A DNA stretch of 64,000 nucleotides, from the NCBI GenBank assembly GCA_003330885.1, contig CP030277.1:1922001-1986000 (forward strand), given 5' to 3'. This DNA is from Rhodobiaceae bacterium (GTDB taxonomy: Bacteria > Pseudomonadota > Alphaproteobacteria > Parvibaculales > Parvibaculaceae). The position numbers and the translations under genes are program-made. Within the stretch, counting starts at the first letter, position 1, and the number at the start of each line of letters is the position of its first letter. Below, one piece after another: positions 1-64,000 of this stretch. Under the pieces are notes generated by a model, which was given only the letters and a program-made list of their open reading frames with translations, did not search any database and was not told the origin of the DNA.

Positions 1-1563
1 ATCAAACATGATCAGCATGGCGTATTTGGGGTCGTTGGCCGGAAAGGCACTGAGGAAAGAGGTAAGAAGCGCATTACGTGCATAGCCGCCTGCGCGTGCT
101 TTTTCCGCGGTGCCGGTTTTGCCCATCACAGGATAACCAACAACATCTGCGCTACGACCAGTGCCTCGCTCCACCACAAGGCGGTACAAGGCGCGCATGG
201 AATCACTGGTTTCAGTGGTGAGGACGCGCGTCCGAGACACAGTGCCGTCTCGACGCAGGAATGTTGGCTGCACGCCAAATCCGCCATTCACCAACGTCGC
301 ATTGGCAGCCACCACCTGAAGCGGCGTCACAGACAGCCCGTGCCCATAGGAAATGGTCATCGCGGATACGTCCGTCCAAGTACTGGGGAGAAGCGGACGT
401 CCAGACTCCGGAAGCTCAATATCCGTTCGCGTCAACAATCCCAATTCACCGAGGAAGCTGCGATGCTCTTCACGGCCAAGCTCCAACACCATCTTGGCAG
501 TACCAATATTGGAGGAGTGCATAAAGAGCTCTGGCACAGTCAGAAAGCGTTTCTGCGCGTGGTAGTCATTGATCGTAAACCGGGAAACACGGATAGGCTC
601 GCGGGCATCATATTCGGTGGAGAGCTGAACCCGACCCGAGTTGAGAGCCGCGGCAACACTGAAGGCTTTGAAGGTTGAACCCATTTCGTAGACACCAAGC
701 GTCGCTGTGTTAAAGCGCGCGCGGTCAGATGCCGATCCCGGATCGTTCGCATCAAAATCGGGCAATGACGCCATCGCAATCACTTCACCCGTATGGATAT
801 CCAGAACCACACCGGTTGCACCGATTGCACTGAACTCATCCACCGCAATCTGCAATTCTGTCTGTAGGGCGTGTTGAACCCGAAGGTCCAATGACAGAAC
901 GAGCGGTTCCCCTGTCGTAGCATCAGATCGGTCAATATAATGTTCAATCCCGGCGATACCGTGATTGTCAATATCAACGCCACCCAGAACGTGCGCTGCA
1001 ACGCTCCCGTTAGGATAGACTCGCTTCTGCTCTCGCTGAAACGCGAGACCAGGCTGGCCGAGATTATGTACCGCCACTTGTTCGCGTGGGGTCATGTCTC
1101 TCTTCAGCCAAACAAACGCTCTGTTGCCGGACAGCTTTTCTTCAAGCGAGGCCTGGTCCAGATCTGGCAGGGCTTGCGCCAGAAGGCGCGCGGTTTCCTG
1201 AGCATCCATCACCTTGCGGGCGTCTGCATACAAGGAAGCTGTGATGATGTCCGTCGCCATCACCTCGCCATTACGGTCAACAATGTCACGCCTTTGCACA
1301 GGACCAGTATTGTCAGCGACAGCCACCAACCGATCACCACCACTCCCGGGCGCCAAACCGAGGACGAGCAATCGCCCAGCGACAACCGCAAACGCCATCG
1401 CGAACATGACGACCGTCAACATGATCCGACGACGACCACTATCAAAACGGATTATCTCGGGTGTCTTATTGTTGCGGGGCGCTGCAAATCGCGGGCGGGC
1501 GATCAAGTCATGCCCAAGCCGAGGAGCAGCGTCTGCTTGGGTTTGCTTCGAACGTCCCACCAT
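1..1563 (-). CDS. ftsI: Peptidoglycan transpeptidase FtsI (PBP3), C-terminus cut off by window edge
   Basis: This is the division-specific class B penicillin-binding protein that cross-links septal peptidoglycan. The 521 codons present show a cytoplasmic N-terminus, one membrane anchor at about residues 47-70, the PBP dimerisation region, and a transpeptidase domain with the STFK active site near residue 295, SSN near 349 and KTGT near 481. All three catalytic motifs are intact; the remaining C-terminus lies beyond base 1. The ATG overlaps the ftsL stop by one base, so the two genes are probably translationally coupled in the dcw operon mraZ-rsmH-ftsL-ftsI. Confidence 0.95.
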   Translation of the reverse strand, partial: MVGRSKQTQADAAPRLGHDLIARPRFAAPRNNKTPEIIRFDSGRRRIMLTVVMFAMAFAVVAGRLLVLGLAPGSGGDRLVAVADNTGPVQRRDIVDRNGEVMATDIITASLYADARKVMDAQETARLLAQALPDLDQASLEEKLSGNRAFVWLKRDMTPREQVAVHNLGQPGLAFQREQKRVYPNGSVAAHVLGGVDIDNHGIAGIEHYIDRSDATTGEPLVLSLDLRVQHALQTELQIAVDEFSAIGATGVVLDIHTGEVIAMASLPDFDANDPGSASDRARFNTATLGVYEMGSTFKAFSVAAALNSGRVQLSTEYDAREPIRVSRFTINDYHAQKRFLTVPELFMHSSNIGTAKMVLELGREEHRSFLGELGLLTRTDIELPESGRPLLPSTWTDVSAMTISYGHGLSVTPLQVVAANATLVNGGFGVQPTFLRRDGTVSRTRVLTTETSDSMRALYRLVVERGTGRSADVVGYPVMGKTGTAEKARAGGYARNALLTSFLSAFPANDPKYAMLIMFD

Positions 1564-1928
1564 CAACGTACCTCGGAACCAGATTGTGGAGCAGCCCCGG
1601 CATACCCACCAAGCGCGCGGCGTCCATTGGGTCCAAACAGATCTTCATCGCGCGGTGGCATGGGAAGATCTTCAAACGTAGCAATCTGCGCGGCCGTCAG
1701 GGGAGCCAGATCCAGATGACGTTCAGCCAAAGACTGCAGGCGCTCAGGCTGTGTCAGATAGCTCCATTCCGCTCGCAGAATACGCACAGCGTCTTGCTCG
1801 TTCAGAATTTCCTGGGCGAGAGCTGCTTTAATTCGCTCCTGCTCTTCCACTTTATATTTCAGATTGTAGAGACCGATAGAAACAGCCACCACAAGCACTA
1901 CAGAGAGAACATTGAGTAGACGGATCAT
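1563..1928 (-). CDS. ftsL: Cell division protein FtsL
   Basis: A 121-residue bitopic membrane protein with a short N-terminus, a single transmembrane helix at about residues 5-22, and a periplasmic helical segment rich in E, Q and R that fits the FtsL coiled coil binding FtsB and FtsQ. FtsL is poorly conserved in sequence, so the call rests on size, topology and position between rsmH and ftsI. Its start overlaps the rsmH stop by four bases and its stop overlaps the ftsI start, which indicates tight operon coupling. Confidence 0.88.
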   Translation of the reverse strand: MIRLLNVLSVVLVVAVSIGLYNLKYKVEEQERIKAALAQEILNEQDAVRILRAEWSYLTQPERLQSLAERHLDLAPLTAAQIATFEDLPMPPRDEDLFGPNGRRALGGYAGAAPQSGSEVR

Positions 1929-2956
1929 AGGAGATCTCCCTGCAAGGCAGCGAAACGCTTCATACCCAGCGCGTCCAGGTCAAAAGGAAAACCAGGCGCG
2001 CCTGTACGCTCAGCCCCGCGAAGCCGGGCAGAGCGCGACCGAGGATTGATTTCGATCTCAGATTTACTTGCCTTCTGCGCCCCGCGAGTGATCTGCATGA
2101 AAGATGCTGGCGAGACGTCCTGTGCTTCGGGCTGATGACGCGAAGGACGCCCTCCCTTGCCGGTGCGCTCTGTAAGGAACCGCTTTACCAGCCTGTCTTC
2201 GAGCGAATGAAAAGCAACGACAGCCAATCTGCCGCCGACATTCAGCAGACCTTCTGCAGCCACAAGTCCCCGGGCAAGCTCGCCCAGCTCATCATTTATA
2301 AAAATGCGAAGACCCTGAAATGTCCGCGTTGCCGGATGCACTTTCTCAGCGCGGGCGCGAGGCCCCATCACATCAGAAATCAGATCTGCAAGCTCTGCTG
2401 TCGTCTCGAACTTTTTCTCAAGCCGCCGCTGAACAATCGCTTTCGCAACAGCGCGCGACCGTTTCTCTTCGCCATAGAACCAGATGATGGAGGCGATATC
2501 AGATTCATCGAATTCATTGACCACGTCAGCTGCGGAAACCCCTTCCCGCGCCATGCGCATATCAAGAGGCCCTTCGCTCTGAAAGGAAAATCCACGCTCC
2601 GCTTGATCAAGCTGCATGGAAGAGACGCCAACATCGAGGGTCACACCATCCACACCATTGAGAGCACGGTCATCAAGCACTGGCGCCAAGAGCGCCGCCA
2701 TGTCGCCAAAACAACCATGTAAGAGCGTGAGGCGCCCACCAAATTCACGCTCCATCTCACGCCCGCGATCAATCGCTGTCGGATCGCGATCAACAGCCAG
2801 AACAGAGCAATTTGCGGCCGTCAGCAGCGCACGGGTATAGCCACCAGCGCCAAACGTTCCGTCCACATAAAGAGCACCATCTTTAGGCGCAAGCACATCC
2901 AGCACTTCAGCCAGCATCACCGGAAAATGGGGGGAGAGTGCCGGTGCCTGTGTCAC
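1925..2956 (-). CDS. rsmH: 16S rRNA (cytosine(1402)-N(4))-methyltransferase RsmH
   Basis: A 343-residue SAM-dependent methyltransferase (MraW) that modifies C1402 in the ribosomal P site. The SAM-binding segment VDGTFGAGGYTR lies near residues 31-42, followed by the acidic loop AVDRDP, and the family segments GVDGVTLDVGVSSMQLD and HPATRTFQGLRIFIN are both present. Length matches the family. It overlaps mraZ upstream and ftsL downstream by four bases each (ATGA), as usual in the dcw cluster. Confidence 0.96.
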   Translation of the reverse strand: MTQAPALSPHFPVMLAEVLDVLAPKDGALYVDGTFGAGGYTRALLTAANCSVLAVDRDPTAIDRGREMEREFGGRLTLLHGCFGDMAALLAPVLDDRALNGVDGVTLDVGVSSMQLDQAERGFSFQSEGPLDMRMAREGVSAADVVNEFDESDIASIIWFYGEEKRSRAVAKAIVQRRLEKKFETTAELADLISDVMGPRARAEKVHPATRTFQGLRIFINDELGELARGLVAAEGLLNVGGRLAVVAFHSLEDRLVKRFLTERTGKGGRPSRHQPEAQDVSPASFMQITRGAQKASKSEIEINPRSRSARLRGAERTGAPGFPFDLDALGMKRFAALQGDLL

Positions 2957-3441
2957 GAACCGCCCCCTGTCGCAGAAACAGATCCGGGCGGAGCATGGGG
3001 GCTCTTGAGCAGCCCGCCATGGCCACTTGCTTCAGCCATAGCTTCTGCAAGATAAGCTTCATACGCTTTGGGTTCCCAAAGCTGGAATTTGTTGCCAAGC
3101 CCGACAAACGTCACATGATCAGTGATCCCAGCCTTGGACGTCAGCATCTCAGGCAGGCTCACCCGACCATCCGCATCAAACATCAATTCCGCAGACTGGG
3201 CTTTGAGCATGTTCGCAAGCACATTGCGTTCGCGAGAAAAGGGATCAAGGCGGCTCAACATTGTGTCGATCTCAGCCTCTAGATCAGGGCCACCACCTTC
3301 AATGCAGGGATCAATAAGGGAGGGGAAACAGATAATGCCAGCAAACTCCTGGGCAGCCGTCACCGACCGGAACTTAGCCGGAACAGAGATGCGTCCCTTC
3401 GCATCGATCTTATTTGTGAATGTTCCCCGGAACGACAACAT
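2953..3441 (-). CDS. mraZ: Transcriptional regulator MraZ
   Basis: MraZ is the DNA-binding first gene of the dcw cluster and represses its own promoter in Escherichia coli. Two swapped-hairpin AbrB-like repeats are seen: KGRISVPAKFR in the N-terminal half and DGRVSLPEML in the C-terminal half. I chose the ATG at 3441 (MLSFRGTF, 162 residues) because a G-rich stretch precedes it and the length fits the family. An in-frame GTG at 3468 would add nine residues but has no visible ribosome binding site. A 10-bp-period repeat array upstream is the likely MraZ operator. Confidence 0.93.
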   Translation of the reverse strand: MLSFRGTFTNKIDAKGRISVPAKFRSVTAAQEFAGIICFPSLIDPCIEGGGPDLEAEIDTMLSRLDPFSRERNVLANMLKAQSAELMFDADGRVSLPEMLTSKAGITDHVTFVGLGNKFQLWEPKAYEAYLAEAMAEASGHGGLLKSPHAPPGSVSATGGGS

Positions 3442-3560
3442 GTCCCGCAAGCCCCCCGTACCCGACACAATTGAATGCGACCACCTGATCGAATTCAGTC
3501 CCGTGAAAGAGGTCCGACCCTCCCAACATGGGCCGCATCTGGGTCGGCCTGCCTCTATCC

Positions 3561-3605
3561 CGGGACACTATGGGATACCATGGGATACCATGGGGGTCAA
3601 CGGGA
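3561..3605. promoter_or_regulatory. Probable MraZ operator: five (T/C)GGGN repeats, 10-bp period
   Basis: On the plus strand the elements CGGGA, TGGGA, TGGGA, TGGGG and CGGGA begin at 3561, 3571, 3581, 3591 and 3601, each separated by five bases. TGGGN repeats with 5-nt spacers are the published E. coli MraZ recognition pattern. The array lies 120-164 bases upstream of the mraZ ATG. Function is inferred from the match. Confidence 0.75.
3572..3600 (-). promoter_or_regulatory. Candidate mraZ/dcw promoter overlapping the MraZ boxes
   Basis: On the minus strand TTGACC (3600-3595) is followed after 17 bases by TATCCC (3577-3572). The -35 is good and the -10 is weak. Overlap with the TGGGN repeats would suit autorepression. 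This is a motif match only. Confidence 0.3.
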
Positions 3606-3729
3606 TTGACCAGTTAAACCTTGGGTTTGAGCGGGCTTTTGACTGTTCACAAACAACCTATACTCGCATCTCTATTTCAGAACAAAGAAGGAACATTTGG
3701 CTTAACTAGCAACTCCAACACGACATCTT
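3606..3729. other. Non-coding stretch between the mraZ operator and the rnpB 3' side
   Basis: I see no convincing gene here. Open frames across it are extensions antisense to mraZ. It probably contains the start of the dcw transcript leader and the end of the RNase P transcript. Confidence 0.4.
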
Positions 3730-3749
3730 GGGTGCCAGATCGGGCACCC
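3730..3749 (-). terminator. Hairpin downstream of RNase P RNA
   Basis: The 7-bp arms GGGTGCC and GGCACCC enclose a 6-base loop, 25 bases beyond the RNase P RNA 3' end. No U-tract follows on the minus strand, so it may be a processing or stabilising hairpin and not a true intrinsic terminator. Confidence 0.35.
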
Positions 3750-3774
3750 ACCACCACTGGTGCTGAGGAGATAG

Positions 3775-4160
<386 letters not shown>

Positions 4161-4207
4161 AAGATTAGAGATACGCCAGCACTGCGCACTTGTCGAGCGC
4201 CGCCGCT

Positions 4208-5113
4208 CTATTCCTCAGCACCAAGCCCCTCAATCAACAACGCCAGAAGTTCCCGGGTCGCCGCGCTCAAGAACGCATTCTTGCGAATAATTGCAAAAAT
4301 GGGATTGCCCGCATTGAGATCAGCGACCTCTATCAGCGACAGAGACCCAGCCTGGAGCTCCTCCTCAACACTGCCCGTCGGCAGAATCCCAAGTCCATAT
4401 CCCGCCTCGACAAGCCTTTTTTGCGCCGAAAGACTGTCAACGGGACTCCAATCAATTGACGACACGCCGCGCACCAGGAACTGAGCAAACAGGTTTTCTG
4501 CAGACGCCTCGCGCCGCTCAAAATGATTTGGGAATGAAAGCCAGTGGTCATTTTCAAGATCTCGCAAGCTTTTCACCCTCTTCCCTGCTAGAGGGTGCTG
4601 GGGTGCACAAACGACGGCCAATCTCTCAAACCCCACCAGCACAGTCTCAAGGTCAGGCGAACGGTCATCGAAATAGCGCAGGCCGATTGCAGCCTCACCT
4701 CGGCGAACCTGCTCGCTCACCTCATCACTTGTCGCCGTGCGAAGCGACAGGTCTGCCAAGGGACACGATGTTGAAAACCCCTTCAAAACCGAGCTAAGCG
4801 ATACACCAGCAAGGGTTCCAACAACAGCCAACGACACAGGGCCCGCCTTGTCTGACAAAAAGGTGCCCATTGCATCTGCTGCATCGGACAGCGCTGCATG
4901 GACCTGCTCAGCATGAGGAAGCAGCACTTCGCCTGCTTGGCTGAGCACCATGCCTTCCCGTGTTCGCTCAAACAGGGGGACACCCAGTTCCACTTCCAAC
5001 AACGCCAAACGGCGGCTGATGGCAGGCTGTGTGCGCCCGAGTTCATCGGCTGCGCGCGTAATACCGCCAGCCCGATGAACCGTCAGGAAGGTCAAAAGCG
5101 CGTCTGAGTCCAT
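4208..5113 (-). CDS. LysR-family transcriptional regulator
   Basis: A 301-residue LysR-type regulator: an N-terminal winged helix-turn-helix (ALLTFLTVHRAGGITRAADE, then TQPAISRRLALLE) and a C-terminal periplasmic-binding-protein-like effector domain from about residue 90. The ATG at 5113 was preferred over a TTG at 5119. It is divergent from the isocitrate lyase/PEP mutase family gene at 5221 and probably controls it; a T-N11-A type inverted repeat lies between them. The effector is unknown. Confidence 0.9.
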   Translation of the reverse strand: MDSDALLTFLTVHRAGGITRAADELGRTQPAISRRLALLEVELGVPLFERTREGMVLSQAGEVLLPHAEQVHAALSDAADAMGTFLSDKAGPVSLAVVGTLAGVSLSSVLKGFSTSCPLADLSLRTATSDEVSEQVRRGEAAIGLRYFDDRSPDLETVLVGFERLAVVCAPQHPLAGKRVKSLRDLENDHWLSFPNHFERREASAENLFAQFLVRGVSSIDWSPVDSLSAQKRLVEAGYGLGILPTGSVEEELQAGSLSLIEVADLNAGNPIFAIIRKNAFLSAATRELLALLIEGLGAEE

Positions 5114-5132
5114 GTCCAACCATAAAAACTAC

Positions 5133-5147
5133 TTATGCCATACATAA
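5133..5147. promoter_or_regulatory. Candidate LysR-type operator (T-N11-A)
   Basis: TTATG and CATAA form a perfect 5-bp inverted repeat with a 5-base spacer, which is the T-N11-A layout of LysR boxes. It lies 20 bases upstream of the LysR start and 74 bases upstream of the divergent enzyme gene. Confidence 0.5.
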
Positions 5148-5220
5148 ATATTATCAATTTTACGCATATCAAAACAACACCTACTGTCCCGCAAAGCGCA
5201 CAAAACGAAAGGACGGACAG

Positions 5221-6066
5221 ATGGATCAGAAGAAACGTGGAGAAATGGCAACGCGATTTATGGACCTGCACAAAGCCGCCCAGGGGTTCATCATGCCAAA
5301 CGCTTGGGACCCAGGGACCGCGCGCCTTTTGGAAGCCGAAGGGTTTCCCGCCCTCGGCAGCACAAGCGCCGGGATCGCCTTCTCACTCGGAAAACAGGAC
5401 TACAACGTCACGGACCCCACCCGGGGCGTACAAAAAGAAGAAATGTTCTCCTGCCTTGCAAAAATCGCGAACGCCGTTTCGATCCCCGTAAATGGCGACC
5501 TGGAAGCAGGCTATGGGGACACTCCGGATGCTGTCGCCAACACAGTTCACCTTGCCATTGAGACCGGCCTCGCCGGTGGCAACATAGAAGACAAGAAGCC
5601 CTACGCAGGTGAACTCTACGACGAGGACCTCGCAGTAGAGCGCATTGCAGCGGCTGCAGAGGCTATCCGGGCAGCAGGGACTTCATTTGTTCTGACCGCA
5701 CGTACCGACGCCTTCCGCCCCCATCTATCCGGCACGCTTGAGACGGTCGTTCGTCGGGCAAATCGTTTCCTTGAGGCAGGTGCAACCTGCATCTTCGCAC
5801 CTGGCATTGAAGGCCCGTCGACCATCAAAACATTGGCAAAAGAAGTGGACGGCCCGATCAACATCGTCGCGGGTCTCTATTCCCCTGACGGCAACGCTCA
5901 TGACATGATCAATGCTGGCGCGCAAAGAATTAGCCTTGGCGGCAGCATCGCCCGTTCGACACTCGGATATGTCAGGCAGTGCGCTCGCGGCCTTCGCGAT
6001 GATGGGAGCTTTAACTTCCCAGCCCCGCAAATCAGCCAGGATGATCTCAACAATTTGTTCGCGTGA
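5221..6066 (+). CDS. Isocitrate lyase/phosphoenolpyruvate mutase family enzyme
   Basis: A 281-residue TIM-barrel protein of the ICL/PEPM superfamily, whose members cleave or form C-C or P-C bonds next to a carboxylate with Mg2+. Seen are MPNAWDPGTARLLEAEGFPALGSTSAGIA near the N-terminus, the barrel segments VNGDLEAGYG and GNIEDK, and VLTARTDAF. The KKCGH motif of true isocitrate lyases is absent, so the substrate is more likely a methylisocitrate-like, oxaloacetate-like or other 2-oxo acid derivative. AAGGA seven bases before the ATG supports this start. It is divergent from a LysR regulator. Confidence 0.85.
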   Translation: MDQKKRGEMATRFMDLHKAAQGFIMPNAWDPGTARLLEAEGFPALGSTSAGIAFSLGKQDYNVTDPTRGVQKEEMFSCLAKIANAVSIPVNGDLEAGYGDTPDAVANTVHLAIETGLAGGNIEDKKPYAGELYDEDLAVERIAAAAEAIRAAGTSFVLTARTDAFRPHLSGTLETVVRRANRFLEAGATCIFAPGIEGPSTIKTLAKEVDGPINIVAGLYSPDGNAHDMINAGAQRISLGGSIARSTLGYVRQCARGLRDDGSFNFPAPQISQDDLNNLFA

Positions 6067-6082
6067 CCTTCGTAAAGTTTTG

Positions 6083-6817
6083 CTATCGCGCGTCACGCAG
6101 CAGACGCAGCGTGCCGACGGTCGAAAGATCTGCGGCACCATCCACGCGGCTCGGGCGAAAGTGCCGCTGAAACGCAGTGACAACCTGCGCCGTCACATCG
6201 CCGAACCACCCATCAACAGAAATGCCATAGCCATAATCCGCCAGCTGATATTGGAGTTCAGCTACCTGATCTCCTCTGTCCCCTACATTGAGAACGGGAC
6301 CGTCTATAGGCTCAACTGGCGCGACCCAATGCCCGACACCAGCTTCCGCTATGAGTCTCCAGGGGAACTTTTCTCCAGGGTCCACTTTGCGGCCCGGCGC
6401 CACATCGGAATGCGCCAGAACCCGAGGGGCGGAAATGCTGTGCCGCTCCACGATGTCCGCCGAAAGAGCTGCTATTGCATCTATCTGTGCATCGGGAAAA
6501 TCCGGATAGCCCAATTCATGTCCGGGATTCACAATCTCAATGCCGATCGACCGACTGTTAATGTCAGCTTCACCTGCCCAGCTCGCGACGCCTGCGTGCC
6601 AGGCACGTCTATCCTCATCGACCATTGAGACAATGCGACCGTCTTCAAACACCAGATAATGCGCGCTCACCTGAGCCGCCGGGTCACACAGACGCTCCAA
6701 CGCGCCCTCCCCGGTCTCCATGCCGGTATAATGCAGGAGCAACATGTCAGCTTCGCCACCGACCCGCTCATTGTGGTTGGGTGACGGTTGCACCTGAATT
6801 TTATCGAGGATCGACAT
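6083..6817 (-). CDS. N-acetylmuramoyl-L-alanine amidase, AmpD-like, with peptidoglycan-binding domain
   Basis: The 244-residue protein has an amidase_2 domain (about residues 15-160) with LLHYTGM, SAHYLVFEDGRI and LAHSDVAPGRKVDPG, which carry the zinc-ligand histidines and aspartate, and a C-terminal PG_binding_1 domain (about 175-240) with GDRGDQVAELQYQLADYGY and VDGWFGDVT. No signal peptide is evident, which suits a cytoplasmic muropeptide-recycling role like AmpD, though AmpD itself lacks the C-terminal domain. It overlaps the upstream transporter gene by 17 bases. Confidence 0.9.
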   Translation of the reverse strand: MSILDKIQVQPSPNHNERVGGEADMLLLHYTGMETGEGALERLCDPAAQVSAHYLVFEDGRIVSMVDEDRRAWHAGVASWAGEADINSRSIGIEIVNPGHELGYPDFPDAQIDAIAALSADIVERHSISAPRVLAHSDVAPGRKVDPGEKFPWRLIAEAGVGHWVAPVEPIDGPVLNVGDRGDQVAELQYQLADYGYGISVDGWFGDVTAQVVTAFQRHFRPSRVDGAADLSTVGTLRLLRDAR

Positions 6818-7682
6818 CTACGAATGGCTCTTCTTTCCGCGCCTGGCGAATATTGACGATCAACACGCCGACCAATGAAACCAGCCCGCCAATGACCATT
6901 CTGATGGTCAACTCATCACCAAGCAATGTCACACCAAAAAAGACGGTGAACAAGGGCGCGAGCAGCGTCAAAGGCGCGGTCTGCGAGACCTCATAACGCT
7001 GAAGCAAATAATAGATGCCCGCATGCCCCACAAGGCTGGATGCAAAGGCGACATAGAAAATGCCCGACCAGGCAAGCAGGCTGGCGCTTTCGATAATCTC
7101 AAGATGATTGCTCTCAAAGGCAAAGGATGCCCCGAGCAAAAACGGGGCAGCAATCACAGCAACCCAGGCCTGCAACTCAAACACACCAACATCTTTGATC
7201 TGACGCTGAAAAATCGTGCCAATGGATCCGACAAAGGCAGACGCCGCGATCAACAATATGCCCGTCAGAAAGCTGAAAACTGCAGGATCAAAACTCATGA
7301 TCATCACGCCGGCAAAGGCGAGCGAAATGCCAAGCCAGCGTCTCCAGTAAATCTGCTCCTTCAAGAAGAGGACCGACATGACCGCCGAAATGGGCACGGC
7401 CAATTGGGTGACAATGGCAACCACTGAGGCGTCTGCAACTGCCAGCCCCATAAAGAAAAATCCAAACCCGAGCGGCCCCGCACACAGCGCAATAATGATG
7501 ACGTCCCGCATGCGACCCTTGAGAATCCGCAGGAAGGGAAAGAGCACCAGCACGATCAGCGCAAAGCGAATGCCAGCAAAAAGAAACGGTGGAAAATGCT
7601 CAAGGCTCACCTTCCCTGCAACCAGGGCAAAGCCCCAGATGAGGTTGATCAGAACCATAAAGGCAGCGTGTTCACGGGTCAT
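6801..7682 (-). CDS. EamA/DMT-family transporter
   Basis: A 293-residue integral membrane protein with about ten hydrophobic helices arranged as two EamA repeats (NLIWGFALVAGKVSLEHFPP opens the first; the second begins near residue 145 with GILLIAASAFVGSIGTIFQR). Family members export amino acids or other small metabolites. The substrate cannot be read from sequence. It shares an operon, with coding overlap, with the amidase downstream, which might hint at cell-wall turnover products, but this is speculation. Confidence 0.88.
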   Translation of the reverse strand: MTREHAAFMVLINLIWGFALVAGKVSLEHFPPFLFAGIRFALIVLVLFPFLRILKGRMRDVIIIALCAGPLGFGFFFMGLAVADASVVAIVTQLAVPISAVMSVLFLKEQIYWRRWLGISLAFAGVMIMSFDPAVFSFLTGILLIAASAFVGSIGTIFQRQIKDVGVFELQAWVAVIAAPFLLGASFAFESNHLEIIESASLLAWSGIFYVAFASSLVGHAGIYYLLQRYEVSQTAPLTLLAPLFTVFFGVTLLGDELTIRMVIGGLVSLVGVLIVNIRQARKEEPFVDVDPR

Positions 7683-7686
7683 GATG

Positions 7687-7705
7687 AGATCACCCGTAGT
7701 GATCT
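7687..7705. promoter_or_regulatory. Perfect 7-bp inverted repeat upstream of EamA gene
   Basis: AGATCAC and GTGATCT flank a 5-base spacer, ending five bases before the transporter ATG. It could be an operator or an RNA hairpin covering the start. No matching regulator gene is adjacent. Confidence 0.35.
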
Positions 7706-7807
7706 AGAAAAGCGCCCATAGGACCGCTCTTGCCCTGTTTTGCGGGAAGATCGGCTGGCTTTACTTTTTTTGATTTTCTTGTCCACCCGATTTTCCATTC
7801 TCACGAG

Positions 7808-8512
7808 CTACAGGTTTCGGTCTTTTGCGATCCGCTCATAGGCGGTGTTGATCGATTTTATTTTTTCTTCGGCAAGGTGGTGGAACTCTTCGGGCACACC
7901 ACGCGCAATCATCATGTCTGGGTGATTTTCGCGAACGAGGCGTCGGTAGGCCGATTTAAGCTCCTCGTCAGACACATCTGACGAGATACCGAGGATCAGG
8001 AAGGGATCTTCTCCATCCGGCCCCAGATGGCTGGCTTTGATGCGGGCATATTCAAGTTCCGAGAAACCAAAAATGTCAGCAACCTGTTGCAGGAAAGCGA
8101 GTTCACCGTCGTGAATGACATTATCAGCTTTCGCAATATGGAAGAGACCATCCAAAACGTCTTCCAAGACACCGGGTTTGTCTTTGTAAATGCCGGCGAC
8201 CTGGGTGGCATAAGCTTCGAAACCAGCGACATCCTTCTGTGCGATGGAATAAATGCGCGACACGTTTTTCTTTTCAGCATCAGGCACCTGGAGAATGTCT
8301 TCAAAGGCCTTCACCTCGGCGGGATCAACCACGCCGTCGGCCTTCGCCATTTTTGCTGAAAGCCCAATAAGCGCGACCGTGAACACAACTTCATCGTCCC
8401 GCAAATTGCGATCGACAGCAAAGTGTCCAGCGACAGCGCCCGCAAGCGCCCCAATCGGCCCGCCCACAGCAAGTCCGGCAGCGGCCCCGGCTAATTTTCC
8501 CCAAATCGACAT
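7808..8512 (-). CDS. TerB-DnaJ (DjlA-like) co-chaperone
   Basis: The 234-residue protein has a Gly/Ala-rich hydrophobic N-terminus ([20 protein letters not shown]), a TerB helical domain at about residues 40-155 ([14 protein letters not shown], then [14 protein letters not shown] with metal-binding-type acidic positions), and a C-terminal J domain from about 170 ([28 protein letters not shown]) with the HPD motif that stimulates DnaK ATPase. This order matches DjlA. The ATG at 8512 (MSIWGKL) was chosen; the longer frame upstream overlaps the divergent oxoprolinase gene. Confidence 0.9.
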
Positions 8513-8623
8513 GGCGCGCACCTTAATGGGAAAAACCGCAGGATGCGAACACCTTTTCTTTCGTCTCGACATTTCCCATGCGACATGTTTTCTCAGGCGC
8601 CAACATATGGCAGGGTCCGCGCC

Positions 8624-11600
8624 ATGAATGAGCGTAAACATTGGGACTTCTGGATCGACCGTGGGGGCACCTTCACGGACATTGTCGCCCGCAACCCAAA
8701 GGGCGAGTTGGTTGCCCACAAGCTCCTGTCAGAAAATCCTGAGCAATATCAGGACGCCGCGATTCAAGGCATCCGAGAGCTTCTACAAGCGCCACCAGGC
8801 TCTCCCCTCTCATCAGACCTTATCGGTACTGTTAAAATGGGAACGACCGTCGCCACCAATGCGCTGCTAGAGCGCAAGGGCGACCGCGTCCTCTTCCTCA
8901 CAACCAAGGGCTTCGCCGACTCGCTCAAGATCGGCTATCAGAACCGGCCCCATCTCTTCCAACTCAAGATCGAAAAGCCAGCCATGCTTTTCGAAGCAGT
9001 CGAGGAAGTGACCGAGCGCGTGTCAGCAGAAGGGGAAGTCTGGCGACCGCTCGACGTCAATGAAACACATGAAGCCCTTCAGCGTTCCTATGACACAGGT
9101 CTCCGTTCCGTCGCCATCTGTTTCATGCACGGCTATCGGTTTCATAACCACGAAGCGCAGGCTGCAGAAATCGCAAGACAGATCGGCTTCACCCAAATAT
9201 CTGTGAGCCACCAGGTCAGCCCGCTCATGAAATTCGTCGGGCGCGGCGACACCACAGTGGTCGACGCCTATCTCTCCCCCATCCTCCGACGCTATGTGAA
9301 TCAGGTTGCTGGTGAACTGAACGCCGGAAACGACACTGAAAAGACAAAACTGCTTTTCATGCAAAGCTCTGGTGGCCTGACGGACGCCACCCTCTTTCAG
9401 GGCAAGGACGCCATCCTTTCCGGTCCAGCCGGGGGCGTAATCGGCGCCGTGGAGACCGCCGCCCTTGCCGGGTTCGACAAGATCATTGGCTTTGACATGG
9501 GTGGCACGTCAACCGACGTCTGCCACTATGACGGCACTTTGGAACGTACGTTCGAAACAGAGGTCGCGGGTGTTCGGCTCCGCGCACCCATGATGCAGAT
9601 CCACACAGTGGCAGCCGGTGGTGGCTCCATCCTCACCTTCGATGGCGCACGGTTCAGAGCAGGGCCGCACAGCGCAGGCGCCGATCCCGGCCCCGCGAGC
9701 TATCGCCGTGGCGGTCCCCTCACAGTGACAGATGCCAATGTCGCTCTCGGCAGACTTATCCCTGACCTCTTCCCAAAAGTCTTTGGGCCTCAGGCAGACA
9801 TGCCGCTCGACAGAGACGCAGCGCTCCAAGGGTTTGCGGAGCAAGCTGGTGAGATCGCTGGTCAATCGCCGGAGCAGATTGCCGATGGTTACCTGTCCAT
9901 TGCGGTCGAAAACATGGCGCAGGCGATCAAAAAGATTTCGGTTCAGCGCGGGTACGACATTACCGGCTATGCCCTTGCCTGTTTCGGTGGCGCCGGTGGT
10001 CAACATGCCTGCCTGGTCGCAGATGCACTGGGCATGGAGAAGATCCATTTTCATCCTTTCTCCGGCATTCTGTCCGCCTATGGAATGGGTCTGGCGAGCA
10101 TCCGCGCAACACGGGAAGAAGCCGTTGAGAAAAAACTCGACCAGGCTTTCTGGGAAACATTCAATTCCATTGAAGAACGGCTTGCGACAGCAACCCGCCA
10201 GGAACTTTTGGACCAGCGGCTAAGTGCAGAGCAGATCGAGACAGTGACGCGCCTGCACCTGCGCTATGAAGGAACAGACACCGCCCTCATCCTCGACCAT
10301 GACAACTCGGACATGCGCCAGGCGTTTGAGAAAGCACACCAGCTTCAATTCGGATTCTTTGATCAAGGCCGCGGCATCATTGTAGAAGCCATCTCAGTAG
10401 AGGCCATTGGCAACGACACCCGTGCTGATGAGACGCCACCACAGCTTGCCGCCAGAGACGGCAGGGCCACACCAGCCCAAACGACGCGTTTCTTCTCCCA
10501 AGGGGAATGGCATGAGGCACCGGTCTATCTCCGAGAGAAACTGCGTCCTGACGATGAGCTAGGCGGCCCCTGCCTCATTATTGAGCCGACAGCTACGATT
10601 GTTGTTGAAGACGGATGGAGCGCGGAAGTTACCGACCTCAACCATATGGTCCTGACGCGTACGACAGCTCGCGCCACACGACACGCGGTTGGGACCCAGG
10701 CAGACCCTGTGATGTTGGAGATTTTCAACAATCTCTTTATGTCCATCGCAGAGCAGATGGGATTCACCCTGCAAAAGACCGCCCACTCGGTAAACATCAA
10801 GGAGCGTCTGGATTTCTCCTGTGCCGTCTTTGACCGAACCGGCGGTTTGGTATCGAACGCCCCCCATATGCCCGTTCACCTAGGGTCCATGGGCACCAGC
10901 GTCAAAACGATCATTGACCAAAACCCGGACATGAAGCCGGGGGACGTGTTTGTTCTGAACGCCCCTTATAATGGCGGCACTCATCTACCCGATATCACCG
11001 TCGTCGCGCCTGTTTTTGATAAACACAACACGAAACGCCTCTTCTATGTCGCCGCCCGCGGCCACCACGCAGATATTGGCGGCGTCGCACCTGGGTCCAT
11101 GCCCGCTTCATCACGCACCGTGGAAGAAGAAGGTGTCCTGATCGACAATTTCAAACTGATGGATGAAGGCATCTTCCGCGAAGACGACCTACGACAGCTG
11201 CTCACAGAAGCCTCCTACCCCGCCCGCAATCCAGACCAGAATGTTGCGGATTTGCGTGCCAAAGCGGCCGCCTGTGAAAAAGGCGCACAAGAGCTCCGCA
11301 AGATGGTCGAGCAATATGGGCTCGATGTAGTGAATGCCTATATGGGCCACGTGCAGGACAATGCGGAGGAAAGTGTTCGCCGCATCATTGCACACCTGTC
11401 AGACAGCTCCTTTGAACAAAAGATGGATGATGGGTCGATCATCAAAGTGACGATCAGTGTCGACAAGAACACGCGGTCCGCCGCCATCGACTTCACCGGC
11501 ACCAGCGCCATCAGGCCCAACAATCTGAACGCCCCCTCATCCGTCTGCCGCGCCGCCGTCCTCTATGTGTTCCGTTGCATGGTGGATGATGACATCCCGC

Positions 11601-12238
11601 TCAACGATGGGTGTCTGAAACCGCTTACCCTCATCATCCCTGAAGGCTCCATGCTGAACCCCACTTTTCCTGCGGCGGTCGTCGGCGGCAATGTGGAAAC
11701 CAGTCAGGCAGTGACCGACGCGCTCTTCGGTGCGCTGGGCGCCATGGCGGCAGCACAGGGAACCATGAACAATCTCACCTTCGGAAACGTCACCCATCAA
11801 TATTACGAAACCATCTGCGGTGGGGCTGGCGCAGGTCCCACCTTTGATGGCGCTGACGCGGTTCATACCCATATGACGAACTCGCGCCTCACCGATCCGG
11901 AAATTCTGGAGTGGCGCTTTCCTGTTGTCCTGGATGATTTTTCTATTCGGCCGGAAACCGGCGGGGCCGGCAAACATAGAGGCGGTGACGGCGTCCACAG
12001 AGCCATCCGCTTCCGCGAGCCCATGCATGTTTCCATTCTCTCGACACATCGGCAGATCGCCCCGACCGGGTTGGCCGGTGGCGCTGACGCAGCACTCGGC
12101 CACAATACCGTCCTACGAGCCAATGGCACCCGCGAGACATTGGACAGCCTTGCTGAGTGTGATGTGCAGGCAGGCGACACGATCATCATCGAAACGCCCG
12201 GCGGCGGCGGATACGGTATACCTGCGAAAAACTCCTGA
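8624..12238 (+). CDS. Fused hydantoinase/5-oxoprolinase (HyuA-HyuB type)
   Basis: A 1204-residue cytosolic enzyme of the ATP-dependent oxoprolinase/hydantoinase family. The N-terminal half (from [12 protein letters not shown] near residue 10) is an actin-fold HyuA domain with [11 protein letters not shown] and [11 protein letters not shown]; the C-terminal half from about residue 690 ([17 protein letters not shown]) is the HyuB domain, ending in [10 protein letters not shown]. Size and fusion match eukaryote-like 5-oxoprolinases that open 5-oxoproline to glutamate, but N-methylhydantoinases and acetone carboxylase subunits are related, so the substrate is not certain. The ATG at 8624 starts just before the conserved domain. 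Confidence 0.9.
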
Positions 12239-12298
12239 CAGGAAGTGACAGGAGGCGGGGATATACTGCCAGCAGCCTCATTTCGGAGAAACAACATC

Positions 12299-12703
12299 AT
12301 GGCACATACCGGCGGCTGCCAGTGCGGCGCAGTCAGATATGAAGTAACTGACGATTTGGGTGGCATCTATGTCTGCCATTGCACTGACTGCCAGGCGCAG
12401 TCTTCGTCTGCCTTTGGCATTTCCGTCAACGTACCGCTGGATCATCTGAAAATCACAAAGGGGACACCTAAAACATTTAATTGGACGGGCGGCGGCAACG
12501 CTAAACACGGAGCTTTTTGCGCCGCCTGCGGCACGCGCCTCTGGCACCTATCAGGGGACAATGACAGAAACCCAAGCGTGAAAGGGGGAACGCTCGACCA
12601 CGCAATTGATCTGACCGACGCCGTTCACATCTGGACCCTCTCAAAGCTTCCGGGAATCGTCATTCCTGACGGCTGTCGGCAGTTCGCCGAAGAACCTGTA
12701 TAG
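12299..12703 (+). CDS. GFA-family (glutathione-dependent formaldehyde-activating-like) zinc protein
   Basis: A 134-residue Mss4-like zinc protein with the family cysteines: GGCQCGAVRYEV at the N-terminus, CHCTDCQ, and CAACGTRLW. Family members include Gfa, which promotes S-hydroxymethylglutathione formation, but most are uncharacterised. GGAGA eight bases before the ATG at 12299 supports this start. It follows the oxoprolinase gene by 60 bases, which suggests co-transcription and a possible link to glutathione turnover. Confidence 0.85.
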   Translation: MAHTGGCQCGAVRYEVTDDLGGIYVCHCTDCQAQSSSAFGISVNVPLDHLKITKGTPKTFNWTGGGNAKHGAFCAACGTRLWHLSGDNDRNPSVKGGTLDHAIDLTDAVHIWTLSKLPGIVIPDGCRQFAEEPV

Positions 12704-12705
12704 AC

Positions 12706-13452
12706 TTAACGACCGCGGATCATCTTTCTGATTTTTTTGATCTCGGCTTTTTCTTGCGGTGAAACTTTTTCCATCGCTGCCGAAAAGGCATCCGGATGGA
12801 GTACGCCCGCGTGCTTCTTCAGAAAGAGAAACGTCTTCTCAGGATAGGCGTTATAGCATTCACGCAAAGCCCACCCGACACCCTTCTGGACGTAATAGTC
12901 TTCATCCTTGAGCAAGGCGGTGATCAATTTGAGAGACCGCGCGGCCGGCGGGCATTTTGTTCGGAAACGGGTGTAGAAAAACAAGCCCACCACAGACTGC
13001 CGCCGCTTCCAGGGGTCAGCATCGCCGTTCCACGCCTGCATAACGGGCCAGACCCTTTTGGGCTTTTCTTCGAGCGCACGCGCCACATGAGCAGAAAGCG
13101 TATCCGATTGATCCCAGCAATTGATCGTCGAACACCAATCCTGCGTCAACGCCCACAGCCCTTCGAACCCAAGCTCAGGGGCGAATTGCTCAAGGGTCAG
13201 GCCCGCTTGCATCTTCCCTTCATGGGTTTTGGCACCGTGCCAGATTTCCGTCCAGATCGCCGCAAGATCCTGAGCGGGCAGATCAGAGAAGGAGTATCCC
13301 CATTTTGCGAGTTTCCGCTGTTCCGGCACAGTCAGGCCGAGCAGTGGCATCTTTGTTTTCATGAAGAACGCGCGCTCTTTCGCCTTTGCTTTGGGAACAC
13401 CCTTCGCAGCGGCTTTCAGAACACATTCAACTTCAGCAAGCGACGACACCAT
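12706..13452 (-). CDS. DNA alkylation repair protein, AlkD-like HEAT-repeat glycosylase family
   Basis: A 248-residue helical protein of the DNA_alkylation family, which excises 3- and 7-alkylpurines. Characteristic segments are MPLLGLTVPEQRKLAKWG, WIEWH-like AAIWTEIWHGAKTHEGKM, and VQKGVGWALRECYNAYPE near residue 195, matching the AlkD catalytic region. It converges on the GFA-like gene with only two bases between the stops. Confidence 0.85.
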   Translation of the reverse strand: MVSSLAEVECVLKAAAKGVPKAKAKERAFFMKTKMPLLGLTVPEQRKLAKWGYSFSDLPAQDLAAIWTEIWHGAKTHEGKMQAGLTLEQFAPELGFEGLWALTQDWCSTINCWDQSDTLSAHVARALEEKPKRVWPVMQAWNGDADPWKRRQSVVGLFFYTRFRTKCPPAARSLKLITALLKDEDYYVQKGVGWALRECYNAYPEKTFLFLKKHAGVLHPDAFSAAMEKVSPQEKAEIKKIRKMIRGR

Positions 13453-13502
13453 GACCCTCTCATTGTTTATGAGCTCATCATGCCGCCGCTTTTTGTGAAA
13501 AT

Positions 13503-14057
13503 CTATGCCTGAGGGAGCGGCGCACCATAGGGCTCCAACGGCAAGTCGAGGCCGTTACAGAGATAGGCGACCGTGTGATAGAAGCCTGCCAGCATGATGA
13601 GCTCCAAAAGCTGCATCTCCTCAAATTCCGACCGCAACTCAGCCCACAATGCATCATCCACCCGCGAAGTCTGATGAAGCGCGTCCATGAGCTTCAGGAT
13701 CAACGCCTCGCGAGAACTCCAGCCGCCCTCCTCAGGCGTTTTGGTGGCAAGCGCGTCAATCTCGTCCTCCGTAAGCGCGACCTTGTCTTTGAAAAGGGCA
13801 ATGTGCACGCCCCACTCATAGGCGCAGCCTGTCTTCGCGCAGGTCCGGTCAATGGCGAGTTCCCGGTCCCGAAGAGACAGATGTCCTTTATCCAGCAGGC
13901 CTGCGCCCATAAAGCGGGAAAACAATCGAGCGTCGTTCGCCAGCGTGCGAAACAGCACCAGCGGATCAACGCCTGGTGGCATCAACCGGTCAAACTGCGT
14001 CTGAACAGCGGCATCATAAGGTGTCTCAGCCGGTGCAATACGGGGGGATATCGTCAT
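13503..14057 (-). CDS. Carboxymuconolactone decarboxylase/AhpD-like protein
   Basis: A 184-residue CMD-family protein. The core runs from about residue 35 (LFRTLANDARLFSRFMGAG) through LSLRDRELAIDRTCAKTGCAYEWGVHIALF. It keeps two cysteines around the CMD motif, spaced CAKTGC and not in the classic AhpD CxxC, so the redox role is unsure. GGAGA precedes the ATG. It is divergent from an HxlR regulator with a nested inverted repeat between, so it is probably the regulated target. Confidence 0.82.
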   Translation of the reverse strand: MTISPRIAPAETPYDAAVQTQFDRLMPPGVDPLVLFRTLANDARLFSRFMGAGLLDKGHLSLRDRELAIDRTCAKTGCAYEWGVHIALFKDKVALTEDEIDALATKTPEEGGWSSREALILKLMDALHQTSRVDDALWAELRSEFEEMQLLELIMLAGFYHTVAYLCNGLDLPLEPYGAPLPQA

Positions 14058-14072
14058 TGGGTCTCTCCAGAT

Positions 14073-14127
14073 CTTGTGCTACTAATTCGATAGCAACAAC
14101 ATAATGCTACTTTTTTCGTAGCACAAG
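14073..14127. promoter_or_regulatory. Two tandem HxlR-type operator sites within a 10-bp inverted repeat
   Basis: Two 19-bp elements of the form TGCTAC-N7-(A/G)TAGCA lie at 14077-14095 and 14105-14123. They are enclosed by a perfect outer inverted repeat, CTTGTGCTAC at 14073 and GTAGCACAAG at 14118. The whole lies in the 87-bp gap between the divergent AhpD-like and HxlR genes and probably controls both. Confidence 0.7.
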
Positions 14128-14144
14128 AGACGCGAGGCATTTTC

Positions 14145-14486
14145 TTGACGAAGAAACCCAAATCCCCCACGCCTGGACGCCCGGTCAGAGGATCAACAAC
14201 CGGCAAACCGATCATGGCACTGCTCGATCTGCTGGGACAGCGGTGGGCCTTGCGCATCCTTTGGGAGCTGCGTGACAGCTCGCTCACCTTCCGGGCCTTG
14301 CAAACTGCCTGCGACGGCGTGAGCCCCAGCGTTCTGAACAGCCGCCTTAAAGCACTGAAAGAAGCACGGTTCGTCGACGCAACACCGGATGGCTACGCAC
14401 TTACGGCTCTAGGCAAAGAGCTTCAGGAAGAGTTTGGCGGCCTCTACCAATGGTCAGAAAAATGGGCGGCGGAACTGAGAGTGTAA
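14145..14486 (+). CDS. HxlR-family transcriptional regulator
   Basis: A 113-residue winged-helix protein: ALLDLLGQRWALRILWELRDSSLTFRALQTACDGVSPSVLNSRLKALKE is the HxlR DNA-binding core. These dimeric regulators often sense redox state, quinones or aldehydes. The start is TTG at 14145 with GAGG seven bases upstream; no ATG in frame precedes the domain. No cysteine lies at the usual N-terminal redox position; one (ACDG) lies in the recognition region. Confidence 0.9.
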   Translation: MTKKPKSPTPGRPVRGSTTGKPIMALLDLLGQRWALRILWELRDSSLTFRALQTACDGVSPSVLNSRLKALKEARFVDATPDGYALTALGKELQEEFGGLYQWSEKWAAELRV

Positions 14487-14604
14487 TTTCGTTTGCCAGC
14501 GATAGATTTTTCCGTCATATGGCGAATAGATTTTGAGCATAGGCATGCTCAGCGGACAGTCCGCGCCCTGCCTCTAAGGGCTCATGGATACCTGGAATAC
14601 TCAG

Positions 14605-15054
14605 ATGGGCAACAAACCAATTATCGGTTGGCGCGAATGGGCTGCCTTCCCAGACCTTGGCGTCGATCAAATCAATGCGAAGATCGACACAGGTGCGCGG
14701 ACATCCGCCATCCACGCTTTCCGCATCCGCGAGGAAAGTGTCGGTGGCATCCCTTACGTCTCCTTTAGACTACACCCTATTCAGCGACGCAAAACGCCAG
14801 AAATCTTCTGCAGTGTGCCAATTGCAGACAAACGCCTTGTGACAAGTTCAAACGGACAAAAGCAAAACCGTATCGTCATCAAGACTCCAATGACTCTCGG
14901 CACACGAACTTGGCCCATAGAGCTGACATTGACTGACCGGGATGAAATGACCTTCAGACTGCTGATAGGTCGCGAAGCTTTGCGCAACCGCTTTCTAATA
15001 GATGCATCAGGATCGCACCGACTGGGACAGCTTACTCCTACCGAGGAAGACTAA
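14605..15054 (+). CDS. RimB-type retropepsin-like protease (ATP-dependent zinc protease family)
   Basis: About 149 residues of the PF05618 family, named ATP-dependent zinc protease in databases but retropepsin-like by motif. It shows [15 protein letters not shown], the aspartic-protease-like motif [14 protein letters not shown] near residue 31, and [16 protein letters not shown] near the end. It lies directly upstream of rimK, whose start follows its stop after one base. In Pseudomonas, RimB modulates RimK. The ATG at 14605 or one at 14584 may be used. Confidence 0.82.
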
Positions 15055-15055
15055 A

Positions 15056-15961
15056 ATGAAACTCGCTCTAATGTGCCGCAATCCAGACCTGTATTCTCAT
15101 CGCCGCCTGGTCGAGGCTGCAGAAGCTCGAGGCCACCACATTGATGTCATCAACCACCTTCGGTGTTACATAAACATTGCAGCACACAAACCGGATCTGT
15201 TTTACGAGGGTGAGAAGCTCTCTGGTTACGATGCGGTTGTCCCCCGTATCGGTGCCTCCGTCACCTTCTTTGGTACAGCGGTCCTAAGACAATTCGAGAT
15301 GATGGGCGTGTATCCGGTAAACGAGTCCGTTGCCATCACACGCTCACGCGACAAGCTCCGCAGCTTGCAGCTGCTCGCCCGAAAAGGGGTTGGCTTGCCG
15401 GTCACTGTCTTCGCCCACAGAACCAGCAATGCCGAGGAGATTATCGACCTTATCGGAGGAGCGCCCGTCGTCATCAAACTCTTGGAGGGAACTCAAGGTA
15501 TCGGCGTGGTTCTTGGCGAAACCCCCAAAGCAGCTGAAAGTATTATTCAGGCCTTTGGCGGCGTGAAGACAAACATTCTGGTTCAGGAGTTTGTAAAGGA
15601 AGCCAATGGCGAAGACATTCGCTGTCTGGTCGTCGGCGACAAAGTTGTCGCCTCCATGATGCGGAAAGGCAAAGAAGGTGATTTCAGGTCAAACCTTCAT
15701 CAGGGGGGATCAGCACACGCTATCCGCATCACCCCCGCAGAACGGTCCACCGCGGTTTCAGCAGCCAAGATTATGGGGCTCAATGTATGTGGCGTCGATC
15801 TGCTGCGATCAAATCACGGACCGGTCGTCATGGAGGTCAATTCGTCGCCGGGTCTCGAAGGTGTAGAGAACGCGACCGGCGTCGATGTAGCCGGAAAAAT
15901 TATCGAGTTCATTGAACGGAAAGCGCAACCGAACAAAACAAAAACTCGTGGCCGCGGGTGA
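15056..15961 (+). CDS. rimK: RimK-type ATP-grasp glutamate ligase
   Basis: A 301-residue ATP-grasp ligase. Seen are the pre-grasp domain ([22 protein letters not shown]), [16 protein letters not shown], the ATP-grasp core with [17 protein letters not shown] and [30 protein letters not shown], and the Mg2+-binding segment [14 protein letters not shown]. RimK adds glutamates to ribosomal protein S6. GAGGA precedes the ATG, inside the end of the rimB-like gene, so translation is probably coupled. Confidence 0.93.
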
Positions 15962-16021
15962 TACGTTTTTAGTGCTTGCGCCTGAGTAAGGATAGTCCGC
16001 GCCCAAAATTCGGAGGCTGCC

Positions 16022-16939
16022 ATGACCGACTTCACCCCTACTTATGAAATGCCGCCGGGAAGTCCCCCAGCGGAGGTGTACATTGATGAAGCTCTCGTGC
16101 GCAAACTCCTGCAGAGCCAGCACCCGGATCTGGCAGACCTGCCAATCAAACGCTTTGAAGTAGGCTTTGACAATGAGATGTATCGCTTGTGCGATCGCTA
16201 CACGGTGCGTTTGCCGCGCCGCGCCGCCGCCGTTCCCTGCATAGAAAACGAACAGCGCTGGCTGCCCGAGCTTGTAGCACGCCTGCCCTTGCTCATCCCC
16301 GCACCTGTCCGCGTAGGTGTTGCGGGTGATGGCTATCCCTGGCCCTGGAGCATTGTCCCCTGGATCGACGGTAAAGCAGCAGACCTCGGCTACCTGTCAG
16401 ATGATCAAGCTGTCGTGCTCGCAGATTTTATGAAGGCGTTGCATCAGCCCGCCCCCGCCGACGCCCCTGTCAATCGTGTCCGGGGCATTCCGCTCTCAAC
16501 ACGGGCCGAAAACAATGAAGACCGCATGGCGCGTCTTCTCGAAGAAACAGAGGACATCAACCCGCAGGTCTATCAGGCCTGGGCCGAAGCGCTGGCGGCA
16601 CCTGAAGACACCAACCCCACCTGGCTTCATGGTGACATGCACGCGCGAAATGTGCTTGTAAACGAGGGCCGTATTGCGGCCATTATCGATTGGGGAGACA
16701 TGACCAGCGGCGACCGTGCCACCGATCTCGCCGCCATTTGGATGTTGCTCGAAAATCAAAGCGCCCGCGCAGACGCCATCAAGACCTACGGTGACGATGA
16801 CCCAGCATTGTGGGCCCGCGCGAAGGGCTGGGCTGTCATCTTCGGCGTTGTCCTGCTTGACACGGGGCTCATTGACAATCGTCGCCATGCAGAAATGGGC
16901 CGCTGCATCCTGGAGCGTCTGACCGAGGACATGGCTTAG
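16022..16939 (+). CDS. Aminoglycoside phosphotransferase-family kinase
   Basis: A 305-residue kinase-fold protein of the APH family. The catalytic loop is WLHGDMHARNVLVNEG near residue 202 and the metal-binding segment is IIDWGDMTSGDRATDLA near residue 222. N-terminal nucleotide-binding segments (FEVGFDNEMYRL, VRLPRRAAAV) are present. Such chromosomal members often phosphorylate unknown small molecules, so drug resistance should not be assumed. GGAGG precedes the ATG. Confidence 0.87.
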   Translation: MTDFTPTYEMPPGSPPAEVYIDEALVRKLLQSQHPDLADLPIKRFEVGFDNEMYRLCDRYTVRLPRRAAAVPCIENEQRWLPELVARLPLLIPAPVRVGVAGDGYPWPWSIVPWIDGKAADLGYLSDDQAVVLADFMKALHQPAPADAPVNRVRGIPLSTRAENNEDRMARLLEETEDINPQVYQAWAEALAAPEDTNPTWLHGDMHARNVLVNEGRIAAIIDWGDMTSGDRATDLAAIWMLLENQSARADAIKTYGDDDPALWARAKGWAVIFGVVLLDTGLIDNRRHAEMGRCILERLTEDMA

Positions 16940-17042
16940 CTGGAACCATCACCTTCCCAGCGAGGAACCAATTGGCTCCACCATGGAAGTCTGGTGTCCC
17001 AGCCACTATGTTGAGCCCTCAACAAACCAGAGAGCACATCCA

Positions 17043-17585
17043 ATGGCAAAACAGTTTCCAGAACTGGCAGATCCCCTGGTCAGGTTCATTGAACAGCAGA
17101 AAATCTTCTTTGTGGCGACAGCGGCAAAAGAAGGTCGGGTAAACCTCTCTCCCAAGGGCCATGACAGCCTCAAGGTCACCGGCCCAAACGAACTCATTTG
17201 GATGAACCTCACGGGCTCTGGCAATGAAACCGCCGCACATCTTGCCGACACCAACCGCATGACCATCATGTGGTGCGCCCTTGAAGGACCCCCGCGCATT
17301 CTGCGTGTTTATGGGGAAGCAGAAACCATCCATCCCCGCGATCCGGCCTGGGCGGCCTGTGAAAAGCTCATCCCGGCAGAAATGGGGTCACGCCAATATT
17401 ACAAAATGAAAATCGATCTGGTGCAGACCAGCTGCGGCTATGCTGTCCCCCTCTTTGACTATGAAGGCGAGCGTGACGTGCTGCGCGACTGGGCTGACAA
17501 AAAGGGCCGCGACGGCGTCGAAGACTATTGGGACGAGAAAAACCAGACCAGCATCGATGGCCTGCCAACGGGGGTTGTGGCCTAG
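17043..17585 (+). CDS. Pyridoxamine 5'-phosphate oxidase-like flavin-binding protein
   Basis: The 180-residue protein has a split-barrel FMN-binding fold: FIEQQKIFFVATAAKEGRVNLSPKG at the N-terminus, IWMNLTGSGNETAAHLADTNRMTIMW, and GYAVPLFDYEGERDVL. It belongs to the uncharacterised PPOX-related group, not canonical PdxH. The ATG at 17043 was chosen over an upstream one at 16983 because the family begins close to AKQFPEL. The ribosome binding site is weak. Confidence 0.82.
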   Translation: MAKQFPELADPLVRFIEQQKIFFVATAAKEGRVNLSPKGHDSLKVTGPNELIWMNLTGSGNETAAHLADTNRMTIMWCALEGPPRILRVYGEAETIHPRDPAWAACEKLIPAEMGSRQYYKMKIDLVQTSCGYAVPLFDYEGERDVLRDWADKKGRDGVEDYWDEKNQTSIDGLPTGVVA

Positions 17586-17606
17586 CGCCCACCCCAAAAC
17601 ACCAAA

Positions 17607-17634
17607 CGGAGCACTGGCTCTCGCCAGCACTCCG
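17607..17634 (+). terminator. Hairpin between flavoprotein gene and chemoreceptor gene
   Basis: Arms CGGAG-CA-CTGGC and GCCAG-CA-CTCCG enclose a TCTC loop, with a 2-base internal mismatch. Only TCTTGT follows, so it is a weak intrinsic terminator candidate lying between convergent genes. Confidence 0.45.
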
Positions 17635-17690
17635 TCTTGTCGCGTTTGTGGTGGGAACGCGACGGGACCGCAGGGGAAACGCGGGCCGGG

Positions 17691-18971
17691 TTAGCCCGCT
17701 GCGCGGACCTCTGCGAGGAACGCATCAACGCGCTCCTCAAGAATATTCGATTGTTTGGCAAGCTCAGCCGTGGCCGACATGGTTTCATTTGTCGCCTGAC
17801 TGGTCTCAGCAGACGCTTCGCTGATACCGGTGACATTCGACGCAACTTCCTGCATCGCCACCTCTTGCTCACCCATCGCGCCGGAAATCTCAGACGACAT
17901 TTCATCGATCTTCTTGATCGTCATGGCGACTTCGCTGATGGCACCGCCGGTCGTCTGCACTTCTTTCTGAATGGCATCAATACGCGAGGCGATTTCTTCC
18001 GTTGCGCGAGCGGTTTGCTGAGCAAGCGCCTTCACTTCGCTGGCAACCACCGCAAAGCCTTTGCCGGCTTCGCCGGCGCGGGCTGCTTCAATCGTTGCGT
18101 TAAGGGCCAACAGGTTTGTCTGCCCGGCAATATCGCTAATGGTTTTGGAGAACTCGCCGATAGCGTCCGCTGACGTATTCAATCCGCCAATCGTCGTCTC
18201 AGCAGACCCTGCCTGCTCCACTGCAGAGCGTGTAAATCCCAACGCGTTCTGGAATTGGTCTTTAATGCTCGCGATCGATGCCTGGCATTCCTCAGTTGCA
18301 GCAGACACGGTGCCGGATTGCGAGGCAGATTCTTCCGCCGCAGCAGCGACCGTTCCAGCTGTCGCTTCGAGCTCTGTTGCCGCATTCGACACGGACGTCA
18401 CAACGTCCTTGACGTTTTCTTCAAAACGTTCGGCCTGCTGCTTCAAGAGCGTCGTCGCCATTTCTTTCGCCTGATCAATGTAGATTGAAATGGCAAAATC
18501 CATATCCAGAAAGACCGCTTTGTTCACGGCCTCAATGGTCCGCATCATCCGCTCTGGGTCATCAATATAGGTTTCCTGCGCAATCGCGTGCAGACGCCCG
18601 ATCACAAAGCAGTAAGCGCCAATGTACCAGCGCGGGTCGAGACCGATGCGCGCATGTGCGTGTCCGATAGCGGAAACACTGGTCACGTAATCTGAATCAA
18701 AATTGCCCGAAAAGACCCGCAGCATCCAATGCTTCTTCTGTGCTTCTCTTGCGTGAGAAATGTGAGCTTCGTCTCTAAACAGGGCTTTGAGGTTCGGAAC
18801 CGACGTTACATGTGAATAAAACTCGTCCAGCAACTCTTCCATGCGCTGCGAAAGAACGTCTTTAAACTCCCGCAGAGCCACTGAGTCCGCTTCGGTGATC
18901 CGCGTGAAAAGCACGCGACGTTCCAACTCTTCCATTACGCTAGTGTCTTGAACCGTATCGATCTGAGTCAT
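17691..18971 (-). CDS. Globin-coupled methyl-accepting chemotaxis protein (HemAT-like)
   Basis: The 426-residue soluble chemoreceptor has an N-terminal protoglobin domain at about residues 15-170, with [22 protein letters not shown] around the heme-pocket region, and a C-terminal coiled-coil MCP signalling domain with the conserved hairpin tip [20 protein letters not shown]. No transmembrane segments are present, so it is cytoplasmic, as in HemAT aerotaxis sensors. AGGGGA precedes the ATG. No che genes are adjacent, so it must signal to a chemotaxis array encoded elsewhere. Confidence 0.93.
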
Positions 18972-19131
18972 AACTATCCCCTAGTTCTATCCAGCCCCGC
19001 GCTGAATAGAACTATCGTTAGACAACACGGTTAAAGAATGACTAAAAGATCTGTTTTTCTATAAAATCGATCTAGTTGTTTCAGCCTACCGACGCTAGAC
19101 ACTTATCCCAAAGGTCAAAAAATGGCAGAAA

Positions 19132-21789
19132 TCAGCGCCCAGGCGCGTAGTTGAGCACCGGCGCCAACCAGCGTTCGGTCTCGTCAACGCTCATGCCTTT
19201 GCGCGCCGCATAGTCTTCCACCTGGTCTTTCTCCACCCGACCTACACCAAAGTAGTAGCTGTCTGGGTGTGAAAAATAGAGTCCGGACACTGACGAGCCT
19301 GGCCACATGGCACAGCTTTCCGTAAGCGTGATTCCCGTCCTCCGTTCAGCTTCCAGAAGTCGGAAGAGCGTCCGCTTTTCCGTGTGGTCAGGCTGCGCCG
19401 GATAGCCAGGCGCCGGGCGAATGCCAGCATATTTCTCTGCAATCAGATCGTCAGGTGACAACCCGCCCTCGTCTGCATAGCCCCAGAATTCACGGCGAAC
19501 CCGCGCGTGCAAATATTCCGCAAACGCTTCAGCAAACCTGTCAGCAAGGGCCTGCATCAGAATTTTGGAATAGTCATCATGGTCGGCATCAAACCGCGCA
19601 ACATGTTCGTCCTCACCATGACCGGCAGTAACGGCAAACCCGCCAACATAATCATGGATGCCCTGTTCAGCCACAAAGTCGGCCAGCGCCACATGGGCAC
19701 GATCATTCTTCCGAGCCATCTGCTGACGAAGCGTGTGGAACATCGCTAGGCGGTGCTCGCGTGTGTCATCAGTGTAGAGCTCAATATCGTCTTCCGCGAT
19801 CCGGTTCGCCGGCCAGAAGCCAACAACCCCTTTGGGCGAAAGCCATTTTTCGCCCACCATCTGATCAAGCAGCTTTTGTGCATCATTGAAAAGTTGGGTT
19901 GCCGCTTCGCCCATTTTGTCATCGGTCAAAATGCGCGGGTAGCTGCCCTTCATTTCCCACGTGGCAAAAAACGGTGTCCAATCAATGTAAGGCACCAAAT
20001 CTTCCAAGGAGACGTCATCGACCGTCTTTAGCCCAAGGAAGGTCGGCTTCGGCGGCACATATTCCGCGAAATCAATTGCAAAGTGATTGGCCCGGGCATC
20101 TGCCAGCGACAGGCGCTCGCCCTTGGATTGTCCCCGCGCATGGGCTTCAGCCATTTGCGTGTATTCTTCGGCGATACCGGTCTTGTATTGATCTGCCTGC
20201 GTGTCAGAGAGCAGCGAATTTGCAACGCCCACGGCGCGACTGGCATCTGGTACATAGACCGCCTGGCCTTTGTCATAATTGGGATGGATTTTCACCGCTG
20301 TGTGCACACGGCTTGTGGTCGCACCACCGATCAATAGCGGGACGCTAAAGTCCTGACGTTCCATTTCAGCCGCCACGTGACACATTTCATCAAGGCTTGG
20401 CGTGATGAGGCCTGAAAGCCCGATAATATCGACTTTCTCTTCTTTCGCCGTTTCAAGGATCTTCGCGGCAGGCACCATAACGCCCAAGTCGATCACCTTG
20501 TAATTGTTACATTGCAGCACGACCCCGACGATGTTCTTGCCAATATCGTGCACATCGCCCTTCACCGTCGCCATCAGGATGGTGCCATTGGAGGAATCTT
20601 CGGTAATCCCAAGTTCCTCTTTTTCCTTCTCCATGTAAGGCATGAGATAGGCCACCGCCTGCTTCATCACACGCGCTGACTTCACTACCTGGGGCAGAAA
20701 CATCTTGCCGGCACCAAACAGGTCGCCCACAACATTCATGCCGTCCATCAACGGCCCTTCAATCACATGAAGTGGTCGCTCAGCTTCCAGACGGGCTTCT
20801 TCCGTATCTTCCTCAATGAAGGCTGTGATGCCATTCACAAGGGCATGGCGCAGCCGGTCTTTGACCGGCACTTCGCGCCAGGAAAGGTCTTCAACCTTTT
20901 TCTTACCACCCTCTCCCTTGAATTGTTCAGCAACGTCAAGCAATCGCTCCGTTGCATCGTCACGGCGATTGAGGATGACATCTTCAACAGCATCTCTGAG
21001 TTCTTTGGGAATGTCTTCGTAAATCGCCAGCTGCCCGGCATTAACAATCCCCATATCCATACCCGCCTTGATGGCATGATAAAGAAACACAGAATGCATC
21101 GCCTCACGTACAGCATTGTTACCACGAAATGAGAACGAGACGTTGGAAACACCGCCGGACACATGACAATGCGGCAGGTTTTCCTTAATGCGGCGCGTCC
21201 CTTCAATGAAGGCGACACCATAATCATTATGTTCTTCAATGCCCGTCGCGACAGCAAAGATATTTGGATCAAAAATAATATCTTCCGGTGGCAAGCCGAC
21301 CGTCTCCGTCAGGAGCTTGTAGGAGCGCTCACAGATTTCGAACTTCCGGTCAGCCGTGTCTGCCTGACCCTCTGTGTCGAAAGCCATAACCACCACAGCC
21401 GCGCCATAGGCTTTCACTTTGCGCGCCTGTTCCAGAAACGCTTCTTCGCCTTCCTTGAGCGAAATCGAATTGACGATCGCCTTGCCCTGCACACATTTCA
21501 GACCAGCTTCAATGACGTTCCATTTGGACGAGTCAATCATCACCGGTACACGCGAAATGTCCGGCTCCGACGCAATGAGGTTCATGAAGCGCACCATTGC
21601 AGCTTCTGAATCCAACATGCCTTCATCCATATTCACATCGATGATTTGTGCACCATTCTCCACCTGCTGCAGCGCAACAGCCAGAGCAGCCTCATAATCG
21701 TCCTCGAGAATGAGTTTTTTAAATTTGGCTGAACCGGTCACATTGGTTCGTTCGCCCACGTTGATAAACGTGGCGGTCTGATTGGACAT
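19132..21789 (-). CDS. metH: Methionine synthase, C-terminal part (folate, cobalamin and activation domains)
   Basis: The 885-residue B12-dependent methionine synthase lacks the homocysteine domain, which is encoded by the gene just upstream. Domains in order: pterin-binding ([20 protein letters not shown] at the start), cap, cobalamin-binding near residue 400 ([17 protein letters not shown], with the DxHxxG cobalt-ligand histidine) and the SAM-dependent reactivation domain at the C-terminus ([17 protein letters not shown]). The start, AGGAATACAGTACATG, has its own ribosome binding site. It ends a sahR-metF-metH1-metH2 operon. Confidence 0.94.
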
Positions 21790-21800
21790 GTACTGTATTC

Positions 21801-22871
21801 CTATCCGTGCACGAAGGGCTCAAGCCCTGACAAGCGCATGCGGGTTTCTATCTGAGGAATGTCGCGGGGCGCCGCCGTCGCAACCGCCTCAGTAATCGCT
21901 GCAATATGTTCTGGTGTTGAGCCACAACAGCCGCCGACAATATTCACCAACCCGCTTTCCGCATATTCACCAACAAGGTCAGCCATTTCTTTGGCCGATT
22001 GGTCATACTCTCCGAACTCGTTGGGCAAACCTGCATTCGGATGCGCTGACACGTTAACGTCAGTGATGCGAGACAATGTGTCCACATACTGGCGCAGCTG
22101 TTCAGCTCCCAACGCACAATTGAGGCCAATTGAGAACGGCTTCACGTGACGCACGGAGTACCAGAATGCCTCAACCGTTTGCCCTGAGAGAAGTCGGCCG
22201 GATGCATCCGTAATCGTACCGGAAATCATCACGGGCAGCTCAATACCCGTTTCAGCGAAAACGTTCTGGATCGCAACCAGCGCGGCCTTCGCGTTCAATG
22301 TGTCAAAGATGGTCTCGACCATAATGGTGTCAGAGCCACCCTCAATTAGGCCGCGTGTCGCCTCCGCATAGGCATCTTCCAGCGCATCGAAGGTGATATT
22401 CCGGAAACCTGGGTCGTTGACATCAGGCGACAGCGAGGCTGTCCGCGGCGTCGGCCCAAGCGTGCCGACCACATAACGTACGCGTCCATCTTCAGCTTCT
22501 GCGATATCCGCTGCTTCACGTGCAATCTTTGCACTGGCAACATTCATCTCATAGGCCAAATGCTCCAGCTCATAGTCCCCTTGGGCGACTGTGTTGGAGC
22601 CAAACGTGTTCGTTTCCGCGAAGTCCGCGCCAGCACGATAATAATTCAGATGAATTTCACGGATCACGTCAGGACGTGTGAGGGATAAAAGTTCGTTATC
22701 CCCTTTCACATCAACATGATGATCTTTCAGGATATCACCACGATAATCTGCTTCCTCCAGACCATAGCCCTGGATTAACGATCCCATCGCGCCATCGAGC
22801 ACCAGAATACGCTCTTTCACTGAGCGATGGAGCTCAGCAATACGGTCGTCTCTCTTCTTGTCTTTGCTCAT
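21801..22871 (-). CDS. Methionine synthase homocysteine-binding subunit (MetH N-terminal domain)
   Basis: A 356-residue homocysteine S-methyltransferase domain protein: [13 protein letters not shown] at the N-terminus, NCALG (first zinc cysteine) near residue 240, and [11 protein letters not shown] (second and third zinc cysteines) near residue 313. It supplies the domain missing from the following gene; together they total about 1240 residues, like one-piece MetH. AAGGAGG eight bases before the ATG at 22871 fixes this start over the TTG at 22889. Eleven bases separate it from the second metH gene. Confidence 0.93.
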
Positions 22872-22885
22872 GATGCGTTCCTCCT

Positions 22886-23773
22886 TCAAGAAACCGCGTG
22901 GGGCTTGTAGCCCAGGATATGGCAGATTGCATATGTAAGATCAGCCTGATTGAGCGTGTAGAGATGGAAATCCCTAAAACCTAAGCGCTCAAGATCATGA
23001 ACCTGTTCTGCAGCAACCGTTGCTGCGATCAGCCGACGCGTCGGCAACTCATCGTCAAGACCATCATAGTAAGCCGCCAACCAACTCGGGATCGTCGCGC
23101 CACAGCGTTCAGCCATCCGAACGACACCCTTAAAATTGGTCGTCGGCATGATGCCTGGAATGATTGGTATATCGATACCCGCTTTCCTGACCCGCTCCAG
23201 CAGGCGTTCATAATGCTCCGTTTCAAACGCAAATTGCGCGATGGCACGGGTAGCACCTTGATCAATCTTTGCTTTCAGCAATTCGATATCATGGTCAAAG
23301 CTCGCACTCTCAGGATGCCGCTCAGGATAGATGCTGACGGTCACCTCAAAGTCGCCAATGGCTTTGATACCGCCGACAAGGTCCGCCGTACTCAAATACC
23401 CATCGTCATGAGCTTTGTAAGGGCCCTGCATATCCGGCATGTCACCGCGGATCGCAACTATGTGACGAACACCGGCATCCCAGTAACCCTGAATAACACC
23501 ATCCACTTCCGCTTTCGAAGCCCCAACGCAGGTCAGGTGAGCAGCGGGTTTCAGATCGGTTTCATTCACCATGCGCTTGACGGTGGAATGGGTCCGTTCG
23601 CGCGTACTACCGCCAGCGCCATAAGTCACCGACACAAAGGCGGGGCGCAATGGAGCCAAGCGCTCAATGGCCGTCCAGAGCTTTTCTTCTGCCTCAGCCG
23701 TCTTAGGCGGAGAAAACTCAAATGAGACGCGCACATCATCCCGTCCTCTAAATCTATCTCCTAGGGAACTCAT
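22886..23773 (-). CDS. metF: 5,10-Methylenetetrahydrofolate reductase MetF
   Basis: A 295-residue flavoprotein TIM barrel that makes 5-methyl-THF for methionine synthase. Family segments are [15 protein letters not shown] with the catalytic glutamate, [37 protein letters not shown] and FAFETEHY-type [20 protein letters not shown] precedes the ATG, which overlaps the stop of the upstream regulator by four bases. Confidence 0.95.
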
Positions 23774-24756
23774 GTCGCCGCTCCTTTTTTGTCACCACCG
23801 GTCTCCGCCGGCTTCTCTGCAGCCCAAATCAATACAGTGAGCTTTGCCTCATCACCGTCAGGGGGAAGGGCAACCTCGCTTACCACTTCTAGTCCAGCAC
23901 TGCGGCACCAATCGCTGATTTCCGCCTTAGCAAATCCCAGACGTCGATGCGCCTGTTCATCTCTTAGGAAATCGAGATCATGCGGTGCAAAATCTGCAAT
24001 CAATAAACGCCCGCCAGGTGCGAGTACTCTCGCGGCCTCCTGAATCGATGCTGCAGGATCATCCAAGTAGTGAAGAACCTGATGTAGCGTGACGAGATCA
24101 AACTCACCATCCACAAACGTCAGGTCAAATATGTCACCTTGCCGAACATGCGCATGGGAGAGCCCCGCATCGTCCAATCGCGTCCGCGCAAATGCCAACA
24201 TTTCGGGACTTAGATCAACACCTTCAGCGCGCTCAGCCTTGTCCGCAAAAATTTCGAGCATACGCCCGGTGCCAGTTCCGAGATCGAGAATTGCGTCTAG
24301 GCGCGGCGCGGGTACAAGCGCAGAAAGCGCCTCCTCCACCTTGATCTCCGGCACATAAAGTGCCCTGATCAGGTCCCACTCATCCGCATTCTCTCTAAAA
24401 AAGGCAGCGGCGCGTTCAGCCCGCGCCTCTTTTACCGACTTCAACCTTTCCAGATCACGCGCGACCACCGGGTCATCAGCCGGTAATGCTTGCACCAAAA
24501 ACTGGACGAGATCGCCATCCCCGATCTGGTTCGCCAGGCGATAGAAAACCCAACTTCCCTCCCTGAATCGGTCTAACAGTCCGGCTTCGCAAAGCAGCTT
24601 CAGATGTCGGCTCACACGTGGTTGGCTCTGCCGTAATATCTGGGTCAACTCACTAACGGTAAGTTCGCTTCGAGCAAGCAACATCAACAGCCGAAGCCGT
24701 GTTGGCTCACCTGCAGCGCGCAACCCTGTTAGCAATGTCTCCACAGACCACCTCAT
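23770..24756 (-). CDS. sahR: SahR-type ArsR regulator fused to SAM-dependent methyltransferase-fold domain
   Basis: A 328-residue two-domain protein: an N-terminal ArsR winged helix (EPTRLRLLMLLARSELTVSE, then QPRVSRHLKLLCEAGLL) and a C-terminal class I methyltransferase fold (AILDLGTGTGRMLEIFA, GVDLSPEMLAFART, VLAPGGRLLIADF). This architecture defines SahR, which represses methionine-cycle genes and senses S-adenosylhomocysteine. It heads a metF-metH operon, fitting that role, and a palindromic AT-rich site overlaps its promoter. The ATG at 24756 was chosen; a GTG at 24765 is also possible and neither has a clear ribosome binding site. Confidence 0.85.
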   Translation of the reverse strand: MRWSVETLLTGLRAAGEPTRLRLLMLLARSELTVSELTQILRQSQPRVSRHLKLLCEAGLLDRFREGSWVFYRLANQIGDGDLVQFLVQALPADDPVVARDLERLKSVKEARAERAAAFFRENADEWDLIRALYVPEIKVEEALSALVPAPRLDAILDLGTGTGRMLEIFADKAERAEGVDLSPEMLAFARTRLDDAGLSHAHVRQGDIFDLTFVDGEFDLVTLHQVLHYLDDPAASIQEAARVLAPGGRLLIADFAPHDLDFLRDEQAHRRLGFAKAEISDWCRSAGLEVVSEVALPPDGDEAKLTVLIWAAEKPAETGGDKKGAAT

Positions 24757-24800
24757 TCTCGGCACCCAGAATCGGCACCACGGAAAAGAGCATCAGGAAT

Positions 24801-24831
24801 GATATATACATATCTTTATATCCAAACTCAA
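24801..24831 (-). promoter_or_regulatory. sahR-metF-metH promoter with overlapping SahR-like operator
   Basis: On the minus strand TTGAGT (24831-24826) and TATATA (24808-24803) are separated by 17 bases. The stretch 24801-24822 holds the inverted repeat GATATA-N10-TATATC and an ATATCTTTATAT core, typical of ArsR-family operators. It covers the -10 and most of the spacer, suited to autorepression. Confidence 0.7.
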
Positions 24832-25160
24832 AATAAAAGATGAATTTGAGGGTCAGCCCCTCCCACGACCAAATCCCCACTTCCTTCAGCGGTATTTTGG
24901 CAACATGGTGCCGATTTCCAACAGCTTGCCGCGCGGTAGGCTGGTTAACCGCTCTCTGAGCGTGGTAGCAAAGAATTGTATTCCCTGTAGTGAGTCCCGC
25001 CCTATATAGCCTTTGGTTCGCCCTTTAAATCGGCAAAATCCAGCGATATTCACGGCGAGTTAATGTGGTAGGTGCTAGCAACAGCGTACCTGTAGAGAGT
25101 GACATCGCGCGTAGATGAAGAGAGCTTCAAATGCGCCGACATTGATGATGTAGGAAAAAA
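24832..25160. other. Non-coding region upstream of mlaA
   Basis: No gene is supported here. It must hold the mlaA promoter. I could not assign a -35/-10 pair with confidence; an AGGA ribosome binding site lies just before the mlaA ATG. Confidence 0.4.
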
Positions 25161-25955
25161 ATGAACATCGAATTTGGCCGAAACTCCCTTCGCGCAACGA
25201 TCGCGGTCTTCGGACTAGCTGTTATTCTTTCTGGATGCGCAACCCGTCCTGATACAGCTGACGCAGCCGCTGTCGCAGCCTATGAAGAGGCGAACGACCC
25301 AATTGAGCCCTTGAACCGCTATTTCTTTGAGCTCAACAATTTCCTCGACATCATTCTGCTACGGCCCGCAGCCGAAATTTATGACGGTGTGCTGCCCACT
25401 CTTGCGAAAGATGGTGTTCGCAACTTCCTCGATAATTTGCGGAGCCCCGTCATCCTCGCCAACGACCTTCTTCAAGGAGAATGGGATCGGGCTGGCGACA
25501 CCACCGCACGGTTTGGCATCAATACAACTGCCGGTGTTTTGGGGCTTGGCGATCCAGCCACTGGTTGGGGATACGAACGCCACGGTGAAGACTTCGGACA
25601 GACCCTGGCAGTTTATGGCGTTGGCGAAGGCCCCTACTTCTATGCACCTCTCCTAGGACCTGCTCCGCCGCGTGATCTCGCGGGCTTCGGAGTTGACCGC
25701 TTTTTCGATCCCCTAACCTACATCTTATGGGACGAAGCTTTGACGATCCCAGTAACGCGTTTTGTTGTAAACGGCATTGATCTACGTGCACGCAATCTCG
25801 ATACACTCGATGAAATTGAGCGCACCTCAATCGACTACTATGCTGCCATTCGATCGCTCTACAGACAGAGCCGTGCGGACGAAATTCAAAACGGCGTGAC
25901 TGACGTTGACGCGCTGCCTGACATCTCCAATATTAATTTCACGTCAGACGAATAA
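25161..25955 (+). CDS. mlaA: Outer-membrane lipoprotein MlaA (VacJ)
   Basis: A 264-residue lipoprotein: an N-terminal signal ending in the lipobox LSGC near residue 26, then the VacJ domain with NDPIEPLNRYFFELNNFLD, RPAAEIYDGVLP, INTTAGVLGLGDPAT and GVGEGPYFYAPLLGPAPPRD. MlaA removes mislocalised phospholipids from the outer leaflet of the outer membrane and passes them to MlaC. AGGA five to six bases before the ATG supports the start. mlaC follows 47 bases later. Confidence 0.94.
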   Translation: MNIEFGRNSLRATIAVFGLAVILSGCATRPDTADAAAVAAYEEANDPIEPLNRYFFELNNFLDIILLRPAAEIYDGVLPTLAKDGVRNFLDNLRSPVILANDLLQGEWDRAGDTTARFGINTTAGVLGLGDPATGWGYERHGEDFGQTLAVYGVGEGPYFYAPLLGPAPPRDLAGFGVDRFFDPLTYILWDEALTIPVTRFVVNGIDLRARNLDTLDEIERTSIDYYAAIRSLYRQSRADEIQNGVTDVDALPDISNINFTSDE

Positions 25956-26002
25956 CGGCTATTTAGGCCGACAGCAGTTTAAGCGGTAGGAGAGTTGACG
26001 AC

Positions 26003-26713
26003 ATGACTTGGCAACTATGGCAAACCCCTTCCCCGGCACGCCGCAGCATCATTATCGGCTTGTTCGTGCTGGTGAGCCTGGCTTTCATTGCAATGCCAGC
26101 CTATGCCGCAAGGGATGAGCAAGCCGAAACTTTCGTTAATGACATCGCCTCAGAAGCGATTGAAATACTCGGCCGGGAAGGTTTTACGCCTCAGGCGCTG
26201 GAAACAAAATTCCGCGCTTTGTTCGTGGGCAACATGGATGTCCCGCGGATCGGTGTTTTTGCATTGGGTCAATATGCGCGGACACCTACAGCAGAGCAAA
26301 AAGCACAATACCTCACACTGGTTGAAGAATTCATCGTCAAGGTCTATGCCAGCCGGCTTTCAGACTATACAGATCAACAGTTCGCTGTTCTCTCTTCACA
26401 ACCAAAGGGAAACAGAGGGAAAGAGGTCATCGTCAGCAGCCAGATAGAGTTCACCACTGGCCGTGCACCTGTTCCTGTCGAATGGTGGCTTCTAAGGACC
26501 GATGATGGGTTCAAAGTATTCGACGTAAAGGTCCTGGGCATCTGGATGGCGCAGGAGCAGCGTTCTACCTTTATCTCGGTTATTCGCAACAATGGTGGCA
26601 ACTTCTCGGCCCTGCTGGAACACATTGAAACGCAGATTGCGCAAGCCAATCAAGACAGAGACGTTGAAGTAACCGAAGCAGATACCGCTGTCGCCGCCGA
26701 CGCGGTCCAGTAG
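26003..26713 (+). CDS. mlaC: Periplasmic phospholipid carrier MlaC
   Basis: A 236-residue exported protein with an N-terminal hydrophobic signal (SIIIGLFVLVSLAFIAMPAYAA, cleavage likely near residue 36) and the Ttg2D/MlaC domain (FVNDIASEAIEILGREG to WLLRTDDGFKVFDVKVLGIWMAQEQRSTFISVI). It shuttles phospholipids between MlaA and the inner-membrane MlaFEDB complex, whose genes are not in this window. AGGAG precedes the ATG. A strong intrinsic terminator follows. Confidence 0.92.
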   Translation: MTWQLWQTPSPARRSIIIGLFVLVSLAFIAMPAYAARDEQAETFVNDIASEAIEILGREGFTPQALETKFRALFVGNMDVPRIGVFALGQYARTPTAEQKAQYLTLVEEFIVKVYASRLSDYTDQQFAVLSSQPKGNRGKEVIVSSQIEFTTGRAPVPVEWWLLRTDDGFKVFDVKVLGIWMAQEQRSTFISVIRNNGGNFSALLEHIETQIAQANQDRDVEVTEADTAVAADAVQ

Positions 26714-26737
26714 GCTCTTCAAAGTTCGAAACGTTTT

Positions 26738-26764
26738 GGGCGGTCCCTTGGACCGCCCTTTTTT
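26738..26764 (+). terminator. Intrinsic terminator after mlaA-mlaC
   Basis: A perfect 9-bp GC-rich stem (GGGCGGTCC/GGACCGCCC) with a CTT loop is followed by six T residues. It ends the mla operon just before the convergent ettA stop. Confidence 0.92.
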
Positions 26765-26768
26765 CTGC

Positions 26769-28430
26769 CTAATCGTTTCGTGAGAACCGCTTGTATTTGA
26801 TGCGGTGAGGAATTTCGGCCGCAGCCCCCAAACGTCGTTTTCGGTCTTCCTCATAGTCCGCATAATTGCCTTCAAACCACTCCACATGGCTGTCGCCCTC
26901 AAACGCCAGCATATGTGTCGCAATACGGTCGAGGAACCAGCGATCATGGCTGATGACCACAGCGCACCCAGCAAAATCAATCAACGCATCTTCAAGAGCC
27001 CGAAGCGTATCTACATCCAAATCATTGGTCGGTTCATCGAGCAGCAGCAGGTTAGCGCCGGACTTCAGCATCTTGGCCAGATGCACACGATTGCGTTCCC
27101 CGCCTGAGAGCTGCCCAACCTTCTTTTGCTGATCACCACCTTTAAAGTTAAAGGCCCCCACATAGGCGCGGCTCGGCATGGTCTGTTTGCCGAGCTCGAT
27201 AACATCAGTACCGCCTGAAATTTCCTCCCAGACGTTTTTATCAGGATCAAGAGCGTCGCGACTTTGGTCCACATACCCAAGCGTCACAGTATCGCCAATT
27301 CTGATCGAACCACTGTCAGGTTGTTCATCCCCAGTGAGCATCTTGAAGAGCGTAGATTTACCTGCGCCATTGGCGCCGATGACACCAACAATACCGCCAG
27401 GTGGCAGCTCGAAGCTCAAATCATCAATCAGCAATCGGTCTCCGAAACCTTTGTTGAGGTGATCTGCCTCAATCACAACGCCGCCCAGGCGCTCAGCAAC
27501 AGGAATTACAATCTGTGCTTTCCCGTTCTGCTCTTTACCCGCTGCCTCCAGCAGATCATCATAAGCGCGGATACGGGCCTTGCTCTTGGCTTGGCGGGCT
27601 TTGGGCGATTGCCGAATCCACTCCAGTTCGCGAGATAGTGTTCGTTCTCGTGACGCCTCGTCTCGGCCTTCCTGCTCCAGACGCTTCTGCTTCTGCTCAA
27701 GCCACGAAGAGTAATTCCCTTCGTATGGAATACCACGACCGCGATCAATCTCGAGTATCCACCCCGTCACCTGATCGAGGAAGTATCGATCGTGGGTGAC
27801 CAGCACAATCGTGCCTGCATAGTTTACGAGATAGTTTTGCAGCCATGCGACTGACTCAGCATCGAGATGGTTGGTCGGCTCATCGAGCAACAGAATATCA
27901 GGCGCTGCGAGCAAGAGCTGACAGAGCGCAACCCGACGGCGTTCTCCACCCGATAGCTTGGTGACATCTGCGTCTCCTTCAGGGCAACGCAAAGCATCCA
28001 TAGCCATCTCAATTTGGCTGTCCAGGTCCCAAAGATTCTGCGCGTCAATAATGTCCTGAAGACGAGCCATCTCTTCCGCCGTTTCGTCGGAATAGTTCAT
28101 GGCAAGTTCATTGTATTTTTCAAGCATCGCACGCTGTTCAGCGACACCATTCATAACATTGCCCAGCACATCTTTTTCCGGGTCAAGTTCGGGTTCCTGG
28201 GCCAAATAGCCCACTTTAGCCCCCTCAGCGGACCAGGCTTCACCTGTAAACTCTTTGTCCACGCCGGCCATAACCTTCAGCAGGGTCGATTTACCTGCCC
28301 CGTTGACCCCCACAACGCCAATTTTCGCGCCGGGCAGAAATGACAGGCGGATATCGCTGAACACCTGCTTGCCGCCAGGATACGTCTTGGACAGACCATC
28401 CATGACATAAACATATTGGTAGGACGCCAT
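26769..28430 (-). CDS. ettA: Energy-dependent translational throttle protein EttA (ABC-F)
   Basis: A 553-residue ABC-F ATPase acting at the ribosomal E site. It has two ABC domains: Walker [10 protein letters not shown] near residue 40 and GANGAGKST near 358, signatures [15 protein letters not shown] and [15 protein letters not shown], and Walker [12 protein letters not shown] and [11 protein letters not shown]. The linker and the [18 protein letters not shown] toe/arm region match EttA. No membrane segments are present. Confidence 0.95.
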
Positions 28431-28559
28431 TTATTCACCTCTTCAGAACCAGTTTTGCGGCCCACTCATAAACGATTAACCAGATTACGACAACGCGTGT
28501 CTGGCAGCAGCACGTTAGGCACTGATTAACAGCCCCTGCCTACTCTTGTTCACATCCGG

Positions 28560-29627
28560 GTGGGGATAAAGTTGGGTGATGGTGTGTTCAACATCATAAA
28601 GAAGATTAAATGGGGTAGAGACAGTCGTCTGTCCATGGCAGCGGGCGCCGCAGGTCCGTGCGAAACTTCAAGCACCATCGCAAATGCTTTTCAATATGGC
28701 ATCTATGGCATTGCGGTCTGGGATAAAGATTTCAATCTCATCGCCGCAAATCGCCAATATGCTGACCTGCACAAGATACCCAGTACCCTTCTGACGCCCG
28801 GATCAAACCTGCTATCCATCATGCACAATCTGAAGGGCCGCGGTGTGCTCTCGCCAGAAACAGATCCAGACGCACTGATGGAATTCATCAAGACGACGCT
28901 GGCAGACACAGGACAGCTCACCTCTCGCATTAGATTCTCTGACGACACGGTTTTGGAAATTTCCGCCGAGCGCATGTCAGATGGAAATACAGCTGCGTAC
29001 CTACGCAATGCCACACGCGACAACATGTTCACCAAGAGAGCGTTAGCACGGAAACAGAAAGCCGATGCGTATGTAGACGCAATCGCCAAATTCCCACTAT
29101 TGGAAAACGGTCGGTCCACGAAGGAAGTGAAGTCGCAAATCCATCAGATCACGCAGACAGTGGCCACCCTGCTGGAGGTTGATTGGTGCATTGTCTGGGT
29201 AAGAAGCAACATTCTGAACGAAGCAGTTGCAGCAAGCGCCTATCAGAGCGCAACCCAGGCACATATCGAAATTGAGAGTATGGTGCTGCCCGACCTCACG
29301 GAATATCTAGCCATCCTTGAAACGTCGCGGGTGATTGCGATTGATGATCTCGACAAGCACGCGTTTGGCAAGGTGCAGGGCAACAGAGCCCCGCTCGACG
29401 ACTACGCCCATGCCTCCCTTGACGCACCTTTTCGTCAGGACGGAAAAATCATGGGTGTCTTGAGCTGCCTCGATACGCAGAAGGCCAGAACCTGGACAGC
29501 GGGCGACAAAATGTTCGTTATGGCGGCGGCGTCTCATATCGGAAATCTGATGAGCGCCCCAGACCAAAACAACCTCTGGGCACTACCAACCGGTGAAATA
29601 AATACCGGTCGCCAGGCCGCCGAGTAA
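28560..29627 (+). CDS. PAS-GAF sensory protein without recognised output domain
   Basis: A 355-residue soluble protein. A PAS domain lies at about residues 40-150 (YGIYGIAVWDKDFNLIAANRQYADLHKIPSTLLTPGSNL, a PAS_7-like opening) and a GAF-like domain at about 185-335 (VATLLEVDWCIVWV, ASLDAPFRQDGKIMGVLSCLD). No kinase, GGDEF, EAL or helix-turn-helix follows, so it may work as a partner or scaffold. The listed GTG start is uncertain; an ATG at 28635 is a good alternative. Its end overlaps the convergent DUF389 gene by 45 bases. Confidence 0.75.
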   Translation: MGIKLGDGVFNIIKKIKWGRDSRLSMAAGAAGPCETSSTIANAFQYGIYGIAVWDKDFNLIAANRQYADLHKIPSTLLTPGSNLLSIMHNLKGRGVLSPETDPDALMEFIKTTLADTGQLTSRIRFSDDTVLEISAERMSDGNTAAYLRNATRDNMFTKRALARKQKADAYVDAIAKFPLLENGRSTKEVKSQIHQITQTVATLLEVDWCIVWVRSNILNEAVAASAYQSATQAHIEIESMVLPDLTEYLAILETSRVIAIDDLDKHAFGKVQGNRAPLDDYAHASLDAPFRQDGKIMGVLSCLDTQKARTWTAGDKMFVMAAASHIGNLMSAPDQNNLWALPTGEINTGRQAAE

Positions 29628-30581
29628 CACCACCCAAGCTGAGAAATTCGTCCACAGCGCTTTCTGAGATGCTTTCTTCTCGCTCCATGTTCGAGGCGAG
29701 ATGCTCTTGGCAACAAAGACAATCTGCGCTGCCAGGTTGATGCAGACAATGTTGACCGCCAGCAAAATGGCGGCCCCACCTGCAGATTTCATATCGCCAC
29801 TTCCAAGCATCAAACCCAGCACTACGGCAGGCGGCATAATCGCGACAGCGACCATCACCCCGACAAGGGCGCTGGACAGTCCGGTCGTCAGAGAAAAAAC
29901 CGCTGCCGCTCCGGCTGCCAGCGCCAACGCAATAGCCTCATAGCCGGCAGAAGTCCGCGACGTAATCTCCACTGAGAGAAAAGGACCTCCGAGAAATTTA
30001 CCCAGAACCATCGCAAAGAAGATGGCAAGCCCAAGCCCTGCGATATTGGTGACCATGGCCCTGCGCATCAGATCCTGCTTGCCCAATGCGACCCCAAATG
30101 CAAACGCCAGATTGGGGCCGAGAAGCGGGGCAATCACCATCGCGCCAATGAGTGCTGCCACATTGTCACTGATGAGCCCAACGGCGGCCACGATGGCCGA
30201 AAGAACAACTAGGACGAGAAAGTCAGCATTGAGCTCCGTTCCTTTTTCGACCGATTGCAGAATTTCTTCGCGCGGCGCTGAGCGCCCTCGAAAGCTGAAG
30301 GTTCGGGCTTCGGGGTCTTTTTCAGGCTTTCCCTGGTCCGGCGCAACAACCGCTTCAACAGGCAGGATCGTCAAACGCCAATGCGCGTCCTTCCCCATCG
30401 CCCGGTGGGTCGCATCAATGATCGTCTGAACCACATTGGTCTCGCAAACGATCCTCACAAGGCAGCGGTCATTTTCACCCAGCTCGGCGTAAATGTCTTC
30501 GCCGCCATGCTGCTCACCAACAGCAGCAAGTGTAGGCGCGTAACCGCTTGGCGCGGTAATCTCAACTTGGCGTTTTGGCAC
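29583..30581 (-). CDS. DUF389 membrane protein
   Basis: A 332-residue protein with a soluble N-terminal region (about 1-120) and a C-terminal DUF389 membrane domain of about six helices (ADFLVLVVLSAIVAAVGLISDNVAALIGAMVIAPLLGPNLAFAFG). The biochemical role of this family is not established. The start was moved to GTG at 30581 because GGAGG lies six bases before it; a GTG at 30608 has no such site. Confidence 0.85.
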   Translation of the reverse strand: MPKRQVEITAPSGYAPTLAAVGEQHGGEDIYAELGENDRCLVRIVCETNVVQTIIDATHRAMGKDAHWRLTILPVEAVVAPDQGKPEKDPEARTFSFRGRSAPREEILQSVEKGTELNADFLVLVVLSAIVAAVGLISDNVAALIGAMVIAPLLGPNLAFAFGVALGKQDLMRRAMVTNIAGLGLAIFFAMVLGKFLGGPFLSVEITSRTSAGYEAIALALAAGAAAVFSLTTGLSSALVGVMVAVAIMPPAVVLGLMLGSGDMKSAGGAAILLAVNIVCINLAAQIVFVAKSISPRTWSEKKASQKALWTNFSAWVVLLGGLATGIYFTGW

Positions 30582-30661
30582 GAGGAACCTCCGAATCTGC
30601 CGTCCCACAGACTAACAGAGAGGAAATTGACCGCCCAGATTTCGGGGGCAGAGCCTGACCA

Positions 30662-31297
30662 TCAAGAGATAGAATGGCGCTGCAACAGCCCGCTCCATCC
30701 AGCGCGACCCGTTTCATAGGAAAAAGCATTGCCAAAGAGCTGGCTCTGCCAGTTCGCCGCCATGCCTACGGCGTTGAGCTCAAAAGCGAGCTGGGCCGGG
30801 CGGCTGTCAGCAGCGATTTCGCCTTTTTCGATCCCGCGGACAATATTGTCCTCCAGCAGATCCAGCCACTCCCGCATCGCAGCAGCGACAGCGTCCCGCG
30901 CAAGCCCAGGACGCCCATCCATCTCCAGCGATGCTGATGACAACACACAGCCGCCTTCAAACGTCTTGCGCTCCAGATAGGACATCCATCCGTCGCCGAG
31001 AGCAGACAGGCGCTGTAGACCTGCTGGCATTTTCAGAGCAGGTGCGATCACCAGCTCAACAAGAATATCCCGCGTATGCGCAATAACAGCGACTTGCAGC
31101 GCCTCTTTGGACCCGAATGAGGCATGCACGCTGCTCTTGGCGGTTCCAAGCCGAGAGGCAAGATGCGCGATTGAAAGCCCTTCCAGCCCCTCCACGGAGG
31201 CAAGCTGCACCGCTTGTGCGAGCACAACCTCACGCGTCCGCGCCCCCCGTGCCCGCCGCCCATCGGCAATGCCAACCTTTGCCGGATCAGTGGTCAT
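30662..31297 (-). CDS. TetR-family transcriptional regulator
   Basis: A 211-residue TetR-type repressor: an N-terminal helix-turn-helix (TREVVLAQAVQLASVEGLEGLSIAHLASRLGTAKSSVHASFGSKEAL) and a C-terminal ligand domain containing the TetR_C_16-like segment FEGGCVLSSASLEMDGRPG. It is divergent from a dienelactone hydrolase with a 12-bp perfect palindrome between, so it probably represses that gene. AGGA precedes the ATG. Confidence 0.9.
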   Translation of the reverse strand: MTTDPAKVGIADGRRARGARTREVVLAQAVQLASVEGLEGLSIAHLASRLGTAKSSVHASFGSKEALQVAVIAHTRDILVELVIAPALKMPAGLQRLSALGDGWMSYLERKTFEGGCVLSSASLEMDGRPGLARDAVAAAMREWLDLLEDNIVRGIEKGEIAADSRPAQLAFELNAVGMAANWQSQLFGNAFSYETGRAGWSGLLQRHSIS

Positions 31298-31348
31298 CTC
31301 GAATCTTCCTTGCAGTTTGGTACCAGCTACGGTTATAACGGAAATAAT

Positions 31349-31366
31349 TATGGACGATCGTCCGTA
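31349..31366. promoter_or_regulatory. TetR operator palindrome
   Basis: The 12-bp perfect palindrome GGACGATCGTCC lies at 31352-31363 and extends as TA-N-core-N-TA to 18 bp. It sits midway between the divergent TetR and dienelactone hydrolase starts. Confidence 0.75.
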
Positions 31367-31392
31367 TATATTTCAGTCCGGAGAGAAAGACC

Positions 31393-32085
31393 ATGCCCAA
31401 CATCACAATAAAAAGCGCAGATGGGGAGTTTTCGGCCTATCTGGCAGTCCCAAAGGCCAAATCCGGCCCCGGCATCCTGGCCATTCAGGAGATTTTCGGG
31501 GTCAACCAGGACATGCGCGACCATTGCGACGCCTGGGCAGAACGAGGCTATTTCGCGCTCTGCCCGGACCTCTATTGGCGTCAGGAGCCGGGCGTTGAGC
31601 TCACCGACCAGACTGACGAAGAATGGCAGAAGGCCGCCACGCTCTACTACGCCGTTGATGTCGACAAGGCCGTGGAAGACCTGCAAACCTCCCTCGCGAC
31701 CATTCGAGATATGGACGGTTGCACAGGCAAGGTTGGCACGATGGGCTTTTGCCTCGGCGGTCTCCTCACCTATCTCATGGCGACCCGCTCAACATCTGAT
31801 TGCAATGTCGGCTATTACGGCGTCGGCATTGATGAGAAGCTCGAAGAGGCGTCCAACATTTCAAAACCGACCATGCTGCACATTGCCGAAGAAGACAGGT
31901 TTGTGAACAAGGAGGCCCAGACAATGATCAAAGACGGCCTGAAGGACATTCCCCTCGTCACGATCCATTCCTATGCGGATCAGGAACACGCCTTTGCCCG
32001 ACACAAGGGCACCCACTATGACGCAGACGCCGCGAAACTCGCGAACGACCGGACAGTGGCGATGTTTGAAAAATACCTGCGCTAA
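31393..32085 (+). CDS. Dienelactone hydrolase family protein
   Basis: A 230-residue alpha/beta hydrolase of the carboxymethylenebutenolidase family. The Cys nucleophile lies in MGFCLGGLL near residue 118, with an acid in AEEDRF near 168 and the histidine in QEHAFARH near 200, giving a Cys-Asp-His triad. Family members open lactones in chloroaromatic degradation, but many have other ester substrates. A TetR regulator is divergent upstream. Confidence 0.9.
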   Translation: MPNITIKSADGEFSAYLAVPKAKSGPGILAIQEIFGVNQDMRDHCDAWAERGYFALCPDLYWRQEPGVELTDQTDEEWQKAATLYYAVDVDKAVEDLQTSLATIRDMDGCTGKVGTMGFCLGGLLTYLMATRSTSDCNVGYYGVGIDEKLEEASNISKPTMLHIAEEDRFVNKEAQTMIKDGLKDIPLVTIHSYADQEHAFARHKGTHYDADAAKLANDRTVAMFEKYLR

Positions 32086-32161
32086 AAACACCTCTTTCTT
32101 TTAATCGAATAGATATTGCGCGGTCTGGCAGGTCGTCCATTACCCAGGGATGACTTGCCCC

Positions 32162-32995
32162 CTACTCTGACGAAACCGGCAACAGAGACGGCTTCTGGCC
32201 AACACAAGCAATACTCAGCTGCCGACACAATGAGCGATCATCAAAGGACGAACAGCGCGTCTGCTGCAGCCCAGCCTGAAACATCCAGGTTTGCGCCTGT
32301 TCAATCGTGACTTGGTGGGTCCGCCATTTGAAGTGGATATATAATCCCAAGGGCGATCGACGTGTGAGACAGGCAATAAGAATACCGCCAGGCTTCAGCA
32401 CCCGCACCATCTCATCAAGCGCCACACTTGGGTCCGCCAGATGCTCCAATACATGTGCCGTCATCACCAGATCAAAGGATGCGTCCTCGTAAGGCAGCGC
32501 ACGTACATCCCCTTGGCGCAGTGTTGCGTCGACACCGGCAGCCCGCAGATTGGTGGAGGCCAACTCCAGCATGAGCGGCGAAATGTCAATCGCGTCCAGC
32601 GCAAATGGTTTATGAATGACATGGGTGAGCGCGCTCGACAGGCCGCCCGTACCGACACCGCAATCAAGGATGCGCGGCTTTGGACCAGCAATCGCAGCCG
32701 GGTTCTCCGCCAAAACGCGGCATAACAAGCGTTCATAGGCTTGTGGAAAGCCCAACCGATCAATCGTGTCGCTCCATTCTGGCGCCGCCCGATCGTATGC
32801 TTCGCTCAACTCGGACGAATGGAATGGCAGACGCCGCAAGGAGAGCTGCCAGGATCCAAACCAATGGGCAAAAACGGGAATGGTCTGTTCGGTTTGAGAT
32901 GCAGGGAAAGGCACAGTCACAAATTCGTCTCCAACTTCTGGGTTTGCCCTATCGAAGGGATGCGCAAACCTAGGGATGGCGACAAAACCGATCAT
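32162..32995 (-). CDS. SAM-dependent methyltransferase (class I)
   Basis: A 277-residue protein with a Rossmann methyltransferase core at about residues 100-220: RILDCGVGTGGLSSAL (motif I), ALDAIDISPLMLELA, GDVRALPYEDASFDLVMTAHVLEHL and RVLKPGGILIACL. It resembles the UbiE/BioC-like Methyltransf_11 group; the substrate is unknown. The true start may lie downstream of the one listed, since the N-terminal 60 residues are atypical and no ribosome binding site is seen. Confidence 0.8.
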   Translation of the reverse strand: MIGFVAIPRFAHPFDRANPEVGDEFVTVPFPASQTEQTIPVFAHWFGSWQLSLRRLPFHSSELSEAYDRAAPEWSDTIDRLGFPQAYERLLCRVLAENPAAIAGPKPRILDCGVGTGGLSSALTHVIHKPFALDAIDISPLMLELASTNLRAAGVDATLRQGDVRALPYEDASFDLVMTAHVLEHLADPSVALDEMVRVLKPGGILIACLTRRSPLGLYIHFKWRTHQVTIEQAQTWMFQAGLQQTRCSSFDDRSLCRQLSIACVGQKPSLLPVSSE

Positions 32996-33135
32996 CGGCC
33001 GTGAGGACCATTTTCACCTCCTCCGGAAGTCGGACTGAGCAAACGATTTATTGAGGTGTCTCCCCCATAAGGGGGAGAAGCGAATCCGCCAGATTGAGGG
33101 TGACGGTGCCAGATGGCATCGCATACCATTGAGAT

Positions 33136-34353
33136 ATGGTCAGTCATTCACCTACAGATACAGAGGCGCTATTGAGCCGGGCGCCCCGCGAATTTCGCGG
33201 CCCGTTCACACGGTGGCCGCGCGCAGCTGATACCGTCCTCGCGTTTATACTGTTCATCGCGACACTATTTATTTGGTTCCAGGGTCCCGATGACACACCT
33301 GCATTCCGCACGGTTAAGGATATTCCGCCCGAGGCAGTCCTTATATTTGCGACAGCAAACGCAGCCATCATTTGGCGAAGAAAGCACCCCATTGTGGTGT
33401 TTATCGCGGTCCAGGCCATATCGGTGTTATCGCGCCTAATTGGCTTAGAAGAATTTGTGCTGTTCGCCGCAGTGGTCATGCTCTACAGCGTCGGTCGCTA
33501 CACCGACAATGACCGCTGGAGCTTCATAGCCATTGGGTGCGCCGTCCTTCTGTCGGGTGTCGGCGAACTTGTCAAAGCAGAACCCTGGCCCGTCATTAGC
33601 GGAGCGCTCTTGATGCCATTTCTTGTGTGGTACACCGGCAGACGCATTCGGACCCGCGGCGATTACATGAGGCTTCTTCAAGATCACGCATCACATCTCG
33701 AACGCGAACAAGACTATGAGGCACGTCGAGCTGTGGCAGACGAAAGAACGCGGATCGCACGGGAGTTACACGACGTGGTCGCCCATCGAGTCAGCATGAT
33801 GACGGTCCAGGCGGGCGCAGCAAAAACCGTTGCCGCGCAAAAACCCGAAGAAGCCTTAAAAGCCATGGAAGCCGTCGAAGCGGCGGGCCGTGAAGCACTT
33901 GATGAGTTGCGCCACATCCTTGGAGTGCTGCGGCCGGACCCAGATGGGGACGACCACGGTCCTCAACCAGGTCTGGCGGATGTGCCTTTACTCGTCGAGC
34001 AAGTCCAAAAGGCTGGATTGAGCATCGAACTCAAGATGGACCCTCTAGCCCCCCTCCCTGCCCGGGTTGACCTGTCCGCTTTCCGCATCATCCAGGAAGC
34101 CCTCACCAACGTCATGAAACACGCGGGATCTAAGGCCTCGACAGATGTAACCCTATTCGCCAAAAACGGTTGGATCACAATTCAGGTGACTAATCAGGGT
34201 GAAAACGAGGCTTCCTTTCCACAATCTGGCTTTGGCATCGCTGGCATGCGCGAAAGAGCAGAGCTTCTTGGCGGAAGTCTGAAGGCTGGTCCCCGTCCAG
34301 GCGGCGGATTTCATGTCGTAGCTCGTCTGCCAATGGGCTCGGAGGCGACATGA
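33136..34353 (+). CDS. NarL-type sensor histidine kinase
   Basis: A 405-residue membrane kinase. About four to five hydrophobic segments occupy residues 30-165, followed by a coiled linker, a HisKA_3 domain with the phosphoacceptor in RIARELHDVVAH near residue 212, and an HATPase_c domain (IIQEALTNVMKHAG, then GFGIAGMRERAELLGGSL). The sequence style around the histidine is that of actinobacterial kinases. It overlaps the response regulator gene by four bases, so the two form a two-component pair. Confidence 0.92.
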   Translation: MVSHSPTDTEALLSRAPREFRGPFTRWPRAADTVLAFILFIATLFIWFQGPDDTPAFRTVKDIPPEAVLIFATANAAIIWRRKHPIVVFIAVQAISVLSRLIGLEEFVLFAAVVMLYSVGRYTDNDRWSFIAIGCAVLLSGVGELVKAEPWPVISGALLMPFLVWYTGRRIRTRGDYMRLLQDHASHLEREQDYEARRAVADERTRIARELHDVVAHRVSMMTVQAGAAKTVAAQKPEEALKAMEAVEAAGREALDELRHILGVLRPDPDGDDHGPQPGLADVPLLVEQVQKAGLSIELKMDPLAPLPARVDLSAFRIIQEALTNVMKHAGSKASTDVTLFAKNGWITIQVTNQGENEASFPQSGFGIAGMRERAELLGGSLKAGPRPGGGFHVVARLPMGSEAT

Positions 34354-35027
34354 CTATTCGTGTCGCCGTGGTCGATGATCAGGCGCTGGTAAGGGGTGGT
34401 TTTGCGCTGGTCCTTGGCCACCAGGACGACATTGAAGTTGTCGCCGAAGCTGGCAACGGACTCGAAGCAATTGAGGCCGCCCGATATCACCGGCCAGACG
34501 TGATCCTGATGGATATTCGAATGCCAAATATGGACGGCTTGGAGGCGACATCTAAGATCATCGACGAGGCAGATTGGCCGGTTCGCGTTTTGATCCTCAC
34601 GACATTTGACCCGGATGAATTCGTCTACAAAGCACTGCGCGCCGGAGCCAGCGGCTTCGTACTCAAAGACATTCCGCCGGAAGAACTCGTCATCGCCGTA
34701 CGCTCTGTCGCCGCCGGCGGCGCTTTGCTCGCCCCGTCCATCACGCGGCGCTTCATTGGCAAGTTTGCAGAGCGGCTTGCCGTTGACACGAATGTTGCGG
34801 CGCGCCTCGACCGGCTCACCGACCGCGAGCGTCAAGTGTTGGCGGCCATCGCACGCGGCCTCAACAATGTCGAGATTTCAGAAGACCTTTTCATCGGGGG
34901 CTCAACGGTGAAGACACATGTGTCGAGCATCCTCTCAAAGCTCGGTCTGAGAGACCGGGCCCAGGCTGTCATCTTCGCTTATGAAAGCGGCATCGCTACC
35001 GCCGGCAATCATGACATCGGGTTTTGA
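34350..35027 (+). CDS. NarL/LuxR-type response regulator
   Basis: A 225-residue response regulator: a receiver domain with VVDDQALVRGG and the phospho-aspartate in ILMDIRMPNMDG near residue 54, and a LuxR helix-turn-helix (LTDRERQVLAAIARGLNNVEISEDLFIGGSTVKTHVSSILSKL) at about 155-205. It is partnered with the overlapping histidine kinase. No adjacent target gene is evident, so the stimulus and regulon are unknown. Confidence 0.94.
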   Translation: MTIRVAVVDDQALVRGGFALVLGHQDDIEVVAEAGNGLEAIEAARYHRPDVILMDIRMPNMDGLEATSKIIDEADWPVRVLILTTFDPDEFVYKALRAGASGFVLKDIPPEELVIAVRSVAAGGALLAPSITRRFIGKFAERLAVDTNVAARLDRLTDRERQVLAAIARGLNNVEISEDLFIGGSTVKTHVSSILSKLGLRDRAQAVIFAYESGIATAGNHDIGF

Positions 35028-35066
35028 GACCACACTGGATTGCAATGTCTGCCGCGAGCGAGAAGG

Positions 35067-35143
35067 TGGTGGGCCCGGCAGGACTCGAACCTGCGACCAA
35101 ACCGTTATGAGCGGTTCGCTCTAACCAACTGAGCTACAGGCCC
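35067..35143 (-). tRNA. tRNA with CAU anticodon, probably tRNA-Ile2 (lysidine-modified)
   Basis: The 77-nt cloverleaf has acceptor GGGCCTG/CGGGCCC, the D-arm AGCTCAGTTGGTTAGAGC, the anticodon stem AACCG/CGGTT with loop CTCATAA (anticodon CAU), the T-arm GCAGG TTCGAGT CCTGC, and an encoded CCA. Pairs C4-G69 and C5-G68, which TilS uses to recognise tRNA-Ile2, are both present, so Ile(AUA) is favoured over elongator Met. Confidence 0.93.
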
Positions 35144-35262
35144 TCCGAATGTGGGTATATCAGAACCTGAGCACTTGCCAAACCGCCTATCTGCCGCAAT
35201 TTCGACCCAATCCGCGGCCAGAGTAACCCTGCGCATGAAGGACAGGCTCAGGAGCAAGATCA

Positions 35263-36000
35263 ATGCCTCACTCAACAGTTAAAACCCCCGCCACACGAAC
35301 CGGCCAGTGGGTTGCTATCGGAATCGGGGTCCTTGTGGCACTCGGACTGTTCGCTGGCAACGCCAAGGCTGAGGAAATTCAGCGCACCATCACCATTACC
35401 GGCCAGGGACAGGTGTCCGTGAAGCCTGACATTGCTGTCGTGGACTCAGGCGTCGTCACCCAGGCCAAAACCGCCGCCGAAGCGCTTGCCGCCAACACAG
35501 AGGCCATGCAATCAGTCTTTGCCGCCCTGAAGGAACTCGGCATTGAAGACCGCGACATGCGCACCTCCCAATTCTCAGTCAATGCGATGCACACTCGGCC
35601 TGAGCGCGGTGAAACCTCACGCATCTCCGGCTATCTGGTTTCGAACCTTGTCTCAGTCACCTTGCGCGATCTCGACCGGGTTGGCGAAGTTCTCGATCGT
35701 CTGGTCTCCAACGGATCGAATGAATTACGTGGCATTCGCTTCCAGGTCGAGAAGCCGGGTCCCCTGATGGACGGCGCCCGTGAAGACGCGGTGAAAGACG
35801 CACTGCGTAAAGCAAAGATTTATGTCGCGGCTGCTGGCGTGGCGCTTGGCCCCGTGCTCACTATCAACGAGCATGGCGGTGGCGGACGGCCCCAGCCAGT
35901 CTTCGCCCGCGCAATGGCCATGGAAGCAGCTGATGTGCCGATTGCAGCTGGCGAGCAGACACTCTCAACAAGCGTGACCCTGGTGATTGGCCTCGAATAA
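35263..36000 (+). CDS. SIMPL-domain (DUF541) exported protein
   Basis: A 245-residue protein with an N-terminal signal (WVAIGIGVLVALGLFAGNAKA, cleavage near residue 36) and a SIMPL domain (ITITGQGQVSVKPDIAVVDSGVVTQAKTAAEAL through TLSTSVTLVIGLE). Such periplasmic oligomeric proteins have been linked to oxidative stress and immune signalling in different organisms, but no general function is known. AGGAG precedes the ATG. A hairpin terminator follows. Confidence 0.88.
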   Translation: MPHSTVKTPATRTGQWVAIGIGVLVALGLFAGNAKAEEIQRTITITGQGQVSVKPDIAVVDSGVVTQAKTAAEALAANTEAMQSVFAALKELGIEDRDMRTSQFSVNAMHTRPERGETSRISGYLVSNLVSVTLRDLDRVGEVLDRLVSNGSNELRGIRFQVEKPGPLMDGAREDAVKDALRKAKIYVAAAGVALGPVLTINEHGGGGRPQPVFARAMAMEAADVPIAAGEQTLSTSVTLVIGLE

Positions 36001-36012
36001 GCGAGAGCGCCA

Positions 36013-36075
36013 AAGCGTTTCCAAGAAAAGTGTTATGCGGTTTTCTGTCCGGAAACGCGACAACAATTAGAGCAG
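36013..36075 (+). repeat. Intergenic palindromic repeat, copy A
   Basis: GCGTTTCC at 36015 and GGAAACGC at 36051 form an 8-bp inverted repeat around an inner AAAA...TTTT segment. The layout matches a repeat family often seen between genes in Hyphomicrobiales. A second, diverged copy lies at 36479 in the same orientation on the other side of panD. Confidence 0.75.
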
Positions 36076-36076
36076 C

Positions 36077-36460
36077 TTAAGCGGCCCTCGAGTGGCCGCT
36101 TTTGTTTGTGGTGGACGCAACGCTGTTATCGTCGTTCATCTGAAGCACCGTGGGCTCAAACTGTTCAGCTTCTGCCGCATCCATTTGACCAAACGCACAG
36201 ATGATCACCAGGTCGCCTGGCTCCGCCCGACGCGCCGCTGCCCCATTGATGCCGATGGTACGCGAGCCGCTGGGCGCTTCAATCGCATAGGTCGTGAAGC
36301 GTTCGCCATTATTGATATTGAGCACATCCACCTGCTCGTGCGGCAGAATGCCGGACTGGTCCAATAGATCACGATCAATGGAGATCGAGCCCTCATAGTG
36401 CAGGTCCGTCATCGTGACGGCAGCCCGATGGATCTTGGCCTTCAACATGGTGAGGTTCAT
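36077..36460 (-). CDS. panD: Aspartate 1-decarboxylase PanD
   Basis: The 127-residue proenzyme makes beta-alanine for pantothenate. It shows [26 protein letters not shown]; the chain is cleaved between Gly and Ser of GSIS to create the pyruvoyl cofactor. [21 protein letters not shown] is also conserved. The ATG at 36460 was chosen because GGAG lies eight bases upstream and the length fits the family; the longer frame runs into a repeat. The gene stands alone, flanked by two repeat copies. Confidence 0.95.
36079..36108 (+). terminator. Terminator of SIMPL gene, inside the panD 3' end
   Basis: An 8-bp stem (AAGCGGCC/GGCCGCTT) with a 7-base loop precedes a T-rich run (TTTTGTTT). It overlaps the last codons and stop of the convergent panD gene. 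Confidence 0.75.
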
Positions 36461-36478
36461 TTTCTTCACTCCACGATC

Positions 36479-36540
36479 AAGCATTTCCAGGAAAAGTGAA
36501 TCCGGTTTTGCGCCCGGAAATGCGTGTAAAATGACAAGAC
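36479..36540 (+). repeat. Intergenic palindromic repeat, copy B
   Basis: GCATTTCC at 36481 and GGAAATGC at 36516 form an 8-bp inverted repeat with an inner AAAA...TTTT segment. The order and spacing match copy A at 36013, with compensating changes in both arms, so pairing is conserved. It lies in the panD 5' leader, about 20 bases before its start codon. Confidence 0.75.
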
Positions 36541-36600
36541 GATGTCCTTCCCATCGGCCCCACTTAAGAAGGCCCGGGTCGGTGTCGCCCAACAGGGGGA

Positions 36601-38592
36601 TTAGTTGTCCAGGAAGCTCCGCAGTTTCCGCGACCGGCTAGGATGCTTGAGCTTCCGCAGCGCCTTCGCTTCAATCTGACGGATACGCTCACGGGTCACA
36701 GAGAACTGCTGCCCCACTTCTTCCAGCGTATGGTCCGTGTTCATGCCGATGCCAAAGCGCATCCGCAGAACCCGCTCTTCACGCGGTGTGAGAGAGGCCA
36801 GAACCCGGGTCGTTGTTTCACGAAGGTTGGACTGGATCGCTGCATCAATTGGCAGAATCGCATTCTTGTCTTCAATGAAATCGCCCAGATGGCTGTCTTC
36901 TTCATCACCAATCGGCGTCTCAAGCGAGATCGGCTCTTTGGCAATCTTCAGAACCTTGCGCACTTTTTCCAGCGGCATGCCAAGCTTCACAGACAATTCT
37001 TCCGGGGTCGGCTCACGGCCAATCTCATGCAGCATCTGACGTGATGTCCGAACGAGTTTGTTGATCGTTTCGATCATGTGAACCGGAATACGAATGGTTC
37101 GTGCCTGGTCAGCAATCGAGCGCGTAATCGCCTGGCGGATCCACCAGGTCGCATAGGTCGAGAACTTGTAGCCACGGCGATATTCAAACTTATCAACCGC
37201 TTTCATCAGGCCGATATTGCCTTCCTGGATCAAGTCGAGGAACTGCAGGCCACGGTTTGTGTATTTTTTCGCAATGGAAATCACGAGACGAAGGTTGGCT
37301 TCAACCATTTCCTTCTTGGCAATGCGCGCTTCGCGCTCGCCTTTCTGCACTGTATGCACGATGCGGCGATATTCAGCAATGTCGAGACCGGTTTCCTGAG
37401 CAAGCTCCTGGATCTCGTCGCGAATTTCTTTGATCGTCTCTTTATCGTTCTTCGTAAAGTCGGCCCAGCCTTTGCCTTTCAGGCGGCCTACGCGGCGCAT
37501 CCAGTTCGGGTCGAGCTCGTTTTGATAATACTGCTGCAGGAAGTCTTCCCGCGAAACACCATGCGCTTCAGCAGCGCGCATCAAACGACCTTCAAGGCCC
37601 ATGAGGCGCTTGTTGATCTGATAGAGCTGGTCCACCAGGCTGTCGATACGATTATTGTTGAGCGCGAGGCTCTTCACTTCCTGGATCACATCTTCTTTGA
37701 GCTTCTTGTAACGACGCTCCTGCGACGTTGAGAGCTCTTCAGTCTGCAACGCCAGTTCGTGCTTCTGGTCCTGCAGGCGACGCAGCTTCTTATAGTCACT
37801 GGCAACCGCATCAAAGATTTCGAGGACTTTCGGCTTAAGCTCAGCCTCCATGGCGGCGAGCGAGAGATTGTTCTCTGCTTCGTCGTCCTCTTCCTCTTCT
37901 TCCGGCTCTTCTTCGATTACCTTGCCTTCAGCCTTGGCGCGTTCCTTGTCGAGCGCTGCCTGGCTCTTATCGACCTTCTTGGCATCCGGACCCGCATAAG
38001 TAGCGTCCAGATCGATAATGTCGCGCAGCAGAATGTTTCCTTCATTCAACTCATCGCGCCAGATAATGATCGCCTGGAAGCTCAGCGGGCTTTCGCAAAG
38101 ACCCGCAATCATGGTCTCACGGCCAGCTTCAATACGCTTGGCGATAGCGATTTCGCCTTCGCGCGACAGAAGCTCAACAGATCCCATCTCACGCAGATAC
38201 ATGCGGACGGGATCGTCTGTGCGCTCAAGGGTTGTTGTTGAGGAGGATGCCGCTTTGGTGACAGCGCCAGGTGCCGGGCCGGCTTCCGCAACAGCCGTAC
38301 CTTCTGCAGCAGGCTCGTCTTTTTTATCGTCTTTATCGTCGGTTTCGGCTTCGTCATTCTCGATGACGGTGATGCCCATTTCAGAGAGCATCGACATCGT
38401 GTCTTCGATCTGTTCGGAGCTGAACTCTTCAGACGGCAGAACTTTGTTCAATTCATCATAGGTAACAAAGCCACGCGCCTTTGCCGCCTTGATGAGTTTC
38501 TTTACGCCCGCATCCGACATGTCGAGCAACGGGCCGTCCCGTTCTTCTGTCGCCGCTTCTGCTGGTTCTGCTTCTGCCGTCTTCGTCGCCAT
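36601..38592 (-). CDS. rpoD: RNA polymerase sigma factor RpoD (sigma-70)
   Basis: The 663-residue primary sigma factor has an acidic lysine-rich N-terminal region 1.1 ([23 protein letters not shown]), region 1.2 ([21 protein letters not shown]), the alphaproteobacterial non-conserved region with an acidic stretch near residue 230, regions 2.1-2.4 ([32 protein letters not shown]), region 3, and region 4 ending in [25 protein letters not shown] precedes the ATG. It lies downstream of dnaG, as in the usual macromolecular synthesis cluster. Confidence 0.97.
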
Positions 38593-38791
38593 TCAAAAAC
38601 TCTCCGCCTGACCTGCCAGATTGATCTCAAGACTTTCAACACAAGTGTCCCACTAGGAGACTAAAAAATCCGCAACATCCCCTCATGCGCGGAACCTTCA
38701 GTCTGCTAATGCAAACGCTGAACCGGCTTGTTAGCCGATGGAGCGTATGGTCTGTCTCGTTTCAATTGCGGTCGGTTGGTTTCCTAATCCG
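38593..38791. other. dnaG-rpoD intergenic region
   Basis: These 199 bases contain no gene and presumably hold an rpoD promoter on the minus strand. I found no convincing -35/-10 or heat-shock-type pair. Confidence 0.4.
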
Positions 38792-40678
38792 TCATAATTT
38801 CGAAAGCCCGCCCAACTCAGCATGCAATGCTTTAAGCCGGGTCAGATTTTCGTCAGTCATTTCTTCAGCTAACGCTCGTTCTGCTGCCTTGAGCTCCATC
38901 TGCAAATCCGCTGCCCTTTGATGCCATTGGAGCAAGTGAAGCCATGCTTCTTCTGCTTCCTGTTCGTCGGCGTCGGCCCATGCAAATGTTTCGCTCCTCA
39001 GCGCCGTCCCGCTCTCGAGACGGTGAGCGATGTCCGATAATCCCCTCTTGTCCAAGTGGCCCCTCAGTGCTTCCCTGTCAAGGGGCGCATGGACGGCGGC
39101 TATATCTATGATTTCATTGCGTATTTTGTCAAGCATGCGGTCTTTTATTTCCACAGCCGCCAGGTCCTCGCAATAGGCCTCCAGAAGCACCGGATGGTTG
39201 AGCAAGGTGAGGATCAGCAATTGTTCACGCCGGCCAGCACCCAGGTCCCCACCCCGCGCCAGCGAGCTCTGCTTGAGCTGCGGTGTCGAGGGCTGCTGAT
39301 AAGTCGGGATTCCCTTACTATTCCCTCGGGGATTCCAAGGTTTTTTCGCTTGATAACCACCATTTTGACGCTCATTTCGCCAACCTGTGCGCCCACCCGC
39401 CCCTTGGTGGGGCTTCAGGAACTTGTTGAGCCGCTCATTCAAAGCGTCCCGATAGAAATCCTGTACAGTCGGGTCGGAAATTTCCCGAATGACCGCAGAA
39501 ATTTTGGATTTTAGCTGGGCTTTGCGCTCTGGCGTGTCCCAGGACCCAGCCTCAACCTCTTTGTCCCAGACAATCTCTGAAAGAGGTCGGGCCGCCTGAA
39601 GTACCTCCTCCATGGCCTCAACCCCGCCCGATTTCACCAGATCATCCGGGTCCTGGCCCTCCGGCAGCAGCGCAAATCGCAGGGAATGCCCCGGTTTTAA
39701 GAGGGGCAGAACCCTCTCAACCGCCCGGTAGGCCGCACGGAGGCCGGCTTTATCGCCATCAAAACAGAGGACGGGTTCCGGGGCCAACCGCCAGAGAAGA
39801 CCGATCTGATCCTCGGTAAGTGCAGTCCCAAGGGGCGCCACGGCATTCGCAATACCCGCCTGCCCCAACGCCACCACATCCATATAACCTTCAACCACAA
39901 CCACGGAGCCCTGGTCATAGGAGGGTTTACGGGCCCGCGCCAGATTGTAGAGAAGCCGGCCCTTGTGAAAGAGCGGTGTCTCAGGCGAGTTCATATATTT
40001 TGCCTTGGCATTGGGATCGAGGGCACGCCCCCCAAACGCGATCACCCGGCCCCGCGCATCCTCAATGGGGAACATGACCCGGTTTCGAAACCGGTCATAA
40101 GGCTCTCTGATGTCTTCTCCGGAGATCAGAAGGCCCCCTTCAACCATTTGAGGGATCTTGAAACCCTGGCCCATCATGTAGGACTTGAGGCCCGAACGAT
40201 CGTCCGGCGCAAAACCAATCCCGAAATTCTCAATCGTCGCGTCAGACAGGCCACGCCGCGAGAGATAAGCGCGCGCTTCAGCCCCCTTGCCCCGTACCAG
40301 GCTTTCCCGGAAATAATCCTGGGCGGCCGACATGACATCAATGAGGCCAGTTCGTTTTTGCTCACGTTCTGCTTCTTGCGGGTCCCGACGCGGCATCTCC
40401 ATGCCGGCCTCCCCCGCAAGCCGTTCAACGGCTTCCAGGAAGGAAAGGTTTTCCGTTTTCTCTAGGAACTTGATCGCGTCCCCATGCTCACCGGTAGAGA
40501 AGCAATGATAGAATTGCTTGTCGTCATTCACCGTGAAGCTGGGTGTCTTCTCATTGTTGAAGGGGGAGAGTCCCACAAACTCCCGGCCCCGGCGCGTGAG
40601 TTTCACTTTCCGGCCGACCACATCCGATACACGAGTGCGGTTTTTCAGCTCTTCCAGGAAAGATTTCGGAAAACTCAT
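38792..40678 (-). CDS. dnaG: DNA primase DnaG, with degenerate zinc-binding motif
   Basis: The 628-residue primase has an N-terminal zinc-finger-fold region, a catalytic TOPRIM core (VVVVEGYMDVVALGQAGIANAVAPLGTALT near residue 255, then CFDGDKAGLRAAYRA) and a C-terminal DnaB-binding helical domain. In the zinc motif (CPFH...CFGC in standard primases) this protein reads SPFN and CFST, so three of four ligands are replaced. The rest of the fold (GLSPFNNEKTPSF, GEHGDAIKFL) is well kept, so the gene is intact. It precedes rpoD. Confidence 0.95.
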   Translation of the reverse strand: MSFPKSFLEELKNRTRVSDVVGRKVKLTRRGREFVGLSPFNNEKTPSFTVNDDKQFYHCFSTGEHGDAIKFLEKTENLSFLEAVERLAGEAGMEMPRRDPQEAEREQKRTGLIDVMSAAQDYFRESLVRGKGAEARAYLSRRGLSDATIENFGIGFAPDDRSGLKSYMMGQGFKIPQMVEGGLLISGEDIREPYDRFRNRVMFPIEDARGRVIAFGGRALDPNAKAKYMNSPETPLFHKGRLLYNLARARKPSYDQGSVVVVEGYMDVVALGQAGIANAVAPLGTALTEDQIGLLWRLAPEPVLCFDGDKAGLRAAYRAVERVLPLLKPGHSLRFALLPEGQDPDDLVKSGGVEAMEEVLQAARPLSEIVWDKEVEAGSWDTPERKAQLKSKISAVIREISDPTVQDFYRDALNERLNKFLKPHQGAGGRTGWRNERQNGGYQAKKPWNPRGNSKGIPTYQQPSTPQLKQSSLARGGDLGAGRREQLLILTLLNHPVLLEAYCEDLAAVEIKDRMLDKIRNEIIDIAAVHAPLDREALRGHLDKRGLSDIAHRLESGTALRSETFAWADADEQEAEEAWLHLLQWHQRAADLQMELKAAERALAEEMTDENLTRLKALHAELGGLSKL

Positions 40679-40861
40679 CAGGGCTCCAACGGCGCAACAT
40701 TCGGCATTTTGAGCATCTTACCGCATCAAAGCGCCCCCTGCATCCGGCAGAAATCGGCCCCTTTGATTAAACTCAATGCGCACCGGTCTTTTAGAGCTAA
40801 TCTGGTAGGCAGAACCACCCTGAAAAGCCCGGTGGTCCACTTAAGCAAGGAAGGAAGCCCC

Positions 40862-41254
40862 ATGAGCCCTCTCGCCCTTGTCCTGATAGTTATCGGCTTG
40901 CTGATCGCCGCAAGCCGCGCGCCCCTCATTGTCGCTCCCGAAAGCACACGGTCTCTCTACCTGAAGCTCATGGAAACCGATGGGCGTATGCGTGGCCTCG
41001 CCCTGCTCATCATCCTACTCGGCGCCGCAATGATCTGGGCATCCGCTCCCGAGGCAGGGACTGTCGCCGTGGCGGTCTATTGGCTTGGGCTGCTCATGCT
41101 CGCCATCGCCACCTTCTTTATCCTGCTGCCCGGCCAGGCGAGACGTTTGGCGACCTCCACCTGGGGCAGCTTCAGCACGGGCGTCCTTCGTGGCTTGGGA
41201 TTGGCCGCGCTGGTATTCGGTTTGCTAGTCGCTGCCTACGGCTTGAACCTTTAG
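40862..41254 (+). CDS. Small integral membrane protein, unknown function
   Basis: A 130-residue protein with about four hydrophobic segments (ALVLIVIGLLIAAS, GLALLIILLGAAMIWAS, AVYWLGLLMLAIATFFILLPG and GLGLAALVFGLLVAAYGL). GGAAG precedes the ATG. The sequence suggests no family to me. Its 3' end overlaps the convergent TetR gene by 30 bases. It is the first gene of the segment separating dnaG from yqeY. Confidence 0.75.
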   Translation: MSPLALVLIVIGLLIAASRAPLIVAPESTRSLYLKLMETDGRMRGLALLIILLGAAMIWASAPEAGTVAVAVYWLGLLMLAIATFFILLPGQARRLATSTWGSFSTGVLRGLGLAALVFGLLVAAYGLNL

Positions 41255-41905
41255 GTCATCCAGCTTCTTCAGCAGCACCGGTCGGAAAGCCTCTGTCGCG
41301 TCAGACAGAAAATAAAGATAGACGCCCAAAAGCCCATCATGGCGGAACCGGTCCAGACTGATGCGGCCATAGGTCCAGGAACTAGACGCTACGCGATAGT
41401 TCGCGAATATCTGCTCACCAAGGACCCGCGCAGGAACGTCACCGCGCAACAGGCCCTGCTCCTGCGCGAGCCGCGCCGCGTTTTCTTGCATCGACGCAGA
41501 GCGCGACCCGAGTTGTTTCCATTCATCCACGCTCTGATCTGTGCGCTCAATATGGTCTGCGGCGATATGAGCAGAGCGAAAATATTCTTTGTTCTCCCCA
41601 ATCATCCGCGTCGCTACAACGACCACAGCCTCGGCTTTGTCCAGCGGATGGTCTTCATCGATCTTGGTGAGCTCCTGCTCAATCATACCGACCCAATCAG
41701 CGAACAATTCGTTGAGGATCTTCTCCTTGCCGCCGATCAGGTTGTAGATCGTTGGGACCGTCACTTCAGCGGCAGCTGCAAGTTTCCGCAGGCTCAAACC
41801 CTCAAATCCATGCTCGCCGATGAGGCGCCGGGCTTCGTCAATAATCCGGGCCCGGCGATCCGACTTCGCTGCCGATCTGGGTCTCTCAAATGCAATGACG
41901 GTCAC
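41225..41905 (-). CDS. TetR-family transcriptional regulator
   Basis: The 226-residue repressor has a DNA-binding domain in residues 15-60 (RARIIDEARRLIGEHGFEGLSLRKLAAAAEVTVPTIYNLIGGKE) and a helical ligand domain. The GTG at 41905 was chosen because GGAG lies five bases before it; the GTG at 41911 abuts that site. It is divergent from the haloalkane dehalogenase gene, with two palindromic sites between, and probably controls that catabolic unit. Confidence 0.9.
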   Translation of the reverse strand: MTVIAFERPRSAAKSDRRARIIDEARRLIGEHGFEGLSLRKLAAAAEVTVPTIYNLIGGKEKILNELFADWVGMIEQELTKIDEDHPLDKAEAVVVVATRMIGENKEYFRSAHIAADHIERTDQSVDEWKQLGSRSASMQENAARLAQEQGLLRGDVPARVLGEQIFANYRVASSSWTYGRISLDRFRHDGLLGVYLYFLSDATEAFRPVLLKKLDDLKVQAVGSD

Positions 41906-41944
41906 GGGCACTCCTTTGATTCGGGCGTCTCACCCAATTTGAAT

Positions 41945-41993
41945 TTTAACACTGTACAAACCTAAAACACCACCCTACTTTAACACTGTTAAA
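41945..41993. promoter_or_regulatory. Two TetR operator sites (TTTAACA-C-TGTTAAA type)
   Basis: A perfect 15-bp palindrome TTTAACACTGTTAAA lies at 41979-41993. A degenerate copy, TTTAACACTGTACAAA, lies at 41945-41960, 34 bases away. Both are between the divergent TetR and dehalogenase genes. Confidence 0.75.
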
Positions 41994-42062
41994 AAAGCAC
42001 ACTGAGATGGCGGCAGTGTGCGCCAAGGTCGGCCACCTCCCCGCCAGTAGATGAGATTTGCC

Positions 42063-43025
42063 ATGACGGATTTCCTTCGCACACCCGACGAAAACTTCAC
42101 CAACTTGAAGGACTTCGATTTCGAACCCCACTACCACCAGTGGCAGGACCTGCGAATGCACTATCTCGACGAAGGCCCAAAGGACGGCCCGGTGATGCTG
42201 TTGATGCATGGCATGCCCGCATGGAGCTACTTGTATCGACACATGATCCCGCCACTGGTCGCTGCAGGCTACCGCTGCATCGCGCCAGACCATATGGGAT
42301 TTGGCCGCTCCGACAAGCCGACAGACATTCACTGGTACACCATCGCCCGCCACACAGAGATCCTGACGACACTCATCACGGGCCTCGACCTCAACGACAT
42401 CACCCTTGTCTGTCAGGACTGGGGAGGCCCAACCGGACTGGCGCAGGCAGCGACCATGCCCGAACGCTTTTCACGCCTGGTGATTATGAACACCTGGCTC
42501 CACCGCCCGGACTATGAATATTCCGAAGGCATACGGAACTGGAACCAGAATTGGCAGGAGGGCGGTCTCTTCTGTCGGGAAAAGCCGGATATGGGGCTGC
42601 TCATGGCAATGACCGCCGGACTGTTGGAGCCCAATGAAACTCTCGGACACATCGCTGCCGGAACAAGACCAGATCTCGACGGGGCCGCCGCTGACATGTG
42701 CGCGGCGTATGAAGCGCCCGTCGCAGGTCTCCCAGACGAAGCCTATAACGGATTCCGGCGGTTCCCACTCTCAATCCCCGTGAGCAGCTATGACAACGGG
42801 AACGGCGCCGCCCAGACCCATCACTACAACACCCTGCTGAACTGGCCGAAGCCTGTGCACTTCATCTGGGGCTGCACGGACAATGTCTTCACCGAGGAAC
42901 AGGGCCGCGCCTGGGCAAAAGAGATGAACGCCAGCTTCGATCCGATCCCAGAGGCCGGCCACTTCTTGCAAAACACCCACGGCGCCGAAACAGCCGCTCA
43001 TATTTTGAAGCGCGTCGCGAGCTAA
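42063..43025 (+). CDS. Haloalkane dehalogenase-like alpha/beta hydrolase
   Basis: A 320-residue alpha/beta hydrolase of the haloalkane dehalogenase group (HLD-I, DhlA/DhmA-like). The oxyanion-hole motif LMHGMPAWSYLYR is near residue 50, the nucleophile Asp in LVCQDWGGPTG near 119 with the adjacent halide-stabilising Trp, and the base His in PEAGHFLQNTHG near 300. HLDs hydrolyse carbon-halogen bonds to alcohols. Epoxide hydrolases share this fold, so the substrate needs testing. It is divergent from TetR and followed by a Rieske oxygenase gene after 35 bases. Confidence 0.85.
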   Translation: MTDFLRTPDENFTNLKDFDFEPHYHQWQDLRMHYLDEGPKDGPVMLLMHGMPAWSYLYRHMIPPLVAAGYRCIAPDHMGFGRSDKPTDIHWYTIARHTEILTTLITGLDLNDITLVCQDWGGPTGLAQAATMPERFSRLVIMNTWLHRPDYEYSEGIRNWNQNWQEGGLFCREKPDMGLLMAMTAGLLEPNETLGHIAAGTRPDLDGAAADMCAAYEAPVAGLPDEAYNGFRRFPLSIPVSSYDNGNGAAQTHHYNTLLNWPKPVHFIWGCTDNVFTEEQGRAWAKEMNASFDPIPEAGHFLQNTHGAETAAHILKRVAS

Positions 43026-43060
43026 ACAAAAAAACCAACAGACAATTCGGAGGAATCATC

Positions 43061-44314
43061 GTGGACCACCAGCTGCAAGTGGAAATTCTGAAAGACCTGA
43101 TGCATCAGCTCGACAGCGGAAAAAACATCGATGTTGGCGTCCAGTACAAGATACCGACAGAGACCTATGCTTGCCCGGACCTTGCGGCGAAAGAATGGGA
43201 CACCATGTTTCGCAACTACCCGCAGGCAATTGGGCTCTCTGGCGCACTGCCAGAACCCGGCAGTTTCCTGACGATGGAAGATTTTGGCGCGCCTATTCTC
43301 GCCACCCGCGCCAAGAAGGGAAACTTCCGAGCCTTCCTTAATGCCTGCCGTCATCGCGCAACGCGCGTCGCCATGGAACCACGCGGCAAACGCACACTCT
43401 TTACCTGCCCTTTTCACGCCTGGTCCTATTCCAACGAAGGAGACCTGGTTGCAATTCCCGACAATGATCACTTTGGCGATGTCGATAAATCCTGCCGAGG
43501 ATTGATCGAACTGCCCGCGCTCGAAATTGGCGGTCTGCTGTGGGTGCATCCACAGCCCAATGGCAAACTGGACATTGAAGACCTGCTCGGCCCTCTGGCG
43601 AGTGAGATCGCATCCAACCACTTCGAAGACTTGGTCTATGTCGGCAGCAAAACGATTGACCGCAAGCTCAACTGGAAACTCGCCAACGACACATTTGGCG
43701 AGACCTATCACTTCCAGAAACTGCATAAGGACACGCTGGGACATATCTTCTACGGCAACAATACGCACTATGAAGAGTTCGGCCGCAATCACAGATTCAC
43801 AACGGCCAATCTCGGTATAGATAAATTCCGCGAGCTTCCTGAATCTGAATGGCAAATCAACCAGGGAACCTTTGTCGACTACCACCTCTTCCCCAACATT
43901 CAATGCATCTGGAGTGGAGACAATGTCTCCTTCATCCGCATCTATCCAGACCCGGAAAATGCCGGTCGCTCGATCACCCAGGTGGATTTCTACTTCTCTC
44001 AAGCCGCTGTTGACGCCGCCAATGCCGCAGATGCCGCAACCAAAGCAGGGGCCGTGGAAAATGTGTATGAGCGGTCAGAGAACCGTGTCTCAACACTGGA
44101 GAGCATCATGGAGGTCTTCAACAGCACCATTGAACAGGAGGATTATGTGATGGGCGAATATCAACAAATCGCCGCCGCCAGTGGCATTGCAGGCGACGCC
44201 CTGATTGGCCGGAACGAACCCGTCATCCACCACTACCATCGCTCTTACAGGGAAGCGCTGGGCCTACCGCCCCTCGAAACGATTGAGCAGCCACTTCGGT
44301 CACCGGCTGATTGA
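43061..44314 (+). CDS. Rieske non-heme iron oxygenase, alpha subunit (first copy)
   Basis: The 417-residue ring-hydroxylating oxygenase alpha subunit has a Rieske [2Fe-2S] domain with CRH near residue 96 and CPFH near 115, a catalytic domain with mononuclear-iron histidines in NDTFGETYHFQKLH near 205-220, and the third ligand Asp in QEDYVMGEYQQ near 365. All ligands are intact. The start is GTG, with GGAGG six bases upstream. No reductase, ferredoxin or beta subunit is nearby, so electron transfer partners must be encoded elsewhere. It is likely in an operon with the dehalogenase. Confidence 0.92.
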   Translation: MDHQLQVEILKDLMHQLDSGKNIDVGVQYKIPTETYACPDLAAKEWDTMFRNYPQAIGLSGALPEPGSFLTMEDFGAPILATRAKKGNFRAFLNACRHRATRVAMEPRGKRTLFTCPFHAWSYSNEGDLVAIPDNDHFGDVDKSCRGLIELPALEIGGLLWVHPQPNGKLDIEDLLGPLASEIASNHFEDLVYVGSKTIDRKLNWKLANDTFGETYHFQKLHKDTLGHIFYGNNTHYEEFGRNHRFTTANLGIDKFRELPESEWQINQGTFVDYHLFPNIQCIWSGDNVSFIRIYPDPENAGRSITQVDFYFSQAAVDAANAADAATKAGAVENVYERSENRVSTLESIMEVFNSTIEQEDYVMGEYQQIAAASGIAGDALIGRNEPVIHHYHRSYREALGLPPLETIEQPLRSPAD

Positions 44315-44544
44315 ACCTCATCAGCCAAACCTGTCCAAAGAGGACGGTCCCAGTTTCGCCGAGCGGTGCCAATCGCACAATGCATCAGAAGACCGTCACA
44401 CTCAGTTTTCCAGACAACCTATTATGATAAAACAATACATATGGCTTTGACCTAGACACGTGATTTCAGCCAAAATGTCCTTCCCGTGAGCTTGTTTTTT
44501 GGCCTCTTCGCTTGAGCGCTATCGATAACTGGAAGGTCTTACAT

Positions 44545-45777
44545 ATGCGCCATGAAGAACAAGTCCGTGTTCTACAATTGCTGATGCAACATCTGGATGC
44601 CAAAACCACTGTCGATGCAGGATGCCAAGTAAGAAACCCGATCCTATCATACACCTCACCGGAAATAGCGCAGCAGGAATGGCGGGCCTTTTTCCAGGAC
44701 TACCCTCACGTGCTGGGGTTGAGCGGTGACCTGCCTAAGCACGGCTCGTTCTTTACCAATAGTGACCTAGGCAAACCAATCCTGTGCACGCGCGATATGA
44801 CTGGCAGGTTCCGCGCTTTCCTAAACGTGTGCCGTCATCGCGGCGCTGTCGTTGAGAAGGCGGAGCGGGGCCGAAAGAAAAAATTCTCCTGTCCGTTTCA
44901 TTCGTGGACTTACGCCTCCAACGGAGATCTCCTGTCGGTACCAATGGAGGACCACTTCGGCGCAGTACAAAAAGAATGCAATTCACTGGTAGCCCTGCCA
45001 GCAATTGAGCGCTACGGACTGCTGTGGGTTTGCCCAGAACCAAACAGCACATTCGATCTTGATGGCTTGCTACTTGATGATTTGCTAGGTGATCTCAGCG
45101 ATGAACTTGCAAATTGGGATTTAGGCAGCTGTCACCGCTTCGATGCAACGTCTTACAAACACGCCACAAACTGGAAGTTCGCCAATGATACCTATGGCGA
45201 AACATATCACGTTCCCACACTACACCGCGCCACTCTGGCAATGAACTTCTATGGCAACGTCCAAACGTCGGACACCTACAAACGAAACCATCGAATGACG
45301 CTATGCTTACACAGCATTGATAAAATGAGGGGAACCCCAACCAGCACTTGGAACGTTCTGCGCGGCGCTATTCCAATCTACTATATTTTTCCAAACATCC
45401 AGCTTCTGTTGACCACCGGCGGTCCGATCCTCATTCGCATATACCCAGAACAAGGCGATCCGAACAATAGCCGGTCGGAAGTATCCTGGTACGCTTTTTC
45501 TGATGAAACCTATCAAGACATAGGCATTAGCGAAGACGAACAGAACGCAACATTTTCGCTCGCTGACCGCATGGCTGCATTCGCGGCAGTTATTGATGCT
45601 GAAGACCATGTTATCGCTGCCAGCAATCAGATAGGTGCCCTGAGCGGCGCTCAGGATCATCTGATTTTTGGCCGCAATGAACCCGCTCTTCACCACTTCC
45701 ATTCGACCTTCCGCAAAGCGCTCGGACAGCAGCCGCTTGAAACGCTAGAGTCACCTATCAGCTCAGCCGCTGAATAG
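44545..45777 (+). CDS. Rieske non-heme iron oxygenase, alpha subunit (second copy)
   Basis: The 410-residue paralogue of the preceding gene has Rieske ligands CRHRG and CPFHSW, catalytic NDTYGETYHVPTLH and C-terminal Asp in DAEDHVIAAS, all present. The ATG at 44545 has GGAAGG eight bases upstream and aligns with the start of the first copy; an upstream TTG at 44512 is unlikely. The third-base composition looks more AT-rich than its neighbours, and a 230-bp AT-rich gap precedes it, which suggests separate acquisition or its own promoter. Confidence 0.92.
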   Translation: MRHEEQVRVLQLLMQHLDAKTTVDAGCQVRNPILSYTSPEIAQQEWRAFFQDYPHVLGLSGDLPKHGSFFTNSDLGKPILCTRDMTGRFRAFLNVCRHRGAVVEKAERGRKKKFSCPFHSWTYASNGDLLSVPMEDHFGAVQKECNSLVALPAIERYGLLWVCPEPNSTFDLDGLLLDDLLGDLSDELANWDLGSCHRFDATSYKHATNWKFANDTYGETYHVPTLHRATLAMNFYGNVQTSDTYKRNHRMTLCLHSIDKMRGTPTSTWNVLRGAIPIYYIFPNIQLLLTTGGPILIRIYPEQGDPNNSRSEVSWYAFSDETYQDIGISEDEQNATFSLADRMAAFAAVIDAEDHVIAASNQIGALSGAQDHLIFGRNEPALHHFHSTFRKALGQQPLETLESPISSAAE

Positions 45778-45840
45778 GCTAGGTCTTGCTGTGCGTCTTG
45801 CAATAAATGGCCAACGCCTCTGAAGAAGGGGACAAGCTCA

Positions 45841-46668
45841 ATGAAACATGTTGAAGTTTACGGCACAGACCATTCACCCTGGGTGCAGGCGGTACTGCTT
45901 GGGCTCCACGAAGCAAAGATCGATCATCGCCTGCGATCCCTTCCACCGCTCCAAACATTCCTGCAAGCAGGCATCATGATGCCGGCGGCAAAGATTGATG
46001 ACGGCGAATGGCATCTGGAATCCACTGACATTCTCAAAAGCCTGGGCTTTGAGGCCGTCCCCAAAGAGCATCAACGGCTCGTCATGAGCAGCTGGCGCGG
46101 ACTGACCCATCGCGTGGATAGCGCAGCCCTCTTCTGGAGCAATTTCAGCCTGGCCGGTGACAACAACCCCTCCTACCTGCGGCGTCAGTTCAACAACCTG
46201 TTCCGCCCCTTCGTACCGCTCACCTTCTTCCTGTTGCTCAATTTCCTGCGCCTGTCCGGGCGGTCCTTCGATCCGAAAAACTTTGGCGATCAGTTTCTCC
46301 CTTTCGAGGGCATGCTGAAAGAGTCAGGCAAACCCTTTCTGTCTGGCGACGCACCCAACTCACTCGACTTTCTCTTGTTCGGCATGGTGCAGTCTCATTG
46401 CAGCACCTATGTGCCGCCGGTTCATGCTTTACAGACAGATGAGCGGCTGGAGCATCTCCGCAAGTGGCTCGCGACCATGCACAAAAGGTTCGAGGGCTAT
46501 GACCGCCTCTATTCAGGCGTCTATTTCCCGCCTCACGTCCCACGGCCAAAAATTCCGACCGGCTCAGAGCGCCTGGCATTCTGGCTTGGGGCTGCACTCA
46601 TGGTCGCGGCCTTCCCGATAACGGTGCCGCTGGTCATCTTCCTCTCTGTTCGCAACCGCATGCGATGA
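45841..46668 (+). CDS. Glutathione S-transferase-like protein with C-terminal membrane segment
   Basis: The 275-residue protein has a thioredoxin-fold GST N-domain (VEVYGTDHSPWVQAVLLGLHEAKIDHRLR, then MMPAAKIDDGEWHLESTDILKSLG) and a helical C-domain with FLSGDAPNSLDFLLFGMVQ. A hydrophobic stretch (FWLGAALMVAAFPITVPLVIFLSV) near residues 248-270 should anchor it in the membrane. It follows the second Rieske gene by 63 bases and could act on electrophilic intermediates of the pathway; this is inference from context. Confidence 0.8.
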   Translation: MKHVEVYGTDHSPWVQAVLLGLHEAKIDHRLRSLPPLQTFLQAGIMMPAAKIDDGEWHLESTDILKSLGFEAVPKEHQRLVMSSWRGLTHRVDSAALFWSNFSLAGDNNPSYLRRQFNNLFRPFVPLTFFLLLNFLRLSGRSFDPKNFGDQFLPFEGMLKESGKPFLSGDAPNSLDFLLFGMVQSHCSTYVPPVHALQTDERLEHLRKWLATMHKRFEGYDRLYSGVYFPPHVPRPKIPTGSERLAFWLGAALMVAAFPITVPLVIFLSVRNRMR

Positions 46669-46681
46669 CAAGAGGTGCCCG

Positions 46682-47515
46682 TTAGGACAGCTTACTCAGG
46701 AAACGCCGCAGCACCTTGGCAAAAGCTTTGGGTGTCTCAAGCGCTGGCATATGTCCTGCGCGGAACGTCGCCAACTCATGATCTGGCGTTGCGTCGACCG
46801 CGGCCCGGCTCTTCTTTAAAGGCACGATCTGGTCTTTGTTAGCCCATGCATAGAGCACGGGCATTGTGAGACGGCCCGCCACTGAGCGAATATCTGCTTC
46901 CGACGTGACGAAGCTGCTCCAGGCTTCAACCAACGGTTGCGCGATTTCGAACCGGGCATCAATGATCCGTCGCCGTTGCGCTTTCGCTGCACGTCTCGGC
47001 AAAACCCGGCCGTAATAAAGTTTGAACGCTGGCGAGAACCACCGCTTCCCGTCAACACCCGCCTGGAAGAAGGCGACCATGCGACCTATGGCAAAGCGGG
47101 CAAACCCATCGACCGGCGCAAGGCCGCCAGGGTTCGACAAAACCAAACCGCGGATCTTTTCAGGATGGCGGTCAGCGTAGACAATGGCCGCTGCGCCGCC
47201 AATCGAGTTGCCGTATAGCACAAATTTCTCAAGCTTCAGCGCATCCACAAAACCTTCAAGCAAGGCTGAGTAGCGCTCAGCAGACGCGGGTTCTGTATCC
47301 TGGCCGGAGCGCCCCTGCCCTGGCCAATCGAGTGCAATAATCTCAACCTGGCCTCCTATCAGGTCGGCCAGTTTTTCAAAATCTCGCGCACCATGCCCGA
47401 TAGCGTGCAGACAGAGGACAACAGGGCCCGCCCCCCATCGCTGGTAGGCAATATCGACGCCCCCCACATCAACCCTCAATGACCCTTCTGCAGCACCTAT
47501 TTCATGTCTTTTCAT
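46682..47515 (-). CDS. Alpha/beta hydrolase
   Basis: The 277-residue hydrolase has an oxyanion segment LCLHAIGHGARDFEKLA, ALDWPGQGRSG, the nucleophile Ser in YGNSIGGAAAIVYADRHP near residue 112, an acid in WANKDQIVPL and His in FRAGHMPALETP. The family includes C-C bond hydrolases and esterases; the substrate is not assignable. The ATG at 47515 was preferred over the one at 47521 because GGGGA then has proper spacing. It is divergent from a TetR regulator. Confidence 0.87.
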   Translation of the reverse strand: MKRHEIGAAEGSLRVDVGGVDIAYQRWGAGPVVLCLHAIGHGARDFEKLADLIGGQVEIIALDWPGQGRSGQDTEPASAERYSALLEGFVDALKLEKFVLYGNSIGGAAAIVYADRHPEKIRGLVLSNPGGLAPVDGFARFAIGRMVAFFQAGVDGKRWFSPAFKLYYGRVLPRRAAKAQRRRIIDARFEIAQPLVEAWSSFVTSEADIRSVAGRLTMPVLYAWANKDQIVPLKKSRAAVDATPDHELATFRAGHMPALETPKAFAKVLRRFLSKLS

Positions 47516-47524
47516 ACGCATTCC

Positions 47525-47552
47525 CCAAAAGAGATATTTATATCACTTTTGG
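47525..47552. promoter_or_regulatory. 28-bp TetR operator palindrome
   Basis: Arms CCAAAAG and CTTTTGG and inner arms GATAT and ATATC form a nearly perfect 28-bp palindrome. It lies 10 bases before the hydrolase start and 42 before the divergent TetR start, so it could control both. Confidence 0.75.
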
Positions 47553-47594
47553 AATATGGGACACTAGAGACGACGATTCAACCAGAGAGTTCCC

Positions 47595-48167
47595 ATGCCC
47601 GCTGCTCCGCCCACAAAACAACGTGCAAAATCCCTGGCAACGCGAGAAAAACTGATCGCAGCAGCAGCAGAAGAATTTCGCACAGTCGGCTACTTCAACA
47701 CAGACACGAACAAGATTGCCGTGCGTGCTGGCTATGCCCCCGCCACTTTCTACAAACACTTCAAGAACAAGCTGAGCATCTTCCTCGCGGCCTACGAAGC
47801 CTGGGTGGCAGAGGAATGGCGGGCATTGGAGGCGGCAGATGATGATTCAGAAACATTGATACGCACCGTTCTCGCGCATCACAAAAAGCATCTTCTGTTC
47901 AGAACGGACTTACGCGCCCTTGCCGCCACAGAACAAGAAGTGAAACGCTACCAGAACAAGCTGCGACGGGAGCAGGTCAAACGGCTGGCGGAACTTGCGC
48001 CAGACCTCGCGCCTGCGGGTGATGACTGGTCGACACCTGTATTCTTGCTCCTCACCATGGAACGTGTGTCCGATGCCATCGCAGACGGGTCCGCCAAAGC
48101 AAGCCATGCAAGCGAGACCAAACTCATCACCAATCTGATAAAGCTTATAGATAGTCTAAGGCACTAG
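47595..48167 (+). CDS. TetR-family transcriptional regulator
   Basis: The 190-residue repressor has an N-terminal helix-turn-helix (TREKLIAAAAEEFRTVGYFNTDTNKIAVRAGYAPATFYKHFKNKL) and a helical C-terminal domain. It is divergent from an alpha/beta hydrolase, with the 28-bp palindrome between. Its stop overlaps the convergent membrane-protein gene by four bases. Confidence 0.9.
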   Translation: MPAAPPTKQRAKSLATREKLIAAAAEEFRTVGYFNTDTNKIAVRAGYAPATFYKHFKNKLSIFLAAYEAWVAEEWRALEAADDDSETLIRTVLAHHKKHLLFRTDLRALAATEQEVKRYQNKLRREQVKRLAELAPDLAPAGDDWSTPVFLLLTMERVSDAIADGSAKASHASETKLITNLIKLIDSLRH

Positions 48168-49303
48168 CCGATCGCCGCGTCCACAGCCCGTTCCATCAAC
48201 GCACCGCCAATCCAGGAAATCAGAGGGATGGCGAGGTAAAATGCCAACCGCCCAAGAGTAGAAAAATCAATCGGCCATTCTCGAGCAGCTTGAATACGCG
48301 CTTCCAACGCCAGAAGCCCACCCATTTTGGAGAGCGCCATATCATCATCGTCAGAATCCTTAAGGCGCACCCAGCACCGATCAATCACACGCCGCACGTC
48401 CTTCAATTGACGCTCCTTCTCGGCAATGATTTTCCGGTGCCACCCGACAAGCGGCACAAAGAGATTGGCTACGGCGACAACACCAATGCCGACAAAAAAT
48501 GGAAGCAAGACACTGCGGTCGATACCACTGCTCAGAAAGAATAGTGATCCAATAGTCGCACCAATCACCCAGGTAAAAGAGCCCCGCATTGCCGCTTTCG
48601 TGACGGGCCTAAGTTTTGTGGCATCAAAAATGTCAGGTGCGTCAACCTCTTTGCGCAAGCGCGACCAGAGGCGACCTTCATCAATCGTCAGATAGAAATA
48701 TTTGGCGATGAGCGAAAAGGCAAAAGGTGTTACGGCAAAAAACCACACAGCCGCCACCTGCATAGAGGCTGGTGGTAAAAACTCATAGCGCCCCTGATAG
48801 CCCAGCAACTCCATCATTCCAGGCAAGGCTGGAATCAACGTAACAAATCCGAACAAATATCCAGCAACACCCACCAGGCGCGCAGCTGAGCGTCCGGCAC
48901 GCAGATGTTCCGCCCATATCGATAGAAGCTCTTCGCGCTCAAGCCCGAGCATCATTGCCGCTTCAGCACTCTCATTCCTCTGCGCAACCAAATTGTAAGA
49001 AACGACAGTTGCCGCGTAGCCTCCAAGAAGAGAGAAGATGGTCGCCGCCCAACCATAAGGACCAAGGCCGAACAGGAGTGCAGGAGCATCAGCGCCGTCC
49101 TCGGGATCAGGTCCTCCCGGTATCTGATCCAACCCGATCTCGGAATAGACACCAGCAGCCCAGGCAAACACCCAATAGCTGATCCACAAAGTCCCTGCGA
49201 TCATGAAGGAGGCAGGCCATGGGCGGCCGCCCAGTCGCCAGACAAGCCATTGATCCCATGCATAAAGCTGATCGCGTTTGAGCGATGGATCCTGTAATGC
49301 CAA
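48164..49303 (-). CDS. Membrane protein of unknown function
   Basis: The 379-residue protein has about eight hydrophobic helices, including residues 34-52, 85-105, 143-165, 185-205, 250-290 and 355-370. A charged cytoplasmic segment near 300-350 (EKERQLKDVRRVIDRCWVRLKDSDDDD) breaks the membrane part. I recognise no family. The start is TTG, with GGAGG five bases upstream. It is divergent from the phosphotransferase gene. Confidence 0.75.
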   Translation of the reverse strand: MALQDPSLKRDQLYAWDQWLVWRLGGRPWPASFMIAGTLWISYWVFAWAAGVYSEIGLDQIPGGPDPEDGADAPALLFGLGPYGWAATIFSLLGGYAATVVSYNLVAQRNESAEAAMMLGLEREELLSIWAEHLRAGRSAARLVGVAGYLFGFVTLIPALPGMMELLGYQGRYEFLPPASMQVAAVWFFAVTPFAFSLIAKYFYLTIDEGRLWSRLRKEVDAPDIFDATKLRPVTKAAMRGSFTWVIGATIGSLFFLSSGIDRSVLLPFFVGIGVVAVANLFVPLVGWHRKIIAEKERQLKDVRRVIDRCWVRLKDSDDDDMALSKMGGLLALEARIQAAREWPIDFSTLGRLAFYLAIPLISWIGGALMERAVDAAIG

Positions 49304-49412
49304 AGCCGCCTCCCCTTTTGTCGTCTCAGATTGTTGACTGCCCCTGCGGCAAGGTCAAACCCATTGCTCCCTGTACGTTTGTCTCGCTAGGCTGGATGTC
49401 AGGGAGAGACAC

Positions 49413-50483
49413 ATGACATCCATACCGACCGAAGCCACCATCAACAATGCCTGGCTGACCGACCAGCTCAACAAAGCTGGACACCAAGTTGAAGTGACGG
49501 GCTTCCAGGCAAAACGCATTGGGACCGGCCAGATCGGCAAATGCATTCGCTACGACCTGCAATTGGTCGGCAAGACCGACGGTGCTCCGACGAGCTTGGT
49601 CGGTAAATTCCCGTCCGATGATGAAACAAGCCGCGCTACAGGCGTCATGCTCAAAAACTTCATCAAGGAAGTCTCATTTTACCAGCAGCTGCAACAGCGC
49701 CTCACCATCGCCACCCCCAAATGCTACTTCGCAGCCATCGACGGCGAAGGACCAGACTTCGCGCTCCTGCTCGAAGACCTGAGCCCCGCCGTTCAGGGGG
49801 ATCAACTCGCCGGCTGCTCGGTGCATGTTGCCCGCGCCGCGGTCCTGGAACTGGTGGGGCTCCACGCACCAAGTTGGAACGACGAAACGCTCCGCGGCAA
49901 AGACTGGCTGGGGGAACCGGATGCAGACAGCACCGAGCTCAACCGCGCGCTCTACCAGGGCAATATTGACGGCTTTGCAGAGCGCTATGGACCAAATCTC
50001 AAAGCAGACGAACTGGAGATTATCCGAAAAGTCGCAGGCGCTGCACCACCGACCGGCGAAACACTACCAACGCCCTTCTCACTCGTGCACATCGACTACC
50101 GTCTCGACAATCTGCTCATCAATGAGGACTTGTCCCCACCCAAGATCACGGCGGTGGATTGGCAAAGCATTTCACTCGGCAGCCCGCTCGCGGACGTCGC
50201 CTATTTCTTAGGAGCGGGCCTGCGCTCAGAAACCCGCAGACAGGCAGAAGAAGAGATTGTCAGCGCGTACCACGCGAGCCTCTTGAATGCCGGCATCAAA
50301 GACTATGGCTGGGATGCCTGCTGGACCGACTATCGCAAAGGCGTGTTCGCAGGCTTCTTCGTGACCGTCATCGCCTCCATGATTGTGGAACGCACAGAGC
50401 GAGGGGACGAGATGTTCCTCACCATGGCAAGACGCCACGCCAGGCACGCTATAGATCTGGGCTCCGACGAATTTTTGACCTGA
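49413..50483 (+). CDS. Phosphotransferase/EcKinase-like protein
   Basis: The 356-residue kinase-fold protein of the APH/ecdysteroid kinase-like group has nucleotide-binding segments KRIGTGQIGKCIRYDLQL near residue 34, FALLLEDLSPAVQGDQL near 115, the catalytic loop LVHIDYRLDNLLINED near 225 and TAVDWQSISLGSPLADVAYFLG near 247. Related proteins occur in aromatic and steroid catabolic clusters in bacteria, but substrates are mostly unknown. GGGAG precedes the ATG. Confidence 0.82.
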   Translation: MTSIPTEATINNAWLTDQLNKAGHQVEVTGFQAKRIGTGQIGKCIRYDLQLVGKTDGAPTSLVGKFPSDDETSRATGVMLKNFIKEVSFYQQLQQRLTIATPKCYFAAIDGEGPDFALLLEDLSPAVQGDQLAGCSVHVARAAVLELVGLHAPSWNDETLRGKDWLGEPDADSTELNRALYQGNIDGFAERYGPNLKADELEIIRKVAGAAPPTGETLPTPFSLVHIDYRLDNLLINEDLSPPKITAVDWQSISLGSPLADVAYFLGAGLRSETRRQAEEEIVSAYHASLLNAGIKDYGWDACWTDYRKGVFAGFFVTVIASMIVERTERGDEMFLTMARRHARHAIDLGSDEFLT

Positions 50484-50561
50484 TTTAAAAGAAATCGATC
50501 TGACCCCGTATCTTTTTAGGCCCCTCATCCGTTTAAGCTAGACAAGGATGGGAGGGACGCC

Positions 50562-51539
50562 ATGTCGAGCAAGACTGACGAAGAAAGACGCGCGGAAGGC
50601 CAGGCCTATATGCGCCGGGCGTGGTTTCTTTACCTGAACGACATTGAGCCCACGAGACCACGGCTATTTCGCTATTGCCGCAAGCTCACCGGCAATGTCT
50701 GGGACGCCGAGGATCTGGTTCAGGAAACTCTGCTCCGAGGGTTCAGCAATCTGGCACTCGAAGACAATCGAGACATTGCTTGGGGCGCCTATCTCGCGCG
50801 CACAGCAAGCAACCTCTTTATCGACCAGACCCGCAGAGCGCGACATGCGTCGATGGAGGAAGCAGAGGAACCCTCTGCGCCACCGCAAGCAGAACAGACG
50901 GCCGCCATACGGGATGGAGGACGCAAACTCATGACCCTGCTCTCTCCTCAGGAACGCTGTGCCATCGTGATGAAGGAAGTCTTTGAATACACGCTCGCCG
51001 AAACCGCCCAGCTCCTTGAAACCACGGAAGGGGCCGTAAAGGCTGCCCTCCGTCGCGGCCGCGAGAAGCTCGCCGACCCGACGCCAAGCACGCGCCCGGC
51101 TCCGTCCGAGGCTCTGGTTCAACGCTTTGTGGATGCATTCAATGCTGCAGACGTGGATGCCATGCGCGACACCATGCTGGAAACAGTGACAGCAGAAGTT
51201 TTTGCGCTCGGCACAGGCCGCGGCCTCGACAATATCGACAAACCCGACCGTTGGATTGGTGCCTGTCTCAACGGCCATTCACCAGACCCAACCCGAAAGC
51301 AGCGCGCCGAATGCGCCCTCTTTGAGGGCGTGCCCATCGTCATCCTTTGGCGGCGCTTTGGCGACGGGCCTGAGAACATGGAAGAATTTTGGCGGTTCCG
51401 GGACGAAGATGGAAAGATCGCCCATATCTGGGACTATTGCGCCTGCCCTGAGACGCTAGAGGAAGTCGGGCAAGCGCTGGGATATCCAGTCGTCACGCGG
51501 TCCTACAGCACCTATCAGGGAGAATTGGGGCAGGACTGA
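50562..51539 (+). CDS. ECF-type sigma factor with C-terminal SnoaL-like extension
   Basis: The 325-residue protein has sigma region 2 (RPRLFRYCRKLTGNVWDAEDLVQETLLRGF) near residues 28-60, region 4 (LSPQERCAIVMKEVFEYTLAETAQLLETTEGAVKAALRRGREKL) near 127-170, and an additional C-terminal domain (VQRFVDAFNAADVDAMRDTM onward) that looks SnoaL/NTF2-like, as in ECF41/SigJ-type factors where the extension modulates activity. No anti-sigma gene is adjacent. GGGAGG lies upstream of the ATG. Confidence 0.88.
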   Translation: MSSKTDEERRAEGQAYMRRAWFLYLNDIEPTRPRLFRYCRKLTGNVWDAEDLVQETLLRGFSNLALEDNRDIAWGAYLARTASNLFIDQTRRARHASMEEAEEPSAPPQAEQTAAIRDGGRKLMTLLSPQERCAIVMKEVFEYTLAETAQLLETTEGAVKAALRRGREKLADPTPSTRPAPSEALVQRFVDAFNAADVDAMRDTMLETVTAEVFALGTGRGLDNIDKPDRWIGACLNGHSPDPTRKQRAECALFEGVPIVILWRRFGDGPENMEEFWRFRDEDGKIAHIWDYCACPETLEEVGQALGYPVVTRSYSTYQGELGQD

Positions 51540-51569
51540 TATGTCGGGTCGCGAGCAAACTGTCTCGCC

Positions 51570-52025
51570 TTAGCCGCCAAGCTTGCCTTTGATGACAGCA
51601 CCTGCTTTGCCGAAATCCATCCGGCCCGCATAGCGCTTTTTAAGCTCGCCCATGCACCGGCCCATGTCTTTCAGGCTCTCAGCGCCGAGTTCAGCCACGA
51701 CCTCAGCCGCAGCCGCTTCCACCTCTTCCGGTGTCAGCTGGGTCGGCATGAAGCCTTTAATGACCTCGATCTCTTCGCGCTCTTGGGTCGCAAGCTCAGC
51801 CCGACCGGCATTCTCATAGGTGACAGCTGATTCTTCGCGCTGTTTGATCATCTTGGCGAGGATCGCGAGGATATCGTCGTCAGAGACCAGCGTGTCGGCC
51901 CCTTCGGTCCGTGCGGCAATATCGCGGTCTTTGATCGCGGCCTGCATCAGGCGAATAGTGCCCATGCGGCGCTTATCCTGGGCTTTCAGAGCCTCTTTTA
52001 AAGCGGCTTTGATTTCTTCGCGCAT
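51570..52025 (-). CDS. yqeY: GatB/YqeY domain protein
   Basis: The 151-residue YqeY-family protein begins MREEIKAALKEALKAQDKRRMGTIRLMQAAIKDRDIAAR and has FMPTQLTPEEVEAAAAEVV and a C-terminal helical tail (MDFGKAGAVIKGKL) related to the GatB tRNA-binding domain. Its role is unclear; a link to tRNA-dependent amidotransfer is inferred from homology. In related genomes it often sits just upstream of dnaG and divergent from carA. Here carA is in place but dnaG is 11 kb away. Confidence 0.92.
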   Translation of the reverse strand: MREEIKAALKEALKAQDKRRMGTIRLMQAAIKDRDIAARTEGADTLVSDDDILAILAKMIKQREESAVTYENAGRAELATQEREEIEVIKGFMPTQLTPEEVEAAAAEVVAELGAESLKDMGRCMGELKKRYAGRMDFGKAGAVIKGKLGG

Positions 52026-52306
52026 CTGTCTTCTGCCTCATCGACATGTGATCGGGACGCGGGGAGGTAGCACGGGGCAACCCCTCAGGCCAGCCCTAAG
52101 CCTCCAGGCCAGCGGGAAGCGAGAACGCTACTCCAAACACTTGTCCGGCGCAACGCCGTCAGGTGCACCATAACCCTTTGTTTTTGAATGGATTTTTTTA
52201 TGTGTGACTTCTGAGCGACTCGCTTGACGTGAACCCGCCCTTCCCTTAGTTTCCGCGCAATTTAGCGGGTCTCTGCGGCCCTGCGCCCTCCCCAAGGAGT
52301 GAAGAA
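52026..52306. other. yqeY-carA divergent intergenic region
   Basis: No gene is supported. A candidate carA promoter lies at 52224-52252, and the leader of the short ORF before carA begins after it. Frames running through from yqeY are shadows. Confidence 0.4.
52224..52252 (+). promoter_or_regulatory. Candidate carA operon promoter
   Basis: TTGACG (52224-52229) and TAGTTT (52247-52252) are separated by 17 bases. The -35 is strong and the -10 weak. Transcription would start near 52260 and include the 48-codon leader ORF. Confidence 0.4.
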
Positions 52307-52453
52307 ATGAGTGTGTCGACACTGTCCGCCACGGAACCAAGCTTGTCTGGTTCCGGGAGGGAGTCGGCCCCGTTCTGGTGCGCCCAAAAACTGCAAACGC
52401 AGGCCCCGCTAAACTGGATCGATGGAAATCTGACAGCAGGAATAGCCTCATGA
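52307..52453 (+). CDS. Putative 48-residue leader peptide upstream of carA
   Basis: The ATG at 52307 is preceded by AAGGAG at seven bases, the best ribosome binding site in the region. The reading frame runs 48 codons and stops at a TGA overlapping the carA ATG (ATGA), the usual sign of translational coupling. The peptide begins MSVSTLSATEPSLSG and is Ser/Thr-rich at its N-terminus, with no membrane segment or known domain. Its only arginine codon is a rare AGG at codon 18, three bases past an internal hairpin. It may regulate carAB translation; that is inference. Confidence 0.55.
   Translation: MSVSTLSATEPSLSGSGRESAPFWCAQKLQTQAPLNWIDGNLTAGIAS
52332..52355 (+). promoter_or_regulatory. Hairpin inside the carA leader ORF
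   Basis: CGGAACCA and TGGTTCCG form a perfect 8-bp stem with an 8-base loop, spanning codons 9-17 of the leader ORF. No U-tract follows, so it is not a standard terminator. Confidence 0.55.
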
Positions 52454-53610
52454 GCGCGCGCACCCCAACAGCCCTTCTCGTCTTAAAAGACGGCACCGTG
52501 CTGGAAGGTATTGGTCTTGGCGCCACCGGCGAAGCCCAGGGTGAGGTTTGTTTCAATACCTCGATCACCGGTTATCAGGAAATCCTGACCGATCCATCTT
52601 ACGCAGGCCAGATCATCACCTTCACCTTCCCCCATATCGGGAATGTGGGCGCGAATGATGAGGACATGGAAACCACCAACCTCGCCGCCAATTCCGGCGT
52701 GCGCGGCGCGGTGCTCCGGGCGAACATCACAAATCCCTCGAACTATCGCTCAGCGCAGCATTTTGACGCCTGGCTGAAAGCCCGCGGCATCATCGCCATT
52801 GGCGGCGTGGACACTCGGGCCCTCACCGCCCGCATTCGCGATGAAGGCATGATTGATGCGACCATCGTGCACGCGCCTGACGGCAAGTTTGACCGCGACG
52901 CTCTTCTCGCCAGGGCAAAAGCCTTTCCGGGTCTTGAAGGTGCGGACCTCGCGAAAGAAGTCACCACCGGCCAGACCTACACCTGGGATGAAACACGCTG
53001 GGAATGGGAAGAAGGCTTTGGCACCAATGACAAGCCGAAGCACCATGTGGTCGCCCTCGACTTTGGCGTGAAGCGCAACATCCTGCGCTGCCTGGCAAGC
53101 TCTGACTGCAAAGTGACCGTCGTGCCTGCCTCTACATCAGCAGAAGACGTGCTCGCCATGAACCCGGACGGCATCTTCCTGTCGAATGGCCCCGGCGACC
53201 CGGCAGCGACCGGCACCTATGCTGTGCCTGAAATCAAAAAGCTCGTAGAAAGCGGCAAGCCCCTTTTCGGCATTTGCCTCGGCCACCAGATGCTTGCCAT
53301 CGCACTCGGCGCAAAAACGGAAAAAATGCTGCAGGGCCATCATGGCGCCAACCACCCGGTGAAAGATCACACCACCGACAAGGTGGAAATCACGAGCATG
53401 AACCATGGCTTCACTGTGGACCGCGACAGCCTGCCGGAAAATGTGGAAGAGACCCATGTCTCCCTCTTTGACGGCACCAATTGCGGCATACGCCTGAAAG
53501 ACAAGCCTGTCTTCTCTGTCCAGTATCACCCGGAAGCAAGCCCCGGCCCGCAGGACAGCCACTATCTTTTCGACCGCTTTGTAAAGTTCATCGCCGAGGC
53601 GAAACGCTAA
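52450..53610 (+). CDS. carA: Carbamoyl-phosphate synthase small subunit CarA
   Basis: The 386-residue glutaminase subunit supplies ammonia to CarB for arginine and pyrimidine synthesis. The N-terminal CPSase_sm_chain domain ([37 protein letters not shown]) is followed by a class I amidotransferase domain with nucleophile Cys in [11 protein letters not shown] near residue 275 and His/Glu in [10 protein letters not shown] near 360. AGGA eight bases before the ATG supports the start, which also overlaps the stop of the leader ORF. The stop overlaps the carB start as TAATG. Confidence 0.96.
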
Positions 53611-56600
53611 TGCCCAAACGTACTGACATTGAGTCCATTCTGATCATTGGCGCCGGTCCTATCGTGATCGGTCAGGCCTGCGAGTTTGACTATTCAGGCA
53701 CGCAAGCCTGTAAGGCGCTGAAAGACGAGGGCTACCGGATCATTCTGGTGAACTCCAACCCCGCGACCATCATGACGGACCCGGACCTGGCGGACGCGAC
53801 CTATGTCGAGCCCATCACCCCGGAAGTGGTCGCCAAGATTATTGAGAAAGAGCGCCCGGACGCGCTGCTACCCACCATGGGTGGGCAGACAGCGCTCAAC
53901 ACCGCCCTGTCGCTCGCCGACAATGGCACGCTCAACAAATATGGCGTGGAACTGATCGGCGCGAACCGCGAAGCCATTTCCAAAGCTGAAGACCGCAAGC
54001 TCTTCCGCGAAGCCATGGACCGGATCGGCCTTGAAAACCCCCGCGCAACCATTGTTGCAGCGCCGGAGATCAAAAACGATAAGGGCGAGATCGTCGACTA
54101 TGACCGCGCCATGGGCGTGGCCCAGGCCATGAAGGTGCTGGACGAGATCGGCCTGCCCGCCATCATCCGCCCTGCCTTTACACTTGGCGGCACCGGCGGC
54201 GGCGTTGCGTATAACCGCGAAGAATATGAGCACATCATCCGCACCGGCTTGGATGCCTCTCCTGTGGCGCAGGTGCTGGTGGATGAAAGTCTGCTCGGCT
54301 GGAAAGAATATGAGATGGAAGTTGTTCGCGACACCGCGGACAATTGCATCATCATCTGTTCCATCGAAAATGTGGACCCCATGGGCATCCATACCGGCGA
54401 CAGCATGACGGTTGCCCCAGCGCTGACGCTGACCGACAAAGAATATCAGGTGATGCGGAACGCAAGCATCGCGGTCCTGCGTGAAATCGGTGTTGAGACC
54501 GGCGGCTCCAACGTGCAGTTCGCCGTGAACCCAGCTGATGGTCGTCTCGTCGTTATCGAAATGAACCCGCGTGTGTCGCGCTCCTCTGCGCTCGCCTCAA
54601 AAGCCACCGGCTTCCCGATTGCGAAGGTCGCCGCGCGTCTTGCCGTTGGCTATACGCTTGATGAGCTCATGAACGACATTACCGGCGTCACGCCCGCCGC
54701 GTTCGAGCCCACCATCGACTATGTGGTCACCAAGATCCCACGCTTTACGTTTGAAAAATTCCCAGGCGCAGAGCCACTGCTCACAACGGCGATGAAGTCT
54801 GTCGGGGAAGCCATGTCCATTGGCCGCACCTTTGCTGAAAGTCTGCAAAAAGCGCTCCGTTCCATGGAGACGGGCCTGAATGGCCTCGATCCCGTCGAGT
54901 TTGACGGCCTTGGTGAAGGTGACGACAAGAACGCCATCCGGAAGGCACTTGGCACGCCCATGCCTTTCCGCATTCTCTACATCGCGCAAGCCATGCGCCT
55001 TGGCATGGACCATGATCAGATCCAGGCAGCCTGTTCCTTTGACCCTTGGTTCCTGGAACAGCTGCAAATGATCGTCGATGCAGAGAAAGAAGTCGAAGCA
55101 AACGGCCTGCCAACCGACCCCCATGACCTGCGTGATCTAAAGGCACTTGGCTTCTCAGATGTACGTTTGGCAGAACTTGCTGGCACAACAGAAGCCGACG
55201 TGCGCAAAGCACGCTTAGGTCTTGGTGTGAAACCTGTTTTCAAGCGCATCGACACCTGCGCCGCAGAGTTCAAATCGCAGACGCCGTACATGTACTCAAC
55301 TTATGAGACTGACTTTGCAGGCAATGCCGCTTGTGAGGCAGAAGTCTCCGGCGCCAAGAAAGCCATCATCCTTGGCGGCGGTCCAAACCGCATCGGCCAG
55401 GGCATTGAGTTTGACTATTGCTGCTGTCACGCAGCCTTTGCCCTCAGCGACGCGGGCATTGAGAGCATCATGGTGAACTGCAACCCGGAAACGGTCTCCA
55501 CCGACCCGGACACATCAGACCGGCTTTATTTTGAGCCGCTCACAAAAGAAGATGTGCTCACCATCATCGAAAAAGAACAGGAAGACGGTGAGCTTATGGG
55601 CGTCATCGTTCAGTTTGGTGGACAGACCCCGCTCAAACTTGCAAATGATCTCGAAGAAGCAGGCATTCCGATCCTGGGAACCTCGCCCGATGCCATTGAC
55701 CTTGCTGAAGACCGCGACCGCTTCAAAGCACTGCTCGATGAGCTGGGCCTGAAACAGCCGCCAAACGGCATTGCCCGCACGGCGGAAGAAGCTCAGGAGA
55801 TTGCCGAGCGCATCGGCTACCCTGTCGTCATCCGCCCGTCTTATGTGCTGGGTGGCCGCGGCATGGAGATCGTCCGCGACACAGCTCACCTCAATCGCTA
55901 CATCAATGAAGCCGTGGTCGTCTCTGGCGACAGCCCGGTCCTCATCGACTGGTATCTGAAAGACGCCATTGAAGTGGACGTGGACGCGCTCTGCGACGGC
56001 AAAGACGTTTTTGTTTGCGGCATCATGGAACATATTGAAGAAGCTGGTGTGCACTCAGGGGACAGCGCCTGTTCGCTTCCTCCTTACTCACTGCCAGCAG
56101 AAACAATTGCTGAAATTGAACGCCAGACAAAAGCCATGGCCTTGGCGCTCAACGTCGGTGGGCTCATGAACGTGCAATACGCGGTTCAGGACGGCACGAT
56201 CTTTGTGCTGGAAGTGAATCCCCGTGCCTCGCGGACCGTGCCCTTCGTGGCGAAAGTCGTTGGCAAGCCAATCGCAAAAATCGCAGCGCGACTTATGGCG
56301 GGCGAAACTCTTGCCTCTTTCAATCTGCAGCCAAACAGCTTTGACCATATCGCTGTGAAAGAAGCCGTCTTCCCCTTTGCTCGCTTCCCGGGCGTCGACA
56401 CGGTACTTGGACCAGAAATGCGCTCAACCGGCGAAGTGATTGGCCTCGACAAAAGCTTCGGCGTCGCCTTTGCCAAAAGTCAGATTGGCGGCGGCACATC
56501 CGTCCCCACGCAAGGCACGGTCTTCATCTCAGTCAAAGAATCAGACAAAGAAAAAATTGTCGGTGCTGCACGGAAAATGGCGTCCATGGGCTTCAAAATC

Positions 56601-56924
56601 ATCGCTACCAGCGGTACGGCCCGGGTCCTATCTGCTGCAGGTCTTGAAGTTGAAATGGTAAACAAGGTCCTGGAAGGCCGCCCTCACATTGTGGACGCCC
56701 TTAAAAATGGCAATGTCGACATTGTATTCAATACGACGGCAGGCGCTCAGGCGCTTGAGGACAGCAAGTCAATCCGCCAGACGGCCTTGATGGGCAAGGT
56801 GCCTTACTACACCACTGTGGCCGGTGCCCGGGCTGCCGCTGAAGGCATTGACGCCATCCGCAGCGGTCAGCTGGAGGTGGCCCCTCTCCAGTCGTACCAG
56901 GAGAAACCAATCGCCGCAGAATAG
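53610..56924 (+). CDS. carB: Carbamoyl-phosphate synthase large subunit CarB
   Basis: The 1104-residue subunit has duplicated ATP-grasp halves: the first begins [30 protein letters not shown] and contains [14 protein letters not shown]; the second begins [30 protein letters not shown] and contains [17 protein letters not shown]. The C-terminal methylglyoxal-synthase-like allosteric domain starts near residue 970 ([15 protein letters not shown]). Length matches the family. The ATG at 53610 shares its A with the carA stop. Confidence 0.97.
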
Positions 56925-57031
56925 GGTGCAGAATTCGCAATTGACGTGAGCGGCTCGCTCATCCGAATATATCACATGGCCTGCCCCCGTTCTGGCGCGG
57001 CGGCCCCCCGATAAGAAAGATTATCTGAAAG

Positions 57032-57505
57032 ATGGAAAAAGTGCCGATGACTTCCGGCAGCCATGAGGTTCTGGAAGCTGAGCTTAAAAAACGGAAAAAC
57101 ACAGATCGCCTGAGCATTATCGCGGCGATTGCGGAGGCGCGTGCCCATGGCGACCTTTCAGAGAACGCGGAATATCACGCGGCGAAAGAGGCGCAGGGTC
57201 ACAATGAAGCTCGCATTCACGAGTTGGAAGACAAGCTCGCCCGCGCAGAGGTGATCGACCCTTCAAGTCTTTCTGGGGATACGGTCAAATTTGGCGCCAC
57301 GGTTACCGTGGTGGACGAAGACACGGATGACGAAAAAACCTATCAGATCGTCGGCGATGACGAAGCTGATGTGTCGCTCGGGAAAATCTCCATCTCTTCC
57401 CCCATTGCGCGCGCCATGATCAGCAAGGAAGTTGGCGACAGCGTTGAGGTAAACACGCCAGGCGGCGGCAAGTCCTACGAAATTCTCGCCATCGCCTACA
57501 AATAA
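57032..57505 (+). CDS. greA: Transcription elongation factor GreA
   Basis: The 157-residue factor rescues backtracked RNA polymerase. The N-terminal coiled coil carries the acidic tip ([19 protein letters not shown], with D and E at the catalytic tip) near residues 36-54, and the C-terminal FKBP-like domain ends [17 protein letters not shown]. It follows carB as in many alphaproteobacteria. A weak promoter (TTGACG at 56941, GAATAT after 18 bases) may serve it in addition to read-through from carAB. Confidence 0.95.
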
Positions 57506-57593
57506 GCAATTTCACACCTATCTATTGGCATGAGCATTTTCAACAAAAGTTGTTAGACTTTTGGGGTTTGAAAATGCGACCAAACAGCAATCC

Positions 57594-57619
57594 AGAGCCG
57601 TGGGACCCCCCGCGGCTCT
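57594..57619 (+). terminator. Hairpin after greA
   Basis: An 11-bp stem (AGAGCCGTGGG/CCCGCGGCTCT, with one G-U pair) and a 4-base loop lie between greA and the thioesterase gene. No clear T-run follows, so termination may be partial. It could instead affect the start of the next gene. Confidence 0.5.
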
Positions 57620-57637
57620 TGTCTTATGGAGTCTCAA

Positions 57638-58081
57638 ATGTCCGACACAAGCGCACCTACTTTGGAAGAGAGCTTCCCCATTCCCGGCAGTGAGGAAGAA
57701 CCAAATTCTCTGCGCATGCTGGGATGGAAGCTGCTCGATTGGGACCCGGAAGCGCAGAAGATCAAAGTCGGGTTTGAGACACGCAAGGAATTCCGCAACC
57801 CCGGCGGGGTAATCCAAGGCGGCATTATCGCCGCCATGATCGACGATGCATTTGGGCCTATGTGCATTATGGCATCGGGTCGCACAAAACGCCCGCTCAC
57901 CCTGGATCTCAATGTGAGCTATCTGGCAGCCGGCAACCACGGAAAGTTCATCTGCGAAGCCCGCATTATCCGCCAGGGCAAGTCCATTTCCTTCGTCGAA
58001 GGCGAACTGTTTGATGCATCCGGCGAACTGGTGGCCCGCGCAACTTCAACCGTGCGCCTTGTGCCGATGCAGCCGCGCTAA
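57638..58081 (+). CDS. PaaI-type hotdog thioesterase
   Basis: The 147-residue hotdog-fold acyl-CoA thioesterase has the 4HBT motif FRNPGGVIQGGIIAAMIDDAFGPM near residues 47-70, then LTLDLNVSYLAAGNHGKFICEARIIRQGKSISFVEGEL. The substrate is unknown. GGAG six bases before the ATG at 57638 supports this start over the ATG at 57626. Confidence 0.88.
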   Translation: MSDTSAPTLEESFPIPGSEEEPNSLRMLGWKLLDWDPEAQKIKVGFETRKEFRNPGGVIQGGIIAAMIDDAFGPMCIMASGRTKRPLTLDLNVSYLAAGNHGKFICEARIIRQGKSISFVEGELFDASGELVARATSTVRLVPMQPR

Positions 58082-58151
58082 ATACACGCAAACTCCGCGC
58101 TGACAGACATCTCGGGTTGAAATCAGTCATGCAAGCGCGGCATGCTCCCCT

Positions 58152-58853
58152 ATGCCCAATGCCGCAGACCTAGGAATTCTCTTTCTCCACGCATTGCCGC
58201 TGGACGGATCTATGTGGGCAAGCCAAATGGACATTCTGCCCGGCCGCACCCATGCGCCGACCCTCTATTCCTTTGGCGCAACGCTAGAAGAATGGGCGAC
58301 CAAGGCACTCGCAGGAACCCGCCACGATCGATTGATCATCGTCGGCTGTTCTGTTGGCGGGTCATGCGCGCTGGAGGTTGCGCAGCTTGCGCCAGACAGG
58401 GTCGCCGCTTTGGTCCTTATCGGCACGAAACCAAAACACCGGCCCGACCCCGCCCTTCGCGACAGGGCTCTTGAGATGATAGCCACCAACGGTGTCGCTA
58501 CGGCATGGGATGAATATTGGGAACCACTATTTGCTGCCAGCTCGGACAGGACCATCATCGACGCCGCAAAAACGACGACGCTTCGACACCCTGCATCCGA
58601 CATAGCGACGGGTGTTGCCGCCTTTCATAGTCGGAAGAGCAGCGATCGGTTTGCAGCCGAGTGCACCATTCCCATCACGGTTGTCACCGGCGAGGAAGAT
58701 GTCGCGCCCGGCGTTGAAGTGAGCAAGAATGTGGCAGGCTCTGCGCAAACAGGCAGCCTTCATGTCGTGCCGCGCTGCGGCCACTATGTCTCTCTGGAAC
58801 AGCCAGAGGCATTGAGGGAAATTCTGTGTGAAGTCGTTGCCGCCCATGCTTGA
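58152..58853 (+). CDS. Alpha/beta hydrolase
   Basis: The 233-residue hydrolase has an oxyanion segment FLHALPLDGSMW near residue 12, the nucleophile Ser in IVGCSVGGSCALEVAQLAPDRV near residue 67, an acid in VTGEEDVAP near 185 and His in RCGHYVSLEQPEAL near 212. It resembles small BioH-like esterases. The substrate is unknown. No strong ribosome binding site is visible, so the start is moderately certain. Confidence 0.82.
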   Translation: MPNAADLGILFLHALPLDGSMWASQMDILPGRTHAPTLYSFGATLEEWATKALAGTRHDRLIIVGCSVGGSCALEVAQLAPDRVAALVLIGTKPKHRPDPALRDRALEMIATNGVATAWDEYWEPLFAASSDRTIIDAAKTTTLRHPASDIATGVAAFHSRKSSDRFAAECTIPITVVTGEEDVAPGVEVSKNVAGSAQTGSLHVVPRCGHYVSLEQPEALREILCEVVAAHA

Positions 58854-58868
58854 GACGGCGACCAGACG

Positions 58869-59417
58869 TTAGAGGTCCCGCAGCAGGTCCTGAAGTTTGG
58901 CGACCGCTGCATCTCCCTTCGTAAGATCAGTGGGAAACAGAACCATATGCCCATCGATCGCACTCATGATGAGTTCTGCCAGCGGACGCTTCTCCGATGC
59001 AGGTACGTCCAACATGCCCGACAGCCAGACGATCCACCCTTCCGCCATCTGCTCAACAATCGCGCCGAAGAAAGGATCACCACGACTGGCGCGACTTGAG
59101 AGATCCAGCCAGAGGCGCAGCTGTCCTGCCGTCGCCTCATCACGGACCATCGCCCAGATCTTGCCGACAGCATCGGCGGGCCTCAACGGCTCCGTGCCGA
59201 AGACCGCGTCCAGCACCTCCGTAAACCCGCCGCCAAGCTTGCCGAGAACCGCGGCCAGGATCTCTTCCTTATTCTCAAAATAGTAGAGAAGCATTCGGTC
59301 ACTGGTGCCCGCGACTTCTGCCAGACGCCGCACGCCAGTGTCACCAAGCCCCGCTTCCAGGAAGTGGGTTGCCAGTTTTCCGACGATTTCCGCCCGTTTT
59401 GTCTCTCTTTTACTCAA
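58869..59417 (-). CDS. TetR-family transcriptional regulator
   Basis: The 182-residue repressor has helix-turn-helix KRETKRAEIVGKLATHFLEAGLGDTGVRRLAEVAGTSDRMLLYYFENKEEIL and a helical ligand domain. I chose TTG at 59417 because GGAGG lies seven bases upstream; the ATG at 59477 would run the coding region through two operator palindromes. It is divergent from an operon of three small membrane proteins and probably represses it and itself. Confidence 0.85.
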   Translation of the reverse strand: MSKRETKRAEIVGKLATHFLEAGLGDTGVRRLAEVAGTSDRMLLYYFENKEEILAAVLGKLGGGFTEVLDAVFGTEPLRPADAVGKIWAMVRDEATAGQLRLWLDLSSRASRGDPFFGAIVEQMAEGWIVWLSGMLDVPASEKRPLAELIMSAIDGHMVLFPTDLTKGDAAVAKLQDLLRDL

Positions 59418-59440
59418 ACCGCTGGCCTCCGAACTTTTTT

Positions 59441-59483
59441 TGTAGCACTTACTACAAAAACTTGATATGTAGCACATGCTACA
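59441..59483. promoter_or_regulatory. Two TetR operator palindromes (TGTAGCA-N2-TGCTACA)
   Basis: A perfect-arm site TGTAGCACATGCTACA lies at 59468-59483 and a one-mismatch copy TGTAGCACTTACTACA at 59441-59456, 27 bases apart. They occupy the divergent promoter region of the TetR gene and the membrane-protein operon. Confidence 0.8.
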
Positions 59484-59518
59484 TTTATTAGGCTACCCCG
59501 AAGAACCCGAGGTAAAAG

Positions 59519-59944
59519 ATGACCCCATTTTGGCAATATTGGATAAAGGCAACCTGCGGGACGTTGGGGCTACTCGGTCTCATACTAGCAGGCGGCGCCA
59601 TCGACGCGACCGCCGGTCCAGCAAAACTCTACTTCCAGTTAGTTGGCGACTCGGCTCAGCTCGACCTCAATCCACATATGCAATTCACTCTTGGTGTCCT
59701 TGGCGGTGTGTGCATTGGCTGGAGCATCACGTTTTTTGCGACCTTCCAGGCCGCTCATGAACTTCAGGGTGAGGCCGCCGCGAAAGTCTGGCGCCTGACA
59801 CTCATCGGTCTGACGGCCTGGTACATCGTCGACAGCACATTGTCTGTCGTTACCGGGTTCTGGGGCAACGCCGTCGTCAACACACTGTTTTTCGCCTCCC
59901 TCGTCTACCCAATCATCCGCGCGGATGTCCTGAAACCCGCATAG
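59519..59944 (+). CDS. Small membrane protein, unknown function (first of three)
   Basis: The 141-residue protein has about four hydrophobic segments (GTLGLLGLILAGG, FTLGVLGGVCIGWSITFFATF, LTLIGLTAWYIVDSTLSVVTGFW and VVNTLFFASLVYPII). GAGG six bases before the ATG gives a good start. I recognise no family. It opens a probable operon of three small membrane proteins controlled by the divergent TetR regulator. Confidence 0.78.
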   Translation: MTPFWQYWIKATCGTLGLLGLILAGGAIDATAGPAKLYFQLVGDSAQLDLNPHMQFTLGVLGGVCIGWSITFFATFQAAHELQGEAAAKVWRLTLIGLTAWYIVDSTLSVVTGFWGNAVVNTLFFASLVYPIIRADVLKPA

Positions 59945-59983
59945 GCCAACCGCAAGCAACTCGGTTTTTTGAAAGGAAGTCAT

Positions 59984-60415
59984 ATGTCTTCTGTCAGCAC
60001 CCAAACGTTTAGACGGCAGACAGCCCTGATGATGCTCATCTCGGTCATCGCATGGGTCGCCTTTGCTCTGTTCTATAGAACCTTCTGGCCTGGTAGCTCG
60101 GCACCTGGTGACAATCTATCCCTGTTCTGGATGTGGTTTGTTGGCGGCAGTGCAGCCTTCGTTGCTCTTCTGTTTGTCTGCTTCCGCTTCTTCAAAACCC
60201 CGCCTGCGCTGAGAGCCACCGCCGCCCTTGCCCTCACAGCACCAGCTCTCTGTTGCGATGTCTTTACGGTGACGTTCTTCGAAAGCTGGTTCGCAAATGG
60301 TGGCGGCGCCGATGACCGTCTCTACGCCGCGATGATTTTAGGAGGCGTCGGCATCTTCCAACTGGTCGGGCTCTACGCAACAGACCCAAAAGACACCCGA
60401 CCCACCGTCTCGTAA
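59984..60415 (+). CDS. Small membrane protein, unknown function (second of three)
   Basis: The 143-residue protein has four hydrophobic segments (ALMMLISVIAWVAFALFY, LFWMWFVGGSAAFVALLFVCFRFF, ALALTAPALCCDVFTVTFF and AAMILGGVGIFQLVGLYAT). AAGGA six bases before the ATG at 59984 supports this start over an upstream TTG. It is related to some DUF5367-like proteins in topology, but I cannot confirm membership. Confidence 0.75.
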   Translation: MSSVSTQTFRRQTALMMLISVIAWVAFALFYRTFWPGSSAPGDNLSLFWMWFVGGSAAFVALLFVCFRFFKTPPALRATAALALTAPALCCDVFTVTFFESWFANGGGADDRLYAAMILGGVGIFQLVGLYATDPKDTRPTVS

Positions 60416-60459
60416 GCGTACCCACCTGACCACCAACCTCACATCAAGGACAAATTGAC

Positions 60460-60804
60460 ATGACTGCTTTTCGTATTTTTCTTGGCGCGTATTTCATCGT
60501 TCTCGTCGCCTACACACTCATTGTTGGGATGAACCATGGCTGGGACCTGGGTGCTGTCTTCTTTGGCGACATGATGGCGGTGAATTGGGCGGGCCAGTTC
60601 AATCTCGACTTCATGGGTTTTCTCTGCCTCTCCGCCCTCTGGGTCTCGTGGCGCCATGAATACACGCCGGCAGGCTTTGCTCTCGCTGTCGTGGCCTTCT
60701 TCGGCGGCATCGTCTTCCTGGCGGCTTACCTGCTCTATGCAACTGGCCAGGCAAACGGAGACATGAAAGCTCTACTTCTCGGACCAGGCAGAGCGAACTC
60801 TTAG
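60460..60804 (+). CDS. Small membrane protein, unknown function (third of three)
   Basis: The 114-residue protein has three to four hydrophobic segments (FLGAYFIVLVAYTLIVGM, FNLDFMGFLCLSALWVSW and GFALAVVAFFGGIVFLAAYLLYAT). AAGGA lies upstream of the ATG. It ends the operon and its stop overlaps the convergent Lrp-family gene by four bases. No function can be assigned. Confidence 0.75.
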   Translation: MTAFRIFLGAYFIVLVAYTLIVGMNHGWDLGAVFFGDMMAVNWAGQFNLDFMGFLCLSALWVSWRHEYTPAGFALAVVAFFGGIVFLAAYLLYATGQANGDMKALLLGPGRANS

Positions 60805-61295
60805 GACTGAGCTTCGTCCATAAGCTCGTCCAACGGCACGCCCGGCGCGTGCTTGGAACGTCGAATCGTAAGAGAGGTACGGACGCTCGCCACATTCGGG
60901 GCGGGCGTCAGCTTTTCGGTGAGAAAGCTCTGAAAGCTCGCGAGATCTGGCGCGACACATTTCAGGATGAAGTCAATCTCACCATTGAGCATGTGGCACT
61001 CCCGCACCTGCGGCCATGCCCCCACCAACTGCTCAAACGCCTGCAAGTCGGCTTCAGCCTGAGAATGGAGCCCCACCATGGCAAACACCGTAACGTCGAA
61101 CCCGAGCCCCGGCCCGTCCAGCTCTGCGTGATACCCGGTAATATATCCGGCCTTTTCCAGCGCACGCACCCGACGCAAACAGGGCGGCGGGGAGATCCCA
61201 ACCCTTTTGGCCAGCTCAACATTGGTGATCCGACCGTTTTCCTGCAGCTCGTTCAGGATCTGAAGGTCGATATCGTCAAGCTTGGCGCGCTTCAT
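60801..61295 (-). CDS. Lrp/AsnC-family transcriptional regulator
   Basis: The 164-residue regulator has an N-terminal AsnC-type helix-turn-helix (LDDIDLQILNELQENGRITNVELAKRVGISPPPCLRRVRALEKAGYI) and a C-terminal RAM ligand domain (VRECHMLNGEIDFILKCVAPDLASFQSFL). These sense amino acids or related compounds. The ATG at 61295 has GGAG five bases upstream. It is divergent from the ELM1-like gene. Confidence 0.92.
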   Translation of the reverse strand: MKRAKLDDIDLQILNELQENGRITNVELAKRVGISPPPCLRRVRALEKAGYITGYHAELDGPGLGFDVTVFAMVGLHSQAEADLQAFEQLVGAWPQVRECHMLNGEIDFILKCVAPDLASFQSFLTEKLTPAPNVASVRTSLTIRRSKHAPGVPLDELMDEAQS

Positions 61296-61446
61296 AATCA
61301 CTCCGTCATCAAAACTCAGTTAGTGCCAACCCATCAGAATCCCACGGATCGCTGGCGGAATTGCAGCAAGACAGCTGGCTGAACATGTTCTATTACTCCT
61401 TTTGGAGACGCTTTTCAGTAACAAAATTACCCAAACGCGCACGATC

Positions 61447-62442
61447 ATGACCGAAGCCCAGCCCTCATCATCCCAGCACCTGCCCTCCGGCACCACATGC
61501 TGGATCGTAACCAACGGCATGGCAGGCTTCGAAATGCAGGCGGTTGGTGTGACTGAAGCTTTGGGCCTCACGCCAGAATTGAAACGGGTGAGACCACCGG
61601 CGCCTTACAAGTGGATGGCGCCCTGGGGCCCCGCTGCCGCCAATGAGAGCATCGCGGCGCCCTGGCCCGATATTGTGATCGCAAGCGGCCGCCAATCGAT
61701 TCCCTACGCCCGGAAAATCAAAAAAGCGTCTGGGGACAAGACATTCGTCGCCATTCTGCAGAACCCAAAGGTCACTCCGTCTCAATTCGACCTTGTCTGG
61801 GCGCCTGAGCATGACCAGCTGACTGGTCGCAACGTCCTCAGCACCCTCACCGCCCCCAACAGAATCACGCCTGAGATGCTCGCAAAAGCAGCAGGTGAGC
61901 TGAGCCAGCGATATGCAGCACTGCCAGAGAAGAAAATCGCGGTTGTTCTCGGCGGACCCAATAAGGTTTACCAATTTTCTGCAGACGATATGGCGAACCT
62001 TGCCAAAGCTCTGAGGAAGCTTGCAGAACGCGAAAATGCTGGCCTCATGGTGACGACTTCAAGGCGCACCACCGCAGAGGCAACCGCCGTCCTGCGCGAG
62101 GAGATCCGTTCAGTGCCCCACGACATTTATGATGCGCTGTCAGATGCACCGGAAGACAACCCCTATCCAGGCCTGCTCGGGCTAGCGGATGCTATTGTCG
62201 TCACCTGTGATAGTCACAATATGGTGGGTGAAGCGACCGTCACGGGCAATCCAGTCTATGTTGTGGAGCTCGAGGGTGGATCGCCCAAGTTCCGCCGTTT
62301 TTTGAAGGCTCTCTACGTTAACAATGTCGCGCGACAATTTGACGGCTTGCTTGAAACATGGTCCTACGCACCCTTAAATGCTACGCAGGAAATCGCGACA
62401 GCAATTGCCGCAGCGTACAACCGCAAACAGGTAAGTGATTAA
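61447..62442 (+). CDS. ELM1-like (mitochondrial fission ELM1/DUF1022) protein
   Basis: The 331-residue protein of the Mito_fiss_Elm1 family has a GT-B-glycosyltransferase-like fold. Seen are CWIVTNGMAGFEMQAVGVTEALGL at the N-terminus, PDIVIASGRQSIPYARKIKKA, LVWAPEHDQLTGRNVLSTLTAPNRI, VVLGGPNKVYQF and ADAIVVTCDSHNMVGEATVTGNPVYV. Alphaproteobacterial members have no proven function; the plant homologue acts in mitochondrial fission. The ATG at 61447 was chosen over an upstream TTG. It heads a tight cluster with a 2OG oxygenase. Confidence 0.85.
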   Translation: MTEAQPSSSQHLPSGTTCWIVTNGMAGFEMQAVGVTEALGLTPELKRVRPPAPYKWMAPWGPAAANESIAAPWPDIVIASGRQSIPYARKIKKASGDKTFVAILQNPKVTPSQFDLVWAPEHDQLTGRNVLSTLTAPNRITPEMLAKAAGELSQRYAALPEKKIAVVLGGPNKVYQFSADDMANLAKALRKLAERENAGLMVTTSRRTTAEATAVLREEIRSVPHDIYDALSDAPEDNPYPGLLGLADAIVVTCDSHNMVGEATVTGNPVYVVELEGGSPKFRRFLKALYVNNVARQFDGLLETWSYAPLNATQEIATAIAAAYNRKQVSD

Positions 62443-62446
62443 CGCC

Positions 62447-63082
62447 ATGAGCTTGATCGATCTTGAAGCGCTCCGCGCAACATCTTTGAAAACCGACCCT
62501 TACGACTTTCTTGTCGTTCCAAACTTCGTGACAGGTGACAATCTGGATCGCGTCATTCGTGACTATCCCAATGTAACGACGCCCGGCTCCGTTCCCCCGT
62601 CCGAGTTGGACATAAGCGGTGACTTCGACGCGCTGATGAAGGAAATGAACGGTCCCGAGTTTGAAGCCATCATCGAAGAGAAATTCGATCTGGACCTGTC
62701 TGACCGCCCTACCATGTTTACGGTACGCGGTCATTGCCGTGAGACAGATGGAAAAATCCATCCCGACAGTGAGACCAAGATCATCACGGTCCTGCTCTAT
62801 CTCAACAAGCCAGACGAGTGGGGCCATGAAGGCGGAAAACTGCGTATCCTCCGCAGCCCCACAGATCTGGAAGACTATGTTGATGAAGTTCCTCCCTATG
62901 GGGGCACCTTGCTCGTGTTCCGTCGGGCCGACCATTCCTGGCATGGGCATGAACCCTTCAAAGGCCCCCGTCGCGCCGTGCAGATGAATTGGGTAACAGA
63001 CCAGCGTGTCGTCATGGCAGAACAGCGCCGACACAAATTGTCTTCCACTGTAAAAAAACTGAACCCTTTCTCATCCGCTTGA
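62447..63082 (+). CDS. 2-oxoglutarate/Fe(II)-dependent oxygenase-like protein
   Basis: The 211-residue protein has a jelly-roll oxygenase pattern: first His and Asp in GKIHPDSETKIITVLLYLNKPDEWGHEGGKLRIL near residues 107-135, and distal His and Arg in RRADHSWHGHEPFKGPRRAVQMNW near 165-185. These fit the HxD...H iron site and 2-oxoglutarate arginine. It follows the ELM1-like gene after four bases, so the two are one unit. The substrate is unknown. Confidence 0.82.
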   Translation: MSLIDLEALRATSLKTDPYDFLVVPNFVTGDNLDRVIRDYPNVTTPGSVPPSELDISGDFDALMKEMNGPEFEAIIEEKFDLDLSDRPTMFTVRGHCRETDGKIHPDSETKIITVLLYLNKPDEWGHEGGKLRILRSPTDLEDYVDEVPPYGGTLLVFRRADHSWHGHEPFKGPRRAVQMNWVTDQRVVMAEQRRHKLSSTVKKLNPFSSA

Positions 63083-63158
63083 AGCAGATCAAAGCAGCGG
63101 TCCCTGCGAACCGCTACATCAACAACCAACGACACGCAGACAAGATCGAAAGACTTTC

Positions 63159-64000
63159 ATGACCCTCAACATCGAGACCTTCACGAACGCGGATCTTTCT
63201 CAAGGGTGGCGACCCGGGAACAATGCTGGCGGGGCATCGCTCTTTAAAGCACTGGGTCATCCGTTGGCGGCACCAAAAGGCCACGCGATCATTGAACGTC
63301 TGAAAGATCTGGGGCCTGTTGCGATCTACGACCCGAGCGGAGCGATTGGCAACTTCCATTCCTATTACGATCTCTCCAAAGTCGAAATTGAAGGTTATTA
63401 CGTTCAGCGCGTGGAGGATTTGGATCAGCCATTCCTGGGTCACGACGCAAAACCAGTTTCATCCTGCGCAAAGAGCGATGCGGCGGTTGTCCTTGTTCTT
63501 TTGTTTGATGCGCAAAAAGTTTTGGGGCCCATCTCCCATTGTTTCCCGAAGGACGCGACCATCGTCACCCTCGACGACATGCGCATTCCGGACAAGATGC
63601 TGACCAACCAGCGCAATTATCTCGACCCGATGAACTTCGCCACCAACTTTGCGTTCCTCCGCGATCACAAAGGCGCCAATGGCTCAGACGGGCTTCACAC
63701 AACCATCGCCAGTGCCAACTATTGGGCGACTCACGGCGCAAAGGACCCAAAACTCTGGCTGTGTCTATTTGATGAAGCAGGAGAGGTACTCGCTGCATGG
63801 GAAGAAGACCTTCCTGACGCAGGCTGCCCCTATGCAGTGAACAGCGAAACGGTGCGTAAGAAGTTCGACCTAGACGATTTTCAGGGTTCTCTCTTCATTC
63901 ACGCAATCCGCATTGCAGGGCACGATGTGGTGAAATACGCCATGGACGTCTATGGCGACAATGGCAAAAGTCTGACGTGCAGCCACGATGCCAATGCCTG
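63159..64000 (+). CDS. Unknown protein, C-terminus cut off by window edge
   Basis: The open frame from the ATG at 63159 runs 280 codons to the window edge. It begins MTLNIETFTNADLSQGWRPG and contains GNNAGGASLFKALGHPLAAPK, IYDPSGAIGNFHSYYDLSKVEIEG, LDDMRIPDKMLTNQRNYLDPMNFATNFAFLRD and FDLDDFQGSLFIHAIRIAGHDVVKYAMD. No signal peptide or membrane helix is seen and I recognise no family. It lies 76 bases after the oxygenase-like gene on the same strand and probably shares its operon. Confidence 0.75.
   Translation, partial: MTLNIETFTNADLSQGWRPGNNAGGASLFKALGHPLAAPKGHAIIERLKDLGPVAIYDPSGAIGNFHSYYDLSKVEIEGYYVQRVEDLDQPFLGHDAKPVSSCAKSDAAVVLVLLFDAQKVLGPISHCFPKDATIVTLDDMRIPDKMLTNQRNYLDPMNFATNFAFLRDHKGANGSDGLHTTIASANYWATHGAKDPKLWLCLFDEAGEVLAAWEEDLPDAGCPYAVNSETVRKKFDLDDFQGSLFIHAIRIAGHDVVKYAMDVYGDNGKSLTCSHDANA

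Follow-up and report, generated by a model that had tools for sequence, protein, structure and literature searches.

The locus described here is, on balance, probably a small inducible oxidation cassette that would have been built from modules under the control of a TetR-family repressor, and in which dehalogenation is possible. The parts are of known kinds. Control of the adjoining genes by the TetR protein, which a first, sequence-only reading had proposed, is well supported by comparative evidence, namely the position and conservation of its putative operators.

Organization of the Locus

The locus lies between dnaG and a hydrolase gene in the 3.86-Mb single-contig genome of an alphaproteobacterium, inside the 64,000-nucleotide stretch of DNA that was analyzed (hereafter, the window). 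The sequence-only reading had described a dehalogenase-like gene, two Rieske oxygenase (RO) alpha subunits and a GST-like gene as following one another behind a TetR regulator; these genes are real and placed as claimed, with the four enzyme genes on the plus strand (Table 1), but they do not form one tight run, being separated by gaps of 35 bp (dehalogenase to RO1), 230 bp (RO1 to RO2) and 63 bp (RO2 to the GST-like gene).

Table 1. Coordinates of genes, candidate regulatory sites and variable segments, numbered from the first base of the window.
Feature	Position	Strand	Remarks
TetR-family repressor	41225..41911	-	Divergent from the enzyme genes; TetR_N 46 bits
Operator site 1 (candidate)	41945..41959		TTTAACACTGTACAA, imperfect palindrome; identical in FE80, G002, G003, L170, L171
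Operator site 2 (candidate)	41979..41993		Perfect palindrome TTTAACACTGTTAAA; conserved; lies 34 bp from site 1
Hairpin, leader of the dehalogenase gene	41997..42021	+	8-bp perfect arms; starts where collinearity with G002/G003 ends
Dehalogenase-RO1 segment with flanks, 2.55 kb, missing in G002 and G003	41997..44544	+	Collinear with both up to 41995/41996 and from 44545 on
Haloalkane dehalogenase-like (subfamily I) alpha/beta hydrolase, long cap	42063..43025	+	
Rieske oxygenase alpha subunit RO1	43061..44314	+	
RO1-RO2 gap, 230 bp	44315..44544		Without operator palindrome
Segment absent from FE80 (RO2 and upstream gap)	44325..45840	+	Collinearity breaks off after 44324 and returns at 45841
Rieske oxygenase alpha subunit RO2	44545..45777	+	71% identical to the single RO of G002/G003
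GST-like protein, C-terminal hydrophobic stretch	45841..46668	+	Found in three genomes only, all within the genus

Two of the gene starts called for a choice. The dehalogenase frame is open from an ATG at 42051, the near relative in FE80 (a recorded Rhodobiaceae bacterium isolate) begins at the second ATG, and position 42063 was taken as the best start. For RO2 a TTG at 44512 was judged less likely than the ATG at 44545, where the family alignment begins and upstream of which there is a GGAAG. A promoter of its own before RO2 was also considered and rejected: there is one sigma-70-like site at 44447, but the region holds 2 such sites against 3.5 expected. Terminator predictions were at chance level (7 against 6.7 expected), and no known RNA elements were found at the locus. 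Where the window has its hairpin, FE80 has an unlike sequence whose perfect arms are 10 bp long.

A Conserved Candidate Operator Before the TetR Gene

The protein encoded before the enzyme genes has both a TetR_N domain and a palindromic site at its own promoter, as would be expected of a TetR-family member, and in this it resembles the TetR-family repressors of divergent genes, which likewise combine TetR_N with palindromic sites between the divergent genes. Its weak NCBIfam matches were to KstR, FadR and PsrA, with all equivalog scores far below cut-off; the KstR motif differs from the operator found here. In three congeners (FE80, G002 and G003) the TetR protein is 88-90% identical and occupies the same chromosomal place.

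The sequence-only reading had given the intergenic region two copies of TTTAACA-C-TGTTAAA. One of them, site 2, is exact, and TTTAACACTGTTAAA occurs as a single copy in the 3.86-Mb genome; the other, site 1, departs from it by two mismatches. The case for an operator cannot be made from the number of matches, an argument that we tried and rejected: at up to 3 mismatches the window holds 2 matches against 0.83 expected, a count reached by 22 of 100 shuffles, and at up to 2 mismatches the genome holds 5 per strand, fewer than the 8 of a reversed-pattern control, so that matches at these tolerances are at chance level. The other genomic matches at 2 mismatches are scattered.

It is position and conservation, not number, that make the two sites credible. 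The pair stands before the TetR gene in the window, FE80, G002, G003, L170 and L171, in the same order and with the sites 34-37 bp apart; of three TetR-RO loci that are distant, two carry it, L170 and L171 belonging to other families of the class, and L041 has a perfect site with a poorer first site. Sites of the TTTATCA-N-TGATAAA type precede a second set of TetR genes, those of L172, L173 and L174 (42-43% identical), and sites of the TTTAACA type precede those of L175 and L176 (36-37% identical). With a match defined as at least 11 of the 12 fixed positions, a TTTANCA-N-TGNTAAA site was found within 100 bp upstream of the TetR start in 12 of 14 loci, a figure that is not independent because the template was drawn from part of the tested loci. 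Unlike this figure, the complete lack of such sites in the other 294,158 bp carries information; shuffled upstream regions yielded one in 16 of 28,000 cases. No such operator was found at L177 and L178, which are two of the 12 places where this TetR occurs (see below). Inspection of three further loci outside the 14-locus count found a weaker site at L026 and no such operator at the actinobacterial TetR-RO loci L037 and L060.

These 12 places, in 10 genomes, came from a search of 385 genomes of the class at E of at most 1e-22. Within 3 kb of every one of them there is an oxygenase-type gene (eight RO, two PhyH, one P450 and one borderline diiron-family protein, at 28.6 bits against a cut-off of 28), a count that was not set against random TetR genes. 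We had predicted beforehand that new relatives of this TetR would also lie beside oxygenases, and two wider searches produced no new place: the first returned only the window's own genome among 398, and the second five of 142, all of them places already found.

Tentatively, and as a possibility rather than a probability, we suggest that this TetR subfamily, with TTTANCA-N-TGNTAAA as its own operator code, could act as a portable guard for oxygenases. With the operator, it stands before Rieske oxygenases and Fe/2-oxoglutarate (PhyH) dioxygenases; where the operator is lacking, its neighbors are a P450 and a diiron-like protein. Within the genus, the TetR gene and operator would be kept in a fixed slot that lies downstream of dnaG, and the oxygenase modules behind them would be gained or exchanged; here a dehalogenase-Rieske pair would have been stacked before the resident oxygenase.

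Predicted Functions of the Enzymes

The dehalogenase-like protein is modeled as an alpha/beta-hydrolase core with a helical cap (pLDDT 88.9), and the best Foldseek matches of the model are enzymes of haloalkane dehalogenase subfamily I (HLD-I). The HLD-I enzymes DpcA (6f9o), DmrA (4mj3), DccA (5esr) and DhlA (1b6g) have the same fold, with query-normalized TM scores of 0.73-0.82 and 33-38% identity in the fold alignments. HLD-I enzymes use two halide-stabilizing Trp residues. The catalytic and halide-binding residues are present as the nucleophile Asp119 with the adjoining Trp120, the cap residue Trp160, the acid Asp273 and His300 (counted from the ATG at 42063), so that the Asp-His-Asp triad and both halide Trp agree with the HLD-I enzymes by alignment. 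Among 28 aligned proteins Asp119, Trp120 and His300 are invariant, and Trp160 and Asp273 are kept in at least 90%; the cap Trp is also found in five aligned solved sequences. Two features set the protein apart from the HLD-I enzymes: its cap is about 20 residues longer, and the position after His-Gly, which in 25 of the 28 is Glu, Asn or Gln, is occupied by Met51. With these two features the substrate may differ as well; among the 28, the long cap and Met51 are otherwise present only in FE80 and G014.

It is this pair of features, with a score for NCBIfam NF002043 (264.6 bits) that falls just below the curated cut-off of 265, that would favor the protein acting in vivo as an epoxide or ester hydrolase, or in some other reaction. 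We regard this as rather unlikely: the Asp-Trp pair and the cap Trp are placed as in solved HLD-I enzymes, and the three best NCBIfam models are all haloalkane dehalogenases. A halogenated substrate is possible, and the case for one comes from this protein, with its full set of HLD-I catalytic residues.

Both oxygenases carry the CxH/CxxH Rieske cluster, at Cys96, His98, Cys116 and His119 in each, and the cluster is kept in all 87 rows of the family alignment (six of 93 distant rows were dropped before the count). His217, His222, Asp361 and Glu214 of RO1 and His222, His227, Asp354 and Glu219 of RO2 are, by the roles these positions have in the family, the 2-His-1-carboxylate ligands and the bridging Glu; the Glu is invariant in 87 of 87. 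The best solved relatives are distant (72 bits for RO1, 80 bits for RO2). Carnitine monooxygenase CntA (6y8j) and the alpha subunit of nitrobenzene dioxygenase (2bmo) share the Rieske and mononuclear iron ligands with RO1 and RO2, and the aligned CntA sequence also has the bridging Glu.

No beta subunit gene was found among the neighbors scanned. The claim that no reductase partner is present holds locally, with no electron-transfer partner or reductase among the ten proteins scanned (41225-51539); a nearby partner is not a strict requirement of the RO family. Elsewhere in the genome one GR-type ferredoxin reductase with Reductase_C (120.8 bits) is encoded that could serve. Genome searches found no dedicated FNR-type reductase, of which a divergent example could escape detection; the sole FAD_binding_6 protein that they found reads as a flavohaemoglobin, judged by eye from its sequence.

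The GST-like label is weak: the GST_N_2 match, at 21.2 bits, falls under the curated cut-off of 25. All three members of this protein family, found in two of the 385 class genomes and in FE80, give weak GST_N/GST_C matches, and a structure model built from the three sequences is of low confidence (pLDDT 37.1).

A Mosaic of Modules Among Congeners

In G002 and G003 the TetR gene and operators directly face a relative of RO2: a single RO gene begins about 20-30 bp or less beyond the operator. Collinearity with the window ends at 41996 (G002) or 41995 (G003), directly past the exact palindrome, and begins again with the RO2 start codon at 44545. G003 lacks the dehalogenase and RO1; in G002 the GST-like gene is missing as well. 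FE80 carries dehalogenase-RO1-GST without RO2, with 94% identity to the window in the dehalogenase and 91% in RO1. The 2.55-kb dehalogenase-RO1 block lies exactly between operator and RO2 and would therefore share the same control. Because each module is missing in some congener, the constant part of the locus is the TetR gene, its operators and an oxygenase.

The two oxygenases belong to different clades of the RO family: RO2 groups with the RO of G002 and G003 (100/99), and RO1 with that of FE80 and then L173 (100/99), where the RO gene adjoins its own TetR gene and a desaturase gene. Synonymous divergence of RO2 is 2.14 against the RO of G003 and saturated against that of G002, with 0.25-1.41 for flanking genes compared with G003; as it exceeds that of its flanking genes, RO2 may itself have been exchanged rather than inherited as a straight orthologue. 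The divergence of the TetR gene from G003 (1.41, vs. 0.42 for dnaG and 0.68 for the GST-like gene) would fit a joint exchange of TetR and oxygenase, and differences in rate could give the same result. Plasmid relatives of RO1 (13 records) and of the dehalogenase (36 records) are all below 60% identity; one plasmid common to the two sets, from Novosphingobium sp. THN1, carries distant relatives of both, about 92 kb apart.

Modules that some congeners have and others lack, the absence of a downstream pathway nearby and a TetR gene that elsewhere stands beside single oxygenases would also suit a role in detoxification rather than nutrition, in which the TetR protein would sense a toxic hydrophobic compound (for example, from algae or competing microbes) that the hydrolase, the oxygenases and the GST-like protein would modify. 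We think this unlikely, as the same type of TetR-RO pair is found elsewhere with acyl-CoA dehydrogenase and desaturase genes, which suggests lipid-like or terpenoid metabolism.

The idea of one dedicated catabolic pathway, in which the dehalogenase would take the halogen from a halogenated cyclic compound, RO1 and RO2 would open its breakdown and the GST-like protein would clear reactive intermediates, draws on four genes on one strand with one TetR, on intact HLD-I residues and on the joint occurrence of dehalogenase and RO1 in FE80, but is quite improbable: all three congeners lack at least one of the enzyme genes at the same spot, RO1 and RO2 belong to separate clades, the window and FE80 were the only places where dehalogenase and RO1 were seen directly side by side, and genes for ring cleavage, a CoA ligase or transport were not recognized among the ten proteins scanned. 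The 230-bp gap between RO1 and RO2 and the modules missing in congeners likewise argue against one obligate pathway, and the single dehalogenase-oxygenase-oxygenase-GST pathway that the sequence-only reading had suggested here is not supported.

A Proposed Mechanism and Its Implications

In the modular cassette that we favor, the TetR protein would bind both conserved operators, repressing itself and the downstream genes, and would be released on meeting a small, probably hydrophobic ligand. The derepressed transcript would encode the HLD-I-like hydrolase and RO1, with RO2 and the GST-like protein expressed by read-through or from a promoter of their own. The hydrolase would then exchange a carbon-bound halogen for OH through an Asp ester, and hydroxylation or demethylation of the substrate would fall to RO1 and RO2, with electrons drawn from a ferredoxin and the GR-type ferredoxin reductase encoded elsewhere in the genome.

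We found no description of dehalogenation coupled to Rieske oxidation under one inducer in the titles and abstracts of the literature searched, and the passages of PMC4110880 examined make no mention of a dehalogenase or of TetR. If the dehalogenase is active, the locus would couple these two reactions in just this way. It would also be a natural example of enzyme modules set under a pre-existing switch, and TTTANCA-N-TGNTAAA may serve as an operator code able to flag uncharacterized inducible oxygenases in environmental bacteria.

Features around the TetR-oxygenase locus

The leader of the dehalogenase-like gene contains a hairpin whose arm sequences differ between the window and the congener FE80, with pairing complete in both (these two sequences only); its start coincides with the end of the window's collinearity with the congeners G002 and G003. 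In FE80 and G002, an HxlR-type regulator with a divergent glyoxalase-fold gene lies downstream of the oxygenase, and the window and G003 lack this pair at that place; the Pfam scan of the pair covered the G002 copy only. An ecdysteroid-kinase-like gene is found near the TetR-Rieske oxygenase (RO) locus both in the window's genus and in Phenylobacterium (locus L041).

Features near the oxygenase locus and their coordinates
Feature	Window	Other loci
Hairpin, dehalogenase leader	41997-42021	L001 (FE80) 8939-8966
HxlR-type regulator and divergent glyoxalase-fold gene		L001 (FE80) 12211-13159; L139 (G002) 10438-11386
Ecdysteroid-kinase-like gene	49413-50483	L041 (Phenylobacterium) 6428-8026

Relatives of the oxygenases and of the regulator

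Four genomes of the family (L092, L093, L094 and L096) carry RO relatives at 37%, and in each the match is reported to contain one TGA. Under the title Klebsiella pneumoniae, record L030 contains an RO that clusters with UBA981 and with a MAG from the Gammaproteobacteria; the bin probably bears the wrong name.

At three loci (L172, L173 and L174), TTTATCA-N-TGATAAA sites accompany a related TetR, which stands ahead of an RO1-clade RO and a gene for a fatty acid desaturase-like protein, with an acyl-CoA dehydrogenase additionally present at L172 and L174; both TetR-RO types occur together in genomes G114 and G146. At two more (L175 and L176), a related TetR is divergent from PhyH-family dioxygenase genes, with a palindrome of the same kind.
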